Shown here: one piece after another, positions 1 through 64,000 of the stretch
How positions within the stretch are numbered: position 1 is the first letter of the stretch
Layout: every line of letters begins with the position of its first letter
Assembly: GCF_024584705.1 (NCBI RefSeq)
Contig: NZ_CP097384.1
Span: 248,001 to 312,000 of the forward strand
DNA from: Blastopirellula sp. J2-11
Lineage (GTDB): Bacteria; Planctomycetota; Planctomycetia; Pirellulales; Pirellulaceae
DNA length: 64,000 nucleotides
Direction of reading: 5' to 3'
Position numbers and translations under genes: made by a program
The notes under the pieces: generated by a model
What the model saw: the letters and a program-made list of their open reading frames with translations, nothing else
Told to the model about the DNA's origin: nothing
Databases searched by the model: none

Positions 1-681
1 CCGTGCGAGCACCGTCTTGGAGATCATGTCGGGATTCTCGAGCACGACCGAATGGGTTTCGGCCGAACCGATCGCGCTGACGATCCCTTCGCCGACGCGG
101 CCGATGATCGTTTCTTCAGTGGCGCCGCCGATCAGCTTTTGCAGGTTGGCTCGCACGGTGACGCGAGCTTTCACCTTCAGCTGAATGCCGTCTTTGGCCA
201 CCGCATCCAGCGAAGGGCGCGCCGAACCCCGCGGCGGGCAGTCGATCACTTTCGGATAAACGCTGGTCTGAACCGCTTCCAGCACGTCGCGTCCCGCCAA
301 GTCGATCGCGGTCGCTTCGCGGAAGGTCAATTGAATCGTTTTCGCTTTGTTCGCGGCGATCAAGGCGCGAATTACCAGCGGGACATTGCCGCCGGCCAGA
401 AAGTGGGCTTCCAGCGCTTTGCTGGTGATGCCGGTGCTTTCGCCCAGACCGGCTTGCACGGCCATGATTTTACTGCGGACGATCGTCTTGGGATTCACTT
501 TGCGGAACGACATGCCGATCAAATCCCAGATGCCGACGCCGGCTCCGGTCCAGATCGATTGAATCCAAAGCCGGAAGTAAAAGGCCATCACGCCGAAAAT
601 GATCAGAAAAATGACCGCAACAACCAACATCCCAAAGATGATTACGGGCGTAAAGTTGTCCAAAAAGTCGGCGATTAACAT
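1..681 (-). CDS. floA: Flotillin-like protein FloA (3' end beyond window)
   Basis: The ATG at 681 begins [10 protein letters not shown], followed by a hydrophobic N-terminal segment at about residues 10-35 and a band-7/flotillin-like region with [46 protein letters not shown] and [12 protein letters not shown]. These blocks match the FloA (YqfA) family, integral membrane scaffolds of bacterial membrane microdomains. The 227 residues seen are roughly two thirds of the usual ~330; the C-terminus runs off the left edge. It is the third gene of a minus-strand set behind two NfeD proteins, the classic NfeD-flotillin partnership. Family assignment is firm; the substrate or lipid role is inferred from family. 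Confidence 0.93.
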
Positions 682-755
682 GGTGATTAACTTCTCACTC
701 GCTGGTGTTGGGGCAAATCTCCGCACCCATGTTTAATCTGGTTCGGTAGCGCAAG

Positions 756-1349
756 TCAAGCGAACGGATCCTCGAACGAGTCGATTCCGAGCGAGTCAAT
801 CGGTTGCGTGAAGGGATTGCCGTCGGCTGTCTGGTCGGCGGCGGTGGGAGCGCTCGGCGACTGGTCCTCGGCTCGAACGACGACAATTCGGGTCCCATCG
901 ACTTCGACCACTTCGATTTTCTCGCCAGATTCGATTGCGCCCGACTCGCTGATGACGTTCCAGCTTTCCCCTTCAATGTCGGCGTAGCCGCCTGGCAGCA
1001 GCGTGCAAGTCGCGACGCCGAGCTTGCCAACCAGGCGGGTTAAATGCTCTTTTTCGGCCTCTTCTTCCTTCGTACTGGAAGGAGTATTGAGCAGCACCAG
1101 CTTACCGATAGGGGTATGGGGCCAAAACTTGACCGCGATTCCAAAGACCGCCGGCATTGCGATCACTGCGACGCCCAAGAAGATGGTTCCCACCGTGGGC
1201 CCGCAGTAGTAATAGGCCCAGCCGATCGAGCTGAGCATCGTGAAGAACGCGAGCACTCCCAAGATGCCGGCCGAGGGAAGCAGGAATTCCAAAAAAATCA
1301 GCGCGAAGGCGATCACCATCAGGATCAGCGCAAAGTAAATTGGCGGCAT
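756..1349 (-). CDS. Short NfeD-family membrane protein
   Basis: The 197 residues hold several membrane segments in the first ~75 (FALILMVIAFALIFLEFLLP, then a stretch around YYYCGPTVGTIFLG and AVIAMPAVFGIAV). A soluble C-terminal NfeD-type OB fold follows, with LVGKLGVATCTLLPGGYADI near residue 105 and KIEVVEVDGTRIVVV. It lies between the protease-like NfeD gene and floA on the same strand, with 41 bp and 74 bp gaps, so the three are probably co-transcribed. NfeD proteins partner flotillins; no enzymatic motif is visible. The last ~45 residues are acidic and low complexity. Confidence 0.85.
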   Translation of the reverse strand: MPPIYFALILMVIAFALIFLEFLLPSAGILGVLAFFTMLSSIGWAYYYCGPTVGTIFLGVAVIAMPAVFGIAVKFWPHTPIGKLVLLNTPSSTKEEEAEKEHLTRLVGKLGVATCTLLPGGYADIEGESWNVISESGAIESGEKIEVVEVDGTRIVVVRAEDQSPSAPTAADQTADGNPFTQPIDSLGIDSFEDPFA

Positions 1350-1390
1350 CTTTATTTTCCTGCAAATATCTTACGTGATGCGCTGTGCGA

Positions 1391-3538
1391 TTACTTCGGC
1401 CGTACGATGAGATAATTCCCGCGGGCCGAAACGGCGATCAATTCGGCGCCGCGCGGCGCGAAACCTGTTTCGCATGTCACGTTCACCAGTTCGCGGCCAA
1501 ACTTGGCCTTGCCGCCGGGGACCAATTGCGACTGCGCTACGCCGGTTTGTCCAACCAGGTGCGTCAAGTCGACGATCGTCTCGCGACGGCTTTGCGCTTC
1601 CGCCGACTCTTCGTCCGGCGGTTGCAACATTGTATCGCGCAAGTAGGGGACGTACGGCACGATATGCTTGGCGAACATCATCGCCGCTCCCATTGCGGCG
1701 ATCACGATAAAGATGTTCGCCAGCGAGTAAGGAACTTGGGCGAGTTGATAGTCGGTCTGCGGCCAGATAAAGGTTTGGCTAGCCAGAACGACCGAGCCCA
1801 GGATCATTGCTCCGCCGCCGAGTCCGAAAATGCCAAAGCCCGGCAGCACGAAAATCTCAACCAAAACAAAGCCGACGCCGCCGACAAACAGCAGCACTTC
1901 CAACCAACCGGCGGTGCCGCTGAGAAATTGACTCCAAAAGTAAAAGCCAAAACAGATCGCCGACATAAAGCCAAAGATGCCGACGCCGGGCGCTTGCATC
2001 TCCATGATGAGCGCCGAGATGCCGATAAACAAAAAGAACCAGGCGAGGCCGGGATGGGCCAGCGCGTCGATCAATTGATGCGCCCAAGTGCGGACCGGAG
2101 TCGAAATCTCGCCGGTCACTCCATAGCGCCGCGCGACGTCGGTCGCATCGGCGGCGATCGCATCGGCCAATCGCCAATCAAAAGCCTGACCGCCGGTCAG
2201 CTCAAGCGGTTGCCCTGCGATGGTGATTACTTCGGTTTGCTCCCACTGGTCAGGAGCAATTTGTTGCTGCAGTTCTTCAGGGCAGAAGAGAGCGGTGAGC
2301 CCCGACTGCTTGTGGCGATAGTTGGCGACTTCCAATTGCGGATCGCACATCGCCGCCCAGGCCGACCAACGCCGCTGTTTCTTTTCGCCGACTTGAATCA
2401 AAAAGTTGCGAACGTCGGTCGTCCCTTGCTCGCTGTATTGATAGGCTCCATCGCCGCCGAGGATGGCGTCGGTCGCGACGACAATTTCGTCACAGGCGAA
2501 AGCGACAATCGCGGCGTTGCCGGCGGCCTGTTGTTTGATCAGCGCCACGGTCCGGACTTCGTCCGGCTGCTTCAGCAAATAATTCATGAGCGATTCGACC
2601 GCGACCGGATCGCCGCCGGGCGAATCGATCTCGACCAAGACAAGATTCACCTTGCCGCTGACTTCGCTTTGAATCATCCGCATCAGTTGTTGAACTTGAT
2701 TGTTCGTGACGCCGCCGCTCAGTTTGACTTGCGTCGCTTTCCAATCACGTTCTAGCGAATAGTCGAGTTGCAACTCAACATCCGACACTTCCAGCTGCGC
2801 GGCCAGTTGCTGCTGCGACTCCGCCAAGTGGCTGATGAGTTGATACTTCAGACGCAGGTCGCGGCCGGTGAAAATCGCCAGCTCGCCGGTCGAGACGATT
2901 TTCTCACTCTTGGCGACTTCGCCGGCCTTTTTCATTTCGTCATATTTCTCGCCGGTGACGAACTGGCGATCATTGACCCGAAAGACTTGCGTTTGGCGAT
3001 CGAGCATGCCGAGAGCAATCGCGGCCGGCAGCGAGTTCCGAAAACCGGCGATCTCTTCATACGCTTGCCGCATCGTCGCCGAAATTGATTTTTCAAGAAT
3101 GCCGGCGTCGCCGAGTTGGGCGTCAGGGGCCATGATGATTTGTTCGCAGGCCAGCGGCAGTAAAACCGCGTGCCCAGTGACCGACTCTGGCAAATAAGCG
3201 ACGGTGCGGACCCGGCTCATTTCAGTCGAAGTCAGAAACCGCGCGAGCGCGAGACAGCGCTCAAATTGGCTCGCATCGGCCGACCCGCCGCGGCCCGGTC
3301 GTATTTCTAAAATCAGTACTGGCCGCGGCTCGACCGTAGGCAACGCTTGCAAGGCGCGTTCGACGCTTTGTTGAATCGCGACATCGGACGAGCCGGCGAT
3401 CGGCAACGAGATGCGCACGCGAGCCGCTTGGCGCGGAGCGTCGTCTTGAGCGCACAGCGGAACCGACAGCATGCCGACGACCAAGCAGCACCAGGTCGAC
3501 AGCAGCAGGGGGCTTTGCCTAGGGACTCGTGTTTGCAT
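1391..3538 (-). CDS. NfeD1-type membrane protein with tandem ClpP-like domains
   Basis: I chose the ATG at 3538 because it begins a clear signal peptide (MQTRVPRQSPLLLSTWCC, ending near CAQ); a longer reading to 3601 is possible. The exported part holds two ClpP/crotonase-like segments, one around LPLACEQIIMAPDAQLGDAG and one with VEIDSPGGDPVAVES plus IVAFACDEIVVATDAILGG. Four or more membrane helices follow (LAWFFLFIGISALIMEM, GFYFWSQFLSG, LLFVGGVGFVLVEIFVLPGFG), then a C-terminal NfeD OB domain (VGQTGVAQSQLVPGG). This is the NfeD1b membrane serine protease architecture. Where the catalytic Ser is expected (AASAG in the family) the sequence reads QAAGNAAI, so activity is doubtful. First gene of the NfeD-flotillin cluster. 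Confidence 0.85.
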   Translation of the reverse strand: MQTRVPRQSPLLLSTWCCLVVGMLSVPLCAQDDAPRQAARVRISLPIAGSSDVAIQQSVERALQALPTVEPRPVLILEIRPGRGGSADASQFERCLALARFLTSTEMSRVRTVAYLPESVTGHAVLLPLACEQIIMAPDAQLGDAGILEKSISATMRQAYEEIAGFRNSLPAAIALGMLDRQTQVFRVNDRQFVTGEKYDEMKKAGEVAKSEKIVSTGELAIFTGRDLRLKYQLISHLAESQQQLAAQLEVSDVELQLDYSLERDWKATQVKLSGGVTNNQVQQLMRMIQSEVSGKVNLVLVEIDSPGGDPVAVESLMNYLLKQPDEVRTVALIKQQAAGNAAIVAFACDEIVVATDAILGGDGAYQYSEQGTTDVRNFLIQVGEKKQRRWSAWAAMCDPQLEVANYRHKQSGLTALFCPEELQQQIAPDQWEQTEVITIAGQPLELTGGQAFDWRLADAIAADATDVARRYGVTGEISTPVRTWAHQLIDALAHPGLAWFFLFIGISALIMEMQAPGVGIFGFMSAICFGFYFWSQFLSGTAGWLEVLLFVGGVGFVLVEIFVLPGFGIFGLGGGAMILGSVVLASQTFIWPQTDYQLAQVPYSLANIFIVIAAMGAAMMFAKHIVPYVPYLRDTMLQPPDEESAEAQSRRETIVDLTHLVGQTGVAQSQLVPGGKAKFGRELVNVTCETGFAPRGAELIAVSARGNYLIVRPK

Positions 3539-3756
3539 CGAGACTTTCCGCAATGGGGTTTCGCTCCGCAGTCGCCGTAGAGAGAAATTAAATTCGTCCA
3601 ATAAGGATTCGTCGCCAGACGCATCAACTTTCCGACAATTCGGCTTCCGAATTATAGATCGTTACAAATCGCCGGCCAACAAACGAGTCGCAATCGGTAC
3701 GAACTGCGAAAATAGGACAACCGGGGCGTCGGCGAAGTTCAAGCGATTCGCGCGGC

Positions 3757-3786
3757 GCCCTGTCACGAAAGGCCCTGTCACGAAAG
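3757..3786. repeat. Perfect 15-bp tandem duplication at a gene end
   Basis: GCCCTGTCACGAAAG occurs twice in direct succession (3757-3771 and 3772-3786). The second copy contains the stop codon of the minus-strand phosphoesterase gene, so the duplication does not alter the protein. It looks like a simple replication slippage event. Confidence 0.9.
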
Positions 3787-4482
3787 ATTCACTTCCAAAA
3801 TCTGGAATTTCAGCCCAGGCATCGCGGCGCCCCCATTGTGAAAGAGAACCCCTTGATAGCAGTATTGCCGCATCGGCACATGGGTGTGGCCAAAATAGAC
3901 GTCCGTAATTCCGCTTTCGACGCCGTGGCCGACCGATTCAAGATAGGACAAAATACGCCGCGCCACGAGACGCTTGGGATTGATCGCAACGCTAATCGCT
4001 TTGTGCAGACGAGCTTTGACGGCCAAACTATAAAGCTGGTGATGATAGGCGGGGCGGCGCCGCGGCTCGTTTTTCGTGGCGCGGGCGGCGATCAGGCCGG
4101 CGGCGTCCATGTGACGATTCGCAACATCGCCATGCAGCATCAGGACGTCGCCGATGCGCAAATAAAAGGGTTCCCACGCTAAGTTTGAGAGGGAAGCGGA
4201 GAGTTCGTCGAGTCGAGTGACGAACGCAGGCAGGCAGTCGTGATTTCCCAGCAGATAGTGAAACTGGCAATCAGGATGAGCGGTGACAAAGCGGTGGAGC
4301 CACTCGATCGCCGCATTGGTCGTCGCTTCGGCAGAGGGAAAGGTCGACCAATCGAAATCAAAGATGTCGCCGCCGAGAACAAACGTCGAACCCGTCGCGG
4401 CTCGCTCGTTGAACGCATCCTCATAAAGCGACGCATTCGAGCGCGCTGAAAAAAGATGCAGGTCAGAAACGAAATAATGCAC
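3778..4482 (-). CDS. Metallophosphoesterase, UDP-2,3-diacylglucosamine hydrolase (LpxH)-like
   Basis: The protein has the ordered calcineurin-like metal-binding motifs: SDLHL near the start, GGDIFDFD, LLGNHDC, a histidine in LHGD and GHTHVPM. This layout and the ~234-residue length fit the LpxH-like branch that removes UMP from UDP-diacylglucosamine in lipid A synthesis, though other phosphodiesterases share the fold. I chose the GTG at 4482, just before HYFVSDLH, because an AGGAT Shine-Dalgarno lies upstream; a TTG at 4551 would add 23 residues. It stands alone on the minus strand, downstream of the zinc-ribbon genes. The exact substrate is inference. Confidence 0.8.
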   Translation of the reverse strand: MHYFVSDLHLFSARSNASLYEDAFNERAATGSTFVLGGDIFDFDWSTFPSAEATTNAAIEWLHRFVTAHPDCQFHYLLGNHDCLPAFVTRLDELSASLSNLAWEPFYLRIGDVLMLHGDVANRHMDAAGLIAARATKNEPRRRPAYHHQLYSLAVKARLHKAISVAINPKRLVARRILSYLESVGHGVESGITDVYFGHTHVPMRQYCYQGVLFHNGGAAMPGLKFQILEVNLS

Positions 4483-4623
4483 GGCTGCGTAGATCCTGGC
4501 GAAACGCGACTGAAATTTGCCGAAGTAAAACCGCTTGTTGATTGGAAACAAGCGAAGATTCCCATTTTCTTTTATATGCCGCTAGCGAGCGAAAGTGCAA
4601 AAAATAACGAAGCGCCAGCGGTG

Positions 4624-5487
4624 CTAACCAGAAAGGGGCGCAGCCCCTTTCCGTTGGAACGAGACGAAGAAATGACGCACGACTTGGGAACCGGCCTCGC
4701 TTGTTTTGCCTTGCCAGAGGATTGTATAGGTCGCGCCGTCGACCGAAAACTTGTAGGTGATCGCCGAATGAGAACCTTGCATGGGGATGTCTCCGGTCAA
4801 ACGAATGCGATGCACCTGATAGCCGGTCGCGAACAGAGAGCGTCGATCAGCAACACTTAATAGATTCGCCGAATTGACTTCTCTCTTCGCTTCCTCGACG
4901 CTGATTTGGCCGGTCAGATTGTTCCACGCCGCATTGGATTCCTGGCGGACCTCCACCAAAAAGCGTCCCAAATCGGGGCCGCCGTCCAGCCAGATCGTGG
5001 TCGTACCATCCGCGCTGCTTTCTTGGGGAACGTCAGGAAATTGAATGGACCAGTCGTTCGGACTTTCGAACGTGCTCCAGTGCAACTGATCGGCGAGCGG
5101 AGGCGGGGGAATGATGATTCCGCCGGCGGCGGCGACCGGCATCTTCATCGTTTGCACTTTTTGGTAGGCGATGTAAATGCCCACGCCGATGATTGCGACA
5201 AAGGTTAGCAGGACCGACCAGAGCATCAGGCGCCGCCGAAACTTCTTGCGCGCCAGCGAATGGGCCGCACGGTCCGCCAGCGGATCTTTGATCGGGATCT
5301 CGGCGTCGTCCATCAGGTTGCGCGACAGAGCGGGGGCGCCGCGGAACGTGGTGGCGCCAGGCGTCGCTGCTCCGGACGAAATGCGAATGACTTCGCCGCA
5401 TTTCGGGCAGCGGATCTTTTTATCCGCCAAGCGATCGTTGGCTTCAAAGGTCGCGTGACAGTGCGAACAGGTCGCAACGATAGGCAT
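4624..5487 (-). CDS. MJ0042-type zinc-ribbon, single-TM protein
   Basis: The start at 5487 has an AAAGGAT ribosome site and begins directly at a zinc ribbon (ATCSHCHATF ... IRCPKCGEVIRI, two CxxC pairs in the first ~35 residues). A basic linker and one transmembrane helix (LMLWSVLLTFVAIIGVGIYI, about residues 88-108) follow, then an exported domain of about 170 residues with no motif I recognise. This zinc-ribbon-plus-helix layout is common in planctomycetes. The next upstream gene has the same plan and a similar C-terminal domain, so the two look like paralogues. Function unknown; the zinc ribbon would face the cytoplasm. Confidence 0.85.
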   Translation of the reverse strand: MPIVATCSHCHATFEANDRLADKKIRCPKCGEVIRISSGAATPGATTFRGAPALSRNLMDDAEIPIKDPLADRAAHSLARKKFRRRLMLWSVLLTFVAIIGVGIYIAYQKVQTMKMPVAAAGGIIIPPPPLADQLHWSTFESPNDWSIQFPDVPQESSADGTTTIWLDGGPDLGRFLVEVRQESNAAWNNLTGQISVEEAKREVNSANLLSVADRRSLFATGYQVHRIRLTGDIPMQGSHSAITYKFSVDGATYTILWQGKTSEAGSQVVRHFFVSFQRKGAAPLSG

Positions 5488-5622
5488 CGTAGCGATCCTT
5501 TCGAGGAAGTAGGGAGACGAGGTAAACAGTCTGCTGGGCCGCAAATACCCGCTGGGATATCTCACCCATTCTTTCGCCCAGTCGGTCGGTCTGCAATCAC
5601 GGAACAGGCTTGACGATCCGCT

Positions 5623-7233
5623 TCATTCTTCTCCGCGAACGCCAAATTTTTCATCGCCGATCGAAAACGACGCAAAAAAATTGTCGACATCCTCGCGATA
5701 TTCTTCTCCAGACCAGATGAGGAGAAACATTCGTTGCTGTATGAAGATTAAAAGAACACGCGATTCGCCTGGCTGATCTCGCTGAATATCGGTCGCCAGG
5801 CGATATTCAACGGCGTAATCTTGGCCAATCAGATGCCGACGAATCGAGGTGATCGCGGGGCTCGAATCGGCCAGTTCCGGCAGGTCAAAAGCGAGCCAAT
5901 GCTCACGCAGCGGCTTGGCGCCGGACGGGGGGATGACGCCGGGTATCGTATCGCAGTAATAGACGCTAAAAGTTTCGGACTTGCCGACCAATTGGGCTCC
6001 ACGCAACGTAACGTTGTTGCGGTGGACTGAAGGGATGACCCTAAATGGCTGCGGAAAATGGACGCTGATCCTGCCGCTGGGATCGGCAAATTGGCGGATA
6101 CTGGAAGTGGGCGTAAACGTCTCACTCGGCTGAAACTCGGGCGAATCGCCGCTGAGCGAAATAACGACGGCGATGATGGTCAAGATCGCCGCCAAGCTTC
6201 CGGCGCCGCCGACCAGCAACATCGTCAGTTGACGGTTCGATCTGGGAGCGACGAGCGGATCCAGCTCTTGGGCCGCGGCAGGAGCCGGTTTGCTTGCGAA
6301 AGCGGGGCCAGGACTCGCGGACAAAGCGGCGGACGAGCGACGCGGCGGATCCTCCTCGACGATTTCTACTTCCGTGATGATCTCGTCCGAAGGATCGAAT
6401 TCAATCGCCGGCGATGAAGAGTCGTCAATGAAATCATCATCCGAGAGCTCGATGACTTCTTCGTCCAGTTCCTCGACCACCAGATCCTCAAATCCGAGTT
6501 CGATCACTTCTTCGGCCGGTCGTTGATTCGGCGGCGGCATCGTACTCGGTCGGTGAATCGTCGAATTCGTACTCGGTTGATCGAGCAGCGAATCATCCAG
6601 ATCGTCGTTGCTGGCCGGCATTTTTACTGCCGTCAACATTTCGATCTCGCGATCGACATCCGATGGCGACTGGAAAGCAGATGTTTGGGGGAGCGCCGCG
6701 ACTTGATGGCGCGCCGTGGCCAAGATGATCGGCGGCAGCGATTCCCACGCGGCGGTCAGCGTGGGACTCAAAACAATCGGCTGTTCCGGCGGTGGAGTCA
6801 CATGCGGCGGCACTGCCGGCTCAGGAGCGGGAATCGGTGCAGCGGCTGCCGCAGACGGAACGGAGGGGGGATCCGGCTGATTTTCTTGCGCGATCTCTTT
6901 CCAAGAGCGCGTTGGCGTCGTCGAGGGAGCAGAGGCCGACGGACGCGCGGACCCAGCTTGGGCGGAACTGGATTTCGTGGGGCGGGACTTTGTCGGATTG
7001 GGCTTCGCTGGTTTGGACTTGGCTGGACGGGCAACCGGTAAATCTTCGTCCAGCGAGCTTTTGCTGTTCCGGCTCTGCGCTCGTTCGGCCTCGGCTTTTT
7101 TCTGCGCTTTGCCCACCACATCGCCGATTCGGAAGGGAACCTTGCATTTCGGGCAGCGCACATTTTTACCGGCAAGATGATCTTGCGCGGCGAACTTCGC
7201 CTGGCAGTGCGGACAAGACGCGATAAAACTCAC
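5623..7233 (-). CDS. MJ0042-type zinc-ribbon protein with long Pro/Lys/acidic linker
   Basis: This paralogue of the downstream gene has an N-terminal zinc ribbon (SCPHCQAKF ... VRCPKCKVPFRIGD), then ~300 residues of low-complexity linker, first Lys/Pro/Ser rich and later strongly acidic (EEVIELGFEDL, EELDEEVIELSDDD). A transmembrane helix (LLVGGAGSLAAILTIIAVVI) and a ~150-residue outer domain with a beta-rich start (SGRISVHFPQPFRVIP) complete it. The start is uncertain: I use the GTG at 7233 just before the zinc ribbon, but a TTG at 7326 would extend it by 31 residues. Disordered linkers of this kind suggest a scaffold or sensor; no function can be assigned. Confidence 0.8.
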   Translation of the reverse strand: MSFIASCPHCQAKFAAQDHLAGKNVRCPKCKVPFRIGDVVGKAQKKAEAERAQSRNSKSSLDEDLPVARPAKSKPAKPNPTKSRPTKSSSAQAGSARPSASAPSTTPTRSWKEIAQENQPDPPSVPSAAAAAPIPAPEPAVPPHVTPPPEQPIVLSPTLTAAWESLPPIILATARHQVAALPQTSAFQSPSDVDREIEMLTAVKMPASNDDLDDSLLDQPSTNSTIHRPSTMPPPNQRPAEEVIELGFEDLVVEELDEEVIELSDDDFIDDSSSPAIEFDPSDEIITEVEIVEEDPPRRSSAALSASPGPAFASKPAPAAAQELDPLVAPRSNRQLTMLLVGGAGSLAAILTIIAVVISLSGDSPEFQPSETFTPTSSIRQFADPSGRISVHFPQPFRVIPSVHRNNVTLRGAQLVGKSETFSVYYCDTIPGVIPPSGAKPLREHWLAFDLPELADSSPAITSIRRHLIGQDYAVEYRLATDIQRDQPGESRVLLIFIQQRMFLLIWSGEEYREDVDNFFASFSIGDEKFGVRGEE

Positions 7234-7340
7234 AGGCGGCTCATGCTGGCAGGGAGTCGGATGTGACGTGGAATCATCGACAAGGATGGATATGTCGATT
7301 TTCGTCCGACAAGTCGTCTCCTGCAAGCGCTAAAGCGCGG

Positions 7341-8054
7341 CTACCGGGGAAGTCGAACGCGGGCAATTCGTTCCCGCTCCGTTTCGTCGAGCGAAAAGGG
7401 TGTCGTCAGAATGGGGTGATTTTGGTCTGCGCGAATTTGCAGCGCATAACCGTCCCCCTCGGGAGCATTCACGGGCATCGAAAAGCTGCCGTCGGCTCGG
7501 GTGCGGAAGAAATTTTCCATCGACCAGGGGCCGATCAAGTCGATCGCGGCGCCGGAGATCGGCAATCCGTCCCGATCGACGACGATTCCTCGAATCACAA
7601 ATTGATCGGGGCTGCGGCGATCGGTCTGTTTCATTTCGGCGACCAGCGCCTGCAGTTCCAGCGGATTTTCGCACTGGATGACGACTCGGTCGTTGTCAAA
7701 ATCGACCTGCAAGGCGCCGCTGGGCCGAACGGTTGATTCGGCTTGTTGATACAGACGGCGCACGTCGACATAGTTCGCGGTGTAGGCGGCGGTGGGCGTA
7801 TCGGCGTTGGCGGCGATTTCGACTTCGCCCAACAATCGTTTCGCCTGGGGCGAATCGACCTGCAGCCAGCCAACCTGGGCTCGGTCGTAATAGCGCCAAT
7901 GGGTCAGATAGGCGAGCGGCAGGCTGAGGATTGCAACCACCGCCAGCAATGCGCGCAGCGAGATCCGCGGGCTGAGCCGGAGCCGGGGAAGGTAGAGCGT
8001 CGCGGCGCCGGCCGCTGCTCCGAGCAGCAAAATCAGGAGGACTTGGTAGGCCAT
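7341..8054 (-). CDS. Two-helix membrane protein with carboxypeptidase-regulatory-like domain
   Basis: The 237 residues begin with two membrane helices (YQVLLILLLGAAAGAATLYL and LRALLAVVAILSLPLAYL). An exported segment follows, and then a short domain (FVIRGIVVDRDGLPISGAAI ... FFRTRADGSFSMPV) that has the pattern of the carboxypeptidase regulatory-like beta fold. It sits directly upstream of the zinc-ribbon gene on the same strand and may be co-transcribed with it. I do not recognise the full-length family, and no catalytic residues are apparent. Confidence 0.75.
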   Translation of the reverse strand: MAYQVLLILLLGAAAGAATLYLPRLRLSPRISLRALLAVVAILSLPLAYLTHWRYYDRAQVGWLQVDSPQAKRLLGEVEIAANADTPTAAYTANYVDVRRLYQQAESTVRPSGALQVDFDNDRVVIQCENPLELQALVAEMKQTDRRSPDQFVIRGIVVDRDGLPISGAAIDLIGPWSMENFFRTRADGSFSMPVNAPEGDGYALQIRADQNHPILTTPFSLDETERERIARVRLPR

Positions 8055-8529
8055 TCTTGCGGTTGGAGATAGGTCCGAGGGGGGAATTGGCTTGCTTACT
8101 CCTTATTAACAGTAGCGCACCGGCTTGCCGAGGGCAAACTTCCGCTAGCGCCGCTATCCGCCGAATTTTCGGCAAGATCTGAACGATTTCCTCATGTTTC
8201 GCGTATGATGAGGAAGCTGGGAGCAAGCCCTTTCTAGGATCGGTTCAAGACGTACCGCTGCGCCAGGATGCGCAACCGACCATTCGTGACTAACGCCGAG
8301 AACGGCGGCAGGCGTCACCACCCGAGCATCAAGTTCGGCTGGCGCCGATTATGCCGAATAAACTCTCTCGGTTTCTTGTCGGTTTTTTTGACCAGGGCGA
8401 AATCGTGACCTAAGCTTTCGCGGGTCGAGACTCAGGGCCCCAATCTTAGGTCGGTTAACGTCGCGCAAGCGGCGGTTTCCCCAGATCGCCTCGCCGGGCG
8501 ATTGGCCCCAAAACACGACGGATTCTCGA
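8055..8529. other. 475-bp divergent intergenic region, possible promoter and folded RNA
   Basis: No convincing gene is seen between the two divergent genes. It holds a small GCCG-agaa-CGGC hairpin near 8292 and a complementary pair around CCCGA/TCGGC near 8322-8336, which could be structured RNA but match no family I recognise. TTGACC at 8388-8393 is followed, 17 bp later, by TAAGCT (8411-8416), a weak sigma-70-like pair facing the protease gene at 8530. Confidence 0.35.
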
Positions 8530-10215
8530 ATGTTGCGATGGACTACGCCAAGATCGGCCTTCCGCTTTGCCGGCGCCTTCTTGTTAACGCTAATACTACT
8601 TTCGCTCGTCGCTTCTCAAGCGGCGCTGGCCCAAGTCAAAATTCCGGACGAAGCCGTTCTGGATCAGCGCGAAATCACGCAGCTGATCGCCGATGGCGAA
8701 CTGCTGGAAAAAGAGGGACGCTGGGCCGAGGCCCTGACGCATTTTGAAGATGCGGCGCGAGCCTTTCCCGAAGTCGCTCAGCTGAAAGAGAAGGTCGACA
8801 CGGTTCGTCGCCGTTATGACGTCTCCCGTCGTTACGCCGATCGCAGCTTTGTCGGCGGCATGCGCAATCTGCCGGCCGATCAGGCGTTGTCGTTGTACGA
8901 CGATCTGCTCGCCAAAATTCAGACAAACTATGTCGACTCGCCCCGTTGGTCGGATTTGGCCTACCGCGGCATGTTGCAGTTGGACGCCGCACTGTTTGAT
9001 CGCACTTTCCGTCAGGTCAATCTGAAGGGGATGAGCGAAGAGCAGATCGCCGATCTCCGCCGCCAACTGTGGCAGTCAGCACAGATCGATCGCGTTCAAA
9101 ATCGCTTTGACGTCCGGGCCATCGCGCTGCAAGCGGGTCAGATCTCGCAACGCATCTCGGGCATGCCGGCGACCGCGGCCGTGTTGGAGTTCATCAGCGG
9201 CGCCGCTGGGTCGCTTGACCACTACTCTTGCTTTTTGACGCCGGACCAACTGAACGAAGTCTATTCGCAGATCGAAGGAAACTTTGTCGGCGTCGGCATT
9301 GAACTGAAGACGCAGGATGACGCGTTGTTGATCGTGCGCTCGATTCCCGGCAGCCCGGCTGACAAGGCCGGTATTTTGGATGGCGAACGGATCGTCGCGG
9401 TCGAAGGACGTTCGATTGACCAGTTAGGAAGCGAGAAGGCTGCCGACATGCTGAAAGGCGTAATCGGCAGTTCGATCAGCATGACGATCGCCGACGCGAA
9501 TGATCATCAACGGGACGTTTCGGTGACGCGTGATCGGATTGAAGTGCCGAGCGTCGACGTGGTCAAAATGATCGATCCGGCCGCCGGCGTCGCCTATCTG
9601 CGAATCGCTAGTTTCCAGAAGACGACCACGCGGGATTTGACCGCCGCATTGTGGAGCATGCATCGTCAAGGGATGCAAGCCTTGGTGATTGACCTGCGAG
9701 GGAATCCCGGCGGTTTGCTCACTTCGTCGGTTGAAATCGCCGACTTGTTCCTGGATCAGGGAACGATCGTCTCGACGCGCGGTCGCAGCGCTGGGGAAGA
9801 TTTTGACTATACCGCCCATCAGGCGGGCACCTGGCGAATGCCGCTGGTCGTGCTGATCGACGCCAACTCGGCCAGCGCCAGCGAGATCTTCGCCGGAGCG
9901 ATTCACGACAACCATCGCGGCACCGTCGTCGGCGAACGTAGCTATGGAAAAGGTTCGGTCCAGGGGATCTTCCCGCTGGGGGTCGCCAACGCAGGACTTC
10001 GACTGACCACCGCCAAATTCTATTCCCCCAGCGGCCAAGCGATCAGCAATCGCGGCGTAACGCCGGATGTGATTGTTCGCCAAGTCGCCAAACCGGTCGA
10101 CGGCGTTACGATCTTGGAATCGAAGGCCGATGCGGCCCTCGACGCTGGACTCGAAGCGGCCCTGGTGCAGCTGCAACCGGCGCAAATCTCGAATCGCGCG
10201 ATCGGTCAGCGCTAA
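8530..10215 (+). CDS. C-terminal processing peptidase (S41 family) with PDZ domain
   Basis: The 561-residue protein starts with a signal peptide or anchor (FRFAGAFLLTLILLSLVASQ). A PDZ domain lies around residues 250-320 (VGVGIELKTQDDALLIVRSI, SPADKAGILDGERIVAVEG), followed by the S41 core. The core shows LVIDLRGNPGGLL, the Ser region ANSASASEIFAGAI and the Lys region GERSYGKGSVQG, the expected Ser-Lys dyad. It is a periplasmic tail-specific protease that trims or degrades proteins from their C-termini. The N-terminal ~200 residues contain helical material of unknown role (VAQLKEKVDTVRRRYDVS). A strong terminator follows 52 bp after the stop, so it appears monocistronic. Confidence 0.93.
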   Translation: MLRWTTPRSAFRFAGAFLLTLILLSLVASQAALAQVKIPDEAVLDQREITQLIADGELLEKEGRWAEALTHFEDAARAFPEVAQLKEKVDTVRRRYDVSRRYADRSFVGGMRNLPADQALSLYDDLLAKIQTNYVDSPRWSDLAYRGMLQLDAALFDRTFRQVNLKGMSEEQIADLRRQLWQSAQIDRVQNRFDVRAIALQAGQISQRISGMPATAAVLEFISGAAGSLDHYSCFLTPDQLNEVYSQIEGNFVGVGIELKTQDDALLIVRSIPGSPADKAGILDGERIVAVEGRSIDQLGSEKAADMLKGVIGSSISMTIADANDHQRDVSVTRDRIEVPSVDVVKMIDPAAGVAYLRIASFQKTTTRDLTAALWSMHRQGMQALVIDLRGNPGGLLTSSVEIADLFLDQGTIVSTRGRSAGEDFDYTAHQAGTWRMPLVVLIDANSASASEIFAGAIHDNHRGTVVGERSYGKGSVQGIFPLGVANAGLRLTTAKFYSPSGQAISNRGVTPDVIVRQVAKPVDGVTILESKADAALDAGLEAALVQLQPAQISNRAIGQR

Positions 10216-10267
10216 CTCATCTGAGGGGAGAGGGTTGGCGTCGCACGACGTACCCTAGTAAATTGCG

Positions 10268-10303
10268 AAACAGTCCGTATCCTTCCCGATACGGACTGTT
10301 TTC
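10268..10303 (+). terminator. Intrinsic terminator of the S41 protease gene
   Basis: CAGTCCGTATC (10271-10281) pairs perfectly with GATACGGACTG (10288-10298) around a 6-nt loop. Flanking A and T tracts extend the stem, and TTTT follows. Confidence 0.93.
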
Positions 10304-10324
10304 CTATCTACCCCCAGTTTTGCT

Positions 10325-12904
10325 TTGACATTCGAGCGACTTGGCCAGCTGATCGCCCGCCGCTGGATCCTGATTATCGCCATTTGGATTCTCCTGGCGG
10401 TGTGCGCCGTCGTCGCTCCTCCCCATTGGGACGATGTAACGCTCGACGGTGATTTGGCCTATCTGCCTGCCAATTCTCCGGCGCTGATCGCCGAGCGTGA
10501 ACTGACCGCCGCTTTTCCGGATCGCAAAGCCAAAAGCCAAATTGTGATTATCGCTTCGCGGCGCGACGAGCAACCGCTCAGCGAATCGCAATGGAAAACG
10601 ATCGATCGGCTTGCTTCTCCGTTTCAAAACGCCCAGGGAATCGAGTGGCTCCATCAAGCCGAAGCTGCGAACGGTGAAGAGCGAACGAAGTTGCTCGATC
10701 GCGCTGAGGCCGCACTCACCGAGGCGGAACTCTTAGATTACGACGCCGCCGCACCCGTTTGGAATCTTGCGATGCTGGCCAAGCTGCAGGGGAGCGACTC
10801 GGATGCGCAGCAACAGAAAGCGCAAGCGATTGCACTTGACCCCCAATTAGAAAACGAAACGGCTGCGACTTTGCCGGTCGATTCTCCGGATTGGAAATTG
10901 TTTGACGTTTGGACGCGCCATACCGAAGTCGTCGGCAAGATGCTGATCGACCCCGAGCAAAAAGCGGGGCTGATCGTGTTGCAGTTGACCAATGAGTTAG
11001 CTGCAACCGACAACATTCGGATCGTCAGTCAGATCGAGGCGCTGTTGAATGAGCGCCGTGCCGAAATTGAGGCCGCCGGCGACGAGCAGCTAGAAATCGG
11101 CGTCACCGGCAGCGCCGCGATCGGCGGAGATATGTTGTTAGCGGCGAAAGAGAGTATCGCCAGCACTGAGTTTTACACGATCGCCCTGGTGATCATCATT
11201 CTGCTGATCGTCTATCGCGCTCCGCTCTTGGCGATGGCGCCGCTGTTGTCGATCGCGATTTCGTTTTGCGTAGCGACCTGGTTGGTCGCGGCGCTGACGC
11301 TGGTCGATCAATTGCCCGGCTTCGGCTGGTGGGATTTCGAGGTTTTTAAAACCTCTAAGATCTTTATCGTGGTGATCCTGTTTGGCGCCGGCACCGACTT
11401 CTGTCTCTTTCTGATCTCACGCTACAAAGAAGAGTTGGCCGAGTGCGGCGATCCCGGCGAAGCGGTCGCCAAAGCGCTGCAGGGCACGGCGGACGCGATT
11501 TGCGGCAGTGCGTTGACGACGGTCGTTGGCTTGGGAATGATGTTCTTCGCCGACTTTGGCAAGTTTCGGAATAGCGGCCCGGCGATCGCGCTTTGTTTGC
11601 TGGTGACCTTGGCCGTCTGTTTGACATTCGCGCCGGCGCTGCTGAAAGCGCTGGGACGCAAGACGTTCTGGCCGATGTCGGTCGATTCGCTGCAGGATCA
11701 TCAGCACGACTCTCGCGCAAACTTTTGGGAATGGATCGCCGCCGCGGTCAGTCGGCGGCCCGGCTTGCTGTTGGTGCTGACGGTCTCGCTGCTGTTGATT
11801 CCGGCCTGGAATCCGATCTGGCTGCGCATCACCACCGGTCAGGCCGTCGAGGTTTCTTACGACTTGCTGAACGATTTGCCCGATGATCGTCCCGCCAAAC
11901 AAGGCGCCAAGCAACTGGCGCGATTCTTTCCGATCGGTCAAGCGAACCCGGTCATCGTCATGGCGAAAACCGACACCGGCGACTTCGAATCGAAAGAGGG
12001 AAGCAAAGCGATCGCCCAATTGACCAAGCGTTTATTCGCCGCCGATCCGCGCGTCGTTAAAGTTTACAGCAGCGAAAACCCGCTCGGTCATCAACCGGGG
12101 CGAATCTCGTTGCTCACTTCCGAAGTCTTCTTGAAAAACCATATTCGCACTCGTGAGCAGTTTCTGCCGCAAACGTCGCAGTTTAAGGGAAAAGCGGCCC
12201 TGTTTCGCGTTGTGGTTGATGAGAACCCCTTCTCGCTGAAAGCGATTTCGTCGGTCGGAAATATCGAGAAAGCGCTTGCTGAATATCACGCGAACGTATC
12301 GAGCAATTGGCAGGATCTGCAGTTCTATATTTCCGGTACGACCGCCGGCGTGCGTGACCTGCGGAGCGTCACCAAAAACGACTCGCAGCGGATCGAATTG
12401 CTGGTCGTCCTCGGCGTGGGCGCCGTCTTGTTGATGATCCTGCGTCGACCGGTCGTCTGTGCGTACATGATTGCGTCGGTGTTGCTCAGCTATTACGCGA
12501 CGCTGGGAGCGACGGAGTGGTTTTTTGCGGCGATGTTTCCGGACAGCTATCAAGGGCTCGACTGGAAGGCGCCGTTGTTTTTGTTCGTTATCCTGATCGC
12601 CGTCGGCCAAGATTACAACATCTACCTGGCGACCCGCGTCTTTGAAGAGCAGCGCCGGCTGGGCCCAACCGCCGGCTTGCGCAAAGCGATTCGTCACACC
12701 GGCGGCATCATATCGAGCTGCGGCGTCATCATGGCCGGCACCTTCGTCGCGATGTGCTTTGGCGAACTGCTGGCGATCGTCGAAATCGGCTTCTCACTGA
12801 CCGTCGGCATCCTGGTTGATACGTTCATCGTCCGTACGGTGATGATGCCTTGTTTCTTGACGCTCTGGACTCGGCGGAAAAATGCCGGCGATCCATCTTC
12901 GTAA
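10325..12904 (+). CDS. MMPL/RND-family transporter
   Basis: The 859 residues show a two-fold RND layout: an N-terminal helix (WILIIAIWILLAVCAVVAP), a large outer loop, a five-to-six-helix block (TIALVIIILLIVYRAPLLAM, IFIVVILFGAGTDFCLFLIS) and a repeat of the same design in the C-terminal half (IELLVVLGVGAVLLMIL, LFLFVILIAVGQDYNIYLA). The motifs GAGTDFCLFLISRY and AVGQDYNIYLATR are MMPL-family hallmarks in the proton-relay helix. Such pumps export lipids, hopanoids or small molecules; the substrate cannot be told here. The start is a TTG at 10325, with no clear Shine-Dalgarno and only 22 bp after the preceding terminator. Confidence 0.9.
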   Translation: MTFERLGQLIARRWILIIAIWILLAVCAVVAPPHWDDVTLDGDLAYLPANSPALIAERELTAAFPDRKAKSQIVIIASRRDEQPLSESQWKTIDRLASPFQNAQGIEWLHQAEAANGEERTKLLDRAEAALTEAELLDYDAAAPVWNLAMLAKLQGSDSDAQQQKAQAIALDPQLENETAATLPVDSPDWKLFDVWTRHTEVVGKMLIDPEQKAGLIVLQLTNELAATDNIRIVSQIEALLNERRAEIEAAGDEQLEIGVTGSAAIGGDMLLAAKESIASTEFYTIALVIIILLIVYRAPLLAMAPLLSIAISFCVATWLVAALTLVDQLPGFGWWDFEVFKTSKIFIVVILFGAGTDFCLFLISRYKEELAECGDPGEAVAKALQGTADAICGSALTTVVGLGMMFFADFGKFRNSGPAIALCLLVTLAVCLTFAPALLKALGRKTFWPMSVDSLQDHQHDSRANFWEWIAAAVSRRPGLLLVLTVSLLLIPAWNPIWLRITTGQAVEVSYDLLNDLPDDRPAKQGAKQLARFFPIGQANPVIVMAKTDTGDFESKEGSKAIAQLTKRLFAADPRVVKVYSSENPLGHQPGRISLLTSEVFLKNHIRTREQFLPQTSQFKGKAALFRVVVDENPFSLKAISSVGNIEKALAEYHANVSSNWQDLQFYISGTTAGVRDLRSVTKNDSQRIELLVVLGVGAVLLMILRRPVVCAYMIASVLLSYYATLGATEWFFAAMFPDSYQGLDWKAPLFLFVILIAVGQDYNIYLATRVFEEQRRLGPTAGLRKAIRHTGGIISSCGVIMAGTFVAMCFGELLAIVEIGFSLTVGILVDTFIVRTVMMPCFLTLWTRRKNAGDPSS

Positions 12905-12954
12905 CGGGTTACGAAGAGACCGGACTTCTTTTTCATCCTGGACTAGCCGACTCG

Positions 12955-13422
12955 CTATTCCACTACGCGACGGATGCCAAAGTCGCGGCGGATGTTTAAG
13001 ACGCCGTAGCCGGGGATGGTCAGTTCAACTTCGGATCCGGGATTCAGCACGATTCCATGTCCGGCAGGAAGCGATTGAAAAACCTGCGAGCCTGACAGCG
13101 CCAAAACGTGCGGCGCTTGTTCTTGAAAGGAGGCCGTCCGACTGGGATCAGAAAATACTGCGATCATGCGACCCTGATCGGGGTCCTGAAAACTGAGCGG
13201 AAAACAAGGATCGTCTTCGCACCGTGGTGCGTCGTTGGTGATTTCATACACCTCGGAGTCGACGAAAATTTTGAGCAAGTCGCGATGTTCGAGTCGGCCT
13301 GCATTCGCTTCGACCAACGCGTTCTCCAGCGGATTCGTTGGCGCAAAGGGGATCTCTGATTTGGCCGATCTTGCTTGGTGCGATTGCGGCGAACTGTGCG
13401 TAGGATCCAATCGATTGGGCAT
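12955..13422 (-). CDS. SseB-family protein
   Basis: The ATG at 13422 lies 7 bp after the stop of the upstream YHYH gene, which fixes the start and indicates translational coupling. The ~155-residue product carries the SseB N-terminal domain pattern: NPLENALVEANAGRLEHRDL, a central strand with LSFQDPDQGRMIAVFSDPS, and GHGIVLNPGSEVELTIPGYG. SseB (enhanced serine sensitivity) proteins are small, poorly understood soluble proteins. The last residues (DFGIRRVVE) are intact. The pairing with a YHYH protein has no functional explanation that I know of. Confidence 0.82.
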   Translation of the reverse strand: MPNRLDPTHSSPQSHQARSAKSEIPFAPTNPLENALVEANAGRLEHRDLLKIFVDSEVYEITNDAPRCEDDPCFPLSFQDPDQGRMIAVFSDPSRTASFQEQAPHVLALSGSQVFQSLPAGHGIVLNPGSEVELTIPGYGVLNIRRDFGIRRVVE

Positions 13423-13429
13423 CGTGGGT

Positions 13430-14431
13430 TTACCTTCTGGGAGGAGGAAATCCGCCGCGTCCCGCAGGTCCTGCCGCTCCAGACCCACGATTGTTTCCTC
13501 GGCGACCATTTCCTTCGGGCCGGGGACCGCGCACAAAATCTTCGGAGGGCGTACCACGATAGGCGCGTGGGATGACGGGCCAATGTTGCGTTAAGAAGTA
13601 AGCGTAGGTCCCGTCCGGAAACTCGGGCGTCACGCCAAAGCGGCCGTTGCACGCGTCCAGGTCTCCTTTGCCTTCGACATACTCGTAGTCGGCGAGGAAC
13701 GTACCGTCGTATGTTCCTCCGGGACCTTGGTTGCCGCCGGGCCGTTTGCCTGTTTTCAAACGAAAGCTGCTATCGAGTTCGACAATCTCGCTCTCGGCGT
13801 CTTGCGGATCTTTATAGCCATACATCGCATAGATCGGAAAACCATCCGCCGCCCAGCCGATTAGCGGCGAGTGCGCAGTGCGCCTGACATTCAATTCTTT
13901 CAAAAAGCCGCTTGGCAGTCCGTGATAGTGATAGGCGCCGTTGGGCTGCACATGAGCATGATTCGCGTCGATTCCTAGCGCCACGGCGCCAGAGAGGGCT
14001 TCGTACCGCCAACCGCCGTTGGGATCTCCTTGGTACCATTCGGCGGCGCCGGGATCAAAAGGGACGCCGTTGATGCAGATGCCAAAACTTTGCATCGACA
14101 GCGGCGTGATCCGCGCGGCGGCTGCGGGCTTTGCCGGAATGCGATAGACGTAGCGTTGTTCTTCGATCTGGTGCGGATTGCCCCGGTTAGGAAACTGACC
14201 AGTCTTGTGGTCGGGAATGCCGTTGGCCGAAATCACGCGATCGGCGCCGACAACTTCAATCTGCACACGATTAGGCCCAACCGGCGCTTCGGTCGCCGGC
14301 ACTAGTTGCAGCTGACGTATCTGATTCGCCAAATGACGGCGCAGCGGCGGGCCAAATTGGGCGATCGCCATGCCGGTGACGAGCACTAGCGCCAACAGCG
14401 ACAGCGCATAGAGCGTGCGTTTCCTGGACAT
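13430..14431 (-). CDS. Exported YHYH-domain protein
   Basis: A signal peptide or anchor (LYALSLLALVLVTGMAIAQ) precedes a YHYH domain with the defining motif in PNGAYHYHGLPSGFL. Preceding signatures are FGICINGVPFDPGAAEWYQG and IDANHAHVQ; GWAADGFPIYAMYGYKDP and YFLTQHWPVIPRAYRGTP follow. The family is exported and of unknown biochemical role; its His/Tyr-rich core suggests metal binding (inference). The C-terminus ends in a Gly/Arg/Pro-rich tail of about 35 residues. It heads a two-gene unit with sseB and is divergent from glnA. Confidence 0.88.
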   Translation of the reverse strand: MSRKRTLYALSLLALVLVTGMAIAQFGPPLRRHLANQIRQLQLVPATEAPVGPNRVQIEVVGADRVISANGIPDHKTGQFPNRGNPHQIEEQRYVYRIPAKPAAAARITPLSMQSFGICINGVPFDPGAAEWYQGDPNGGWRYEALSGAVALGIDANHAHVQPNGAYHYHGLPSGFLKELNVRRTAHSPLIGWAADGFPIYAMYGYKDPQDAESEIVELDSSFRLKTGKRPGGNQGPGGTYDGTFLADYEYVEGKGDLDACNGRFGVTPEFPDGTYAYFLTQHWPVIPRAYRGTPSEDFVRGPRPEGNGRRGNNRGSGAAGPAGRGGFPPPRR

Positions 14432-14794
14432 CGGATTCTCAGGTAAAACCGGGGGGGAAATTTCTACTGTTTTTGCAGTATATCGTCCAATTTCGGCTGG
14501 AGCGAGAGAAAAGCTACCTGGAAATTGGGGAATATTTTCGGTCTGGGGCTGAAGTGTTGTGATTTGCTTGTTCTGCGATCAGCGCTTTGAGTCGAGCCAG
14601 CGAAGGACGAGACAGCATAGGTGGAGATGCTCGATAACCAGTTGCGAAGGTCGCTTCGGCTAGATGACCGCCGCTTCGCCAGGTGGTACAAAGTACGGTG
14701 TTTCCAAGCGTTTCCGCACTTCAGCGCCTGTCATGCAGCCCCAGGCCCTGCGTCGCGCGGAACCTATTTCTTTTTCAGGCAAAGGGGAAATCGA
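14432..14794. promoter_or_regulatory. Divergent YHYH/glnA intergenic region with a small palindrome
   Basis: The 363-bp region has no convincing gene. TACTG (14465-14469) and CAGTA (14476-14480) form a 5-bp inverted repeat around TTTTTG, close to the YHYH start, which could be an operator. A purine-rich AAAGGGGAAA at 14781-14790 is the glnA ribosome-binding site. Confidence 0.35.
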
Positions 14795-16204
14795 GTGACA
14801 CCGAAAGAAGTATTAGCGCTCTGTCGCGAAAAAGATGTGAAAGCGGTCGACTTCCGCTTTATGGACTTCCCCGGCCTTTGGCAGCACACGACCATTCCGG
14901 TTGGCAAGTTGGTCGAAGATATCTTTGAAGATGGGCTCGGCTTTGACGGCTCTAGCATTCGCGGTTGGCAAGCGATCAACGAAAGCGACATGCTGATTGT
15001 GCCCCAAGCCGACACCGCGTTCATCGACCCGTTTTGCACGCTGCCGACCTTGGTGTTGATCTGCAACATTCAAGATCCGATCACGCGCGAAGATTACTCG
15101 CGCGACCCGCGCAATGTCGCCCGCAAAGCGGTCAACTATCTCCGCTCGACCGGCATTGCCGACCGCGCGTTCTTTGGCCCAGAGGCCGAATTCTTCGTCT
15201 TCGACGACGTTCGCTTTGATCAAAACTCGCATCAAGGTTTTTACTTTCTCGACAGTTGCGAAGGAGAGTGGAACCGCGGTCGCGACGAAGGGCCGAACCT
15301 GGGTTACAAGCTGCGCCACAAGGAAGGTTACTTTCCGGTGCCGCCGTCCGATCAGATGATGGATATCCGCAACGAGATGATGCAGACGATGATCGAGTGC
15401 GGGCTCGACGTCGAATGTCAGCATCACGAAGTCGCCACCGGCGGCCAGTGCGAGATTGACTTGAAGTTTCAAGAGATGGTCAAAATGGCCGACCAGATGT
15501 TGATCTACAAGTACATCGTCAAGAACGTCGCCAAGAAGTATGGCAAGACGGCCACCTTCATGCCGAAGCCGATGTTCGGCGACAACGGCAGCGGCATGCA
15601 CACCCATATTTCGTTTTGGAAAGACGACACGTTGATGGCCGGCAGCGGTTACGCCGGGCTGAGCGAAACGGCCCTCTACATGATCGGCGGCATTTTGAAA
15701 CATGCTCCGGCTTTGCTCGCGTTCACCAACCCGACCACTAACAGCTACAAGCGCCTGGTGCCGGGCTATGAAGCGCCAGTCAACCTGGCTTACTCGCAGC
15801 GAAATCGCTCGGCTTCGTGCCGCATTCCGATGTACAGCCCCAGTCCGAAGGCGAAGCGGATTGAATTCCGCTGCCCCGATCCAAGCTGCAATCCTTACCT
15901 GGCGTTCGCCGCGCTGACCATGGCGGCGATCGATGGCATTCAAAACAAGATCGATCCCGGCGATCCGCTCGACAAAGACATCTACGATCTGCCCCCGGAA
16001 GAAATGGCCGCCGTGCCGAAGACGCCTGGCAGCTTGGAAGACGCGCTGGTCGCATTGGCCGACGATCATGACTTCCTGCTAAAGGGAGACGTCTTCACGC
16101 AAGATGTGGTCGACACATGGATCCACTACAAGAAGAAGAACGAAGCGGACGCGATTCGTCTGCGACCGCACCCGTATGAGTTTTGCATGTATTACGACAT
16201 CTAG
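14795..16204 (+). CDS. glnA: Glutamine synthetase, type I
   Basis: The GTG at 14795, just after AAAGGGGAAA, gives 469 residues, the normal GSI length. Diagnostic segments are present: [26 protein letters not shown], the ATP/ammonia region [13 protein letters not shown], the glutamate-binding [12 protein letters not shown] and [19 protein letters not shown]. The adenylylation loop motif IYDLPPEE (cf. NLYDLPPEE) retains its Tyr, so covalent regulation of the GSI-beta type is possible. The enzyme makes glutamine from glutamate, ammonia and ATP in the cytoplasm. It is monocistronic, with a terminator about 85 bp after the stop; no ntr or glnB gene is nearby. Confidence 0.97.
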
Positions 16205-16289
16205 GAAAATACGAAAGTCGAAGGCCTAAGGCGGAAAAGTCGTAGCCCAACTTGCGAGCCGAAGGGATGCGGCATGAAATTGGAAAAGC

Positions 16290-16316
16290 GCCGGCCCAAT
16301 GGGTCGGCTTATTTTT
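16290..16316 (+). terminator. Intrinsic terminator after glnA
   Basis: GCCGGCCC (16290-16297) pairs with GGGTCGGC (16301-16308, one G-T pair) over an AAT loop, followed by TTATTTTT. The rest of the 332-bp gap to the chemoreceptor (16205-16536) shows no credible gene or other feature. Confidence 0.88.
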
Positions 16317-16536
16317 GCGCTCACCCGCCGATTAATTCGTTTCAAATGTCGCCAGACAAGCGGTCCAACCGTCCGAATCGGTACGGTAAGACGCAAAACC
16401 TAGCGGTAGGTGATCACACATTGCTCACATGTGGATTATTTGTCTTCTGCCATGTTTTTTCTTGGTATCGAAATTGGAAGCTATACCTCCTTGTTCTCAC
16501 GCTCTCCCACTTCCGTGATTTCAGGACTTAGCCCCG

Positions 16537-18552
16537 ATGAAGATTCAAACAAAGTTATTGGCGATTCTCACCCTGTTGATATTTGGAGTGATGGCGTTCG
16601 CTTGGCAAGCGTATCGCAATTCGGCCATCGTTGCGGAAGACGCCGCTGATGTGCGACGGTTGGCCGATGTATCGATCTCGATTGGTAATCTGCTGCACCA
16701 AACGCAAAAAGAACGCGGCATGTCGGCCGGTTATCTGAGCAGCGAAGGAGTCGCCTTCGCCGACGCGTTGCCGCTCCAACGCGATGAGACCGATGCACGA
16801 CTTGCCGAGTTGCAAGAGACGTTGCAGACCTTCAGCAACGATCTTGATCCGCAAGCAATTCAACGCACGAATGACGCGATTAGTCGATTGAATCAATTGC
16901 AAAGACTGCGAGAGAGAATTACCGCGCAAGACATTCCAGCGCCGCAAGCGATCGCCTTTTATACCGAAGCGAATCAACTGCTGGTCGACGCCATCGCTGT
17001 TAATGTGTTTGGTGTCGTCAATGGACCGCTGCAGCGCCGACTGAACGCTTATCTGCATCTGCTGATGGCGAAAGAGCAAGCCGGCGTCGAACGCGCCGTA
17101 CTGGCCAATGCGTTTGGCGGCGATGCGATGAGTCGCGCAGAACACGCTCGACTGATCGAGTTAATCTCGACGCAGACGGCCCATCTGCAGGACTTCACAG
17201 CGAGCGCCTCGGCGCCGCTAGCGGCGACATTGGCTCAAACGCAGAAGGCGGAGGCCTCACAAGCGGTGAACGGATTTCGCGCGGTGGCGCTCAAGAATGC
17301 GGAAGCCGGCAATTTCGGTGTTGAAGCGACCAAATGGTTCGCCGCCAAGACGGCTCAGATTGATCTCTACAAATCGCTGGAAGATGAGACTTCCGCCGAA
17401 ATTTTACAGGCGTCCGAACAATTGCGAGCCAGCGCCAGCTTCGTCGCATCACGAACTTTGGTGGCGGCGCTGCTGACGATCGCGGTTTGTCTCGGTGGAG
17501 CGTTTTGGATTTTGCGTACGTTGCGAAATCGGTTCGCCAGCCTGGCCGGTAGTATGCGAGACATCGCCGAAGGAGATTCGGATTTACGCAAACGTTTGCC
17601 GGAATCGAAGGACGAGTTTGACGAAGTGGCGAAATGGTTTAATGTGTTCGCGACGCGTTTGCAGGGATTGGTCGGCAATGTGCGAACGAACTCGAACACG
17701 CTCAATCATTCGGCGAGCGAGTTGTTTTCAACCGCGAATTTGCTCTCGAGCGGCGTACAGAACGCTCGGTCGTCAACGACGACCATGGCCGCCGCCGCCG
17801 AAGAAATGAGCGCTAGTCTGGCCCAGTTGGACGCGACCTGCAAAAACATCGGCAACAATATCGGCGGCGTCGCCAGCAATATCGGCGACATGGCTGAATC
17901 GGTTCGCGAGATCGCGTCGAACGCCGAACAGACCGCCGCAACGACCGATGGAGTCAGTCGTATCGTCGGCCGCAGCAACGAGAAGATTTCGCAGCTCAGC
18001 CGAGAAGCGGATGGCATCGGCAAAGTGGTCATCGTGATACGCGACATCGCTGAACAGACCAACCTGCTGGCGTTAAACGCAACGATCGAAGCGGCGCGTG
18101 CCGGTGAATCGGGCAAAGGCTTTGCAGTGGTTGCGACCGAAGTGAAATTGCTCGCCCAGCAAACGGCGACTGCGACCGAAGAGATTCGCCGGCAGGTCGA
18201 AGCGATCCAGGCCGCCGCTCAAGAATCGGTGGAATCGATCACCGAAATTACCGGTGCAATCGGCTCGGTCAGTTCGGCCGCTCGGACGATCGCCGCCGCT
18301 GTGGAACAGCAAAGTACGGCGACTCGGCAAATCTCGTCGTCAGTGCAAGATACGGTTAGTGCGGTGACGGCGTTGACGATCGGAATCAGTGAATCGGCCG
18401 CCGCCAGCGGTGAGATTTCTCGCGGGCTGACCAGCGTGGATACGGTCATCGCCGAAACCGCGGCCGCCGCTCATCAAACCGATACGTCTAGTTCGTCACT
18501 CAAGAACTTGGCGACCGGGCTGGAATCGTTGGTGGTGGAGTTCACCACGTAA
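16537..18552 (+). CDS. Methyl-accepting chemotaxis protein with NIT sensor domain
   Basis: The 671 residues run in classic receptor order. TM1 is [16 protein letters not shown] (about 6-22). A helical periplasmic domain of the nitrate/nitrite-sensing (NIT) type follows, with [20 protein letters not shown] and [21 protein letters not shown]2 is [20 protein letters not shown] (about 306-327), then come a HAMP segment and a signalling coiled coil with the hairpin tip [22 protein letters not shown] proteins sense nitrate/nitrite in known cases; the ligand here is inferred. No other chemotaxis gene is in the window. There is no clear Shine-Dalgarno before the ATG. Confidence 0.93.
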
Positions 18553-18578
18553 TAACGATCGATGCATTCAAGAGGCGG

Positions 18579-18613
18579 AAGGGGCGATGACGCAAGTCAG
18601 CGCCCCTTTTTTT
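18579..18613 (+). terminator. Intrinsic terminator after the chemoreceptor gene
   Basis: GGGGCG-a-TGAC pairs with GTCA-g-CGCCCC around GCAA, followed by seven T residues. The converging GH99-like gene ends 30 bp further on. Confidence 0.93.
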
Positions 18614-18644
18614 GGGATACGACCTTCGTCTCGTGATTTCGAGA

Positions 18645-19694
18645 TTAACGCCCCAACGCTTCCCGGTTCGCTTTCAAAAACGCTTCGCCATCGGTCGTAT
18701 CGGGCTCAATTGTCGTCCCCTCCCACCATTCATTCCAACTGGTGATCAGATAGATCGAGCCGATTCCATGACCGACCGGGCGCTTCGGCAGTTCTTGCAT
18801 CATTGCGACCATCTTTTTGTATTGTTCCGGCGTGCCGGTCAACGTTCGCTTACCGCGAAAGTCGTGATACTTGGGCATCAGCGTTGGGCAGAAGACTGTC
18901 TGCTCGGCCCATGTTTTGAAGACCGGCAGCGCTTCACGCCGCATGTAGTCGATCGCCGGTTCGCCTTCTTTCACCAGATCGCTTTCAAACATGTTGTAAG
19001 CAGTGTAGGCGTCAAACAGCGGCTTGCCGTCTCGCAGGCCGTTCTCGGCGGTCGCCGGATCTTTTTGCTCACCCAAGATGAACGGCTCGTCGGCGATGAA
19101 GTAAAACGATTGTCCCACCTCTTTCTCAATGTCCTGGAGGGTTTGTGCGTTGAAGTTACGAAACGTCCGCGTCACGTAGAGGACGACCACAGGGCGCCCG
19201 TCGATTTTCAAATAGCGCTCGTCGCCGCAGAACTGCTTGTTTAAGTAGGCCAGATCTTCTTGGAACCGCCGCACGACGCGTCGCTTGGAGAAATCGATCC
19301 GTTCATTCGTTTCACCATCGGCGGCGTCGAGCCGACCGAGCGACTCGTAGATGAATGCGTACTTTAGTTGGTCTGCGTTGTCGGCTTGCAGATAGCCGGC
19401 GCGAAAATGCTTGTCTGTCATATCTTGCGGGCCGCCCCACGAGACGACAAATCCGTCGAGACCCGCCGCTTGGGCCCAGTCGATATGTTGGGCCGCGATT
19501 TTTGCATCATCGGTTCCATAGTTGCCGAGCGTCGGTTCGCCGAAGTAGCCATGGCGCGTCCAGTCACCCTGCTGATACCACGGATAGTAATAAGCCAACA
19601 CCAGATCGCGCGGCGGCGCGGCGGCGGAAAGCAAGCTTGGCGAACCTCCGATGAGGAGAAGCGTCAACGAGAGAGACGTGAGAAAACGTGTCAT
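18645..19694 (-). CDS. Exported glycoside hydrolase family 99-like protein
   Basis: A signal peptide (FLTSLSLTLLLIGGSPSLLSA) leads a 349-residue protein with GH99/WbsX-like signatures: the opening strand LVLAYYYPWYQQGDW, GLDGFVVSWGG, RPVVVLYVTRTF and ITSWNEWWEGTTIEP near the end. Related proteins include endo-alpha-mannosidases and uncharacterised GH99-like enzymes found in lipopolysaccharide and polysaccharide loci. It would act outside the cytoplasm on a mannose-containing or related glycan (inference). The gene stands alone and converges on the chemoreceptor gene. Confidence 0.82.
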   Translation of the reverse strand: MTRFLTSLSLTLLLIGGSPSLLSAAAPPRDLVLAYYYPWYQQGDWTRHGYFGEPTLGNYGTDDAKIAAQHIDWAQAAGLDGFVVSWGGPQDMTDKHFRAGYLQADNADQLKYAFIYESLGRLDAADGETNERIDFSKRRVVRRFQEDLAYLNKQFCGDERYLKIDGRPVVVLYVTRTFRNFNAQTLQDIEKEVGQSFYFIADEPFILGEQKDPATAENGLRDGKPLFDAYTAYNMFESDLVKEGEPAIDYMRREALPVFKTWAEQTVFCPTLMPKYHDFRGKRTLTGTPEQYKKMVAMMQELPKRPVGHGIGSIYLITSWNEWWEGTTIEPDTTDGEAFLKANREALGR

Positions 19695-19923
19695 AGTACC
19701 AACCGGCTGGGTGAGAAATGCAAACGGGGCCGCGGTAGGCTAATAGCGTTTTCATGGGGAAAGTTACGGAATATATCCAGAGATGCGGCCGCGAAGACCG
19801 GATCGCCTCTGCCGAAAAACATGCGGCCAGACTGGTCGCCGAAGCGAAGCCGAAAGAGTATGAAGAGAAGTAAGCGAGCGTTGTTCTGCGATACCCAGGA
19901 ACCCCTATTCAAAGTTCGTCTCG

Positions 19924-20334
19924 ATGGATCTCACCGCGCCAGCTGTTTTGTTTCCTGCGATTTCGCTGCTGCTATTGGCCTATACCAATCGCTTTTTGGC
20001 GCTGGCCACGTTGATTCGTTCCTTGCATGATCGCCATATCGCCAACCCGGATGAACTGATTATCGCTCAGATCAGCAACTTGCGGTTGCGCGTGATCTTG
20101 ATTCGCAACATGCAGGTTTTCGGCGTGATGAGCCTGTTGCTTTGCACGATCTGCATGTTGGTCCTGTTCTTTGATCAGGTGTTGATCGCCAAGCTGATGT
20201 TTGGCGTCAGTCTGCTGCTGATGGTCGTTTCGCTGGCCATTTCGATCTACGAGATCCAGATCTCGGTCGACGCGCTCAACTTGCAACTGCGCAGCTTGGA
20301 AGATTGCGATCCCGACAATAAAAGTTCGACCTAG
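19924..20334 (+). CDS. DUF2721-family membrane protein
   Basis: The 136 residues contain three predicted helices (LFPAISLLLLAYTNRFLALA, VFGVMSLLLCTICMLVLFF, FGVSLLLMVVSLAISIYEI) with the DUF2721 pattern RFLALATLIRSLH between helices 1 and 2 and EIQISVDALNLQL near the end. The family has no known function. Its stop codon overlaps the stop of the converging groES-like gene: the four bases CTAG at 20331-20334 provide both. Confidence 0.85.
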   Translation: MDLTAPAVLFPAISLLLLAYTNRFLALATLIRSLHDRHIANPDELIIAQISNLRLRVILIRNMQVFGVMSLLLCTICMLVLFFDQVLIAKLMFGVSLLLMVVSLAISIYEIQISVDALNLQLRSLEDCDPDNKSST

Positions 20335-20690
20335 TCTTCGTCTTCCTCGTCGGCTTTGCTCTTTTTCTTGTCGACCGGATCGCGGCGAAAGACGGCGACT
20401 ACATCTTCGATCGGGATGACGAAGAGCTGGTTGTCCGCTTCAAAATCGACCGGGATCGCATCCTTGGGATGGAACAAGATCTTGTCGTACTGGCGCAGCG
20501 GGAAATCGGTGTTGTTCTCGATCTGGGTCGAGATCGCCACGATGCGGCCGGTGATCGTCGGGATTTCCGCTTGATCAGGCAGGGCGATCCCCCCCTTGGT
20601 TTCCCGTTTCGGCTCATCTTTACGAACGAGAACCCGAGCACCGATCGGCTCGACGTATTCAATAGCTTTGCTGCGTGTTTTTCCGGCCAT
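20331..20690 (-). CDS. groES: GroES-family co-chaperonin with acidic tail
   Basis: The ATG at 20690 begins AGKTRSKAIEYVEPIGARVL; a GTG two codons earlier is the alternative. The ~10-kDa chaperonin pattern is clear: IGARVLVRKDEPKRETKGGI with the mobile loop, ALPDQAEIPTITGRIVAIS, DKILFHPKDAIPVDFE and FVIPIEDVVAV. GroES caps GroEL rings, but no groEL is adjacent. The sequence is somewhat divergent and ends with a charged tail (DKKKSKADEEDED) that canonical GroES lacks, so this may be a specialised second copy. Confidence 0.85.
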   Translation of the reverse strand: MAGKTRSKAIEYVEPIGARVLVRKDEPKRETKGGIALPDQAEIPTITGRIVAISTQIENNTDFPLRQYDKILFHPKDAIPVDFEADNQLFVIPIEDVVAVFRRDPVDKKKSKADEEDED

Positions 20691-20947
20691 ATGCACTTTT
20701 CAGGGGATCGAAGGAGCCAAACTCTCCACGGTAATTCTTTTCGGAATTCGCAACAAGGCAACGGCCCTCCGTATGTTGCGGCAAATTCGAACCTTCCCGC
20801 GTGGCGCTGCGTCTGAAAATGCGGAAAATCATCTTCCCCGCCTGCGATCGTACGCCGCAGCCGGACGATCGCGCATCTATTGACGATAAAGCGACTTACC
20901 CCGTTTTCGAGGAGGTAGAAAACCAGGAAAATGCTCTTCCCGGGCCC

Positions 20948-20977
20948 TTGACGAGCCCACAAGGGAAGTCCTAAACT
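20948..20977 (+). promoter_or_regulatory. Candidate promoter of the tRNA-Val gene
   Basis: TTGACG (20948-20953) is followed after 18 bp by TAAACT, 57 bp before the tRNA. A GGGAAGT/ACTTCCC inverted repeat overlaps the -10 area. The remaining gap from 20691 contains no gene that I can support. Confidence 0.45.
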
Positions 20978-21033
20978 TGAAAACTTCCCAGACGCAGTCC
21001 AGTCCCCACAGGGCGGACTGTCCGTCGAGAATC

Positions 21034-21107
21034 GGGCGGTTAGCTCAGTTGGCTAGAGCGTTACGTTGACATCGTAGAGGTCACAGGTTCGAGCCCTGTA
21101 CCGCCCA
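21034..21107 (+). tRNA. tRNA-Val (anticodon GAC)
   Basis: A full cloverleaf is readable. The acceptor GGGCGGT pairs with ACCGCCC, the D-arm is GCTC...GAGC, the anticodon stem TTACG/CGTAG encloses the loop TTGACAT with anticodon GAC, and the T-arm is ACAGG-TTCGAGC-CCTGT. The discriminator is A and no CCA is encoded. This gene is the integration site of the adjacent element, which restores its 3' half. Its original 3' half and terminator appear at 31025-31116. Confidence 0.97.
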
Positions 21108-21111
21108 CTCC
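21066..21111 (+). repeat. attL, left 46-bp direct repeat
   Basis: The repeat starts in the anticodon loop of tRNA-Val and runs through its 3' end plus CTCC. It is identical, base for base, to 31025-31070. The base just before it differs between copies (G here, C at the right), which helps place the crossover. Confidence 0.95.
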
Positions 21112-21193
21112 TAACTCGCTGCAATATAACGACTTGCGGCGGGTGATTCGGTTGAGACCGCAAAGCGGTTTGATACTGATTCGGCGATAAGTT

Positions 21194-21235
21194 AAGCTCG
21201 TTGGTACCAGAAATCAGTACCAACGAGCTTTTTTT
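21194..21235 (+). terminator. Strong hairpin with T-tract just upstream of the integrase gene
   Basis: AAGCTCGTTGGTAC (21194-21207) pairs perfectly with GTACCAACGAGCTT (21217-21230) over a 9-nt loop, followed by five further T residues. It would stop read-through from the tRNA into the integrase gene, whose ATG lies only 14 nt beyond. It could therefore act as a conditional attenuator of integrase expression. The stem also contains TTGGTACC and AGTACCAA, similar to motifs near the right end. Confidence 0.88.
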
Positions 21236-21249
21236 ATGGAGCCGCCGAA

Positions 21250-22704
21250 ATGGGAATGGTCTTCGATGGTCGCTACAAGCTCTCCTGGATGAAGGACAAA
21301 AGCCGCCGCTGGAGGAAGGTTTACAAGGGAAAGCCCTATTATTTCCCGCTCCGCGAAAGCGAAACCAAGGAATCCAGCTATCCGCGTTGTCTTGCCGCGT
21401 GGAAGGAAAAGAAGGCGGAGCTAGACGCCGCTTCTCTCTCGCCTTGGGACGTTGCCCGAAGCCGCATCCGCTCCCGTATGGAAAAGCTCTCCGAGGGAGT
21501 CGATACGCCGGAGCGTCGACAAGCCTACTACCTTCTCCAGGGAGCTTTGTCTGGTCTGGCATGGGCGGAGAAGGAGAGCTATCCGACCGAGGACCTAGCC
21601 GCCGACCTCGCTACCTCGGAGGACGCCTTTCCGCTCATCATGCGTCCCGCTTCCGATATCCCCGATCCGCTTACCGATGGTCCGGCTCCTTGGGATATCG
21701 CCCCGGACCGCTCGACCTCCGAGACTATCGCGGGCAACGTGGACGACTTTCTCCGCAGCAAGCGAGCCGAGGCCGACCGAGGCAAGCTAAGCCGTCAGCA
21801 TGTCGACAAGTTTCGCTACTCGCTGGAGGACTTCTCCTCGTTTGTCGGAGATCGCTTGCTCTCGGCTCTCAATTCCGAGCTTCTCTCCTCCTATCATGAG
21901 GAGCTAAGGAAGCGGATCGACGCGGGGAAGTCCGCCGCGTACGTCAAAATCTACTCGGAGTCCGTAACGCAGTACGTCCGCTGGCTCTATTCGATGGAGC
22001 GTGTAGAGACGCTCCCTCGCGTCTTGGAGGGCAAGTCCAATCGATTGACGATCTCCGTACCGAAGAAGGAAATCGAGACGTACGACAAGAGCGAGCTAAA
22101 AACGCTCTTCAATCGCATGGAGGAGAGTGACGACGACCTACGGCTCTACGTCTTGCTTATGCTCAATTGCGGTTTCACTCAAAAGGACGTTGCCGACCTG
22201 CGTAGAGAGGAGGTCGACCTCGAAGCCGGAACGATCTCGCGAAAGCGTAGTAAGACCGACCATCACGAGAATACGCCGCTCGTCGTCTATCCGCTCTGGG
22301 AAGAGACTCTCTCGCTCCTTCGTTCCCAGATTCAAACGAGCGGCGATCTCGCTCTCCTCAATCGTAACGGAAAGCCGCTCCGTTCCGAGAGCATCTCGAA
22401 GGACGAGAAGCTCGGCGTAACGGATAACATCGGCCTACGCTTCCGCCGATTTAAGAAGCGGCTTGTGGACGCAGAGGGGGAGAAGAAGGTCGTTATCGAC
22501 AAGCCGTTAAAGGCGATGCGATCGACGGCGGCAAGCAAGCTAGGCGAGCATGAGAGCTACTCCCGTTTCGCTCAATACTTCCTCGGTCATTCAGCGAAAA
22601 CGGTAGCCGATAAGCACTACGTTAAACCCGCTCAAGGCGTCTTCTGCGAAGCGATCGCATGGTTGCGGACGGAGCTAGGTATCGACGCTCTAGGCGACGA
22701 TTAG
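21250..22704 (+). CDS. int: Tyrosine recombinase / integrase (divergent catalytic Arg I)
   Basis: The 484-residue protein has an N-terminal arm-binding region (residues ~1-160), a SAM-like core-binding domain (~160-255) and a C-terminal catalytic domain. The latter shows the box II Arg in KAMRSTAASKL (R424), LGHS with H447, the HYVKP tyrosine Y457 and a beta-hairpin Lys near K335. At the box I position the usual TGxR reads NCGFTQKDVADL, so the first catalytic Arg seems replaced by Thr310. Its location 140 bp from the tRNA 3' end and at one edge of the repeat-bounded island identifies it as the element's integrase. A terminator follows. Confidence 0.92.
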   Translation: MGMVFDGRYKLSWMKDKSRRWRKVYKGKPYYFPLRESETKESSYPRCLAAWKEKKAELDAASLSPWDVARSRIRSRMEKLSEGVDTPERRQAYYLLQGALSGLAWAEKESYPTEDLAADLATSEDAFPLIMRPASDIPDPLTDGPAPWDIAPDRSTSETIAGNVDDFLRSKRAEADRGKLSRQHVDKFRYSLEDFSSFVGDRLLSALNSELLSSYHEELRKRIDAGKSAAYVKIYSESVTQYVRWLYSMERVETLPRVLEGKSNRLTISVPKKEIETYDKSELKTLFNRMEESDDDLRLYVLLMLNCGFTQKDVADLRREEVDLEAGTISRKRSKTDHHENTPLVVYPLWEETLSLLRSQIQTSGDLALLNRNGKPLRSESISKDEKLGVTDNIGLRFRRFKKRLVDAEGEKKVVIDKPLKAMRSTAASKLGEHESYSRFAQYFLGHSAKTVADKHYVKPAQGVFCEAIAWLRTELGIDALGDD

Positions 22705-22734
22705 CCCTTCTTCTCTCGCCTCCTGCTTCTCTCA

Positions 22735-22761
22735 AGCTCGGCTATCCGCCGGGCTTTTTTT
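22735..22761 (+). terminator. Intrinsic terminator after the integrase gene
   Basis: AGCTCGGC (22735-22742) pairs with GCCGGGCT (22748-22755, one T-G pair) over TATCC, followed by a run of T. Confidence 0.9.
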
Positions 22762-22790
22762 GTGTACCGGCTAGCGGGTTCCCGCAGTCT

Positions 22791-22804
22791 GTCCATATAT
22801 GGAC
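22791..22804. promoter_or_regulatory. 14-bp perfect palindrome, candidate operator
   Basis: GTCCATATATGGAC is a perfect palindrome between the integrase terminator and the next gene. It is placed where a regulator of the early/left operon could bind. No partner protein is assigned. Confidence 0.45.
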
Positions 22805-22923
22805 GAAAGATGGAAATAATCTGTCAAATAGCATGTTTCCGTATGTTCATAGCAATTTAACCATGCTCTATGGATAGGAGTTACACGAAAGTTCTAGTCT
22901 CTATTCAGCAGGAAGATATTTTC

Positions 22924-23445
22924 ATGGTAATGACAAACTTGGAAGGCCTGGCCTTCGACCCGGCTTCCACTCCGGAGATATACCTCCGCTTCGCCGAGAA
23001 GAAATGCGGGTTGCCTACTGGGAAGGCATATACGACGCCGGAAGCGTTGCTCTTGGTCGAGCTTTGCGGGTATGACTGCGACCGACCGAAGCTCACGTAC
23101 CAATTGAAGAAAAAATTCTTCAAGTCGCCGGAGAAAGACGAAACCGGTAAGGCGTATTTTTGGAAGAGGGAGAACGTCCTCGACCTAATCCGCTCTCTCG
23201 AAAGTATGCGGGCGTGGCTGCCGATCCATGGCTTTCATTGTCACAAGATGCGATCGGATGAGCTTCAAAAGGGGCAAGACTCGATCGCAAATCAAGCGGC
23301 ATTCGTTGCCGAGTTGGCGACTCGGCCAAGCCGGGAGCTTCTCTCGATGCTCGTAACGACGCTTCAAGAGGGCAATCGTAAGCTTATCGCCTTGGTGCTT
23401 CACGACCGCTTAGGCCATTTAGACGACCACTTGCAGCGTAACTAA
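22924..23445 (+). CDS. Unknown island protein, possible winged-helix DNA-binding
   Basis: I use the ATG at 22924 because a GGAAG site lies 8 nt upstream; an ATG at 22870 without such a site would add 18 residues. The ~173-residue product contains TTPEALLLVELCGYDCDRPK and AYFWKRENVLDLIRSLESM, a pattern resembling excisionase or MerR-like helix-turn-helix segments. The C-terminal half is helical (NQAAFVAELATRPSRELLSM). As first gene after the integrase it could be a recombination directionality factor, which is inference from position and the HTH-like segment only. An AAACGCCAC motif follows its stop. Confidence 0.65.
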   Translation: MVMTNLEGLAFDPASTPEIYLRFAEKKCGLPTGKAYTTPEALLLVELCGYDCDRPKLTYQLKKKFFKSPEKDETGKAYFWKRENVLDLIRSLESMRAWLPIHGFHCHKMRSDELQKGQDSIANQAAFVAELATRPSRELLSMLVTTLQEGNRKLIALVLHDRLGHLDDHLQRN

Positions 23446-23460
23446 CCGAAGCTCGCTAGC

Positions 23461-23472
23461 AAAAAACGCCAC
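23461..23472 (+). repeat. AAACGCCAC motif, copy 1
   Basis: AAAAAACGCCAC lies 15 bp after a stop codon. It is the shortest of four copies of this motif in the island, and the extension CTCTAA seen in the others is absent here. Confidence 0.6.
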
Positions 23473-23546
23473 GCTTGGGAGACGGTATTCCGTCCTCTCT
23501 GAGAGAAGTAGTAATAAGGTAATTAAGTAAGTAAGGGGAGAAAGAA

Positions 23547-23957
23547 ATGGTAGGAATCAGAATTACAAAGGAAGAGAAAGATTCAATCTACTACCACTAC
23601 GAATGCGGTTACACCGACTTCAAGAGCCTTGCTTCTATGCTCGGACTTAGTGAATCGTCCGTACGCAAAGTCGTGAGGGAGTATCGAGAGAGTCTCCGGC
23701 AAGAGCAGGAAGAGTACGAGCTTCAGCAAGAGCAGCACGAAGAGTGGAGGCTTTACGAGTGCGGCGTCTTCGTCCGTTGGTTCGGTCCTCTCCGTATGGC
23801 GGTCAATGGTGGCGATGGAAAGTACCGCTATTGGGTCAAGTGCGAGGAGAGGCGAATCTTTTACGCCTCGTCGCAATGCTACCGAACCGCCGAAGCTGCT
23901 ATGCAAGGAGCGGACGAGAACGCTCAAAGCTGCTACGGCTACTTTCTGCCTAGCTAG
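23547..23957 (+). CDS. Small HTH-domain protein of the island
   Basis: A GGGGAGAAAGAA ribosome site precedes the ATG. Residues ~5-48 (TKEEKDSIYYHYECGYTDFK, SLASMLGLSESSVRKVVREY) fit a homeodomain-like helix-turn-helix such as those of resolvases and transposase regulators. A Glu/Gln-rich helix (RQEQEEYELQQEQHEEW) that may form a coiled coil follows. The C-terminal ~65 residues hold several Cys and aromatic residues (WVKCEERRIFYASSQCYRTA). Likely a DNA-binding regulator; partners unknown. Confidence 0.7.
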   Translation: MVGIRITKEEKDSIYYHYECGYTDFKSLASMLGLSESSVRKVVREYRESLRQEQEEYELQQEQHEEWRLYECGVFVRWFGPLRMAVNGGDGKYRYWVKCEERRIFYASSQCYRTAEAAMQGADENAQSCYGYFLPS

Positions 23958-23975
23958 CCGAATTTCTGAATTCCT

Positions 23976-23992
23976 AAAAAACGCCACTCTAA
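23976..23992 (+). repeat. AAACGCCAC motif, copy 2
   Basis: AAAAAACGCCACTCTAA lies 18 bp after a stop codon and 21 bp before the next start codon. It matches the core of the longer copies at 24617-24659 and 30848-30890. Confidence 0.65.
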
Positions 23993-24013
23993 TCAGACCA
24001 CAGGTAAACGACT

Positions 24014-24628
24014 ATGAACGCTACGAAACGACGACCGCCGATCCCGAAGCATAGGAAGCATGCGGAGGCGAAGCCGAAGTCCTCCCTCGTTACGAAAGCT
24101 GATAACGCTCCAAAGCCTTTCAGCAAGCTTTGCGACAATTGCGGCCAACCGATCGAGCATGAGCACGCTTGCCACTTCTCACGACTCACGACTTCGCTTT
24201 GCCGGCCTTGCTCTACCGCAGAGACAGGACGCTCAAACGCAAAGCTCTCCGATGATGAAGCCCGCTACGCTTATGAGCTTGTACGTGCTGGAGAGCGTCG
24301 AGCAAAGGTTGCGAGCGAGATTGGTGTCTGTACTTCCGTTGTGGATCGGATCGTCAAAGGCGAGAGCTACCCTCACTTGGAGCTACGACCGTTGCTACCT
24401 CTTCCAGAGAAACTATCCGGTAGATACCTGGAGATCGTCAATCTGATTCGCTTCAATCGTCGACCGATTGGAACGCAAGAGATTGCTGCGATCCTCGATG
24501 CGGATACGCCGACAATCTTTAAGGCTTGCTCTCGGCTCGCTGCTAACTCTCGGATTGTCTCGGAGTCCTGCACTGTCGACGGTCAACCGAAGCGGGTATG
24601 GCGAATGTCCGAGGAGTGCGGCGGGTAA
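24014..24628 (+). CDS. Zinc-ribbon plus HTH protein of the island
   Basis: The 204-residue product has a basic N-terminus and a four-Cys zinc ribbon (LCDNCGQPIE ... LCRPCSTAE). A first helix-turn-helix-like region follows (SDDEARYAYELVRAGERRAK, VASEIGVCTSVVDRIVKGES), then a C-terminal winged-helix-like part (IGTQEIAAILDADTPTIFKA). This looks like a transcription factor or a phage-type regulator with two DNA-binding modules. No close family is recognised. Its last codons overlap the 43-bp repeat at 24617-24659. Confidence 0.7.
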   Translation: MNATKRRPPIPKHRKHAEAKPKSSLVTKADNAPKPFSKLCDNCGQPIEHEHACHFSRLTTSLCRPCSTAETGRSNAKLSDDEARYAYELVRAGERRAKVASEIGVCTSVVDRIVKGESYPHLELRPLLPLPEKLSGRYLEIVNLIRFNRRPIGTQEIAAILDADTPTIFKACSRLAANSRIVSESCTVDGQPKRVWRMSEECGG

Positions 24629-24659
24629 TAAACGCCACTCTAAAGACCAGAGATATACC
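24617..24659 (+). repeat. 43-bp repeat, copy A, containing AAACGCCAC
   Basis: It matches 30848-30890 at 40 of 43 positions. It spans the last codons and stop of the upstream gene (TGCGGCGGGTAA), the motif AAACGCCACTCTAA and a shared AGAGATATACC. The three mismatches cluster at 24645-24648. Confidence 0.85.
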
Positions 24660-24762
24660 CCCGTCTCTGGGTCCTCCCGAGGAACCTTTTTCAGTTGCTG
24701 TAGGGGGGAACAACCGGATTTTGTGAGTGAGTTTAGTTTAACTAGGCGGAAATGAGATTCTT

Positions 24763-25338
24763 ATGAGTAACGCTCTCGCTATCCCGGACTTCATTCTCGT
24801 TTCGATTCATTGTTACGCATCGGCATTGGCGGCGGTTGAAAATCCGTACTGCAAGGAAGTAAAGCGATGCGAGTACGCTCGTCGCGGTTGGCTTTCGTAT
24901 CGTCCTCGTATGTGGGTCTCGAAAGAGGATCAACTCGACCTCGGCCAATTCGTCAAAGCGTTGAAGCTCAACGAACGAAACAAGCTCGTTGAGGTCCATC
25001 GCGATCGACGCAATCGTCCGGTTTGGGTGCGGCTCACTCGCAAGGGAAAAGAGAAGGCGTTAACAATCGCAGAGCGAGAAGGGATCGAGCTTGAAGACGT
25101 TGCCTTGCCGGATACGACCATGCCGGAGCCGCCGCTCGATCAGTCCGAAGAGATCGCTTCGTTAAAAGCAACGGTCGCGGAATACGAGGAGCGGCTAATC
25201 CTCCTCGAAGCGGCGGTCTTCGCCCAGCAAGCCGACGCCGTTCCCGCTTCCTACGACGACGAAGAGAACGACTACGGCGAAGACGACGAAGCTACCGCCT
25301 CGGCATCTTTCGACTACGACGAGGAAGCCGACGCCTAG
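24763..25338 (+). CDS. Winged-helix-like protein with coiled coil and acidic tail
   Basis: The 191 residues begin with a region resembling a small winged-helix domain (FVKALKLNERNKLVEVHRD, VWVRLTRKGKEKALTIAE). A Leu-rich helix likely to form a coiled coil follows (SEEIASLKATVAEYEERLIL), and then a strongly acidic, disordered tail (YDDEENDYGEDDEATAS). It lies two genes upstream of the capsid fusion. The fold suggests a MarR-like regulator, while a helical protein with an acidic tail could also bind capsid or scaffold proteins. Neither role can be proved from sequence. Confidence 0.62.
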   Translation: MSNALAIPDFILVSIHCYASALAAVENPYCKEVKRCEYARRGWLSYRPRMWVSKEDQLDLGQFVKALKLNERNKLVEVHRDRRNRPVWVRLTRKGKEKALTIAEREGIELEDVALPDTTMPEPPLDQSEEIASLKATVAEYEERLILLEAAVFAQQADAVPASYDDEENDYGEDDEATASASFDYDEEADA

Positions 25339-25460
25339 GACCCGATCCGCTCGAAGCCTCAAGGCGAAGCCAAGTCCCAGCTACTACATCTTCTCCAGAG
25401 AAAACAACGGCGAAGCCGCCGAAGCACTAACGCGGCAAAACGTCCGATGAAAGGAGTCCC

Positions 25461-25658
25461 ATGTCCATAACCGTTTCCTGCCCGCTCTGCGGAAATACCG
25501 AGAGCAAGGTTACGCACACTTCGCATTCGTTCGAGGACGTAGAGAAGGTTCGGCAGATCGTTACGACTCGTCGCCGCGTATGCTCCTCCTGCGGTCTTCC
25601 CTTCAAGTCTCGCGAGATTGCCGTACGGGACGCGATTCTAGGACTTCCGCAGATTTGA
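25461..25658 (+). CDS. Small NrdR-like zinc-ribbon protein
   Basis: AAAGGAGTCCC precedes the ATG. The 65 residues carry CPLCGN and CSSCGLPF, and the spacing and intervening VRQIVTTRRRVC match the zinc ribbon of NrdR, the ribonucleotide reductase repressor, without its ATP-cone. Small zinc-ribbon proteins of this kind (cf. phage Ogr/Delta activators) often control late phage genes. Its place immediately upstream of the capsid promoter fits such a role (inference). Confidence 0.75.
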   Translation: MSITVSCPLCGNTESKVTHTSHSFEDVEKVRQIVTTRRRVCSSCGLPFKSREIAVRDAILGLPQI

Positions 25659-25680
25659 TAGATGTATCATTCGCCGATAC

Positions 25681-25708
25681 TTGCTAGCCGGTTGTGATAT
25701 GAGATAAT
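25681..25708 (+). promoter_or_regulatory. Candidate promoter of the capsid fusion gene
   Basis: TTGCTA (25681-25686) and GATAAT (25703-25708) are separated by 16 bp, with a TGN extended -10 element just before GATAAT. The promoter starts about 35 bp before the capsid gene, which has its own AAAAGGAGAT ribosome site at 25731-25740. Confidence 0.6.
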
Positions 25709-25743
25709 GCTATTTCATGACTGGCAGATCAAAAGGAGATACC

Positions 25744-27714
25744 ATGCCCAAGAGCTTCCTGCAAAACATATTCGGCCATCGCAGAGCCGAGCGAGCCTTT
25801 CCCGATTCGCTAGAACTATCCGCGACTCTCGACATTACCTCCGCCTCGGCTGGAGCCGGTTCAAGTCCGGCGAAATTCTCGATGGTCGCGAATACCGGTA
25901 AGCCGATGGTTGTCGGCGACTTCGACGACCCGGTCCTAATCGTTCTCTCTGGGGCTCGCTTCGAGAAGTCGACGACTCCGGTAATCATGGACCACGATAC
26001 CTCGCTCCGTCTCGGGCATACCACGAAGCAGACCATCGACGAAAGCGGCATCAAAGCCGAAGGAGTTGTTTCTTCAACGACCGAAGTTGCGGAAGGGTTT
26101 GCCAAGGATGCGAAAGCGGGCTTTCCCTTTCAAGTCTCGATCGGCTCGAAGATCGAGAAAGCCGTCTACATCCCCGAAGGCGAACGAGTCCAAGCTAACG
26201 GGCAAGAGTGGGAAGGACCGCTCCTTCTCGTCCAGGAAACGACCATCAAGGAGCTATCGGTAACCGTCCTCGGAGCCGATAGCGAAACCTCAATCCAAAT
26301 TGCCGCTTCACGAAAAGGAAAAGATACCATGCCGCAATCAGAACAAGAGCTTCAAGCGAACCGACGCTTGCAGGCAACGGAAGAGCTTCGCGTCGACCGC
26401 ATTCGTGCGGCGGCTCAACAGTACCAGCACGACGAATTCTCCGGCGATATCTTCAAGGGGATTCGCAGCGTTGCCGAAGCCAAGGCTCACGCTATCGAAA
26501 CGGGCATGGCGCCTGCCGAGCTAGAGCTTGCTCTTGTCCGAGCGGCTCGCCCCGGTCCCGTCCTCGCCGGTGTATCTGACCGAGCCGGACGAGGCGGGGT
26601 CGGGAGTGCGGCGGCGGGGAAGACGATCGAAGCGGCGTTGCTTCTCAAAGCTGGCTACCAGACGATTGCGGAGAAGGCGTACGGCTCTCAAATCTGCGAG
26701 GCCGCTCATCCGCTCCGCTCGGCTTCCTTCATGGACCTTTGCCGCTACTCGCTGACCTCGTCCGGTCGAGAAGCTCCGACCAATCGGCACGACCTCATTC
26801 AAGCCGCTTTTAGTACGGTCGCGATGCCGAACGCCTTGGGCGGCTCGATGGACAAGCTTGCGGGCGTCTTGTTCCTGGAGGCTCCGTCTCCTTGGAGAGC
26901 CTTCGCGACCGTCCGCGACCTTGGTAACTTCCGGACGCATACGGTAATCAATCCGCAGCATTCCGGGAGCCTCGAAAAGACGGGAGAGACTGGCGAAGTG
27001 AAGCACGGCTATCTCGGAGAGTCGACCTCGAATATCAAGCTGGATACCTACGCCAAGACGATCTCTTTTAGCCGCCAAGCTGCCTACGCCGACGACTTGA
27101 CGCTCCTGGACGATATCCCGCAAGTCTTCGTCTCGCAGGCTAACAAGCGGCTTAACGATCTCGTCGCCTCGGTCCTCCTCGGCGGTATCGGTTCTCACTG
27201 GACGACGCCTCGCGGCAACCTCATCTCGGACGCTCTAGGCGTCGATGGTCTCTCGGCGGCGATTGCGGCCATGAAGCGGCAGGTTGATAGCGAGGGTAAC
27301 AACGAGGACATTATCCCGAGTTGCTTGCTCACTACTGCTACGGATGAGGCGACCGGCTTGCAAGTCCTCCGCTCGGTCGAAGTCGCACGCGATACCACCG
27401 ACCGCGACAACCAACCTACGGGTAACCCGTTGTTCTCACGGCTCCAGCTTGCTTCCGAAGCTCGTCTTGAAAACTCGGCGAAGTTTGGCGAAGCGGCGAC
27501 CTCGGAACATTGGTGGTTATTCGGTAGCCAGCAATCGAACGCCGTCTTCGTCGGTTTCCTCGATGGCAACCAAGCTCCGAGAATCGACTTCTTCGGAATC
27601 GATAAAAACGCCAATACCCTCAACCTGCAATGGCGAGTCTTCATCGACTTCGGTGCGGCTCTCGGTTATCCGGGAAGCTCGGTCTACAGCATCGGAGACG
27701 ACTCGTCTCTCTAA
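25744..27714 (+). CDS. Prohead protease / major capsid protein fusion
   Basis: The ATG at 25744 follows AAAAGGAGATACC and gives 656 residues. Residues ~1-190 form a prohead-protease-like domain with His84 in VIMDHDTSLRLGH and Ser132 in FPFQVSIGS, the expected catalytic positions, followed by TTIKELSVTVLGAD. Residues ~196-285 are a helical, scaffold-like segment (QSEQELQANRRLQATEELRV). The rest is a major capsid domain (FYI-like strands around AFATVRDLGNFRTHTVINPQ, FSRQAAYADDLTLLDDIPQ, VLLGGIGSHWTTPRG) resembling gpT/HK97-type heads. Family knowledge: such fusions process themselves during head assembly. No portal, terminase or tail gene is in the island. It has its own promoter, an internal start and a terminator. 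Confidence 0.88.
   Translation: MPKSFLQNIFGHRRAERAFPDSLELSATLDITSASAGAGSSPAKFSMVANTGKPMVVGDFDDPVLIVLSGARFEKSTTPVIMDHDTSLRLGHTTKQTIDESGIKAEGVVSSTTEVAEGFAKDAKAGFPFQVSIGSKIEKAVYIPEGERVQANGQEWEGPLLLVQETTIKELSVTVLGADSETSIQIAASRKGKDTMPQSEQELQANRRLQATEELRVDRIRAAAQQYQHDEFSGDIFKGIRSVAEAKAHAIETGMAPAELELALVRAARPGPVLAGVSDRAGRGGVGSAAAGKTIEAALLLKAGYQTIAEKAYGSQICEAAHPLRSASFMDLCRYSLTSSGREAPTNRHDLIQAAFSTVAMPNALGGSMDKLAGVLFLEAPSPWRAFATVRDLGNFRTHTVINPQHSGSLEKTGETGEVKHGYLGESTSNIKLDTYAKTISFSRQAAYADDLTLLDDIPQVFVSQANKRLNDLVASVLLGGIGSHWTTPRGNLISDALGVDGLSAAIAAMKRQVDSEGNNEDIIPSCLLTTATDEATGLQVLRSVEVARDTTDRDNQPTGNPLFSRLQLASEARLENSAKFGEAATSEHWWLFGSQQSNAVFVGFLDGNQAPRIDFFGIDKNANTLNLQWRVFIDFGAALGYPGSSVYSIGDDSSL
26313..26331 (+). 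promoter_or_regulatory. Probable internal translation start for capsid-only product
   Basis: AAAAGGAAAAGATACC precedes an in-frame ATG (26329, residue 196), closely copying the gene's own start context (AAAAGGAGATACC-ATG). It would yield a ~461-residue scaffold-plus-capsid protein lacking the protease domain. Confidence 0.65.
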
Positions 27715-27766
27715 GCTCCACTCCCTCTCTGTTTTCCCCGCGAAGGTTTCCAGGGAGGCGGGTTCT

Positions 27767-27807
27767 GGCGTAGCCGTTGGGCAGGCGGCTACGCCTTCTT
27801 TCGTTTT
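27767..27807 (+). terminator. Hairpin with T-rich tract after the capsid gene
   Basis: GGCGTAGCCG (27767-27776) pairs perfectly with CGGCTACGCC (27786-27795) over a 9-nt loop, followed by TTCTTTCGTTTT. The next gene starts only 14 nt beyond, the same arrangement as at the integrase gene. Confidence 0.82.
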
Positions 27808-27821
27808 GGAAGGAGTCTCCG

Positions 27822-28064
27822 ATGGAATGCCGAAAATGCGGATGCCGAGGCGGTCAAACGCTCGACGCTCGTTACGCAACCTTCCGAGGCGTAAGAATCG
27901 TTATCCGAAAGATTGCTTGCCGAGCCTGCGGAGCGGTCTACTCCCTCCAGAAGAAGACGAAGCCGGGAGAAGACCGCGACGAGTACGCCCCCGCTCCCGA
28001 TCACGAAAACGACCGCCGCGAAGCCGACGAAGACGAGAGCGACCGATTCAATCCGTTTCTGTAG
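27822..28064 (+). CDS. Small zinc-ribbon protein with acidic tail
   Basis: The ATG at 27822 has a GGAAGGAG ribosome site. The 80-residue product begins MECRKCGCRGG and has a second CxxC pair (KIACRACGAVYSLQ), together forming a zinc ribbon like that of the gene before the capsid. A charged, probably disordered tail follows (DHENDRREADEDESDRF). It sits alone between the capsid terminator and the toxin-antitoxin promoter. A regulatory role is likely from the fold; nothing more can be said. Confidence 0.72.
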   Translation: MECRKCGCRGGQTLDARYATFRGVRIVIRKIACRACGAVYSLQKKTKPGEDRDEYAPAPDHENDRREADEDESDRFNPFL

Positions 28065-28168
28065 TCCGCTCGTCCCCTCTCTGTCAATAAATTCCGCTCT
28101 AGGCAGATTTTAGGAGGAGGCAATCCCGGCTACTTGGGGGGGGGGCGTCTTTGACAGCAGGGGTGTGC

Positions 28169-28197
28169 TTGACTTTTGTACGGTCAGACCGTATAGT
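28169..28197 (+). promoter_or_regulatory. Toxin-antitoxin promoter with operator palindrome 1
   Basis: TTGACT (28169-28174) and TATAGT (28192-28197) are exactly 17 bp apart. The spacer contains the palindrome TACGGT-CAG-ACCGTA (28179-28193). This is the expected design for autoregulation by the antitoxin. Confidence 0.8.
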
Positions 28198-28254
28198 TCT
28201 GTTGTGGGGCCGGAATGCATTGTTTTGGAACTGCGTCGGTTGATTGTTGTTTTG

Positions 28255-28269
28255 TACGGTTGAACCGTA
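28255..28269 (+). promoter_or_regulatory. Operator palindrome 2
   Basis: TACGGT-TGA-ACCGTA repeats the first operator with a different 3-nt centre, 76 bp downstream, and overlaps a possible TATAAG -10 element. Two identical half-site pairs suggest cooperative binding by an antitoxin or toxin-antitoxin complex. The rest of the 258-bp region upstream of the toxin gene holds a run of ten G at 28136-28145. Confidence 0.78.
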
Positions 28270-28322
28270 TAAGTTTTTAGTTCGTGGACTTTCTTTGACG
28301 ATCAGGGAGGCAGAGAAGAGCA

Positions 28323-28766
28323 ATGCCAAATTCAGACAAACTTGGTAAAGGAAACCAAGTTGCTGAAGCAGTGGTTCACTATCCGGTGCACTGCTTTAAT
28401 CCCGAAGACTTGCTTCATTTCGTAGAATTAGACGAGTTCGAGCAGGAATGGAAGGAGTTAGGGTTAGACGTGGAAAGCGATTTATTTGCTGTCCAAATGG
28501 TCATTATGAGCGACCCCAAAAAGGCACCGGTTGTTCCCGGAACGGGAGGGCTCCGCAAGTTTCGCTTTGCCCCTGAACGCTGGAACACTGGCAAAAGGGG
28601 GGCTGCCCGCGTTTGTTACGTCTACTTTGAGGAGCATTGGACTGTCCTGCTTGTGACAGTCTACGGTAAAAATGAAAAAGACAACCTCACGGACGAAGAG
28701 AAGAAAGGAATTCAGATGTATATAAAGAAGATTGGGAAAATACTCTCGGAAAGGTCGTTCAAATAG
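28323..28766 (+). CDS. RelE/HigB-type toxin
   Basis: The 147-residue product has the C-terminal RelE/HigB core: APVVPGTGGLRKFRFAPERW, NTGKRGAARVCYVYFEEHW, TVLLVTVYGKNEKDNLTDEE. Family members cleave mRNA on the ribosome. The N-terminal ~50 residues (PEDLLHFVELDEFEQEWKEL) are longer than in minimal RelE proteins. It lies first in the operon, before the XRE-type antitoxin, the order typical of HigBA, and downstream of two operator palindromes. It may stabilise the island (addiction) or act as defence. Confidence 0.85.
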   Translation: MPNSDKLGKGNQVAEAVVHYPVHCFNPEDLLHFVELDEFEQEWKELGLDVESDLFAVQMVIMSDPKKAPVVPGTGGLRKFRFAPERWNTGKRGAARVCYVYFEEHWTVLLVTVYGKNEKDNLTDEEKKGIQMYIKKIGKILSERSFK

Positions 28767-28817
28767 GAGTTGCATGCGAACGACTTTATTTGGTTTATTA
28801 TTTTAGGTTGGTTTTTT

Positions 28818-29207
28818 ATGGAAGTTGCAGCGATGGAAAGGAAAGTGAGCCGCGGAGCGAAAATCGTTGACCGGCTCAAGAATTTTGCCGAGGCACTCGA
28901 AAGCAACGAGACGATCTCGGATAAATTCACGTGCCGCACGATCAAAGCTGACTTGCAACCGCAGGCATATAGCCCAGAGTTGGTCAAGGAAACACGCAAT
29001 TTGCTTCGTGCAAGTCAGGCAATTTTCGCAAACTTCTTTGGTGTCTCGGTCAAGACGATCCATGATTGGGAGCAAGGGCGTAACGTACCGCAAGGTGCTG
29101 CTTGCCGTCTTATGGATGAGATCAGGAGAAACCCTGAGTACTGGTTGAAGCGACTGATAGAACTTTCGGTTGTCTCTGATAATTGCGACGAGGCAATTGC
29201 AAAATAG
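28818..29207 (+). CDS. HigA-like XRE-family antitoxin
   Basis: I use the ATG at 28818; another at 28833 is also plausible. The protein carries a Cro/CI-type helix-turn-helix: LVKETRNLLRASQAIFANFF, GVSVKTIHDWEQGRNVPQGA. The N-terminal part (KIVDRLKNFAEALESNETIS) would bind the toxin. Such antitoxins neutralise HigB and repress their own promoter, here probably through the TACGGT/ACCGTA palindromes. The gap after the toxin gene holds a tiny in-frame-stop ATG reading at 28774-28806, which could help translational re-initiation. Confidence 0.82.
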   Translation: MEVAAMERKVSRGAKIVDRLKNFAEALESNETISDKFTCRTIKADLQPQAYSPELVKETRNLLRASQAIFANFFGVSVKTIHDWEQGRNVPQGAACRLMDEIRRNPEYWLKRLIELSVVSDNCDEAIAK

Positions 29208-29326
29208 GATTTATGAGCCACCAATACTAGAACTAGTGGGTGGATGTGCCATTTGTATTGCAACGGACGGGCAGATCCAGGAAGAGCGGTGAGGGCCTGG
29301 TAACTCGGGCTCTCTCTTTTTTGCCG

Positions 29327-29821
29327 CTATTGGCTGGTAATAATCGTCCTCCATGTCTCGGCGTCAGCGTAATACATCGTTGCAACCGCTCCCGCGACGT
29401 TACCACAAGCTTCAAACAGATGCCGCGTAGACTCATCTCGGATGATCGGATCGCGGCGAAGCCTCTCTAGCGTGTTTCGGCTTGCCGTGAAATGCAGCCA
29501 CGCTACCCGCTGTCCGTCTTCTTCGTCAAACGCGATCCTCTCGATTGCCCCGATAAGCGAGATTCGGGGCTTTCGCTTGAAGTGGTCTCCCTTGGGGAAT
29601 CCCGCTCGTTGGCTATGGTAGAAAGCGATTCCGTCTCCGGGGCTTGGTCGTATTCCCTTGCGATGGATTTTTCCCCAAACGTCGCTTTTGATATCGAGCG
29701 TCTCCCCATCATCGGTCAATCCTTCGATCATGCTGGCATAGAATGAGTCGATATCGCCCCAATTCGTTTCGCCTTGATTTGCGAGCGAATACAACCAGCC
29801 TACTCCGGTCGTTCCAAGCAT
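29327..29821 (-). CDS. EVE/PUA-like domain protein
   Basis: The only large minus-strand gene in the island, with an AGGAG site before the ATG at 29821. The 164 residues contain SPGDGIAFYHSQRAGFP and PRISLIGAIERIAFD, which match the EVE/PUA-like pattern (GDxxLFYHS... then a strand of the hydrophobic pocket). EVE and related domains bind modified bases and occur in restriction and defence genes. The gene is divergent from the Abi-alpha gene with a 150-bp shared upstream region. The assignment is pattern based and moderate. Confidence 0.6.
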   Translation of the reverse strand: MLGTTGVGWLYSLANQGETNWGDIDSFYASMIEGLTDDGETLDIKSDVWGKIHRKGIRPSPGDGIAFYHSQRAGFPKGDHFKRKPRISLIGAIERIAFDEEDGQRVAWLHFTASRNTLERLRRDPIIRDESTRHLFEACGNVAGAVATMYYADAETWRTIITSQ

Positions 29822-29971
29822 GATCGAGTCTCCTGTAGATGGACGGGGAGAGATGCCTGCCGAAATCTTTCCGCTATATTAGCGACTGCGTTAGAAATAT
29901 TGGCAACAAGCCCGCGAATATTTCAGAGCGGCGTCATTCTACGCTTGGTACGCAAATCGATTGGAGCAGAA

Positions 29972-30793
29972 ATGAGTGGAATTGAGGCGATTAGCGGAGT
30001 ACTAAGACCTGTTTCGGAAGCCGCAGCGAGCCTTCTCGAAAAGCTGCTAGGAGAGCCTTGTCAACTAGCGGGTGGAATCTTGGCCGATCAGATTTACGTT
30101 TGGCAATGGAGGAATCGAATTTCGATTCTTCACAAGGCCCAAGCGATCGTAGAGAAGGACCAAATCGCGGCAAAGGTACTGCCGCCAGGGTTCCTATTGC
30201 CGCTAATAGATGCCGCGGGGAATGTTGACGAAGACGAACTGCAATCGTTGTGGGCGGGATTACTAGCTTCCGCAATCGAGGACAGTTCGTCATGCAATAA
30301 AGCTTTTGTAGAAACGCTGCGAGTCTTAGGTCCGAGCGACGTAAAGATTCTGCGTCGGCTAAGTGTGTCGCCGATTGTCCAGGCGAGCTTTGATAAAGTC
30401 AAAGAGGGAGTGTCTCTTTCCGATCCGTCATTGGGGGAGTTACTTGAAGAAATCGGGTTGATGAGTTCCGAGGATTTCTGGGAATCGGTTTCTCGGCTCC
30501 AGGGAATCGGGCTAGTTAACCTGACCCCAAATGCCGGAAAGCCAGTATATGGTGAGTTCCCAGACCCGCTTTTCGACTCCGTAACGCGTATGAAAGTCGC
30601 TCGTCGCATAAGGATTCGAGTAACTCTCGCTAGATATGGGGCACGTCTTATCCAGAAGTCCACCCGACAAGATGTCTCTCCCGTCTCGGTAACAGATTCC
30701 TGGACGCACCAAAGTGAGCTAACGGAAATGGCGGTGGATGCAAATGTAGCTGCGATGGAAGCAATGCGATACGAAGAAACGGATATTGAATAA
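29972..30793 (+). CDS. Abi-alpha (DUF4393) family protein
   Basis: The ATG at 29972 follows TTGGAGCAG. The 273-residue product has the DUF4393 layout: LLEKLLGEPCQLAGGILADQ, IYVWQWRNRISILHKAQAIV, VLPPGFLLPLIDAAGNVDED and ELQSLWAGLLASAIED, then a variable C-terminal half ending before a helical tail. DUF4393/Abi-alpha proteins are linked to abortive infection against phage. With the EVE-like neighbour and the toxin-antitoxin pair it makes a defence cluster at the right end of the island. A 43-bp repeat lies 54 bp after its stop. Confidence 0.78.
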   Translation: MSGIEAISGVLRPVSEAAASLLEKLLGEPCQLAGGILADQIYVWQWRNRISILHKAQAIVEKDQIAAKVLPPGFLLPLIDAAGNVDEDELQSLWAGLLASAIEDSSSCNKAFVETLRVLGPSDVKILRRLSVSPIVQASFDKVKEGVSLSDPSLGELLEEIGLMSSEDFWESVSRLQGIGLVNLTPNAGKPVYGEFPDPLFDSVTRMKVARRIRIRVTLARYGARLIQKSTRQDVSPVSVTDSWTHQSELTEMAVDANVAAMEAMRYEETDIE

Positions 30794-30847
30794 TCCAAAG
30801 CGGCGGAAGAAGGGCTTCCAGATTCGAGGTAGCTTGGGGCCGAGACC

Positions 30848-30890
30848 TGCGGCGGGTAATAAACGCCACTCTAAACAGGAGAGATATACC
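30848..30890 (+). repeat. 43-bp repeat, copy B, containing AAACGCCAC
   Basis: It matches 24617-24659 at 40 of 43 positions, including CGGCGGGTAATAAACGCCAC. It follows no intact gene of the same kind; the preceding codons in the equivalent frame end ...ETCGG-stop, compare EECGG-stop at copy A. It may mark the remains of a related gene end. Confidence 0.85.
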
Positions 30891-30895
30891 TGCAT

Positions 30896-30922
30896 TTGGT
30901 ACTGCGGTTGGTACTTGGTACT
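30896..30922 (+). promoter_or_regulatory. Cluster of TTGGTACT motifs, candidate integrase arm or excision sites
   Basis: TTGGTACT occurs at 30896-30903, 30908-30915 and 30915-30922, about 100 bp inside attR. TTGGTACC and AGTACCAA occur in the hairpin near attL (21201-21223), and TGGTACC abuts attR at 31018-31024. The placement near both ends suggests protein-binding arms. Confidence 0.5.
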
Positions 30923-31024
30923 AATCATGCCGACTAGATAGTATCAGTGCGTATAATTCACAAGTCGTTTTAAAGTAATGGGTTAAGCGTGTTGACGCCT
31001 GGGTTTGTCCGCTAGTCTGGTACC

Positions 31025-31070
31025 TTGACATCGTAGAGGTCACAGGTTCGAGCCCTGTACCGCCCACTCC
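31025..31070 (+). repeat. attR, right 46-bp direct repeat
   Basis: Identical to 21066-21111: the 3' part of tRNA-Val from its anticodon loop to CTCC. It is not a second tRNA gene because the 5' half is missing. It marks the displaced original 3' end of the tRNA. Confidence 0.95.
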
Positions 31071-31072
31071 AT

Positions 31073-31116
31073 AAAAAGCTTTGCGTTGCAATTATTGGCG
31101 ACGCAAAGCTTTTTTC
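31073..31116 (+). terminator. Probable original tRNA-Val terminator
   Basis: AAAGCTTTGCGT (31075-31086) pairs perfectly with ACGCAAAGCTTT (31101-31112) over a 14-nt loop, followed by T residues. It lies right after the tRNA 3' fragment at attR, where the tRNA transcript would have ended before integration. Confidence 0.88.
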
Positions 31117-31747
31117 GTTTCTTGCCGGCATCCACCAGACCGCTTGGCTTCTGTCCGCTAGGTTGGACCGGACCGGACCGCTTCTTTTTTTGTTCCAGGT
31201 TGGACCGGACCGCTGAAATTCTTTGTTTCAAATTGCCTAGACCCCCTGGTGGTTAATTTGGGAGGTTTGGCGATGTGGCAGGCACGGCCTGGCCTACGGT
31301 TTTTCTAGTTGGACAGGACCGCTGTCCGTTTTGTTGGGGGAAGTTACTCATTCTGCCGTAGTGGGCATTTGGGGTGTTTGGGGAGGATGCGTCTGGGAGC
31401 ACCAAAGCCTGCCGATAACCTCGGGACTCCTCTCGCGTGGAAACGTCATGGCACATCGAGACGCGCCCTTTGCCAGACTCTTTCACCTCGTCTCAAGCCG
31501 AGGGCGTCAGAAAACGAATGTCCTGGGCGATCGATCAGACGCCCGCATTAGGAGGAGCATTATCACGGAAAATCGAGCGAGTGAGCAAGCGACAATCTAT
31601 TGCCCGGTCAGGGGCGTGGCGGGAAGCAAACAACGCGATCGAGAGGGGGAAGGCCAAGCCTCAAAAATGGGACGCGATCGCATGGCAACCCAACCAGTTC
31701 GTTCCGAACTGGTTGGGCCATCCTTCCGTCCAGCGGTTTTGTGGGCG
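31117..31747. repeat. Repeat-rich non-coding strip outside attR
   Basis: Degenerate repeats of the type TTGGACCGGACCG occur near 31162, 31200 and 31308. A GGCAGGCACGGCCTGGCC segment at 31279-31296, read on the minus strand, belongs to a sequence that I recall recurring between genes in planctomycete genomes. Open frames in this strip do not look like proteins. A perfect 13-bp hairpin (31689-31717; CCCAACCAGTTCG arm) lies after the end of the next minus-strand gene. Confidence 0.5.
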
Positions 31748-31936
31748 CTACTTGCTCAGCTTCTTTTTCGCTTGAGCGACCCCTTTGCTCACCGTGTCGG
31801 CGAATTCGGCGGCATCCATTTTCGCCAGCATCAGAAAGGCTTCGGAGAGCACGCGTTTGGTTTCGGCGACGGTGATCGCCGTTTTGTCGGTATCGACGCG
31901 GCGTGCGATCTCGTTGTAGAAGTCGTTCAGTTTCAT
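31748..31936 (-). CDS. Small helical protein, unknown function
   Basis: AAGGAAGCGAAA precedes the ATG. The 62-residue product (starting MKLNDFYNEIARRVDTDKTA) is fully helical in appearance, with a central ETKRVLSEAFLMLAKMDAAE and a Lys-rich end. The start signal and sensible composition support a real gene. I recognise no family. A strong hairpin 31-59 bp downstream may terminate it. Confidence 0.68.
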   Translation of the reverse strand: MKLNDFYNEIARRVDTDKTAITVAETKRVLSEAFLMLAKMDAAEFADTVSKGVAQAKKKLSK

Positions 31937-32073
31937 TTTCGCTTCCTTTTCAAACCGGTTGAGGGGATGGGCAACCGTTTAAGGATAAACGACTGACGAC
32001 GATGCCGACATCCTGGAACAAAAAAGGCGGGCGCTTGTTCCAACCGCAGCGCTCGGCGTCCTTCCAAAATATA

Positions 32074-32105
32074 GAAAACCTTGCGCCGCAATTTGCGACG
32101 CAAGG
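32074..32105 (-). terminator. Terminator of the large exported DJ-1 protein gene
   Basis: On the minus strand CCTTGCG and CGCAAGG form the stem base with further pairing inside, followed by TTTTCTATATTTT. Confidence 0.75.
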
Positions 32106-32135
32106 CTGTTGCCGTTCCTGGATTCATGCAGCTCG

Positions 32136-35100
32136 CTACTCCCAAGTTGCAAAGATATCCTCGACCTGTTCGACATAGCTCGCTTCGCTAATCAGCTGGG
32201 CGATCGTCAAACCAAACTGGCTGGCCGAGTCATAATTTTCGGCGGTGATGATTCGTCCGTCGACGATCACGTCATCGGTCGCGGTGGTTGGATCACCGAC
32301 GCTGGCCGAGTTGACCATCACGGCGCCGTTCGCTTCGATCTGCGATCGAGTGGTGACCATCACGCCGCCCGCGCTCGGCGCCGTTTCTCCCCAGGCCGAA
32401 ACCGTATGGCTGTCGAGCAGGCTGGCTCCGTTTACGCGAGCGTAGGCCAGAACCGAGACGCCGTGGCAAATCGCCGTGACGTATTTGTCCTGAGCCGCAA
32501 AATCGTTGATTAGGCTGTTGACGGTCTCTTTGAGCGCCGGCGAGCCATTGTAGGCGCCCTGGTCGTACGTTCCTTCATAGGCGTACTGATACTGAGACGA
32601 GCCCCAGCCGCCGACGAAGACGATGGTCGAATAGTCGACCGCCGACGCGTCAAACAGCGTCAGGTCAGGTTGCACATAGCCGCCGTCGACGCCTTCGCCA
32701 GAATTGACATGCGGCGAGGCGGTGTCCAAAGTCGCGGCCGCAACGACGACCGAAATCCCGGCGGCTTCCAGCGAGGCCCGCGTGTCGGCATATTCCTGAT
32801 AGTAGAAATCTTGATTGGCGATCACCATTAAGACCGGCAGCGGCTCCGAGGGAAGCGTCGGCTCGGCGACTTCGACGTTGACGATTTGCGTCGCCGTGTT
32901 GACGCCGTCGAAGACGCTGATCTCGACCTGGAACTGTCCGAGGTAACCGGCGGCGGGATCGATCGACAGGGTGGAGCCTGACATCAAGACGCTGACCGGC
33001 AACGCTTGCGGGTCGGCCAGCAGATTGGGGTCGGCATAGAAGGAAGGATCGAGATTGGCCAACAGCTCGCTCGCTGCAAATGTTCCGCCCCAGCGATAAA
33101 AATCACCGGTCGGCAGCAGATAGAACCAGTCTCCATTGGCCGCTTGCAGCCAGCGTTCGTTTTGACCTGCGAAGTTGGTGTGAAAGTTGGCGGCGACTTG
33201 CAAGTCGTACTGTTGGTCCAATTGCTCAGCCTCGGATCCGACGAGATGCGCCGAATAGATGAGTTGATCGGCGGGGAGGGGACTGACCGCCGAGATTTCT
33301 AATTGGAAGATGCCGCTATCGGCGTCGATCTGCAGATCGTCGATCGTTGGCAGCGAGAGTTCGGTGTTGGTGACCTCGACGGCAAACTGCGTCATCACCG
33401 GCTCTAGACCGTCGGTCGCGGTGACGACGACCTCGAAGCTGCCGACATAGCCGTCGGCCGGGTTGATGAGGAGTTGACCGCCGACCATGGCGACTTCGAC
33501 CGGCAAGAGTTGTGCTTCGGTCAACAGCGACGGGTCTTCGTAGTAGGCAGGATCGAATTGGCCGAGCAGCGGGCTCGTCTCGAAGGCGCCGCTCCATTGA
33601 TGCAGCTCTCCGTTAGGCGTTAAATAGAGCCAAACGCCGCCGGCGCCTTGCAGCCAGCGCTCGTTTTGACCGGCCCAGTTGTCGTGGTAGTTGGCGGTCG
33701 CCGGCAGCTGATACTGCTGGTCGATTTGGTAGGCGAGCGACTGGACGACGGCGACATTCCAAGCGATTGAATCCCCATCGGCGTCGAATGCTGCCAGGGG
33801 GACCATGATTTCATCCACCAGTCGCGACATGGTCTGATCAGCGATCGGGGTGATCGTGGGCGCCGAATTGGCGACCGTCACCACGATCTGCTTGGTCGCC
33901 TCGATTGGCTGATCGTCGCCACCGAGGTGAATCGCGACTTCGATCGCTAGTTCGCCCAGAGAGCCGGTCGCCGGAATCACCGTCAGTTCGTTGCCGCTCA
34001 CGCTGACGCTGGCCGGTAATTCAACATCGATGAGCGAGCTGGGATCGTCATAGACCGACGCGTCGAGCTGCGCCACTTCTACGCTGCTTTCAAACGTTCC
34101 ATTCCAAGCGAACAATTGTCCGGTCGGCAATAGAAAGAACCAGTCGGAACCGTTACCGTGAATCCAGCGTTCGCCATGTCCTCCCCAGTCGTCATGGTAA
34201 CTCGCTTCGGCGTGAAAGTCGTACTGCTGATCGAGTTCGTATTCGAGACTGCCTGCAACTGTCGCCGTGTAGGCCAGCGGCGTACCATCGGCGAGCGTCA
34301 GCGGGAGCGCGATCAGGAGTGAGCCTTGGTTGGCGCTCATCGTTTGATCGCCGATCGCGTCGAGCACGGCGGAGAGATCGATCGGATCTTCCGGCGTCGG
34401 ATTGGTCGGCGGAATGATATTGTCGCCGAGAAAAGTGAGCAACTGCTCAGCGGTGGCTTCGGCCACCAGATCGACGCCGGTCAGTTCGGTCGGCAATTGG
34501 GGACGAGCGAATCTGGCATATTCAAACCCGGCGGTCAGATCAGGATTGAATTCTTCGCTCGGCGTCGGATCAACGACTTGGCCAGGGACGAGCAAGCTGT
34601 TGTTGTGCGTGAAGGGATCGAAGTCATTCGCTTTTTCCCAGTTGCTGTAGGTCACTAGACCTACCTGAAGCGTTTCTGGCATGTCGCTGCGCGTGTAGCG
34701 GCGATGGACTTGCCAATCTTCGCCGGGCAAGCGATAGAGTGCGATCATTGAGTCGCCGATCCGCGCGATTTGCAGCTGCGCCGTGTTGGAGTTGATCGGC
34801 GTCAGTTCTAACTGCGAGTTGCTATTGCGAGTCGTTTTTACTTCGAGCGAAAACTCGTTCGCTCCGTTGCCATAGCCCATCGAGAGGAAGACGTAGTTCT
34901 CACCGTTGTTCGTCCCGTCGTCGGCCATCGAACCGGGGCTCCAATCGACGGCCGGATCGACGATGTCGCGCGGAGTGCGGATCATGACGCCGCCGAGCGA
35001 AAATTGACCGTCGCCGGGAACGTCATCCGCATCGCTGCCGCCGATATCGTCGCGATCGGTGATATGAACTTCGGTCGTGAAAATGAAGTCGCCGGTCACT

Positions 35101-35435
35101 TCCTTGTAGGTCATAGGACCGTGCCAATCCTGGTACCAGACGGTGGTGTGGGGTTGCATTACCATGCGACCGGCCTGGGTTTGATCGACATCCCACAGGT
35201 TCAGGTGATCGGCGTTCCAATTTTCGGTTTGATAGAGACGGTTCCAATCGGCGATCGATGCGCCGTCGTCAAACTCATCGCTGAGCGGCGCCAAGTCATC
35301 GGGCGTGCCGAGGTCGGCGGCCAACAGCTGCCGAGATTCTAGCGATTCCCCGTGAATGCTTGACCTGCGCCGCCGGCTCCGTTTCGGTTTCTGCTGGCGC
35401 AAGAAGGGAGAAGAAAATTTTGAAAAGGTAGACAT
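32136..35435 (-). CDS. Large exported protein with three repeats and a DJ-1/PfpI domain
   Basis: The basic N-terminus and LESLESRQLLAADLG-like region (here GESLESRQLLAADLG) is the planctomycete export/surface signature. A ~250-residue beta-rich domain resembling concanavalin/LamG folds follows (IADWNRLYQTENWNADHLNL). Three ~70-residue repeats are then seen near residues 396-468, 565-638 and 734-808, each with LDQQY..., (G)ERW and W-F-LLPTG elements, alternating with cadherin/Ig-like segments (TPIADQTM, VVVTATDG). Residues ~865-1090 form a DJ-1/PfpI glutamine-amidotransferase-like domain with the nucleophile elbow AICHGVSVLA. Such a domain on an exported scaffold is unusual. Function unknown; surface or periplasmic location is inferred. 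Confidence 0.83.
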   Translation of the reverse strand: MSTFSKFSSPFLRQQKPKRSRRRRSSIHGESLESRQLLAADLGTPDDLAPLSDEFDDGASIADWNRLYQTENWNADHLNLWDVDQTQAGRMVMQPHTTVWYQDWHGPMTYKEVTGDFIFTTEVHITDRDDIGGSDADDVPGDGQFSLGGVMIRTPRDIVDPAVDWSPGSMADDGTNNGENYVFLSMGYGNGANEFSLEVKTTRNSNSQLELTPINSNTAQLQIARIGDSMIALYRLPGEDWQVHRRYTRSDMPETLQVGLVTYSNWEKANDFDPFTHNNSLLVPGQVVDPTPSEEFNPDLTAGFEYARFARPQLPTELTGVDLVAEATAEQLLTFLGDNIIPPTNPTPEDPIDLSAVLDAIGDQTMSANQGSLLIALPLTLADGTPLAYTATVAGSLEYELDQQYDFHAEASYHDDWGGHGERWIHGNGSDWFFLLPTGQLFAWNGTFESSVEVAQLDASVYDDPSSLIDVELPASVSVSGNELTVIPATGSLGELAIEVAIHLGGDDQPIEATKQIVVTVANSAPTITPIADQTMSRLVDEIMVPLAAFDADGDSIAWNVAVVQSLAYQIDQQYQLPATANYHDNWAGQNERWLQGAGGVWLYLTPNGELHQWSGAFETSPLLGQFDPAYYEDPSLLTEAQLLPVEVAMVGGQLLINPADGYVGSFEVVVTATDGLEPVMTQFAVEVTNTELSLPTIDDLQIDADSGIFQLEISAVSPLPADQLIYSAHLVGSEAEQLDQQYDLQVAANFHTNFAGQNERWLQAANGDWFYLLPTGDFYRWGGTFAASELLANLDPSFYADPNLLADPQALPVSVLMSGSTLSIDPAAGYLGQFQVEISVFDGVNTATQIVNVEVAEPTLPSEPLPVLMVIANQDFYYQEYADTRASLEAAGISVVVAAATLDTASPHVNSGEGVDGGYVQPDLTLFDASAVDYSTIVFVGGWGSSQYQYAYEGTYDQGAYNGSPALKETVNSLINDFAAQDKYVTAICHGVSVLAYARVNGASLLDSHTVSAWGETAPSAGGVMVTTRSQIEANGAVMVNSASVGDPTTATDDVIVDGRIITAENYDSASQFGLTIAQLISEASYVEQVEDIFATWE

Positions 35436-35629
35436 GGGCCGCTCCTACTTTGGTTCCAACAAGGCGAAGAGAAATCATCCAGGTAGAGATAAATGGCCAG
35501 CCGCTGTGCAACCTTTCAGCTACGGCGGCAAATTTGGGAGATTTCGCCCAGAAAGCGGAAGAAGCGACGCTTGTAGAAGGGCCTAAGTGCTTCGCCAGAA
35601 AGAGGTTGGCGCGATATCGGCGGATGGAG

Positions 35630-37600
35630 TTAGTTGGAGATATTGCGGACTCGAATGCGGTGAAACAGGGTCTCGCTGTCGTAGGCGCCGATCCCCAGCG
35701 TGGGACGCGGCGTCCGCCAAAGCGCAAGCATGCTGAGATTGGAGCCGTCGCCGAGGTAGGTGGTGATTAACTGGCCGTCCAAGAGAGCGTCGACGCGCTC
35801 TCGGCGGACGCGAATCGTCGCCGTATACGTCTGCCCGTTGACGAGCGCGATTCGACTGGCGGCGGTGCGATTTTCGTTCATCGACTGGCCATCGATGTTT
35901 TGAATCCCCACCAGGTGCTCGCCCCAGCCATCGATATCGTAGGAAGCCGAAGCGTCGCCATCGACAAACAAGAGAGCGATCGACTGCGTGCCGGTCCGCC
36001 GCGTGAAGGAGACCTCGAAATCGTATTCGCGGGTTGGCTCGTACGGAAGCGTCAATCGAGCGCCTTCGACCGGTTCGGCGCGTAATCCTTCCGCCGTCAT
36101 CTCCCACGCGCCGGCAACGACGTCGCTGTCGAGATCAATTTGAGAGAGGAGATTGATCCACGCTTCGTTGTGGGGGGCGGCCGTCGTTTGTCGCAGCGGA
36201 GGGGGAGCGATCACAACGGGACGCCGATTTTCTTCGGGATCGGACGAACCAAGATTGATCGCGACGTAGATCGCCGCAAAGAACGCCAGCGCGGCGCCGC
36301 CGGCGATGAGCGGAGTTCGATACCGGGCCGTCCAAGTTCGGCCTCTGACTTTGGCTCGGGCAGATTGCGTCGCGGTTGCCGGCGGCTGCACGAGAAGTTC
36401 GCGCGGCGGCGGCTCGTTCTGTGAGACCGACTTCGCAGCGGGGATCGACAAGGTTTGGTCGCCTGCCAAGGTTGCGCCACGCGGCACGGAATCGCCCTCG
36501 TCTGGCTTGGTCCTGTCAAAGTCTGGTTTTCCATAGGGTCGTAGGGCGGCGACCACTGCGGCGGGCGTTTGAAATCTAGCAGCCGGATCTTTGGCCATCA
36601 TGCGTTCGACGATCTGCACTACTTCATCTGGCAAGTCGCTACGCAGGTCGGCGAGCGGCGTCGGCTGACGTTCGCTATGCGCGATGACTTTGTCGAGCGC
36701 CGTCCCTTTCGGAAAAGGAACCTGACCGGCGAGTAAATAGTAGAGAGTGCAGCCCAAGCTATAAATATCAGAACGGATATCGGCCCGTTTGGAATCATGC
36801 GCTTGTTCGGGCGCGATGTAGTCAGGCGTGCCGAGCGTCGCGAAGTCTTCGGTCAAACCGCCGTCGCCGGACGGTTCTGTTTCGGTCGCGAAACGAGCGA
36901 GACCAAAGTCGAGGATTTTGATGATTCCTCGCGAGGTTCGCAGCAGGTTGTGCGGCTTAATATCGCGATGGACCATGCCGCGCTCGAACGCGTGTTGTAG
37001 TCCGTGGGCTGCTTGAAGGACGAAATTGCAAGCATGCAACAGCGACAAGGGACCGCGGCGCTCGACGATCTCGGTCAGGCTCACGCCGTCGAGATACTCC
37101 ATCACCAGAAAGTGCAAATTGCCGGCTTGCTCGGCGTCGTAGGCGACCACAATATTGCGATGCGACAGTCGAGCGGCCGCTTTCACTTCTAAGCGAAATC
37201 TCTCGACCGCAATTTCGTTGCTGAGCAGCCGACCATGGATCACCTTTAGCGCGACGGGACGTTCCATCAGTCGATGTTCGGCCTGATAGACGACGCCCAT
37301 GCCGCCTTGGCCTAGTCGGCGGAGAATGCGATAGCGGGGATGCTCGCGCAACTCGGCGGGTACGCCGGCGTTGAAATTATTGGGCAGTGCAGGGCTCGGC
37401 GACGGATCGTGCATCGTCGAGAGGGCTGCATGGATTCGTTGGGCGAACGGATCATGCGGCGTTGTACGCAGAATATCGCAACAAACGTCGCACTGGGCGA
37501 CGTGATCTTCAATTACTTGGCGTTCTTCCTCGGGAAGCGTACCGTGGAAGAAGGACTCTAATTTGTCGCGGGACGGGTGCAGTGCGTCGACCTTTGACAT
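35630..37600 (-). CDS. Membrane Ser/Thr protein kinase with N-terminal zinc-binding anti-sigma-like motif
   Basis: I use the ATG at 37600; a TTG at 37645 is the alternative. Residues ~30-45 contain HVAQCDVC, the HxxxCxxC motif of zinc anti-sigma factors. The kinase domain follows: GQGGMGVVYQAEHRLM, PVALKVIHG, the catalytic HRDIKPHNLL, DFGLARF and GTPDYIAPEQAH. A Pro-rich linker, a TM helix (PLIAGGAALAFFAAIYVAI) and a ~170-residue exported domain complete it. Eukaryote-like kinases of this form act at the membrane. It follows an ECF sigma gene by 92 bp on the same strand, so a sigma/anti-sigma-kinase unit is likely (inference). Confidence 0.9.
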   Translation of the reverse strand: MSKVDALHPSRDKLESFFHGTLPEEERQVIEDHVAQCDVCCDILRTTPHDPFAQRIHAALSTMHDPSPSPALPNNFNAGVPAELREHPRYRILRRLGQGGMGVVYQAEHRLMERPVALKVIHGRLLSNEIAVERFRLEVKAAARLSHRNIVVAYDAEQAGNLHFLVMEYLDGVSLTEIVERRGPLSLLHACNFVLQAAHGLQHAFERGMVHRDIKPHNLLRTSRGIIKILDFGLARFATETEPSGDGGLTEDFATLGTPDYIAPEQAHDSKRADIRSDIYSLGCTLYYLLAGQVPFPKGTALDKVIAHSERQPTPLADLRSDLPDEVVQIVERMMAKDPAARFQTPAAVVAALRPYGKPDFDRTKPDEGDSVPRGATLAGDQTLSIPAAKSVSQNEPPPRELLVQPPATATQSARAKVRGRTWTARYRTPLIAGGAALAFFAAIYVAINLGSSDPEENRRPVVIAPPPLRQTTAAPHNEAWINLLSQIDLDSDVVAGAWEMTAEGLRAEPVEGARLTLPYEPTREYDFEVSFTRRTGTQSIALLFVDGDASASYDIDGWGEHLVGIQNIDGQSMNENRTAASRIALVNGQTYTATIRVRRERVDALLDGQLITTYLGDGSNLSMLALWRTPRPTLGIGAYDSETLFHRIRVRNISN

Positions 37601-37692
37601 GGGGAAGAACGAGGGATCGTGGTGCAAATTGAAAGAAGAAAACAACCATCAAGAGGCGCGACCGCCGCGAGGAAAATCGCTGGCGATCCCGT

Positions 37693-38283
37693 TCATTCGT
37701 TGGAATCGATTAACCCTTGGCCTTGTTTTCGCAAGCAAGACATGACGCGCGATTTGGCGATGAAGACGGCGTTGATCGACATGCCGAGCTCGTGGCTCAC
37801 CGCATCGGCGCTTTTGCCGTCCAGCGCAAATTGCCGGAACGCGCTCCAGGTCTGGGAAGTGAAACGGGGACGAATTTCCTCTAGCAAATATTGTATCACG
37901 TATTGGTCGTGCTCTCGATTCCAAAGTTGACTGACCCCGCTATGAGGATCTTCCAGCTGATCGATCATCTGCACAAAGTCGCTGCCGCCGACCGCCTTCG
38001 GCCGGCGATTGGTCTTTCGCCAATGATCGCGCAGGCAGTTGGCGGCGATCGTGCGTAACCAACTGCGAAACGCGCCGGCGTGCGGCTCCTTCTGGAATTC
38101 TGGAAATCGCCGAAAGACGACCGTCAGCACTTCCTGCACAAGATCGTCTATGTCGTCGACCGCCGCGCCAAAGCGTCGCAGCCAGCCGCGGATTAGGGGA
38201 GAATAGAGTCCCACCAGCCGATCCCAGGCTTCATCATCGGAAGCGAGTTGCAGCGAATTCAGAAAACTGGCGGAAGTATCCAT
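37693..38283 (-). CDS. ECF RNA polymerase sigma factor
   Basis: The 196 residues show sigma region 2 (LIRGWLRRFGAAVDDIDDLV, QEVLTVVFRRFPEF and the DNA-opening RSWLRTIAANCLRDHWRK) and a region 4 helix-turn-helix (SADAVSHELGMSINAVFIAK). The region 2/4 linker is long and the overall type is that of planctomycete ECF factors encoded beside kinases. It would direct RNA polymerase to a small regulon; the neighbouring kinase with a zinc anti-sigma motif is the obvious partner. Confidence 0.92.
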   Translation of the reverse strand: MDTSASFLNSLQLASDDEAWDRLVGLYSPLIRGWLRRFGAAVDDIDDLVQEVLTVVFRRFPEFQKEPHAGAFRSWLRTIAANCLRDHWRKTNRRPKAVGGSDFVQMIDQLEDPHSGVSQLWNREHDQYVIQYLLEEIRPRFTSQTWSAFRQFALDGKSADAVSHELGMSINAVFIAKSRVMSCLRKQGQGLIDSNE

Positions 38284-38461
38284 AGACGCAAGTTGATGTC
38301 TGCCGCGGCGAGTGGTTCGCGGATAAGGAGCATGGGCCGGCCTGATCGAAGGGCTTTCTCAGGATGCATGTTACACGGCTTGGCGCATTCAAGCAGCAAC
38401 GGTGCGTTAAGCTTTGCCGTAGATCGGTTCCCCTGAGGCCGATCGACCGATCGCGTCTGGA

Positions 38462-40576
38462 TTAGGGAAGTCGGCTTCCGTAGACCTCGATGTCGGCGAT
38501 GCTGGCCTCGCCGTTGGCGCCGGGCTCATCGATCGTTACCCGCAAATAACGAGTAAGGACCGGCTGAATCTGGACGTCGGTAACGTTTTCGACGTTGTCT
38601 TGGTAGGCGTCGATCGTACTCCACTGTGCGCCGTCAAGACTTGCTTGCATGGTATAGGCTCGCGTGTTTTGCTGCTGCAATCCGTTGGCGCCGGCATGGC
38701 GAATCACATAGCGGCTGACGCGATAGGGAGCGCCAAAGTCCAGTTGCAACCAGGCGGCGTCCAAATTATTGCAGTTCCAAAGGGTCGCCGGCGTACCGTC
38801 GATCGCCAGCTTCGCCTGGTCTGCGGCATGACCGGCGCTGATTTTTGTTCGCGGCGACATCGCTAGATTAAACGGCAGATGGTGCGTCTCGTTGTAGAGA
38901 TTAAAGTAGTGATCGGCGCGGACAAACTCGATTTTATCGGGGAACTGTCGATTCAACTGCTGTGCCAGTTCGACAAGTTTGGCAGGCCTCATCTCGCCCC
39001 AGATGTCGACTTGGTACGACAAGAAGAAAGGCGCGTCGCCGTCCCATTTTTTTAGTTCTGACCGCAGCGATCGGCTGATATGTGCGTAGGTTCCGGCATA
39101 CGGAATCACCAACTTATCAAACGGCAGTCGATTCTCTTCCACGCTGCCGGCGACCGACGGAACGTCTTTAAAGTTTTGCACCGTCGCTCCGTAGAGTTGC
39201 CGGCAATTTTGTGCGTACGACGCTCTTTGCGCAGGAGTCGCGTTATCCCAGATCGTCACCGCACGCAGGCCCGCTCGCTGGAGATAGGTTTCGGTCAGAC
39301 TGGTATAGCCGTCCAAACGGACGGGATCGGTCAGGTATTCGCCAACCGCTGCCCCCGGCTCGATGAGCGTATTAAAAGGAATCGCGTAGCCCATGCCGGA
39401 TGGCCCGGCGACAAAGCAATCTTGGGGCGTTGCGGTCGTATAGTAATAGTTGAGGATGCCGGGACCGATGTCGACCAGGCCGGGCGCGATCGTCCAGTTC
39501 AGCGGGATTTGACCGCGTGACGAGGCCGACGCATCCCAGATTTTTCGCAGCGCATGTTGCGTGTACTGAATATTGTCGCCGTCGCTGATAAAGATCGCGA
39601 TATAGGCTTTGTTGGCAAGCGTCGGTTTGGGTGGAACGGGCGGAATCTGAATGCGATGATCGCCGCCGCTGAAGAGGGTGGAGCTGACATAGTGGTCGGC
39701 CGGCATGGTCCCGATTCCAAATTGAGAAGCGGTCGTGATGCCGGAGCGTTCGGTCGCGTACCAGCCGAGCACGATCGCTTTGCCTGCGGTCATGTCGCCA
39801 AAGAATTTTTCGAGCAGCGACCGTTCATCTGGGACACGGCAGTCGAGCCAGACAACCGCCGCGCCGCACGCCGCCGCCATGTCGCGCGTATGATGAAAGT
39901 CGCCGCCTCGGCTGGGGCGAGCGCTGACGAGCAACCGCTTTTCGCACTTTTCCCAGTAGTGGTCGTAGAGATGCTCGTATACTTCCAGCGGGGATGACAA
40001 CGGCAGATTGGTCAAGTCGAGCGCGACTTTTAGTTCGATCCCGTGACGTTTGATTTGCTGTTGCATCGCGGCGGTCACCGGCAGCAAGCGGTTTAAACCG
40101 GCGACGGTGCTGGCCAGGTTGCGCAAATGAGGGCTGCGGCTAGGATCGTACAAGAGCAAGCCGTCGACTTCGTCGGCGTACTTGGCCAGCAGATCATATT
40201 TGTCGCGATAGTCGAAGACGTTGAGCGGTCCCAGGGCGACGGTCGAAGTCTGGGCCCAGGTATCGCGTCCCTCATCGGCGCGGGCGTTTTGCAAATAGAT
40301 CCGCGGTTGCTGGCGGTTCACATAGCCTTGCAAGGCGGCGAACGCGATTTGCTCGTCGATCGTTAGGGTCTGCACCGCGATCGCATCAAGCCGATCCGCC
40401 GGCGTCGCGAAGATCGGCAACGCCTGACCGGCAGGCCACGAGACGCCGGATTCGATGTTGGTGATCGGAGGAAAGGAAGAGTAGCGGTTTTTGGCGGTAT
40501 CGGCTTCCGCCCCATACGTACTGCCGCTGATCAGAATTGCCGCCGCGCAAATGTAAAATGCCGTTGTTGGGGCCAT
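38462..40576 (-). CDS. Exported GxGYxYP-type protein with C-terminal discoidin (F5/8) domain
   Basis: The ATG at 40576 opens a signal peptide (APTTAFYICAAAILISGSTY). The central part matches the GxGYxYP family: DRLDAIAVQTLTIDEQIAFA, GYVNRQQPRIYL, ISDGDNIQYTQHALRKIW and the signature-like GPSGMGYAIPFN. The last ~140 residues are an F5/8-type C (discoidin) carbohydrate-binding domain (AIDGTPATLWNCNNLDAAWL, DFGAPYRVSRYVIRHAGANG, YLRVTIDEPG). Family knowledge suggests a glycan-directed enzyme exported from the cell, but no catalytic assay-backed role is known to me. Single gene on the minus strand. Confidence 0.82.
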   Translation of the reverse strand: MAPTTAFYICAAAILISGSTYGAEADTAKNRYSSFPPITNIESGVSWPAGQALPIFATPADRLDAIAVQTLTIDEQIAFAALQGYVNRQQPRIYLQNARADEGRDTWAQTSTVALGPLNVFDYRDKYDLLAKYADEVDGLLLYDPSRSPHLRNLASTVAGLNRLLPVTAAMQQQIKRHGIELKVALDLTNLPLSSPLEVYEHLYDHYWEKCEKRLLVSARPSRGGDFHHTRDMAAACGAAVVWLDCRVPDERSLLEKFFGDMTAGKAIVLGWYATERSGITTASQFGIGTMPADHYVSSTLFSGGDHRIQIPPVPPKPTLANKAYIAIFISDGDNIQYTQHALRKIWDASASSRGQIPLNWTIAPGLVDIGPGILNYYYTTATPQDCFVAGPSGMGYAIPFNTLIEPGAAVGEYLTDPVRLDGYTSLTETYLQRAGLRAVTIWDNATPAQRASYAQNCRQLYGATVQNFKDVPSVAGSVEENRLPFDKLVIPYAGTYAHISRSLRSELKKWDGDAPFFLSYQVDIWGEMRPAKLVELAQQLNRQFPDKIEFVRADHYFNLYNETHHLPFNLAMSPRTKISAGHAADQAKLAIDGTPATLWNCNNLDAAWLQLDFGAPYRVSRYVIRHAGANGLQQQNTRAYTMQASLDGAQWSTIDAYQDNVENVTDVQIQPVLTRYLRVTIDEPGANGEASIADIEVYGSRLP

Positions 40577-40680
40577 CACTGGCTGAGTTCTCCGCTCGGT
40601 TCCGTTTGCCTTCAAGCTATTATAGCTCGTCACCGCGGTGAGATACGGCGCTCTCACGGCGGAGAACGGCAACATTGCGG

Positions 40681-41031
40681 CTATTGGTGCGCCAAAATGT
40701 TAACCAGCTTGCCAAACGGATCGCGGACATAGAAGCGACGTACTCCCCATGGCTCGTCCACCGGCCCATATTCGATGGGGAATCGGGCTGCTTGCATCGC
40801 GGCCAGCGCTTCGTCGACGTCGTCCACTTCGATCGAAAGGTCCGGCGTCGGCGTATCGTTGCCGCCCTGCGTCATAAAGCTGATCTGCACTTTCATTGGC
40901 TGCGGCGATCCGTAAGTCGCGATCCAGCCAAAATCCATCAACAGATCGAGCCCGAGCACCTCTTGATAAAAGCGTTTCGCCAGGGTGGGATCGGCGGTTG
41001 GCGTGTTGGCGACGATGCGTTGGACTTGCAT
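40681..41031 (-). CDS. VOC-superfamily (glyoxalase-like) protein
   Basis: The ATG at 41031 begins MQVQRIVANTPTADPTLAKR, a typical VOC opening, giving 116 residues. Paired beta-alpha-beta modules are visible: FYQEVLGLDLLMDFGWIATY and DLSIEVDDVDEALAAMQAAR, with FYVRDPFGKLVNILAHQ at the end, the usual metal-Glu region here ending NIL. Members include glyoxalases, dioxygenases and resistance proteins; the reaction is not determined. It is divergent from the ParDE-type operon. Confidence 0.85.
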   Translation of the reverse strand: MQVQRIVANTPTADPTLAKRFYQEVLGLDLLMDFGWIATYGSPQPMKVQISFMTQGGNDTPTPDLSIEVDDVDEALAAMQAARFPIEYGPVDEPWGVRRFYVRDPFGKLVNILAHQ

Positions 41032-41054
41032 GGAGAGGGGCTCCAGGAGGGATT

Positions 41055-41084
41055 TTGACTTTTTGCGAGTTCCCGTGATACAGT
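41055..41084 (+). promoter_or_regulatory. Candidate promoter of the ParDE-type operon
   Basis: TTGACT (41055-41060) and TACAGT (41079-41084) are separated by 18 bp, 29 bp before the antitoxin ATG. Confidence 0.5.
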
Positions 41085-41113
41085 GATGTGGTTGTCCCAA
41101 CGAGAGGATCAAG

Positions 41114-41386
41114 ATGTCAGACCAACTTCAATCGACCGAAGAGATAATCGCGTCCGCACTCGCTCTATCGGCGGCAGAGCGATTGGCGGTTCTAGGAGCA
41201 ATTCATCATAGTCTAGCGGACCCGTTGCTGGATCATGGTCCTGACGATGCGGCGTCTGACGCACAAGCGGCATGGCAGGCTGAAATTGCCCAACGCGCAG
41301 CGGAGATTACGTCGGGCGACATCATGACTATCCCGGCCGAAGAAGCGGAGAAAATGATCCGAAGCGATGTCCCGCCTGCCGTTTGA
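41114..41386 (+). CDS. Addiction-module component (antitoxin)
   Basis: The 90 residues open with STEEIIASALALSAAERLAV, the pattern of the putative addiction module component family in which LS-x-x-ER-x-x-L is conserved, and have a DAQAAWQAEIAQRAAEI helix that would bind the toxin. GAGAGG precedes the ATG. The end overlaps the toxin gene by 20 bp. Such antitoxins neutralise RelE/ParE partners. Confidence 0.85.
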   Translation: MSDQLQSTEEIIASALALSAAERLAVLGAIHHSLADPLLDHGPDDAASDAQAAWQAEIAQRAAEITSGDIMTIPAEEAEKMIRSDVPPAV

Positions 41387-41666
41387 ATATCATCCTGCTG
41401 CGATGGAAAAATCCATCGCCGCTTACCAATGGTACGCTCAGCAGAGTGTTTCCGCCGCTGAACGATTCTGGAACGAGTTGGTTCGCGCAAGAACACTGAT
41501 ATCGCAGCGGCCGCAGGGTTGGACGCCGTACTATCACGGAACTCGCTGCTTCCAGTTTCGCAAATTTCCTTACGGCCTTGTCTATTTAGAACTACCAGAC
41601 AAGATCGTCGGTCTCGCTGTCTGTCACTTAAGTCGCCGCCCAGGTTACTGGAAAGTAAGGAAGTAG
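41367..41666 (+). CDS. RelE/ParE-family toxin
   Basis: The 99-residue protein fits the ParE/RelE fold: YHPAAMEKSIAAYQWYAQQS, AERFWNELVRARTLISQRPQ, RCFQFRKFPYGLVYLELPDK and AVCHLSRRPGYWKVRK at the end. Coupled translation with the preceding antitoxin is indicated by the overlap. It targets either gyrase (ParE) or mRNA (RelE); the sequence does not decide. Confidence 0.88.
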   Translation: MSRLPFEYHPAAMEKSIAAYQWYAQQSVSAAERFWNELVRARTLISQRPQGWTPYYHGTRCFQFRKFPYGLVYLELPDKIVGLAVCHLSRRPGYWKVRK

Positions 41667-41689
41667 TTGAAATACAATCTCGATTGGTT

Positions 41690-42187
41690 TTAATTCTCTC
41701 GAACCAACCGCTCACGCATCACAAACAACGCCACCAAAGCGACCGGCAACAGCAGCATCCAGCCGGCCGTCGTCCAATCGCTGTGAGCTTCGGCTGCGGA
41801 GATTTCAAAGTCCAGGTCGGCGGAAGCTTCGCCCACGATGGTCGTGTGAACTTGCCAGACGCCGCTTTCGGGCAGCATCAACTTGGCCGATTGCAGCAGC
41901 TTGTTGGTCGCGGTCGCTTGCGATGCATGTTGCAAGAGGATCTCGCCAGACTCACTCGTTAGTTGGAAATCGATCTGGACATCTTGCACGATTTCGCGAG
42001 CAGAGTTTTGCACCATCACGCTTAGGTCGATGGGGCCGGCTCGCAGCGGCGTCGGCGAAGTGAAAATCGTCACCTGATACGGCCCGATCTCGCGGCGCAG
42101 TTGAACCTTGCCTCCATCGGCCAGCACGACGTTGGCGGCGGCGATGCAGATCGCGAGTGACAGCCATCGCTTACAGGCCGGCGACAT
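41690..42187 (-). CDS. Small exported membrane-anchored protein of the respiratory operon (FixH/YtkA-like)
   Basis: The ATG at 42187 starts a signal peptide (WLSLAICIAAANVVLA). A ~110-residue beta-sandwich-like domain follows (YQVTIFTSPTPLRAGPIDLS, VMVQNSAREIVQDVQIDFQL, GVWQVHTTIVGEASADLDFE), then a C-terminal helix (AGWMLLLPVALVALFVM). The arrangement resembles FixH/YtkA-type proteins that assist oxidase assembly. It is the last gene of the respiratory operon and overlaps the CtaG-FixG fusion gene by 17 bp. Confidence 0.7.
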   Translation of the reverse strand: MSPACKRWLSLAICIAAANVVLADGGKVQLRREIGPYQVTIFTSPTPLRAGPIDLSVMVQNSAREIVQDVQIDFQLTSESGEILLQHASQATATNKLLQSAKLMLPESGVWQVHTTIVGEASADLDFEISAAEAHSDWTTAGWMLLLPVALVALFVMRERLVREN

Positions 42188-44456
42188 AGGCTCCTCGCAT
42201 TTCCATCGGCTGCAGCAATACCCAGACGCAGGCGACAAAGAAGATCACCAAAAAAATCGCCCAAGGCGCGAACGTGCGCAGCACAATTTGTGGGATCGGC
42301 TGTTCGCGTTGGGCGATGCGATAGGCGGCCCACAGCGACATGCAGAGACCGACATCCAGAAACAGCAGCTCTAGCGGCAACAGCCAGGCGATCGATCCAG
42401 CCGTGCAACAACTGCAAACGCCGCCGCCGATCAGAAAGTTGGTCGCCAGGTGATCGTTCGCCATTCGTTGCGTCGCCCAGAGCAGCGAGTCGGCGCTGGT
42501 GAACAGATGAAACGAGTAGTGCGCCAACCACATTCCCAGACCCAGGGGAATGAGTGCAGGCGCGAAACGCATCACCGGGGCGCGCCAGTCTGCGGTCTCT
42601 GCAGACATCGCCAAAGATGCTTTTCCGAGCAACTGCATGAGGAAGAAAGGAGCGGCGAGCAGGCCGAGCAACATTCCCCCGGTGACAATCGGTAAGCGTC
42701 CCCAGCCGATCGCCGCGGTCAGCGTTTCTTCCAGGCTCACCAGCGGCGCCGTCATCCAGGCCGCGTTCAACAGCGCCGCAAACAACAGCACCACGATCAG
42801 CGCCGCCAGATCGATGCGTTGACTATATCGCCCTACGCCGGAGCGAGCGGCGTCGCTCACCAAGTCGACGCCGGGGCGCAACTGCACCAGCGTGATGTTC
42901 TGGTGAGGGCAGGCGTCGGCGCAGTCGAGACAAAACGTGCAGTCGAGATTGCCTTGCTTTTTGGGGACGAACAGCGAGAGTTGGCACCCGGCGATTTGCT
43001 CATTGCCGGCCAGGCAATCGCGCGTGCGACAACCGGCGCAAACATCGGGCGAACGAACAGCGACTTCACTGGGAGAAACCAGCGACTGTACAAAGTTGAA
43101 CTGACCAATCGGGCAAACATATTTGCAGAAGGGCGCCTGGACGAAGAGCAGGTCAAAGAGGAGCGCGACCGCGAAAAATCCGATCACAATCAACGCCGTC
43201 CACGCAGGTCGATCCCACAAAGAGAACGCTTCGTACGCCCAAAAGAAGAGCGCCAACAGCGCGACGGACGGCCATTTGTTTTGCAGCGATTTGGGAAAAC
43301 TGTACTGCAAGTTGAACTTCTTTGCGACGCTGCGCAGCACGGTGAAAGGACAGACGGCGCAAAAGAAATTGCCGCCGACGATCAGCGAGATCACCAGGAT
43401 CGCGCGCCAATGAATCCAGGGAGCCACGCCAGCCAGATTGAGCGCCGAGATCTGCGGACCCAGCAGCCCATCAAGGATGATGAGCGCCGCGAGCGTGAAC
43501 ATGATCCAGCGCAGCGTCAGACGCACAACGCGACGCTCCAGCAGCGGCGCCCAAATCGATGGACGTGGGCCAAGCGGTTGGGGGGACCGGTGCGCAGGCG
43601 TGACCGACCGATATTTGCCGTCACGCTTGGCGATTGCTTTTCCACTCGACATTTGCTCGGCGACGATCCAGAACAACGCGATCACATAGGCGAGCGAGGT
43701 CGGGATCCACATCACGGCGCCGGCCAATGACTGATCGACGAGCGGCGTTATGTTCCACAAGTTGGGCGCAGCGGCGTAATGAGGATAAAGGACGCGATGC
43801 GAGAAAGTCAGGATGCCGGAGAGGATGGTTCCCTGGACGCCTGCGAGAAAGAGATAGGGAACCAACAGCCAGCGCGAGTAGGTCGTTCGCAGGGGAAACG
43901 GCTGCATCACCGGATGCCAAAATAACAGAGACGCCATCAGAAACATCGCATGTTCGACGCGATGCCAAAAGTTGCTTTCCAGCGCCAGTTGATAGCAGTA
44001 CGGCGCATGCCAAATCCAAATCGTCGCCGTGAAGGCAATCCAGGCTACTTGAGGACGAAAGATCCAGGCCAACGCAAGTCGCAGTCGCCGCCAACGCGCG
44101 AAAGGGCGAATCCATTCGTCACGCAACCACTTCGGCAGCCCGATCAGCAGCGGCAGCTCGGGCGCGGCAAGCCAAACCAGCGGCGGCGCAACAATCATCA
44201 GCAGCAGATGCTGCACCATATGAATTTGGAGGGAGAACGGGGCCAGCGCATCGAGCGGCGATTGCAGCGCGACGAAGATCGTCAGCAGCGAAGCGAAGAA
44301 GGCGCCAAGTCGCCAAGGGGGAAAGCGACTCGAACCGCGCTGGCGCAGGCTGCGCCAGCCGCGAAAGTAGATCCAGCCGCTAACGACGAGCGCGAAGAGG
44401 ATGCTCGGCGAAAATTGCCAGGAGCTGCTGATCGCACTCAGAAAGTCGGCGTTCAC
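42171..44456 (-). CDS. CtaG-FixG-like fusion: oxidase assembly domain plus 4Fe-4S membrane domain
   Basis: The GTG at 44456 overlaps the cytochrome b stop (GTGA), fixing the start and giving 761 residues. The N-terminal half is a CtaG (caa3-type) multi-helix domain with the conserved HMVQHLLLMIVAPPLVWLAA, ATIWIWHAPYCYQLALES and LLFWHPVMQPFP. The C-terminal half resembles NapH/FixG-type ferredoxin membrane proteins: FFCAVCPFTVLR, CKYVCPIGQFNF, a four-Cys cluster DVCAGCRTRDC and CTFCLDCADACPHQN. CtaG helps insert copper into oxidase; the Fe-S part suggests electron transfer coupled to this. The fusion is not usual in other phyla. Eighth gene of the operon. Confidence 0.85.
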   Translation of the reverse strand: MNADFLSAISSSWQFSPSILFALVVSGWIYFRGWRSLRQRGSSRFPPWRLGAFFASLLTIFVALQSPLDALAPFSLQIHMVQHLLLMIVAPPLVWLAAPELPLLIGLPKWLRDEWIRPFARWRRLRLALAWIFRPQVAWIAFTATIWIWHAPYCYQLALESNFWHRVEHAMFLMASLLFWHPVMQPFPLRTTYSRWLLVPYLFLAGVQGTILSGILTFSHRVLYPHYAAAPNLWNITPLVDQSLAGAVMWIPTSLAYVIALFWIVAEQMSSGKAIAKRDGKYRSVTPAHRSPQPLGPRPSIWAPLLERRVVRLTLRWIMFTLAALIILDGLLGPQISALNLAGVAPWIHWRAILVISLIVGGNFFCAVCPFTVLRSVAKKFNLQYSFPKSLQNKWPSVALLALFFWAYEAFSLWDRPAWTALIVIGFFAVALLFDLLFVQAPFCKYVCPIGQFNFVQSLVSPSEVAVRSPDVCAGCRTRDCLAGNEQIAGCQLSLFVPKKQGNLDCTFCLDCADACPHQNITLVQLRPGVDLVSDAARSGVGRYSQRIDLAALIVVLLFAALLNAAWMTAPLVSLEETLTAAIGWGRLPIVTGGMLLGLLAAPFFLMQLLGKASLAMSAETADWRAPVMRFAPALIPLGLGMWLAHYSFHLFTSADSLLWATQRMANDHLATNFLIGGGVCSCCTAGSIAWLLPLELLFLDVGLCMSLWAAYRIAQREQPIPQIVLRTFAPWAIFLVIFFVACVWVLLQPMEMRGAYVAGL

Positions 44457-45937
44457 GGCGCATCTGTGGGGGCGGCGACCAGAGACTCGGCGGCGGCCGA
44501 CGGAACCGCCGCCGGGGGAATTCCTGCGGGTCGCAACTTGACCAAAAACGCGACCAACGCGGTGACTTCGGCGCTGTTCATTTGTTGGGCGTAGGCCGGC
44601 ATGTTGCCGCCTCCTTGCACTACCTGGCGAACCATCGCCTCGGGATTCATCCGAATGCCGACTTCCGTCAGATCGGGACCACGTTTGCCGCCGGCGCCTT
44701 CCAGCGCATGGCAGTTGCGGCAACATTTGTTTTGAAAGACGACGGCGCCTTGCAACTCGAGCGGGGTCAGTTTTTCGACGATCCCGTCCGGAACCGGCGT
44801 ACTGCTCCAGGCTTCCATGTCGGGCGACCAGGGAGAGGTCGCTCCATACCAACCCAGAACCATCAACGTGACAAAGGTCACCAACACGACCAACACCGCG
44901 ACCGGACGACGGCGAGCGCTTCGCTCTCCGGAACCGGCTACAAACGGAACTGCCGCCAGCGCCAAGATCCCGATCACCGGTAGTCCCAGCATCAGGAACG
45001 TCTCCATCGACGGCGGCGAGAGGGCGGCCATCGCGAAGACCGGCAGAAAGTACCAGTCCGGGCGCGGCTCGGCATGAATCAACGTGGGATCGGGGATTTC
45101 GCCAGGCCCTTTGGGACCAAAGATCACCGCCAGACCGACCACGATCAGGACGGCCATCGCACACGCGACGCCGTCGCGATAGAGCGCGTGCGGGAAGAAG
45201 GGAATCCCTTTTTCGAGCAGCTTTTCGTATTCTTCGTCATAGGTCGCTTTGTCGACCGGCTCACCAGGAGTGGGCGGTTCTGAGATGCCGCGTTTTACGA
45301 CTAAGTACAAGTGAACGACTAGCAAGCCGATCAAAAGGCCCGGCAAGATGAAGACGTGGAGCGTGAAGAATCGGCTGAGCGTTTCGCTGCCGATATACTC
45401 GCCTCCTAAGATCAAATGGACGATCGACGGACCGGCCAGTGGAACGCGGCCGGCGGCGGAAACCGCGACGCTGACGCCCCAGTACGAGTCGCCGTCGTAG
45501 CGCAACACTTGTCCGGTAAACGCCAGCACGAGCGTGGTCGTCAGCAGCCCGACGCCGACAAGCCAAGTCAATTCGCGAGGGTACTTGAACGCGCCCATTA
45601 AAAAGACCTGCGTCATGTGCACCATCAGCATCACGACCATGCCGGTCGCCGACCAATAGTGAATCGCACGTAACAGCCAACCGAACGGCGCTTCGTAGTT
45701 CAGATATTCGAGGCTCGCGTAAGCGTCGGCCGCCGTGGGTTGATAGATCATCGCCAGGCAGACGCCGGTGACGATTTGCAGCATCAGCAGCGTCAGGGTC
45801 ATGCTGCCAAAGACGTACATCCATCCGATCGGCTTGGCCAACGCCGCCGGCACCGGATGACGCATTACGGGCCAGATCGAATCGCGCAGCTCGAGCCGAT
45901 GTTCGAGCCAGTCCCAGACTTGCTTGATCGTTTTCAT
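44453..45937 (-). CDS. Cytochrome b with C-terminal cytochrome c domain
   Basis: The 494-residue protein begins with a cytochrome b core. Haem-ligand helices are seen in LRAIHYWSATGMVVMLMVHM and FFTLHVFILPGLLIGLLVVH, the quinol-site type motif appears as PRPDWYFLPVF (PxW/PEWYF-like), and a subunit-IV-like part follows. The C-terminal ~100 residues carry a CxxCH haem c site (CCRNCHALEG) and MPAYAQQM with the likely Met ligand. With the Rieske and dihaem c genes it forms a quinol oxidising complex (bc/b6c-like) in the membrane. It overlaps its downstream neighbour by 4 bp. Confidence 0.93.
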   Translation of the reverse strand: MKTIKQVWDWLEHRLELRDSIWPVMRHPVPAALAKPIGWMYVFGSMTLTLLMLQIVTGVCLAMIYQPTAADAYASLEYLNYEAPFGWLLRAIHYWSATGMVVMLMVHMTQVFLMGAFKYPRELTWLVGVGLLTTTLVLAFTGQVLRYDGDSYWGVSVAVSAAGRVPLAGPSIVHLILGGEYIGSETLSRFFTLHVFILPGLLIGLLVVHLYLVVKRGISEPPTPGEPVDKATYDEEYEKLLEKGIPFFPHALYRDGVACAMAVLIVVGLAVIFGPKGPGEIPDPTLIHAEPRPDWYFLPVFAMAALSPPSMETFLMLGLPVIGILALAAVPFVAGSGERSARRRPVAVLVVLVTFVTLMVLGWYGATSPWSPDMEAWSSTPVPDGIVEKLTPLELQGAVVFQNKCCRNCHALEGAGGKRGPDLTEVGIRMNPEAMVRQVVQGGGNMPAYAQQMNSAEVTALVAFLVKLRPAGIPPAAVPSAAAESLVAAPTDAP

Positions 45938-45949
45938 GCGGATGCTGCG

Positions 45950-46468
45950 TTAACCGGGTTGCTGAAGCGTGGGCAGGTGTCCTAGCTTTACCAGCAAGGC
46001 GCCTTTTTCCAGGCGATGTTCATATTGAAATAGTCCCCGCGGCGGCGGACCCGATGCGTGCGACCCATCTTCGTAATAGACGCCGCCGTGACAGGGGCAC
46101 ATAAATAGTCCGGCGTCGGCCAGCCAATTGACCGGACAGCCAAGGTGCGTGCAGTTGATCGCAAATATCTGGAACTTCTCTTCGTCGGCGCGGCGGACAT
46201 AGACGGCGATCTTGCCGGCGTCCCCATCTCCCAGGCTATGCAGCGGGTTTTCTAGATCGATCAGGCGCGTCTGGCCAATCGGAAACTGCTCGACCTTGCC
46301 GGCGGAAGTCCATTGGTCTTCGCGCTTGCGCAGTGGGCCCAGTAGAAAGCCGACAATCGGTACGCCGGCCGCCGCCGTGGCTAAGGCGCCTAAGACAATG
46401 GCGCTCCATTGCAACAGACCGCGACGTTCTTCGTCGGGCGAATCAGAAGTGGATGGCGAATGCGTCAT
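45950..46468 (-). CDS. Rieske 2Fe-2S protein
   Basis: The ATG at 46468 precedes an N-terminal anchor (LLQWSAIVLGALATAAAGVP). The cluster-binding motifs are CTHLGC and CPCHGG with the usual spacing. The end is GALLVKLGHLPTLQQPG. It passes electrons from quinol to the c-type cytochromes. It lies between the dihaem cytochrome c and cytochrome b genes (12 bp upstream of the latter). Confidence 0.95.
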   Translation of the reverse strand: MTHSPSTSDSPDEERRGLLQWSAIVLGALATAAAGVPIVGFLLGPLRKREDQWTSAGKVEQFPIGQTRLIDLENPLHSLGDGDAGKIAVYVRRADEEKFQIFAINCTHLGCPVNWLADAGLFMCPCHGGVYYEDGSHASGPPPRGLFQYEHRLEKGALLVKLGHLPTLQQPG

Positions 46469-46484
46469 GATCAAATCGATAGGT

Positions 46485-47219
46485 TTATTGGGTTTCGTCC
46501 GCCGGGAGAGCGGCGATCTTTGTCGGTTGTTGCAGCGTGCGAACGTAGGCGGCGATGTCGGAAATCTCTTGAGACGTCAACGCTTCGCCGGTGTGCGATT
46601 TTTTGCCAAGCGTCACATAATCGGGCATCTTCAAGTCGGGCCGTCCAGTGATGATCAACCGCCGCAGCACGATGTCGCTCATCAACTTGGCCAGCGCCGG
46701 CTCGTTCAACGGACCAGCACCGTCGCCAACGCCGTGACATTTGGCGCAGGAGGTTTCAAAGAGCTCTTTGCCGGTTGTGACGTTGGCGTCTTTCAGCCCA
46801 GCCGGATCAGCGGCCGAAACTTGATACGGCGGCAGCTTGTTGGTCGGCGTGCTGGCGGGTTTCCAAGTTTCGCGAATTCCTGTAACCAGAATCTGCACCT
46901 GGTCGGTCGTCAGCGAGCCCCCTTGTTCCTGCTCAAACGCCGGCATCAATGTCCCTGACCGACCATTGGCGATCGTTTCTCGCAATTGATCATCGCTGAC
47001 GATCGCTTGGAACAACGGATCGGCCAGCGGCGGCGCCGGGCCAAGATCTCCGGCGGCGCCATGACAGCCAGAACAGTTTTGTTGGAACAGCACCTGGAAA
47101 TCGGTGATGTCATCCGGTCGCACAAAACGGTCGGCCGGATCCGGCTTGCCGCAGCCGATCGACATTGCTGCGAGCAGCAGTGTGGTGGCGACCATCGCGT
47201 TGACGTTAGTTGTTCGCAT
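46485..47219 (-). CDS. Dihaem cytochrome c
   Basis: A signal sequence ending in AAMSIGC suggests a lipoprotein, although the lipobox is not perfect. Two cytochrome c domains follow, with CSGCHGAAG and CAKCHGVGDG as haem sites and MPAFEQ and MPDYV as probable Met ligands. This would carry electrons from the Rieske/cytochrome b complex toward the caa3 oxidase in the periplasm. The gene overlaps its upstream neighbour by 14 bp. Confidence 0.92.
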   Translation of the reverse strand: MRTTNVNAMVATTLLLAAMSIGCGKPDPADRFVRPDDITDFQVLFQQNCSGCHGAAGDLGPAPPLADPLFQAIVSDDQLRETIANGRSGTLMPAFEQEQGGSLTTDQVQILVTGIRETWKPASTPTNKLPPYQVSAADPAGLKDANVTTGKELFETSCAKCHGVGDGAGPLNEPALAKLMSDIVLRRLIITGRPDLKMPDYVTLGKKSHTGEALTSQEISDIAAYVRTLQQPTKIAALPADETQ

Positions 47220-48036
47220 CGCGCGGCTCCTCTTCGCTGGCAGGCGACAGACTTTGGGCCGAGATTTTTTCGGACCGCACGACGACCAATCCCATCACGA
47301 TCCCAAACGCAAACTGCGACGCGATAAACCAGGGCCAACTGACATAGTCGCTCATGACCGGATTGAGCACGCCCATGAAGCTGTAGATGCCGGCGGACCA
47401 TAGCAACGGCCCCACGACTCCGCCCCAAAACACCGGCGAGTTGGGGAGCGTCGGCAGCAGCACGCCGAAGAAGAGTCCTACCAACAGCGAGGTGACCAGG
47501 TGCAGCACGATGCCGACCAGCAGCGCCGCCAGACTAAACTGGCTGAGTTCTACCGCCGTGTCATCGGCGAAATGGGGGAGGATCATCGCCGCGAGCAAGT
47601 TGATCGGATACCACAAGCCGCGCCCGCTGAACAAGCCATAGAGCGTTGCGACGATCGCCATTACGGCGCCGCCGGCCAGGCCCCCTTTGACGCCGGCCGA
47701 ATAAGGATGAACCTTTTCGGGAAGCTCTAGGCGTTGACCCGGAGTCGGCGAGAGAACCCTTTTGTGCGAAGGACGAATCGATTTCGCGCGTCGCTCCGGC
47801 GCGACCAAGGGTTCTTCGACTTCGGCTTCGTCGGTCAGCAATTGTCCGAACCAGCCGAACAACGCGGTGAAGACGATTCCTAGTCCGACGATCGAAAAGA
47901 TCAAGTTGGTTGGAATCCCAATCGCCATCAGACCGACTCCTGACGCCAGCACCATCGGCCAGGCGGTCGAGCGCGGCATGACGATCGCTTCGTCATGATG
48001 CGGCGGCGGATCAGGATTGGCAGGCAAGTCAGACAT
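47206..48036 (-). CDS. Conserved membrane protein of the respiratory operon, unknown role
   Basis: The 276 residues have about six predicted helices, including WPMVLASGVGLMAIGI, FSIVGLGIVFTALFGWFG, GGAVMAIVATLYGLF and LVTSLLVGLFFGVLLP. A basic, disordered loop between the first pair and the rest (RAKSIRPSHKRVL) would be cytoplasmic. No motif of oxidase subunit IV or known assembly factors is recognisable. Placement between subunit III and the dihaem cytochrome c, with a 9-bp gap on one side and a 14-bp overlap on the other, ties it to the complex. Confidence 0.82.
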   Translation of the reverse strand: MSDLPANPDPPPHHDEAIVMPRSTAWPMVLASGVGLMAIGIPTNLIFSIVGLGIVFTALFGWFGQLLTDEAEVEEPLVAPERRAKSIRPSHKRVLSPTPGQRLELPEKVHPYSAGVKGGLAGGAVMAIVATLYGLFSGRGLWYPINLLAAMILPHFADDTAVELSQFSLAALLVGIVLHLVTSLLVGLFFGVLLPTLPNSPVFWGGVVGPLLWSAGIYSFMGVLNPVMSDYVSWPWFIASQFAFGIVMGLVVVRSEKISAQSLSPASEEEPRDANN

Positions 48037-48045
48037 GGTTGCTCG

Positions 48046-48657
48046 TTACGTTCCCATCCAATAAACGACCCCGAAAATCACAATCCAAACGGCGTCGACA
48101 AAATGCCAATACCAAGAGACAAGCTCCGTCGCTTCGCTCTGGGCGCTCAAGCGACCGGCGCGCTCGAGACAGGTGATGACGGTCAGCAGCACCAGTCCCA
48201 GCGTGACGTGAAACGCGTGAAAGCCGATCAACGTATAGAATGTCGTGCCAAACAGATTGCGGCCGATCGTTAGTCCGTCTTGATAAATCAGCTCTTCCCA
48301 CTCGTAAGCGGTGCCGACCAAAAACAGCGCGCCGAGCGCGATCGTGACGAACATCCAGACGCTGAAACCGCTCAGGCTCTTCGCTTTCCGCGCGTTCATC
48401 GCCAGCATGATCGTGCCGCTGCTCCCTAGCAGAAAGGCGCTGTTGATCACGGCTCGCGTCAGACTAAGCGACTCGGCCGGCGTGGGGCCAGTCTGATCTT
48501 CTCCTAAGTAAATCAAATAGGCGACGACCAGCGTGCTGAAGAACGCCGCTTCGGAGCACAGGAATGTCGCCATGCCGACCTGCGCAGGGGAAAGCGGGAA
48601 TTCGCTTTCGACCGGCGGCGGTATCGGAATTGATTCTTCGCTGCTGGGCTTATTCAT
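48046..48657 (-). CDS. ctaE: Cytochrome c oxidase subunit III
   Basis: The 203-residue, five-helix protein shows GMATFLCSEAAFFSTLVVAY in helix I and GFHAFHVTLGLVLLTVITCL, with HFVDAVWIVIFGVVY at the end. This short form (without helices I-II of the seven-helix type) is usual in caa3 oxidases. It overlaps the subunit I gene by 8 bp, so the two are translationally coupled. Confidence 0.95.
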   Translation of the reverse strand: MNKPSSEESIPIPPPVESEFPLSPAQVGMATFLCSEAAFFSTLVVAYLIYLGEDQTGPTPAESLSLTRAVINSAFLLGSSGTIMLAMNARKAKSLSGFSVWMFVTIALGALFLVGTAYEWEELIYQDGLTIGRNLFGTTFYTLIGFHAFHVTLGLVLLTVITCLERAGRLSAQSEATELVSWYWHFVDAVWIVIFGVVYWMGT

Positions 48658-50314
48658 ATTTCCAGTCCGGATCTTCCGGATGTTTCAGATCCCATAGCGG
48701 TCGCCGGCTGCGTACCGTGGGGATTTGTTCAAAGTTATAAGACGCCGGCGGGCTGCTGGTCGCCCATTCCAGGGTCCAAGCGTCCCACGGATCATCGCCG
48801 GCCTTCTTGCCTGACCGCAGCGAGAGAACCAGGTTGATAAAGAAGATCAGGAAGCCGATCCCCATGATAAAGGCGCCAACCGTCGAAAGTTGATTCCAAA
48901 AATCCCAACCTTGGCCTGCTTCATAGGTGTACACGCGCCGCGGCATGCCCATGATGCCGGCGATGTGCATCGGCCCAAACAGCAAATTGAATCCAATAAA
49001 CAGCAGCCAAAAATGCCAGGCGCCCAGCGTCTCGCTGAGCATCTTGCCGGTCGCTTTCGGGAACCAGTAATAGCAGCCTCCCATCAGCGCGAATAGACTT
49101 CCGCCGAACAGCACATAGTGAAAGTGCGCGACCAAAAAGTAGCTGTCCGAAACTTGCCAGTCGACGGGGACCGTCGCCAACATGATGCCGGTCAATCCGC
49201 CGATCAAAAACATGCCGAGAAAACCGAGTGCGAACAACATCGGCGTCCGTAGCTGTAGTCGTCCGCCGTAGAGCGTCGCGGTCCAGTTGAAAATTTTGAT
49301 GCCGGTCGGCACCGCGATCAAAAAGCTGGCGGCCGAAAAGAACGCATCCAAGCGATCGTCGAGCCCGACCGTAAACATGTGATGCGCCCAAACGCCCAAG
49401 CTGATAAAGCCAATCGCCGCAGTCGCGGCCGCCATCGATGCGTAGCCGAAGATTACTTTACGCGAAAAGACCGGCACGATTTCGGAGATGATCCCGAACG
49501 CCGGCAACGCCATGATATAGACCTCGGGATGCCCGAAGAACCAAAACAAGTGCTGCCATAACAGCGCCGATCCGCCAGCCTGAGTATCAAAAAAGTGGGC
49601 GCCGGCGTAACGATCCAACAGCAGCATGATCTGCGCCGCTGTGAGCGGAGGAAATGCGACGATAATCAGCCCGGCGTCGACCAGCATCATCCAGACGAAC
49701 AGCGGAACCTGATTCAGCTTCATCCCTGGCGCTCGCATCGTCAGGATGGTGGCGATCAGGTTGACCGCAAAGGTCAGCGTGCCGACGCCGCTGACCAGCG
49801 TTCCCAAAATCCAATAGTCGACGCTGCCGCCGCGCGCGTAGGCAGGCGAAGTGAGCGGAGCGTAAGCGAACCAACCAACGTCGGGCGCCGAGCCAAGTCC
49901 ATACAGCGCATCGCCGGTAAAGTAGCTGGTGTACAGGATGCACCCGCCGAAGAGGGCCAACCAAAAGCCAAGTGCGTTCAAACGTGGAAAAGCGACGTCG
50001 CGGCAGCCGATCATCAGCGGCACCAGATAGTTGGCGAAGCCGGAAAGCATCGGCATCACAACGAAGAAGATCATCGTCGTGCCGTGCATCGTAAACAGCT
50101 GGTTGAACGTATCGGGGCCGATCAGCGTGTTATTGGGCGCCCACAGCTGCAAACGAATGAGGAGCGCCTCGACGCCGCCGACCACCAAAAAGAAAAGGCT
50201 CATCAAGATGTACAGAATGCCGATCCGCTTGTGATCGACCGTCGTCACCCAACCATGCAGTTGCGTCACCAGCGGCGAGGCCGCGCTCGATTGTTCTGTT
50301 TCGGCGATCGCCAT
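48650..50314 (-). CDS. ctaD: Cytochrome c oxidase subunit I
   Basis: The 554-residue catalytic subunit carries haem and copper ligands in FTMHGTTMIFFVVMP, the CuB/Tyr-His motif WFFGHPEVYIMALPAFG, ISLGVWAHHMFTVGLDDR and VAHFHYVLFGGS. The HPEVY glutamate and the tyrosine of the proton-channel type point to an A-family haem-copper oxidase. It reduces oxygen to water and pumps protons. It starts 2 bp after the subunit II stop. Confidence 0.97.
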   Translation of the reverse strand: MAIAETEQSSAASPLVTQLHGWVTTVDHKRIGILYILMSLFFLVVGGVEALLIRLQLWAPNNTLIGPDTFNQLFTMHGTTMIFFVVMPMLSGFANYLVPLMIGCRDVAFPRLNALGFWLALFGGCILYTSYFTGDALYGLGSAPDVGWFAYAPLTSPAYARGGSVDYWILGTLVSGVGTLTFAVNLIATILTMRAPGMKLNQVPLFVWMMLVDAGLIIVAFPPLTAAQIMLLLDRYAGAHFFDTQAGGSALLWQHLFWFFGHPEVYIMALPAFGIISEIVPVFSRKVIFGYASMAAATAAIGFISLGVWAHHMFTVGLDDRLDAFFSAASFLIAVPTGIKIFNWTATLYGGRLQLRTPMLFALGFLGMFLIGGLTGIMLATVPVDWQVSDSYFLVAHFHYVLFGGSLFALMGGCYYWFPKATGKMLSETLGAWHFWLLFIGFNLLFGPMHIAGIMGMPRRVYTYEAGQGWDFWNQLSTVGAFIMGIGFLIFFINLVLSLRSGKKAGDDPWDAWTLEWATSSPPASYNFEQIPTVRSRRPLWDLKHPEDPDWKYE

Positions 50315-50316
50315 GG

Positions 50317-51330
50317 TTATTCCAACGTCATCAAATAGTCGACCAACTGTTTCACTTCTGTCGGGCTGAGCCGCATGTTCGGCATCCGGCTCCCTGGCTT
50401 CGCCTGATCGGGATTGGTTAACCAGTCGGCCAGATTCGTGCGATTGTTTTCCAGAACGCCGGAGGCGATCGTATGGCGGCTCATCAGGTGCGTCAGATCA
50501 GGGCCAAACTTGCCGATCGCCGGTTCTCCGCGAATCGTATGACAATTGGCGCAGGCCTGATCCATAAAGATCTGCCGACCTGCGTCGACCGACGCGGCGA
50601 CCACAGCGCTACGCTGTTGCTCAGCGACCCATTTTTCAAACTCGGCTGGCGAAACGGCGGTCACGCGGAGCAACATTTTTGCATGTTGCGTGCCGCAGTA
50701 TTCGGCGCAGCGACCTTCATAGATTCCGGCCGAATTGGCTTCGAGCCGCATGCGGTTCGTCTTCGCCGGAACCAAGTCGGTCTTGCCCGCCAATTTCGGC
50801 ACCCAAAAGCTATGAATCACATCCGCCGATTCCAACTGCAGATAAACGGGCGTCGGCGCGTCGGCGTCGGAAGTCGGAATGACCAGCTCATTGGCGGTCG
50901 TAAATCCAAACTCGGGATATTCAAACTCCCACCACCACTGATGGCCGACAGCGCGGACGCGCAAGGTCCCTTCGGTCGGCGGCTCGGATCGCATCGCGAT
51001 GACCGAGCGAATCACCACCAAACTGAGCACAAGCACGATCAACGTGGGGGCCAGCGTCCAGGCGATTTCAATTGGTTGGCTGCCGTAAACCTGCGGCGGT
51101 TCGCTATCATCGCGAGGAGCGCCCGGCGGATCTCGAAAGCGATAGATGAAATAGGCGAGCGCTCCGCCGACTAGGACAAAGATGAGCGTTGTGATCGCCA
51201 GCACCAGATAGAAAAGCTCTCGAATTTCGGTAGCGTCGGGACTCGCCGGGTCAAACATTTCTGGGGTTTGCGCCGCTAAGAGCAGCGGCGAGAGCGCCAC
51301 CAGCGCCAAGGCAAGAGGCCAGCGCATCAT
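50317..51330 (-). CDS. ctaC: Cytochrome c oxidase subunit II with fused cytochrome c
   Basis: The start is the first of two adjacent ATG codons (51330/51327) before a signal peptide (WPLALALVALSPLLLAAQ). Two anchoring helices follow (FYLVLAITTLIFVLVGG and the next), then a CuA domain with CAEYCGTQHAKM (C-x3-C-x3-H-x2-M). A C-terminal cytochrome c domain carries CANCHTIRGEPAIG and a Met in GSRMPNMRL. The c-domain fusion defines a caa3-type oxidase. As first gene it begins the nine-gene operon. Confidence 0.96.
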   Translation of the reverse strand: MMRWPLALALVALSPLLLAAQTPEMFDPASPDATEIRELFYLVLAITTLIFVLVGGALAYFIYRFRDPPGAPRDDSEPPQVYGSQPIEIAWTLAPTLIVLVLSLVVIRSVIAMRSEPPTEGTLRVRAVGHQWWWEFEYPEFGFTTANELVIPTSDADAPTPVYLQLESADVIHSFWVPKLAGKTDLVPAKTNRMRLEANSAGIYEGRCAEYCGTQHAKMLLRVTAVSPAEFEKWVAEQQRSAVVAASVDAGRQIFMDQACANCHTIRGEPAIGKFGPDLTHLMSRHTIASGVLENNRTNLADWLTNPDQAKPGSRMPNMRLSPTEVKQLVDYLMTLE

Positions 51331-51537
51331 ACCGCAGCATGCTAGGCGAAATCTCCCTTTGCGCAAGCTTCGCATTCGCGTTTTCCAGTTGGGTGCATTC
51401 GTCCATGGTGAGCATCGTTCGCACTACATTCGCTTGTCAGGCGGGGTGCTGTCAACTATTCTCCGCAAATTGCTGGAAGAGCATCTCGTTCAAGCTCGCC
51501 AAGTCTTCCCATTGTGACGGAGAAACACCAAGAATTT

Positions 51538-52170
51538 TCAGCGAAGTTCGTAACGCTGCAGCGGATAGGTCTCGCCGTCGATAATACGATAGTGCGTTAC
51601 GCTGCTGCAGACCGATTGCCCCGAGGGGGGCTGAAGCAGCAACGTATCAGCGACCCGTTTCCAATCCGATTTGCGAATGGATGCGATGGTAAACTGCGGC
51701 TGCCAATCTTCGCCGGCAAAGGGAAAGCCGGTTTGCTCGATCGATTCTCGCTGCAAGGGAGTGAAATTCGGCAGCACAGCGCGGTAGTGCTGCTGAGTCG
51801 CTTCGCGATCGCGTTGATCGCAAATTGAAGCCGCAATCTTGGTTTGCAGATTTCGGATCGCTTGTTGCGAACTTTCACTGACGCGAATCGTCAACGTGCG
51901 CTCACCGGTCCAAGGGTCTGCTTCCAGCACGTGCCAGCCGGCCAGCTCCGTCTTAAGCGGAGCGAATTGGCCTGCGACCTCGGCGATCGTTTCGTCAATT
52001 TCAACCCCTTCCGGAAAGCGGGCCAGATAGGCGGTCATGTGGGGCGGATCGTCAAGATAGGTCTGGTCGCCAACCAACTGTCGAACGTCGTCTTTATAGG
52101 CGCGCAACTTCACCGCCCATTCTGGACTGGGGTCGATCGAGACGAAGTCAGTGACGAAAGTGCGAGTCAT
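51538..52170 (-). CDS. 2H-phosphoesterase / 2'-5' RNA ligase-like protein with altered second motif
   Basis: The ATG at 52170 gives ~210 residues. The first HxT motif is visible in DDPPHMTAYLARFP. The region corresponding to the second HxT/S reads WQPQFTIASI, where the His is replaced by Gln. The overall size and strand pattern fit the 2H superfamily (LigT, cyclic phosphodiesterases). Loss of one catalytic His would weaken or alter activity. The gene stands apart, upstream of nothing obvious on its strand. Confidence 0.62.
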   Translation of the reverse strand: MTRTFVTDFVSIDPSPEWAVKLRAYKDDVRQLVGDQTYLDDPPHMTAYLARFPEGVEIDETIAEVAGQFAPLKTELAGWHVLEADPWTGERTLTIRVSESSQQAIRNLQTKIAASICDQRDREATQQHYRAVLPNFTPLQRESIEQTGFPFAGEDWQPQFTIASIRKSDWKRVADTLLLQPPSGQSVCSSVTHYRIIDGETYPLQRYELR

Positions 52171-52314
52171 GGCGGGCGAATCAAGCAGGCCGAGCAATCT
52201 TGTAGCTAACAGAGTGGAACAAATCCGGCTTGCAGTGACAACCGCGATTGGGGGATTTAGGTGGCCAGAGCAGAAATAGAGTTCCGCGAGTGATCGGCCA
52301 TAAAAAGGGGGGCA

Positions 52315-52343
52315 GGTCCCAGTTTTGCAGCAAAACTGGGACC
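52315..52343. repeat. REP-like 13-bp perfect inverted repeat
   Basis: GGTCCCAGTTTTG pairs exactly with CAAAACTGGGACC over CAG. Read on the minus strand, it is followed by TGCCCCCCTTTTT and could end the pentapeptide-repeat transcript. The GGGGCAGGTCCCAGTTTT context looks like extragenic elements I recall near REP-associated transposases; no transposase is present. Confidence 0.6.
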
Positions 52344-52404
52344 GGATTCCCTGTTTATGACGCCCTTTTTCAGACCCTTCTCGCCCCCTTGAGAGTCGGG
52401 TTCG

Positions 52405-54225
52405 CTACATTCCGAGATAGGCCATCGCGGCCAGGCGGAGCCAGACGAATGCGATCAGCGTGAAACTGGCCCAGATCAACATCCGATTGACGCGATGCAT
52501 CCGATAAACGCCAAAAACTTCGGCGAGTGACGCCGGGGGGGGCGTTTTGACCCAGTCGGGAAGCATCTTGTTCCACAGTTTTTTCCATCGCGACAAGATC
52601 TGGTGGATCCAACTCGGCAGCGCGAAAAGTCGCCGTGGGCGAAATCGAACGATGTCGCCTCCGGTCATCCGGACTCGCTCGGTCAGGTGACCTGCGAGCC
52701 AATGATAAATGGCCGCGACCGCGCCTCCTTGGTCTTCTTCGGCAGGGCCGTGAAACTGACCGCAATATTCGGCCAGAGAAGGAGTTCGGCGAAACATCTT
52801 CGCTTTTTGCCGTAGTCGAGCGACGTAGAAGTTGAGGATTCCACGTTGCCAGATTGCGGCGACGATCAGGATGGTTCCTAGCCAAAAGATCAAGCCTTCG
52901 GCGCCCCCCAGGACCAGCCAAAACTGCATGGGCCAATTCTCGGCCGACGCGATCCGCGGTAACAGTGCGTAGTAGCGATCGACCGCAAATCGCTCAAATT
53001 CGGGTGATTGGAGCGGCAGTTTCTTCGCGGCTTCCTGCAGTTGCAAAAAACTGGCGTCCGGCGTTGGTTCGATCATTTCCCGCGGCGTGGGGATCGAAGG
53101 ACGAAGCAAAAACGGCGCGAAAAACAACAGCATCCAGGCCGCCATGATCGGCAATCGCCGCCAGGTGTAGGTCTTCAGCAGCGTGTTCCAGGGATCTTTC
53201 GCTTGGGAGGTGAACTCGTCACCGGCCAGAAAGGTTTCATCTAGCAGTAGGCCTTGGACCGAAGTCAATTGGCATCTGCCCAGGTTGGCTTGTCGCAGGA
53301 TCGCGCCATGAAAGCTGGCCCGAGTAAAATTAGCGCCCAGACAGGAGGAACCGGTCAGATCGGCGTTATCCAGCTTGGCGTCGGCAAAATTGGCGTTGTG
53401 GCCGTTGGCGTAGTGCAGGTTCGCTTCGTCCAGGTCGGCCCCCGCAAAGTTGGTTTGTTCGAGCGTCCCTTCATTAAGATCGGCCAGTCGAAGCTGAGCG
53501 CCGCTACAGTCGGCGCCAGTCAGATTGATTCGCGGCATGCGAGCGTTCGCAAGTTGCGCCCCTTGAAGACCGCAATGACGGCAGTCGGCTTCGGTCAGTT
53601 GAGCGCCGGAAAAATCTGCCTGTTTCCAATGGGCGGCGACCGCGACTACGCCAGAAAGATCGGCGTCGGTCAGTTGGGCGCCGGTAAAGTCAGTGCGGGA
53701 GAGATCGGCCCGAGCAAAGTTCACGTTCTGAAAATTTGCCTGTTTTCCACTAACTTCCCGCAAATCGCAGCCGGCAAGTTGAGCCTGACAAAAGAAGGCG
53801 CCGTCGAGATTGGCGCCCCTAAAATCAGCGCGGCGGTAGGAAGCTCCTTCTAAATGGACCGGCTCGAAGCGGGGATTGTCGACGGCCGGTTGCTCTAATC
53901 GCCAGCGATTCCAGCGAGCAAATCGCTCCACCGAGCCAGTTTCGAGGGCAAGTTCGGCCTCGAGCCGAGCCAGATGGGACCAATCGCCGCTAAAATTGGG
54001 ATGTCGCCGGCGCAATTCGGCCAAACTCGCTGGCGCCAGCACCCCTTCGTTGTAGGGCGCTCTGGACGCTCGGCGAGTTTCGGTGAAAATAGCGCCTCCG
54101 GGCTGAGAATTCATGTTCGCTTTTGTGCGTGCCGCCCGACGAGTGAGCCGATCGCCCACCGCCATGTTCTCGTAAGAGCTTGCCGCCGCCAGATGGGCGT
54201 CAACGTTAGAATACGGCTGATCCAT
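52405..54225 (-). CDS. Pentapeptide-repeat membrane protein
   Basis: Residues ~125-320 form long runs of the A(D/N)LxX pentapeptide pattern (ANFQNVNFARADLSRTDFTG, GADLDEANLHYANGHNANFA), which build a right-handed quadrilateral beta helix. Two or more helices follow (LPIMAAWMLLFFAPFLL, FWLVLGGAEGLIFWLGTILI), then a cytoplasmic-looking stretch and a C-terminal helix (MLIWASFTLIAFVWLRLAAM). Similar proteins occur as membrane-tethered repeat proteins of unknown role. The gene is divergent from the ABC-F gene. Confidence 0.85.
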   Translation of the reverse strand: MDQPYSNVDAHLAAASSYENMAVGDRLTRRAARTKANMNSQPGGAIFTETRRASRAPYNEGVLAPASLAELRRRHPNFSGDWSHLARLEAELALETGSVERFARWNRWRLEQPAVDNPRFEPVHLEGASYRRADFRGANLDGAFFCQAQLAGCDLREVSGKQANFQNVNFARADLSRTDFTGAQLTDADLSGVVAVAAHWKQADFSGAQLTEADCRHCGLQGAQLANARMPRINLTGADCSGAQLRLADLNEGTLEQTNFAGADLDEANLHYANGHNANFADAKLDNADLTGSSCLGANFTRASFHGAILRQANLGRCQLTSVQGLLLDETFLAGDEFTSQAKDPWNTLLKTYTWRRLPIMAAWMLLFFAPFLLRPSIPTPREMIEPTPDASFLQLQEAAKKLPLQSPEFERFAVDRYYALLPRIASAENWPMQFWLVLGGAEGLIFWLGTILIVAAIWQRGILNFYVARLRQKAKMFRRTPSLAEYCGQFHGPAEEDQGGAVAAIYHWLAGHLTERVRMTGGDIVRFRPRRLFALPSWIHQILSRWKKLWNKMLPDWVKTPPPASLAEVFGVYRMHRVNRMLIWASFTLIAFVWLRLAAMAYLGM

Positions 54226-54297
54226 TAATTTGGGTAGGTTCGACTTGATGAAGAATTGGTTAGCATTCTTTCATTTTTCTTTAGAGACCGTAGCTCC

Positions 54298-56100
54298 GTG
54301 ACTCCGCTGATCCAGATACAAAACGTCGTCAAACGATTTGGCCATAAGGTATTGCTTGATGGGGCGAGCGCATCGCTGATCGAGGGGCAAAAGGTAGGGA
54401 TGATCGGTCGCAACGGCGCCGGCAAGTCAACTTTGTGTCGCGCGATCTTGGGAGATGAGGAGCTGGAAAAAGGGGACGTGATTCTCCACCCCAAGCTCCG
54501 GCTCGGCTATTTGCGGCAGCACGATCCGTTTGAAGAAGGGGAAACCGTCGTCGGCTTTCTGATGCGCGACAGCGGCCAGCCTGACTGGAAATGTGGCGAA
54601 GTCGCCGGCCAGTTCGAGATCAAAGGAGCGATGCTGGAGTCTCCCGTTCGGCAGCTCTCTGGCGGATGGCAGACCCGCGTCAAACTGACCGCGCTGCTGC
54701 TGCACGATCCCAACTATCTGTTGCTCGACGAACCGACCAACTTTCTTGACTTGCGGACGCAAATGTTGCTCGAGCGTTTCTTGCTCGATTTCCGCGGCGG
54801 CGTCATGGTCGTTTCGCACGATCGGGCCTTTTTGAAGCAGACCTGTACGCACACGTTGGAATTGGCGCGCGGCAAGTTGCAAATGTTCCCCGGCGATGTC
54901 GACGCTTATCTCATTGTGCAGGAAGAACGCAAAGAGCACGATCAGCGCGTCAACGCTTCGGTCAAAGCGAAGCAAAAACAGTTGCAGCGGTTTATCGATA
55001 AAAACCGAGCCGCCGCCAGCACCGCGAGCCAGGCCCGCAGCAAAGCGAAGCAGCTGGATCGACTGCAGTTGGTCGAAATTGAAGAATCGGATGCGTTGGC
55101 CTACGTTCGGGTGCCGATCGTCGAGCGCCGTCGCGGCACGGTCGTTCGTTGCGACAACATGGTGATCGGCTACCCCGACAAAAAGATCGCCGATGAAGTG
55201 ACCTTGGATATCGAGCATGGCTCACGGATCGGCGTGGTTGGCGACAACGGTCAAGGAAAGACGACGCTGCTGCGAACGTTGGTCGGATCGATCGAGCCGC
55301 TGGATGGGGATGTGAAGTGGGGGCATCACGCCGATGTCGGCGTCTACGCCCAACACGTCTATACGACGCTGCCACAAAATGAAACGGTCGAAGACTATCT
55401 GCGCAGCGCCGCTGATCCGGACGTCAGCACCCAGCAAGTGCTGAATGTCGCCGGCAGTTTTCTGTTCCGCGGTGATGATGTCAAAAAGAAAGTCAAGGTC
55501 CTCAGCGGTGGTGAGCGTGCCCGACTTTGCTTGGCGGGTCTGCTGCTAGGCAAGCACAACGTTCTGATCCTCGACGAACCAGGCAACCATTTGGATGTCG
55601 AAACGGTGGAGTCGCTGGTCCAGGCGCTGGAGTCGTATAACGGCACGATCATTTTCACCAGCCATGATCGCTACTTTATGAAAAGCGTCGCGACCAATAT
55701 TGTGGAAGTCCGGGATGGCCAGGTGATTCATTTCCCCGACGACTACGACCACTACGTCTATCGCTTGAACCAAGAGATTGACGAAGAAGGGGGGGGCGCC
55801 AAAGGAAGTAAATCGCCCGGCGGCGGCGACCATCACAGCGTCGGCGGAGATCGCAGCGATCGCCGCGACCGCAACAAACAGCTGCGCACGATGCGAAAAG
55901 ATCTGCAAAAGATCGAGGTCAAGATCGCGAAGATGGACGATGAGAAAAAGGCGATCAATGCCCAATTGATGAAGCTGACCGACCCCAAAGAAGCGCAAAA
56001 GACGCACGAACAATTGCTCGCCATATCGCAGGAACTAGAGCAGTTAGAAGAACAGTGGCTGGCGCTCAATGAAGAGCTGATGGAAGCGGACGGGTATTAA
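54298..56100 (+). CDS. ABC-F family ATPase (Uup-like)
   Basis: The GTG at 54298 opens TPLIQIQNVVKRFGHKVLLD; a TTG at 54256 would lengthen it. Two nucleotide-binding domains lack membrane segments. The first has GRNGAGKST, LSGGWQTRVKL and LLLDEPTNFLD; the second has GDNGQGKTT, LSGGERARLCL and LILDEPGNHLD. A charged interdomain linker (KQKQLQRFIDKNRAAASTAS) and a C-terminal coiled coil (QLRTMRKDLQKIEVKIAKMD) support Uup-type assignment. ABC-F proteins act on ribosomes. The second Walker B region has EPGNHLD rather than the usual EPTNHLD. Confidence 0.93.
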   Translation: MTPLIQIQNVVKRFGHKVLLDGASASLIEGQKVGMIGRNGAGKSTLCRAILGDEELEKGDVILHPKLRLGYLRQHDPFEEGETVVGFLMRDSGQPDWKCGEVAGQFEIKGAMLESPVRQLSGGWQTRVKLTALLLHDPNYLLLDEPTNFLDLRTQMLLERFLLDFRGGVMVVSHDRAFLKQTCTHTLELARGKLQMFPGDVDAYLIVQEERKEHDQRVNASVKAKQKQLQRFIDKNRAAASTASQARSKAKQLDRLQLVEIEESDALAYVRVPIVERRRGTVVRCDNMVIGYPDKKIADEVTLDIEHGSRIGVVGDNGQGKTTLLRTLVGSIEPLDGDVKWGHHADVGVYAQHVYTTLPQNETVEDYLRSAADPDVSTQQVLNVAGSFLFRGDDVKKKVKVLSGGERARLCLAGLLLGKHNVLILDEPGNHLDVETVESLVQALESYNGTIIFTSHDRYFMKSVATNIVEVRDGQVIHFPDDYDHYVYRLNQEIDEEGGGAKGSKSPGGGDHHSVGGDRSDRRDRNKQLRTMRKDLQKIEVKIAKMDDEKKAINAQLMKLTDPKEAQKTHEQLLAISQELEQLEEQWLALNEELMEADGY

Positions 56101-56159
56101 AGGTTTCCGGTCGAAAGTCTCCTTGAGTAGAATAGAAAGACCAAACTGGGGAGAATCTT

Positions 56160-56420
56160 ATGGCGACGGATGCAGCGCAAGAACTGCAGCAATTCCATCA
56201 ATTCATCGGCCAGAGAATCGCCAGCGGCTCGGAAATGAGCATCGCTGAAGCGGTCGCCGAATTCCAAGCTTATCAAGCGGAGCTGGAGCGTTTTCGCGAA
56301 GAAATAAAGCCTGGCTTGGACCGACTCGCCCGAGGCGAATACGAAGAATTGGATATCGAAGAATTTAAACGCCTTGCACGCGAGCGCTGGGATAAGCGAC
56401 GACGTGGAGATCAGGCGTGA
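56160..56420 (+). CDS. Small antitoxin-like protein
   Basis: The 86-residue, Glu-rich helical protein (QQFHQFIGQRIASGSEMSIA, EAVAEFQAYQAELERFREEI) precedes a ParE-type toxin and overlaps it by 4 bp, so it is assigned as the antitoxin from context and size. No classical DNA-binding motif is obvious in the first half. A shortened relative is found 310 bp downstream. Confidence 0.75.
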   Translation: MATDAAQELQQFHQFIGQRIASGSEMSIAEAVAEFQAYQAELERFREEIKPGLDRLARGEYEELDIEEFKRLARERWDKRRRGDQA

Positions 56421-56719
56421 GCGCTCGCGTTTTCTGGGACGTTCGAGCGCAGAACGATCTGGCGATGATCGTCGATTACATCGCGTTCGATCAACAGAGT
56501 CCTCAGAACGACGAATTACTTCTCGATATGATTCAAAATAAGATCGAACTCTACGCAACTTCGCCGCTCTTGGGGGAAATTCGCAACGATCTCGGCCCTG
56601 AGCTGCGGATATTCTCAGTGCATTCCATCGTGGTGGTCTATGCGGTCATTCCGAGCGGAATCGTGATTGAGCGAGTGATCCACGCGGCGCGAGATTTCCC
56701 CCGACTTTTCGGAAAGTAA
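56417..56719 (+). CDS. RelE/ParE-family toxin
   Basis: The 100-residue protein has the ParE/RelE outline: FWDVRAQNDLAMIVDYIAFD, NKIELYATSPLLGEIRNDLG, LRIFSVHSIVVVYAVIPSGI and VIERVIHAARDFPRLFG near the end. It overlaps the antitoxin-like gene by 4 bp. The RVIHAARD motif with the catalytic-region His/Arg is typical of the family. Confidence 0.86.
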   Translation: MSARVFWDVRAQNDLAMIVDYIAFDQQSPQNDELLLDMIQNKIELYATSPLLGEIRNDLGPELRIFSVHSIVVVYAVIPSGIVIERVIHAARDFPRLFGK

Positions 56720-56731
56720 TGCCTCTGGCTG

Positions 56732-56878
56732 ATGCAAAATATCGCAGCGGTCGCCGCGTTCCAAGCTTATCAAGCGGAACTGGAGCGTTTTCGCGAAGGA
56801 GAAATCCTCGATATTGACAAGTTCAAGCGTGAAATGAACGAAGAGTGGAGCCAACGCGAAAGTAGAGAAGAGTCGTGA
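56732..56878 (+). pseudogene. Truncated duplicate of the antitoxin-like gene
   Basis: A 48-codon reading from the ATG at 56732 contains VAAFQAYQAELERFREGEIL, nearly identical to VAEFQAYQAELERFREEIKP of the intact gene 56160-56420, and the same nucleotides AGCTTATCAAGCGGA. The N-terminal part is missing. It may still be translated as a small antitoxin. Confidence 0.75.
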
Positions 56879-56880
56879 CC

Positions 56881-56940
56881 AACGGCATCTATGTCCATCG
56901 CGTTATTCATGGCGCCAAAGATCTGTCCCACGGAATTTGA
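56881..56940 (+). pseudogene. Remnant of a second ParE-type toxin C-terminus
   Basis: The frame reads NGIYVHRVIHGAKDLSHGI and stops, clearly akin to GIVIERVIHAARDFPRLFG of the intact toxin (56417-56719). Nothing upstream in frame resembles the remainder of a toxin, so a deletion has removed it. Confidence 0.72.
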
Positions 56941-56978
56941 ACCGCTTTCGTCCGTCAAAAGAGAAACGGCGAACTTTG

Positions 56979-58442
56979 CTAATCGCCTTCTTCGATGATC
57001 TGCAGAAAACGGACGACGCTTGTTCGTTGTTGGCCGATCGTCGCCAAGGAGGCGAGGATACTTTTCGAGAGTTGGCGCTGCATCGTTTGCGGCTCTGGAG
57101 TGATCGATTCTTTCTCCGGCGGCGCTTCCTCGCAAGAATCTTCGAGCGACGCTTTCAGGCCGGCGAGCAACGCGGCGCTTGTTGCGATGGTGTCGTCGGC
57201 GAAGGCGTCGAGCCGCTGTTCCGCTTGATTGAGTTTGGTGAGAGCTTCTTCAATGATGCGGATTGAACGCGAGTCGCGCGGGTTGAACGCTTGCGGATCG
57301 TTTACGGCGGATCGCAAGTCCGCCAGAGATCCGCTCTCGCCTCCCAGCGATTCCGGCGTCAGATTGGGTAATCCGAGCGGCGTCACATCGCCCATCGCCG
57401 TCGATAAACGAAACTTCCAGACCCCTTCGTCACTCAGTATGATGGGGTCGAATTCGCCGGTGAACCCTGTAACGAACTCAAGCGAAAAGTGGGCCGTTTC
57501 TTCGCTGACGACCATCCGCTTGCCGGTGAGCAATTGCCCATTGATTTCGGCGGTCATTTCCGATCCTGCGGCGGAAGCGGGCGCAATCACTCGCCCGACG
57601 ATGGAAGGTCGCGCCGCAAACAGGCCGTCGTCACCACACGCGACCAGCTTGCCTGTGCTGTCCACTGCGTGAAACTGACCAAAGTGAACATCGATCGAGA
57701 TCGTCGCTTCCGAGCCAGAGAAAACGCTTTCGAGTGTGAGTTGATCGGCTTCGGCGGTACTACGAACGCCGGTCAGAGCAGTGGATGCGTTGATTTGCTC
57801 GGCAGCTGTTTCGAGCGATTGATTCTGTACGAGAGAAATGATGTCGCCGCCAAAGGGGCCGGTCAGCGTAAAGTCGGCGTCGTTCGTCAGTCGACCTTGC
57901 TGCCCGTGATAGATCAATGTCGCCGGTTTCGCGGCGGAAAGTCGAGTCGGTCCTGAAATCCGGTCGACGGTTACTTCGCGGACCTGCGCTCTGTTTTGGC
58001 CGATAACGCGAAAATCACACGAGCCGTCGAGCAATGGGCGATCATGGAATTCAGCAGTGGCGAGACGATTGATTTCGCCGAGCGCCTGGTCAATTTTCAC
58101 GCGTCTTGCGGTGATCTGCTCTGACCGGCAATTTGGATCGACGATAGAGAGGGAATTGAGCTGAATTTGATTCAATTGGGTTCGAATCAAATCGATCGTC
58201 AATTGGGCCTGAGCGGTTACCGAAGTCGCGAAATCGACCTGCGCCAGCGCACCGGTAATCACTTGAGCGCGGTCCTGGAAATCGGCCTGTGCAAATAACA
58301 CGCTTTCGTCATCGCCGAAATCAGCGATCGAGGAATCGATCTCATATCGGAGTTCCATTTGCGCTGCGCCCGAGTACTCTCGTTGCAGTTGGCTGAAGAG
58401 CGTATGCTCGCAGCCGCTGACTTGCGCTCCGATTCGGATCAT
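56979..58442 (-). CDS. Flagellin-like / hook-associated protein
   Basis: The 487-residue protein has an N-terminal helical region (YSGAAQMELRYEIDSS, QVDFATSVTAQAQLTIDLIR) and a typical flagellin hook-IN motif (NQSLETAAEQINASTALTGV then RSTAEADQLTLES). A C-terminal helix ending in ILASLATIGQQRTSVVRFLQ matches the flagellin D0/D1 pairing. Such proteins build flagellar filaments or the filament-hook junction (FlgL-like). No other flagellar gene is in the window, and the C-terminus has a Pro/Glu-rich insertion (CEEAPPEKESITPEPQ). Confidence 0.75.
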   Translation of the reverse strand: MIRIGAQVSGCEHTLFSQLQREYSGAAQMELRYEIDSSIADFGDDESVLFAQADFQDRAQVITGALAQVDFATSVTAQAQLTIDLIRTQLNQIQLNSLSIVDPNCRSEQITARRVKIDQALGEINRLATAEFHDRPLLDGSCDFRVIGQNRAQVREVTVDRISGPTRLSAAKPATLIYHGQQGRLTNDADFTLTGPFGGDIISLVQNQSLETAAEQINASTALTGVRSTAEADQLTLESVFSGSEATISIDVHFGQFHAVDSTGKLVACGDDGLFAARPSIVGRVIAPASAAGSEMTAEINGQLLTGKRMVVSEETAHFSLEFVTGFTGEFDPIILSDEGVWKFRLSTAMGDVTPLGLPNLTPESLGGESGSLADLRSAVNDPQAFNPRDSRSIRIIEEALTKLNQAEQRLDAFADDTIATSAALLAGLKASLEDSCEEAPPEKESITPEPQTMQRQLSKSILASLATIGQQRTSVVRFLQIIEEGD

Positions 58443-58466
58443 CGTAGGTCCTATCCCTTCCGCGAG

Positions 58467-60707
58467 TTATCGCCGATCGTCCGTCGGAGGTTTTTTAAAT
58501 TTCGCCGCCACGCGATCCCAAAGGGTCGGCGCCTCTTTTTCTGCGCCGACGACGCCTTCGCTAAAATCGTGCACCATCAGATAGGATTGCAAGCTGGCCA
58601 TCAACTGACGAGCACGCTGCAACGCATCGCTACGACGGCGATCACGACTGCGGCGCGGCGCCACCGAGACTTCAATCACCGTGCTGGTCATTCCACGTTC
58701 GTCCTGCTGTTCGCGCGGACGAATCGACATGACTAGTGCGGCCCCTCGATCGGAATTCCGCCGCGTAATGCCAAAGGTGTCACCGTCAAAAGCAAGCGTT
58801 AATTGTTGCTCGCTGGTATCAACGACTTCCGCGACATGATCGGTTAAAAAGCCGCGGAGCTTTTCCCAGACCATTTTCAGGGGCGCTCGCGTCGTCATAG
58901 TTCGCTCGACCAGCGCGTCTGGCGAACGATGTGCGAATAGCGCCGACCACCAATTTCGCCGCTCTCGTTTTTCGGGGGCATCGCGACCCGATCCGAGCTG
59001 GATCACCATGTTGCGTCCCAGCTCTTTCGCCTGCAGCAGGGCGCGGTCGGCGCGGTTGAGCATCGACTCCGGCGTATCGCCTTCTTGCAACTCGGTGACG
59101 CCAAAGCTGGCGTTCAGATTTTTGCCTCCCAACGAAGGCTGTGCGGTCGAAGCAACCTCTTGGCGGATGGCCTCGGCGCGTTGCGCGGCCGTTTTCATGT
59201 CACAGTGTCCGCAGACCAACACAAATTCTTCGCCACCATAGCGAGCCGCGATGTCGCCGGGCAACGCATGACGCTTCAAATGCGACGCGAAACTAACCAA
59301 CGCGTCGTCACCTGCTTGGTGACCATAGTTGTCGTTGATGCGCTTGAAGAAATCGAGATCGCAGATGATCAGGCTGCACGGACGGTTCGATCCGCTATGC
59401 TTGCGGACCATTTCATTCAACGCACGATCCAATTCGGATCGATTCGCCAAGCTCGTCAGCGGATCGCGCGTCGCTTTGACGTGCAACGAGCGAAGCTGTT
59501 CTTCCAGACGCTGAATACCGCTGGCGTCACAAAGCTGCAGCGTGGCGCCGCGTCCAATCCCATCTTCGGTGATGACCGGCGAAATGTGTGCGGTGATCGC
59601 CGAGTACTCTCCTTGCGCATCACGGATCGTCAGTCGCAACACCGACTGCAGCCCGCTTTGAATCGACGCGGCCAGCGGATCTTCTCGTTCGGGCAAGAAG
59701 CGACCAGAAGAGTCTCCCATACCGACAAGTTTTGGCGACCAATTTCGATTCAAAACCGATTCGGCCGACAATCCGGTCAACGTTTCCGTCGCATGGTTCC
59801 AACGTAAGATTTTCAGATCGGCGCCGACGTAGATCAGCCCGTCGTGAACGTTGCGAAACAGGTTCTCATGGAATAGGTTCAGCAATTGATTGGGACGATC
59901 GATTCGCTGGGGAATGATGTGATCCCAGTGCGAATTCGACTGATCCGGCGACAAATCGCGCAGCCATTGTTGGGCGACGTCGTGCTGGAGTTTGTTCGAG
60001 AAACGCATTTGGAACGTGCAGAAGTCGCTCACCAATTCAGGATCGAACTGCGATCCGGCGTAAGCGAACAACTCGGCCAAGGCGCGATCTTTGCTGCGCG
60101 CCCGGCGATAGACCTGATCGGTGATCATCGAATCGAACGCATCGACGATCGCCAGCATTCGTGCGCCGCGCGGAATATCGTCGCCGCAAAGGGGGAAGGC
60201 GCGTTTGCTGCCGTCGAACCAGGCGCCCGCATGTCGGATCACCGCCATAATTCCGGCGTCAGAGCAGCAATGTTCGATGATCTCAACGCCGGCGGCGTGA
60301 TGTTCATCCATCAGCGCCAGTTCTTCGTCGTTCAGTTTGCCCGGTTTGGCGAGGAGATAGTCCGGCACCGCCAGCTTACCGACGTCATGCAGCAATGCGG
60401 CGACTTCCAGTTCGTCTCTTTCCGAGTGGGAGTTTCCACGTACCGCCGCCCAGGTCGAGATGCTGGTCGCGACGCGCAGCGAATGAGCGGCAGTCGGGGG
60501 ATGTTTCGCTTTGAGCGCGGTAAACAGACTGCTGGCGACTCCCAGTCGCACCTGAACCAGTTGGTTTTGTTGTTCTAAAGCTGCGGCGACAAGCGCTTCG
60601 TCATCAATTTCTTCAGTGCGCAGCAGCAACTGCTGGAGCGCTCCAAAGCGATGATCGGTTGACTCTCCGGGATCAACGCCGAAATCGGCGGATGAATCAG
60701 TGTCCAT
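58467..60707 (-). CDS. HD/PAS/GGDEF signalling protein (diguanylate cyclase)
   Basis: The ATG at 60707 gives ~746 residues. An HD domain occupies ~60-280 (SLRVATSISTWAA, LLHDVGKLAVPDYLLAKPGK, DEHHAAGVEIIEHC). Where HD-GYP proteins have HHExxDGxGYP it reads RHAGAWFDGSKRAFP, so the GYP motif is degraded. A PAS domain follows (NVHDGLIYVGADLKILRWNH), then GGDEF (DPLTSLANRSELDRALNEM, DLDFFKRINDNYGHQAGDDA, active site RYGGEEF). A ~150-residue unrecognised C-terminal extension ends the protein. GGDEF enzymes make cyclic di-GMP; the HD part may be regulatory here. Confidence 0.9.
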   Translation of the reverse strand: MDTDSSADFGVDPGESTDHRFGALQQLLLRTEEIDDEALVAAALEQQNQLVQVRLGVASSLFTALKAKHPPTAAHSLRVATSISTWAAVRGNSHSERDELEVAALLHDVGKLAVPDYLLAKPGKLNDEELALMDEHHAAGVEIIEHCCSDAGIMAVIRHAGAWFDGSKRAFPLCGDDIPRGARMLAIVDAFDSMITDQVYRRARSKDRALAELFAYAGSQFDPELVSDFCTFQMRFSNKLQHDVAQQWLRDLSPDQSNSHWDHIIPQRIDRPNQLLNLFHENLFRNVHDGLIYVGADLKILRWNHATETLTGLSAESVLNRNWSPKLVGMGDSSGRFLPEREDPLAASIQSGLQSVLRLTIRDAQGEYSAITAHISPVITEDGIGRGATLQLCDASGIQRLEEQLRSLHVKATRDPLTSLANRSELDRALNEMVRKHSGSNRPCSLIICDLDFFKRINDNYGHQAGDDALVSFASHLKRHALPGDIAARYGGEEFVLVCGHCDMKTAAQRAEAIRQEVASTAQPSLGGKNLNASFGVTELQEGDTPESMLNRADRALLQAKELGRNMVIQLGSGRDAPEKRERRNWWSALFAHRSPDALVERTMTTRAPLKMVWEKLRGFLTDHVAEVVDTSEQQLTLAFDGDTFGITRRNSDRGAALVMSIRPREQQDERGMTSTVIEVSVAPRRSRDRRRSDALQRARQLMASLQSYLMVHDFSEGVVGAEKEAPTLWDRVAAKFKKPPTDDRR

Positions 60708-60922
60708 AAGGCGCAGGCGTCTAGCTGGCGAAACAGGATGCCGAGTCACGAAAGTAGGCTCTCGGCGGATTTTTAGGACTTTGGAGAAAACCTAGGTCGC
60801 GGATCGTCTAAGGTCAAACTAGTAGACAGAAGAGGCCGGCGCGTTGCCCCCAGCAGTACGATGCGATAACGTAAGCATCGCCGGCTGTAATGATTTTAAG
60901 GATTCTCCGGGAGCCGATACTC

Positions 60923-61777
60923 ATGCGTTTGGTCACTTATCAAAGCGAAGCAGGTCCCCGTGCGGCGGTTGCCCGCGGCGACGATTTTATCGATCTTCAC
61001 CATACCGATCACACGCTGCCGACTGATATGAAGTCGCTGCTAGCGCTGGGTGACGTAGCTCGCGACAAGGTTCTCGCCGCGCGAGAGCATGGCGATCCGA
61101 TCCCGCCGGGATCGCGTATTTTGACCCCGATCGTTAACCCGCAAAAAGTGATTTGCGTCGGTTTGAACTACGCCGATCATGCCAAAGAGACTGGCGCCAC
61201 CGTTGGGGATGAGCCGATAATTTTCAACAAATTCTCGTCGGCCTTGATCGCTGACCATGACGAGATCCATCTCCCCCCCGAAAGCAGTCAGGTCGACTAC
61301 GAAGCGGAACTGGTCGTCGCGATTGGGACCGCCGGCAAACATATCCCGCAGGGAGAAGCGATGAGCCATGTCGGCGGCTATTGCTGCGGCAACGATATCT
61401 CCGCTCGCGACTGGCAAAAAGGGAAGCCCGGCAAGCAATGGTTGTTGGGAAAAACGTTTGATACGTTCGCGCCGCTAGGGCCGGTATTATACACGCCGGA
61501 TGAAATTGCCGATCCGAATAACCTCGCGATTCGCTGCCGTTTGAACGGCGAGTTGATGCAAGAATCGTCGACGAGCCAACTGATTTTCAAAATCGACTTT
61601 CTGATTTCATATCTGTCGAACGTGGTGATGTTACAGCCGGGAGACCTGATTTTTACCGGCACTCCGCATGGAGTCGGCGTTGCGCGTAATCCGCAGGTTT
61701 TTCTGCAACCCGGCGATCAGGTCGAAGTCGAGATCGAAGGGCTTGGCTTGCTGACCAACCGTGTAGCGATCCGCTAG
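60923..61777 (+). CDS. Fumarylacetoacetate hydrolase-family protein
   Basis: The ATG at 60923 has GGGAG 9 nt upstream; the longer frame from 60890 lacks support. The ~284-residue protein shows KVICVGLNYADHAKETG, the metal ligands in SQVDYEAELVVAIG, GYCCGNDISARDWQ and LMQESSTSQLIFKIDFLISY, and ends PGDQVEVEIEGLGLLTNRVA. Members hydrolyse fumarylacetoacetate or decarboxylate/isomerise dioic acids in aromatic catabolism; the exact substrate is not clear. No aromatic pathway genes are adjacent. Confidence 0.93.
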   Translation: MRLVTYQSEAGPRAAVARGDDFIDLHHTDHTLPTDMKSLLALGDVARDKVLAAREHGDPIPPGSRILTPIVNPQKVICVGLNYADHAKETGATVGDEPIIFNKFSSALIADHDEIHLPPESSQVDYEAELVVAIGTAGKHIPQGEAMSHVGGYCCGNDISARDWQKGKPGKQWLLGKTFDTFAPLGPVLYTPDEIADPNNLAIRCRLNGELMQESSTSQLIFKIDFLISYLSNVVMLQPGDLIFTGTPHGVGVARNPQVFLQPGDQVEVEIEGLGLLTNRVAIR

Positions 61778-61934
61778 CAACGGTGTGCGAGTTGCGCGGT
61801 TGAGTAAGAAAAAATTCAAGCCGAGCCTGACTTTAGAAGGCCCGGTCTGACTGCCGAACTCCTATAAGTATCAGGCCTCTCCTAGCGGCGAAAGGATTCG
61901 TCGTTTCACAATTGCTAGCACAGCGTCAGGGAAG

Positions 61935-63626
61935 ATGGAATTCAGGCGGAACGCAACGCGCGACGATCGTCGTCGACGCGCCATTCTCGATGATCGTAAC
62001 GCGGGCGGCCGCGATGCCGACGCCGGCGGTGACGACGCAACCAACGGGAAACGGGCTCGACGATACTCATCGCAGGCCCTGTTGGAGCGGCGCGTTCGTA
62101 TCGTGGATCTAATTCCGCTCCATTGGACCTCGGTTGGCGCCTACTATCTGTTGGGCATTGTTCTGATCGGTCTGTTGGCGACTTTGCACTACTACGTCAG
62201 CCAAAAGGCGTCGTTCGCCGATTTGACCACCGTCAATAGTTTGGGCGGCTGGTTGGCGATCATCGCATTTTGGACCGCGACGCAAGCAGCGCTGGTGATC
62301 TATCGCATTCGCCGTCACCGATTGGACGACTATCGGGGTCGCTATCATGTTTGGTTGTGGGCGGTCGCGGTGTTGGGGATTGCGGGAATCGATCTGCTGG
62401 TCGACTTTCGCCATCCGCTGGGACAGTTAATCGAGCAAGCCAGTGGGCGCCAATTTGCCGATCTCGAGCATGGTTGGGCGTTGTTGGTCGCGACGTCCTT
62501 CTACGGACTCGCTTTTGCCCGGATTGTTTGGGAAGTTCGCGCCAGCCGCGGCTCGGTGGTGGTCGCTTTGTTGTCGATCGCGACCTTCGGGACGTTTGTC
62601 GCTGCGAAAGCGAATTTGATTTTATGGCCCCAGCAAATCGACGCAGCGCTCTCGACCTGCGTACTTTATCTCAGCGGCATGTGGCTCATGTCGATGATGT
62701 TGATGCAGTACGCTCGTTTCGTCTGGATGGATGCGATCGGCTTGATAGCCGTCCGCGCCGCTGCCGAAACGACGGAGGCTGTGGAGAAGTCGCCGGCCAA
62801 AACCACACGTCGCCGCCCGACGATTGTGAAGAAAGAAGAAGCGGAGCAAGCGACTGCCGCCGAGGCCGACTCAGAAGCAGGTTGGTTCTCATGGGGCGCG
62901 AAGAAGTCGAAGCCCGCAGCTGACGAAGAAGCGGAGCAAGCCCCCGCGCCGAAGCGAACCGCGAAACCTGCCGCCAAGACAGCCAAAAAGGCCAACGAAG
63001 ACGAAACGCTGACGGAAAGAAAACGCGGCTGGTTTGGCTTTGGCGGCAAGCGACAATCGGCAACGGAGACTGCTGCTGCGGCCGTGAAAGAAGTAGCGAA
63101 ACCGGCCGCAAAGTCAGCGCCCCCCAAACCGTCGGTCGCCAAGCAAGAGGTCAAAACAAGCGAAGCGGAGTCGCCGAAACGCGGCTGGTTTGGCTTTGGA
63201 GCGAAAAAGGAAGCAGCCGCCGACGTAGAGGCCGAAAAGAAGCAGCCAGCCAAACCGGCCGCTAAATCGTCAACCAAGCCGGCGGAAAAATCCCCTGCCA
63301 AAGAGCAAGCGGCCGACGAGCAGAAGCGAGGTTGGTTCGGCTTTGGTGGGAAAGCGAAGTCGGAAGCAGAGGAGTCTGTCGAGAAAAAGCCGGCCGCATC
63401 TCCGTTGGCGTCGAGCGCGCGCCGCGCGATGCTAAAGCAACAACAAGCCGAGACAGCGGCTCCTCCGCAAACCTTAAAAATGGAACCGCTGACGCTTGGC
63501 GGAGGCAGTGATGACAACGGCAATGAGGACGAGATCGCGATGCTGGAAGCGAAGCCAGATCACTTGCTCTCCAAGGCTGAGCGACGCCGCTTGAAGAAGT
63601 TGAAGCGACGCGGCGTAGCGGCGTAG
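61935..63626 (+). CDS. Membrane protein with four spaced GWFGFG repeats
   Basis: The 563-residue protein has an Arg/Asp-rich N-terminus, about six helices in residues ~60-290 (AYYLLGIVLIGLLATLHYYV, VWLWAVAVLGIAGIDLLVDF, SMMLMQYARFVWMDAIGLIA), then a long Lys/Ala/Glu-rich cytoplasmic-looking tail. Four copies of a GW-F-x-x-G-x-K motif occur at residues 316, 365, 417 and 466 (GWFSWGAKK, KRGWFGFGGK, KRGWFGFGAK, KRGWFGFGGK), spaced about 50 residues apart. The end is very basic (SKAERRRLKKLKRRG). The repeats may be binding peptides. No family is recognised. Confidence 0.8.
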   Translation: MEFRRNATRDDRRRRAILDDRNAGGRDADAGGDDATNGKRARRYSSQALLERRVRIVDLIPLHWTSVGAYYLLGIVLIGLLATLHYYVSQKASFADLTTVNSLGGWLAIIAFWTATQAALVIYRIRRHRLDDYRGRYHVWLWAVAVLGIAGIDLLVDFRHPLGQLIEQASGRQFADLEHGWALLVATSFYGLAFARIVWEVRASRGSVVVALLSIATFGTFVAAKANLILWPQQIDAALSTCVLYLSGMWLMSMMLMQYARFVWMDAIGLIAVRAAAETTEAVEKSPAKTTRRRPTIVKKEEAEQATAAEADSEAGWFSWGAKKSKPAADEEAEQAPAPKRTAKPAAKTAKKANEDETLTERKRGWFGFGGKRQSATETAAAAVKEVAKPAAKSAPPKPSVAKQEVKTSEAESPKRGWFGFGAKKEAAADVEAEKKQPAKPAAKSSTKPAEKSPAKEQAADEQKRGWFGFGGKAKSEAEESVEKKPAASPLASSARRAMLKQQQAETAAPPQTLKMEPLTLGGGSDDNGNEDEIAMLEAKPDHLLSKAERRRLKKLKRRGVAA

Positions 63627-63634
63627 CGGCGCTG

Positions 63635-64000
63635 TCAAAGATTGACGCACGCTTCCAAACGCGTGCCGTCTCCGTCGGTCACGGCAATCTGCTTGGCGCC
63701 GCGGATCGCGACACCGGCATGGCGACCATCTTTGTGCAGCAGGAACAGTTGTAAATTAAAAGCGATCTTGCCGGCGTCGTCTCGTTCATGCGCGGCGGCA
63801 TGCTGGGCGATCATCGCCAGCGTTTCAAGGCCCGCATCGATCGGACTGGCTCCGCGGCCCATTTGGTAAACCGCTTGAAAGCTGGAGCAATTCAGCAGGT
63901 TCGCTTCACCATGACCGACGCTGCCGCAGGTTCCCATGTTGTTGTCGACATAGAGCCCGGCGCCAAAGATCGGTGAGTCGCCGACTCGCCCCGGCATTTT
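63635..64000 (-). CDS. Isoaspartyl peptidase / L-asparaginase family (Ntn hydrolase), 5' part outside window
   Basis: The ~122 residues seen contain the family signature PGRVGDSPIFGAGLYVDNNM and GTCGSVGHGEA, followed by a C-terminal part (GRHAGVAIRGAKQIAVTDGD). This is the second half of the type-2 asparaginase/glycosylasparaginase fold. The catalytic Thr and the N-terminal part lie beyond the right edge. The frame is open to the end of the window. Confidence 0.88.
   Translation of the reverse strand, partial: KMPGRVGDSPIFGAGLYVDNNMGTCGSVGHGEANLLNCSSFQAVYQMGRGASPIDAGLETLAMIAQHAAAHERDDAGKIAFNLQLFLLHKDGRHAGVAIRGAKQIAVTDGDGTRLEACVNL

Follow-up and report, generated by a model that had tools for sequence, protein, structure and literature searches.

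The window, i.e. the whole stretch of DNA analysed here, comprises 64,000 nucleotides (G000:C1:248001-312000) of a 6.43-Mb single-contig genome and contains an island of 9,959 bp, measured between like positions of the two copies of a 46-bp repeat. The island genes are arranged in the order of tyrosine integrase, a gene named X here, two HTH-type genes, an acidic protein of unknown function, a zinc ribbon and a protease-capsid fusion, followed by a second zinc ribbon, a RelE/MqsA-like pair, a minus-strand gene and Abi-alpha. The features are as follows:

21034..21108, plus strand: tRNA-Val (GAC), the integration site (ARAGORN)
21066..21111, plus strand: att repeat, left copy, 46 bp, overlapping the 3' end of tRNA-Val (repeat comparison; empty site of congener)
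21250..22704, plus strand: tyrosine integrase, 484 aa (Phage_integrase, E 2.1e-10; phrog_1, E 1.7e-14)
22870..23445, plus strand: gene X, 191 aa, weakly MerR-like winged helix (homologs adjoining capsids; profile link; fold; counts)
23547..23957, plus strand: 136-aa HTH protein, weakly sigma-70 region-4-like (Sigma70_r4, E 0.0043, below cut-off)
24014..24628, plus strand: 204-aa protein with a cysteine motif and an HTH (weak matches only)
24763..25338, plus strand: 191-aa protein of unknown function with an acidic C-terminus (best family E 0.09)
25461..25658, plus strand: small zinc-ribbon protein (Zn_ribbon_NrdR, E 1.1e-5, just under cut-off)
25681..25708, plus strand: weak promoter-like site (sequence scan)
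25744..27714, plus strand: prohead protease-major capsid fusion, 656 aa, alternative ATG at 25717 (Pfam, PHROG, AlphaFold2, structure matches)
27767..27795, plus strand: terminator-like hairpin, 12 pairs (sequence scan)
27822..28064, plus strand: small zinc-ribbon protein with C-terminus NPFL, ORF opening at 27777 (weak zinc-ribbon matches)
28323..28766, plus strand: RelE-like toxin candidate (RelE, E 6e-4, below cut-off; phrog_5869, E 2.9e-18, no function)
28770..29207, plus strand: MqsA-like/HTH antitoxin candidate (MqsA_antitoxin, E 6.8e-5, below cut-off)
29327..29821, minus strand: 164-aa protein, EVE-like by eye only (no family match)
29972..30793, plus strand: Abi-alpha abortive-infection protein, ORF opening at 29774 (Abi_alpha, E 5.7e-17; PDC-S47, E 1.2e-6)
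31025..31070, plus strand: att repeat, right copy, 46 bp (repeat comparison; empty site of congener)

The two att copies, which consist of the final 43 bases of tRNA-Val plus 3 further bases, are identical (expected by chance, 0). The tRNA locus is present in all four genomes of the genus that were searched, and a sequence search detected no capsid match in the other three. In two congeners tRNA-Val is directly followed by DNA matching the right flank of the island (window 31021-31150 in G080 and 31021-31121 in G018), i.e. the site is empty; in the third, G107, the island is also absent, but ~11 kb of other DNA precedes the resumed flank. This stretch of other DNA (L247, 1357-12407) lies after tRNA-Val and showed just one att-type sequence. 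The window island, whose capsid gene is intact, has integrated site-specifically, and with integrase and att repeats it meets the corresponding criterion for a phage satellite.

The capsid ORF (25744-27714) is open and intact, and its product combines Peptidase_S78 at residues 75-189 (E 1.1e-5) with Phage_capsid_4 at residues 355-639 (E 3.4e-23), both above the Pfam cut-off, and matches the PHROG 'major head and protease protein' with E 4.4e-45. The intact protease/capsid fusion named in the sequence-only reading is thus confirmed, as is the HK97 fold which that reading expected from structure prediction: the best PDB matches to the AlphaFold2 model (mean pLDDT 78, pTM 0.53) are HK97-fold phage capsids (E ~1e-9, TM-score at most 0.57 by target length), the SaPI1 and HK97 capsids among them, and all 50 structural matches listed are phage or phage-satellite capsids. 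Residues D83, H84, S132 and E170 are invariant in the 28 aligned family members (28/28); S78 proteases rely on H, S and E residues of this kind. A promoter and a terminator of its own had also been claimed for the gene. Signals of both types do flank it, but support for the promoter is only weak, with two promoter-like sites found in 3.1 kb against 0.8 expected; terminator-like hairpins numbered 11 against 3.4 expected in the same scan. Judged by dN/dS, which was 0.07-0.29 in 12 of 12 pairs, the capsids of relatives are under purifying selection. No relative close enough for such a test was found for the window capsid, which is 35-37% identical to its nearest relatives near full length and 40% over a C-terminal part; a 52% match covers the protease part only and lies in a broken gene (L125).

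An encapsulin-like compartment had been offered as one explanation of the capsid gene, and the HK97 fold does satisfy the shell-protein criterion. The fused S78 prohead protease fails the stand-alone criterion, however, the structural matches listed include nothing but capsids of phages and their satellites, and the surroundings are those of a mobile element with phage relatives, so that this explanation is left without support and appears scarcely credible.

Pfam and PHROG scans of the remaining 11 island proteins gave no match to terminase, portal or connector, and the portals and TerLs of related prophages, used as tblastn queries (E 1e-4), had no match in window 18001-34000. Virion-type names were weak: the HTH antitoxin candidate matched 'tail assembly' (E 0.006) and baseplate (E 0.3), and the 24763-25338 protein a holin family (E 0.094, PHROGs); for the 29327..29821 protein there was no Pfam, PADLOC or PHROG match. 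The proposal that the island lacks every other recognisable virion gene is therefore upheld by these searches for terminase, portal and tail genes, and a hidden portal or terminase, which would have refuted it, was sought among the island proteins and not found. Without a full virion gene set the island meets a further criterion for a phage satellite, and it fails that for a gene transfer agent, a complete head-tail cluster. In 12 elements of relatives, 72 of the 94 proteins remaining after exclusion of capsids, integrases and primases were scanned (the 22 dropped were mostly short or near-duplicates), and no TerL, portal or tail protein stood among the matches listed, nor among those listed in a rescan of 43 of the 72. 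These scans covered the best 25 of 74, 37 and 43 families, and a lone weak terminase match could be hidden. One of the 43 unknown proteins, from a 76-aa gene of L078, matched a terminase small subunit (phrog_57, E 3.2e-5); this was rejected because the excisionase family phrog_66 matches better (E 1.1e-11), and the match was absent in ten candidates rescanned. ClpP/SDH-type proteases carry the name head maturation protease in two relatives and are seemingly cargo.

Capsid matches were detected in 50 of 149 genomes sampled from the family, own genome included; the latter has no second match to the window capsid. In the first locus comparison 31 of 41 loci (40 fetched plus the window) carry one portal family, and four (L031, L039, L048 and L065) are normal prophage regions in which TerL, portal and capsid genes, and mostly also tail-type genes, are present (in L031 portal phrog_21 and TerL phrog_38/15). 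A second set of capsids, ~32-37% identical to the window protein, lacks packaging and tail genes of its own across the mapped regions. Among named genome contigs 94 loci were matched and 80 kept, mainly from Phycisphaerales and Pirellulales; a few matched contigs are labelled Verrucomicrobiota, Acidobacteria or Chloroflexota, which may be binning errors. The IMG/VR search gave 78 loci; no relative was found among viral contigs with the window capsid alone, and an alignment of relatives was needed as query. A tree built from 177 distinct capsids places 66 tips in one group with the window at a node support of 0.17, and a node of 64 inside that group, holding the window, has support 0.99. In a maximum-likelihood tree of 63 capsids all 27 chosen satellite capsids fall on one side together with the outlier L142 (95/91, SH-aLRT/UFBoot); without L142 the UFBoot value is 59, hence grouping at the deeper nodes is only moderate. 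The satellite capsids form one lineage apart from the prophage capsids in these trees, with the window protein on a long branch near the base, and compact elements with similar gene sets recur at different sites. The recurring set without terminase across genomes, suggested earlier as a check for a satellite family, was thus found, in the form of capsid elements with integrase and defence cargo.

Several side observations concern the copies themselves. Broken or partial capsid genes in L126, L119 and L125 are decaying copies in relatives' elements, a second capsid-like ORF directly follows the first in L162 (7410-8771), and some records hold several capsid copies, e.g. CP054186 with L078 and L126. 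In the own genome, TerL and portal (PHROG) as well as protease-like and capsid-like ORFs recognised by eye lie at G000:C1 ~3,662,000-3,680,000 (L251/L252); this tailed-phage gene set could be a possible helper or an unrelated prophage and is not claimed as helper. A portal search with phrog_12 gave no match.

The homology of the capsid to those of ordinary prophages with portal and TerL upstream would also fit a prophage remnant, left behind after loss of the other structural genes, as would the similarity between one zinc-ribbon gene and a gene that follows TerL in phages (relatives of the 25461..25658 protein adjoin X in L049 and lie directly 3' of TerL in phages L169 and L170). A remnant is nevertheless very unlikely given the identical att copies with the site empty in two congeners, the recurrence of similar compact sets at different sites, the lack of portal/TerL traces and the intact ORF; the broken or partial capsids of L125, L126 and L119 show how actual remnants look. 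A full prophage in relatives, of which the island would be a deletion, was looked for as a possible refutation and not found. We consider it probable that the island is a phage satellite in integrated form, divergent within a planctomycete-wide family that makes its own head and uses the portal, terminase and tail of a helper. Satellite status is well supported and lacks experimental proof; neither particles nor excision or transfer have been observed. This is the first of the options raised in the sequence-only reading (a satellite that packages into a capsid of its own, perhaps a smaller one, and uses helper portal and tail), and it is favored by the recurring terminase-less set, the small head and the helper being inferred.

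X stands where prophages keep the portal gene, upstream of the capsid. A census covered 154 of 179 distinct capsids, i.e. those with at least 2 kb upstream, and found portal only in 95, X only in 54, both in one and neither in four, so that 149 of 154 have exactly one of the two. The capsid with both is that of L053, whose portal piece belongs to the interrupted prophage gene. The window was counted under X although its X lies 2.3 kb upstream of the capsid with four genes between; in relatives X is at or near the capsid start. The X and portal models were built from these same loci, and related loci are not independent. X also stands beside some capsids that do not belong to the main group (L147, L163, L044/L124 and L049), and one of four such X-only capsids is the second capsid ORF of L162. 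Of 74 X matches 67 are near a capsid ORF of at least 400 aa and seven in loci with a partial or broken capsid. When 149 genomes were searched starting from X, 17 places were detected, ten of them beside or near a capsid or capsid fragment; of the seven without a known capsid alongside, six were inspected and are apparently remnants, and G025:C253 is uninspected. In the initial X alignment (A3) the sequences of L053 and L056 fitted badly, and their X family is linked to the window X by profile only (probability 94.8, E 5.2e-8, 73 columns); the comparison of X profiles A7 and A8 is weaker (71.7).

The structure model of X is confident over residues 31-180. It has no Foldseek match below E 0.001; in a second structure search MerR-type winged helices lead (Z at most 7.1 over 55-62 residues), unrelated helical proteins stand among them at Z 5-6.5, and no terminase small subunit is listed among the structural matches. 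X is, on this model, a putative DNA-binding protein; because the scores are weak and mixed with those of unrelated helical proteins, the MerR label is a hint only and not a function. Two arrangements of X were observed in addition. In L049 (9064-11019) a Clp-type protease-capsid fusion replaces S78 with X directly upstream and a tRNA-Val nearby, so that the protease part differs while X is kept; and one contig (IMGVR_UViG_3300048836_000712, holding L156 and L163) has two X-plus-capsid units of different capsid groups, one of them within TerL.

Genes recurring around satellite capsids encode X (~185 aa), a HARE-HTH-type protein, a sigma-70-like protein and several clusters of primase/helicase-like proteins (of which C14 and C135 were checked by PHROG). 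An integrase recurs as well, either a large serine recombinase (all 6 scanned have Resolvase and Recombinase domains) or one of the tyrosine type. The relatives have primases and an excisionase-type gene, and the L047 element a DnaB-type helicase. The window has integrase, X and capsid, its sigma-like HTH is only weak, and no AlpA-like or primase gene was recognised in the island by Pfam and PHROGs; beyond capsid and X it shares few genes with its relatives. Capsid and X are thus constant, and integrase and replication genes vary between elements; since the relatives were found by capsid, the constancy of the capsid is partly a selection effect. Cargo includes a type II methyltransferase in L158 and a RES-domain protein, just below the cut-off, in L047. 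L074, a relative with a tyrosine integrase, carries a Pycsar cyclase and effector as cargo (5380-6669). In L051 a gene similar to 27822..28064, with the same NPFL ending, was seen by eye after the capsid. None of 22 contigs tested for terminal repeats, a sign of a free circular form, had them (0/22).

With defence-type cargo in island and relatives, the capsid could also act against phages, as proposed earlier, by co-assembling with or titrating helper head proteins and so blocking virion formation, the island being mainly a defence island; a relative inserted in TerL or portal moreover keeps the prophage gene interrupted for as long as it stays there. The protease residues are conserved as if for maturation, however, and mobility genes, the replication genes of many relatives and the narrow element size (below) point to transmission. 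Capsid interference as the main function is therefore improbable but not excluded; interference and transmission are not exclusive, and an interfering capsid remains possible beside either an own-head satellite or one with a dispensable capsid.

Eleven elements related to the proposed satellite, the window element included, could be delimited exactly, seven by exact repeats and four by TerL insertions:

window element: 9,959 bp, tRNA-Val, exact repeats
L047: 9,963 bp, tRNA-Val, exact repeats
L106: 9,579 bp, tRNA-Ser, exact repeats
L078: 10,772 bp, tmRNA called there, exact repeats
L114: 11,436 bp, tmRNA called there, exact repeats
L074: 11,229 bp, repeat similar to that of L078/L114, no tmRNA call, exact repeats
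L132: 11,276 bp, similar repeat, outside the tmRNA scan, exact repeats
L153: 10,317 bp, TerL insertion
L156: 10,407 bp, TerL insertion
L158: 10,757 bp, TerL insertion
L054: 10,745 bp, TerL insertion

They range from 9,579 to 11,436 bp (mean ~10.6 kb, standard deviation ~0.6 kb); L096 (~11.6 kb) and L053 (~10.4 kb) are approximate and were excluded. L078, L074, L114 and L132, all with tyrosine integrases, share a common 26-29-bp repeat at one place, around 16040. Because their capsids are near-identical these four are not independent, and since the loci hold at most ~10 kb on each side of the capsid there is a bias to short elements. We infer that the narrow size, despite varied integrases and cargo, is as a fixed small container would impose. 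This inference bears on the alternative that the element is a satellite whose capsid is not its vehicle, i.e. a spare or captured late gene, with the DNA travelling in helper heads. One report gives precedents: capsid genes of GN-PICIs are common but dispensable, and HE-PICIs are presumed to acquire late genes of their helpers (PMC10111431). Against it stand the narrow size, the retention of capsid and X while integrase and replication genes vary (in part an effect of the capsid search), the single capsid lineage apart from those of prophages and the purifying selection in relatives; we regard this alternative, the chief competitor of the favored reading, as unlikely, though still to be reckoned with.

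Some relatives are embedded in late genes of a related phage group, and these carry serine recombinases. In L153, L156, L158 and L054 the TerL of a sister-group prophage is cut at codon 292, and the halves, 73-92% identical to intact TerLs, flank the element; with L113, where only the left TerL half lies within the stretch, five relatives are located in TerL at the same aspartate codon (one end only for L113). The crossover is at GA of this codon in the TerL motif VVIDDPQTDE, which we take to be the Walker-B motif. The recombinase frame continues into the TerL nuclease domain (GpA_nuclease, Pfam) in L153, L156, L054 and L096, and into TerL by PHROG in L158; in L096 TerL is split near codon 354. 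The ~10.4-kb element of L053 interrupts a portal gene, whose two parts match an intact portal at 79% and 84% identity. In L151, L153, L156, L158 and L096 the element has a portal as its neighbour, either intact or truncated by the contig. In L161 (15301-17415) the frame of the serine recombinase continues as the C-terminal portion of a DNA methyltransferase, which suggests a third insertion target. For mobilisation by a helper the embedded relatives are circumstantial evidence.

To our knowledge, none of P4, SaPI and PLE has its own major capsid as a hallmark; they redirect the helper capsid protein into small shells. Like the elements described here, for which the small capsid is inferred, they are small satellites with small capsids (PMC10690885; satellite review PMC11389934). 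The cf-PICIs, defined in PMC10690885, resemble the planctomycete element in that the satellite makes its own head (inferred for the latter), but encode capsid, protease, portal, connectors, both terminase subunits and HNH according to that paper; the window has only the protease-capsid and does not meet the portal/terminase/connector criterion. The same source describes the Streptomyces satellites MulchRoom and MiniFlayer, which also have their own capsids and depend on helpers but in addition encode terminase and portal, without obvious replication genes (PMC10690885). GN-PICIs share a capsid gene, an integrase at one end and small size; they differ, according to PMC10111431, in that the capsid gene is reported as dispensable, not being needed for transfer, and in that an E. 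coli model is packaged as phage-length concatemers, whereas the planctomycete elements have a constant capsid and X pair and a narrow size. The GN-PICI criterion of integrase, AlpA and primase is not met by the window. HE-PICIs are alike in being small (the first example, Eco567.11capE, is 11 kb and has its own capsid gene) and in lying inside late genes of a helper prophage, terminase and capsid genes included; according to the report they form one tyrosine-integrase clade, only tyrosine integrases being described, with AlpA and primase (PMC10111431). The embedded planctomycete members, in contrast, have serine recombinases in TerL/portal and a capsid that is a protease fusion, while others, the window included, use tyrosine integrases at tRNA/tmRNA genes. 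The late-gene criterion is accordingly not met by the window (tRNA-Val) and is met in form by L053, L054, L113, L153, L156 and L158, whose prophages are not proven helpers.

The planctomycete form had been described earlier as not known. We found no described planctomycete phage satellite in the literature, which is weak evidence since subscription papers were mostly not covered; capsid-carrying and helper-embedded satellites as such (GN-PICI, HE-PICI, cf-PICI) are already published. Among the papers listed for planctomycete prophages and major capsids together none was by title on satellites, and a search for phage satellites with a serine recombinase gave none by title on this kind.

If the island is a satellite, it would excise when a suitable tailed phage is active, make the self-processing protease-capsid fusion and assemble its own head, probably a small shell for about one 10-11.5-kb genome, with portal, large terminase and tail supplied by the helper. 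X might direct helper packaging to satellite DNA, or start assembly of the satellite head; the head size, the helper and the role of X are inferred. The Abi-alpha and toxin-antitoxin-like genes would be cargo shielding the host from competing phages. A more specific version describes a satellite lineage of the planctomycete superphylum defined by the capsid-protease fusion and X, in which X, in the place of the portal, recruits helper portal or terminase to the small satellite head; members use chromosomal tRNA/tmRNA sites or the packaging genes of the helper itself; the serine recombinase cuts a TerL codon that the helper can hardly change (the presumed Walker-B aspartate); and the helper motor gene is whole again only once the satellite leaves. 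Taken with all its parts together, this version seems to us as apt to fail as to hold.

Capsid-making phage satellites would, if the satellite interpretation is true, extend to Planctomycetota, and X plus a protease-capsid fusion without portal is a simple marker pair for finding more of them. Insertion at an invariant catalytic TerL codon would be a clean case of a parasite choosing a target which its helper has no way of losing by mutation. Two questions become testable by comparing the natural series of elements that have capsid plus X with the related prophages that have capsid plus portal, namely how the size of an HK97-fold head is set and how a head of different origin acquires its portal.
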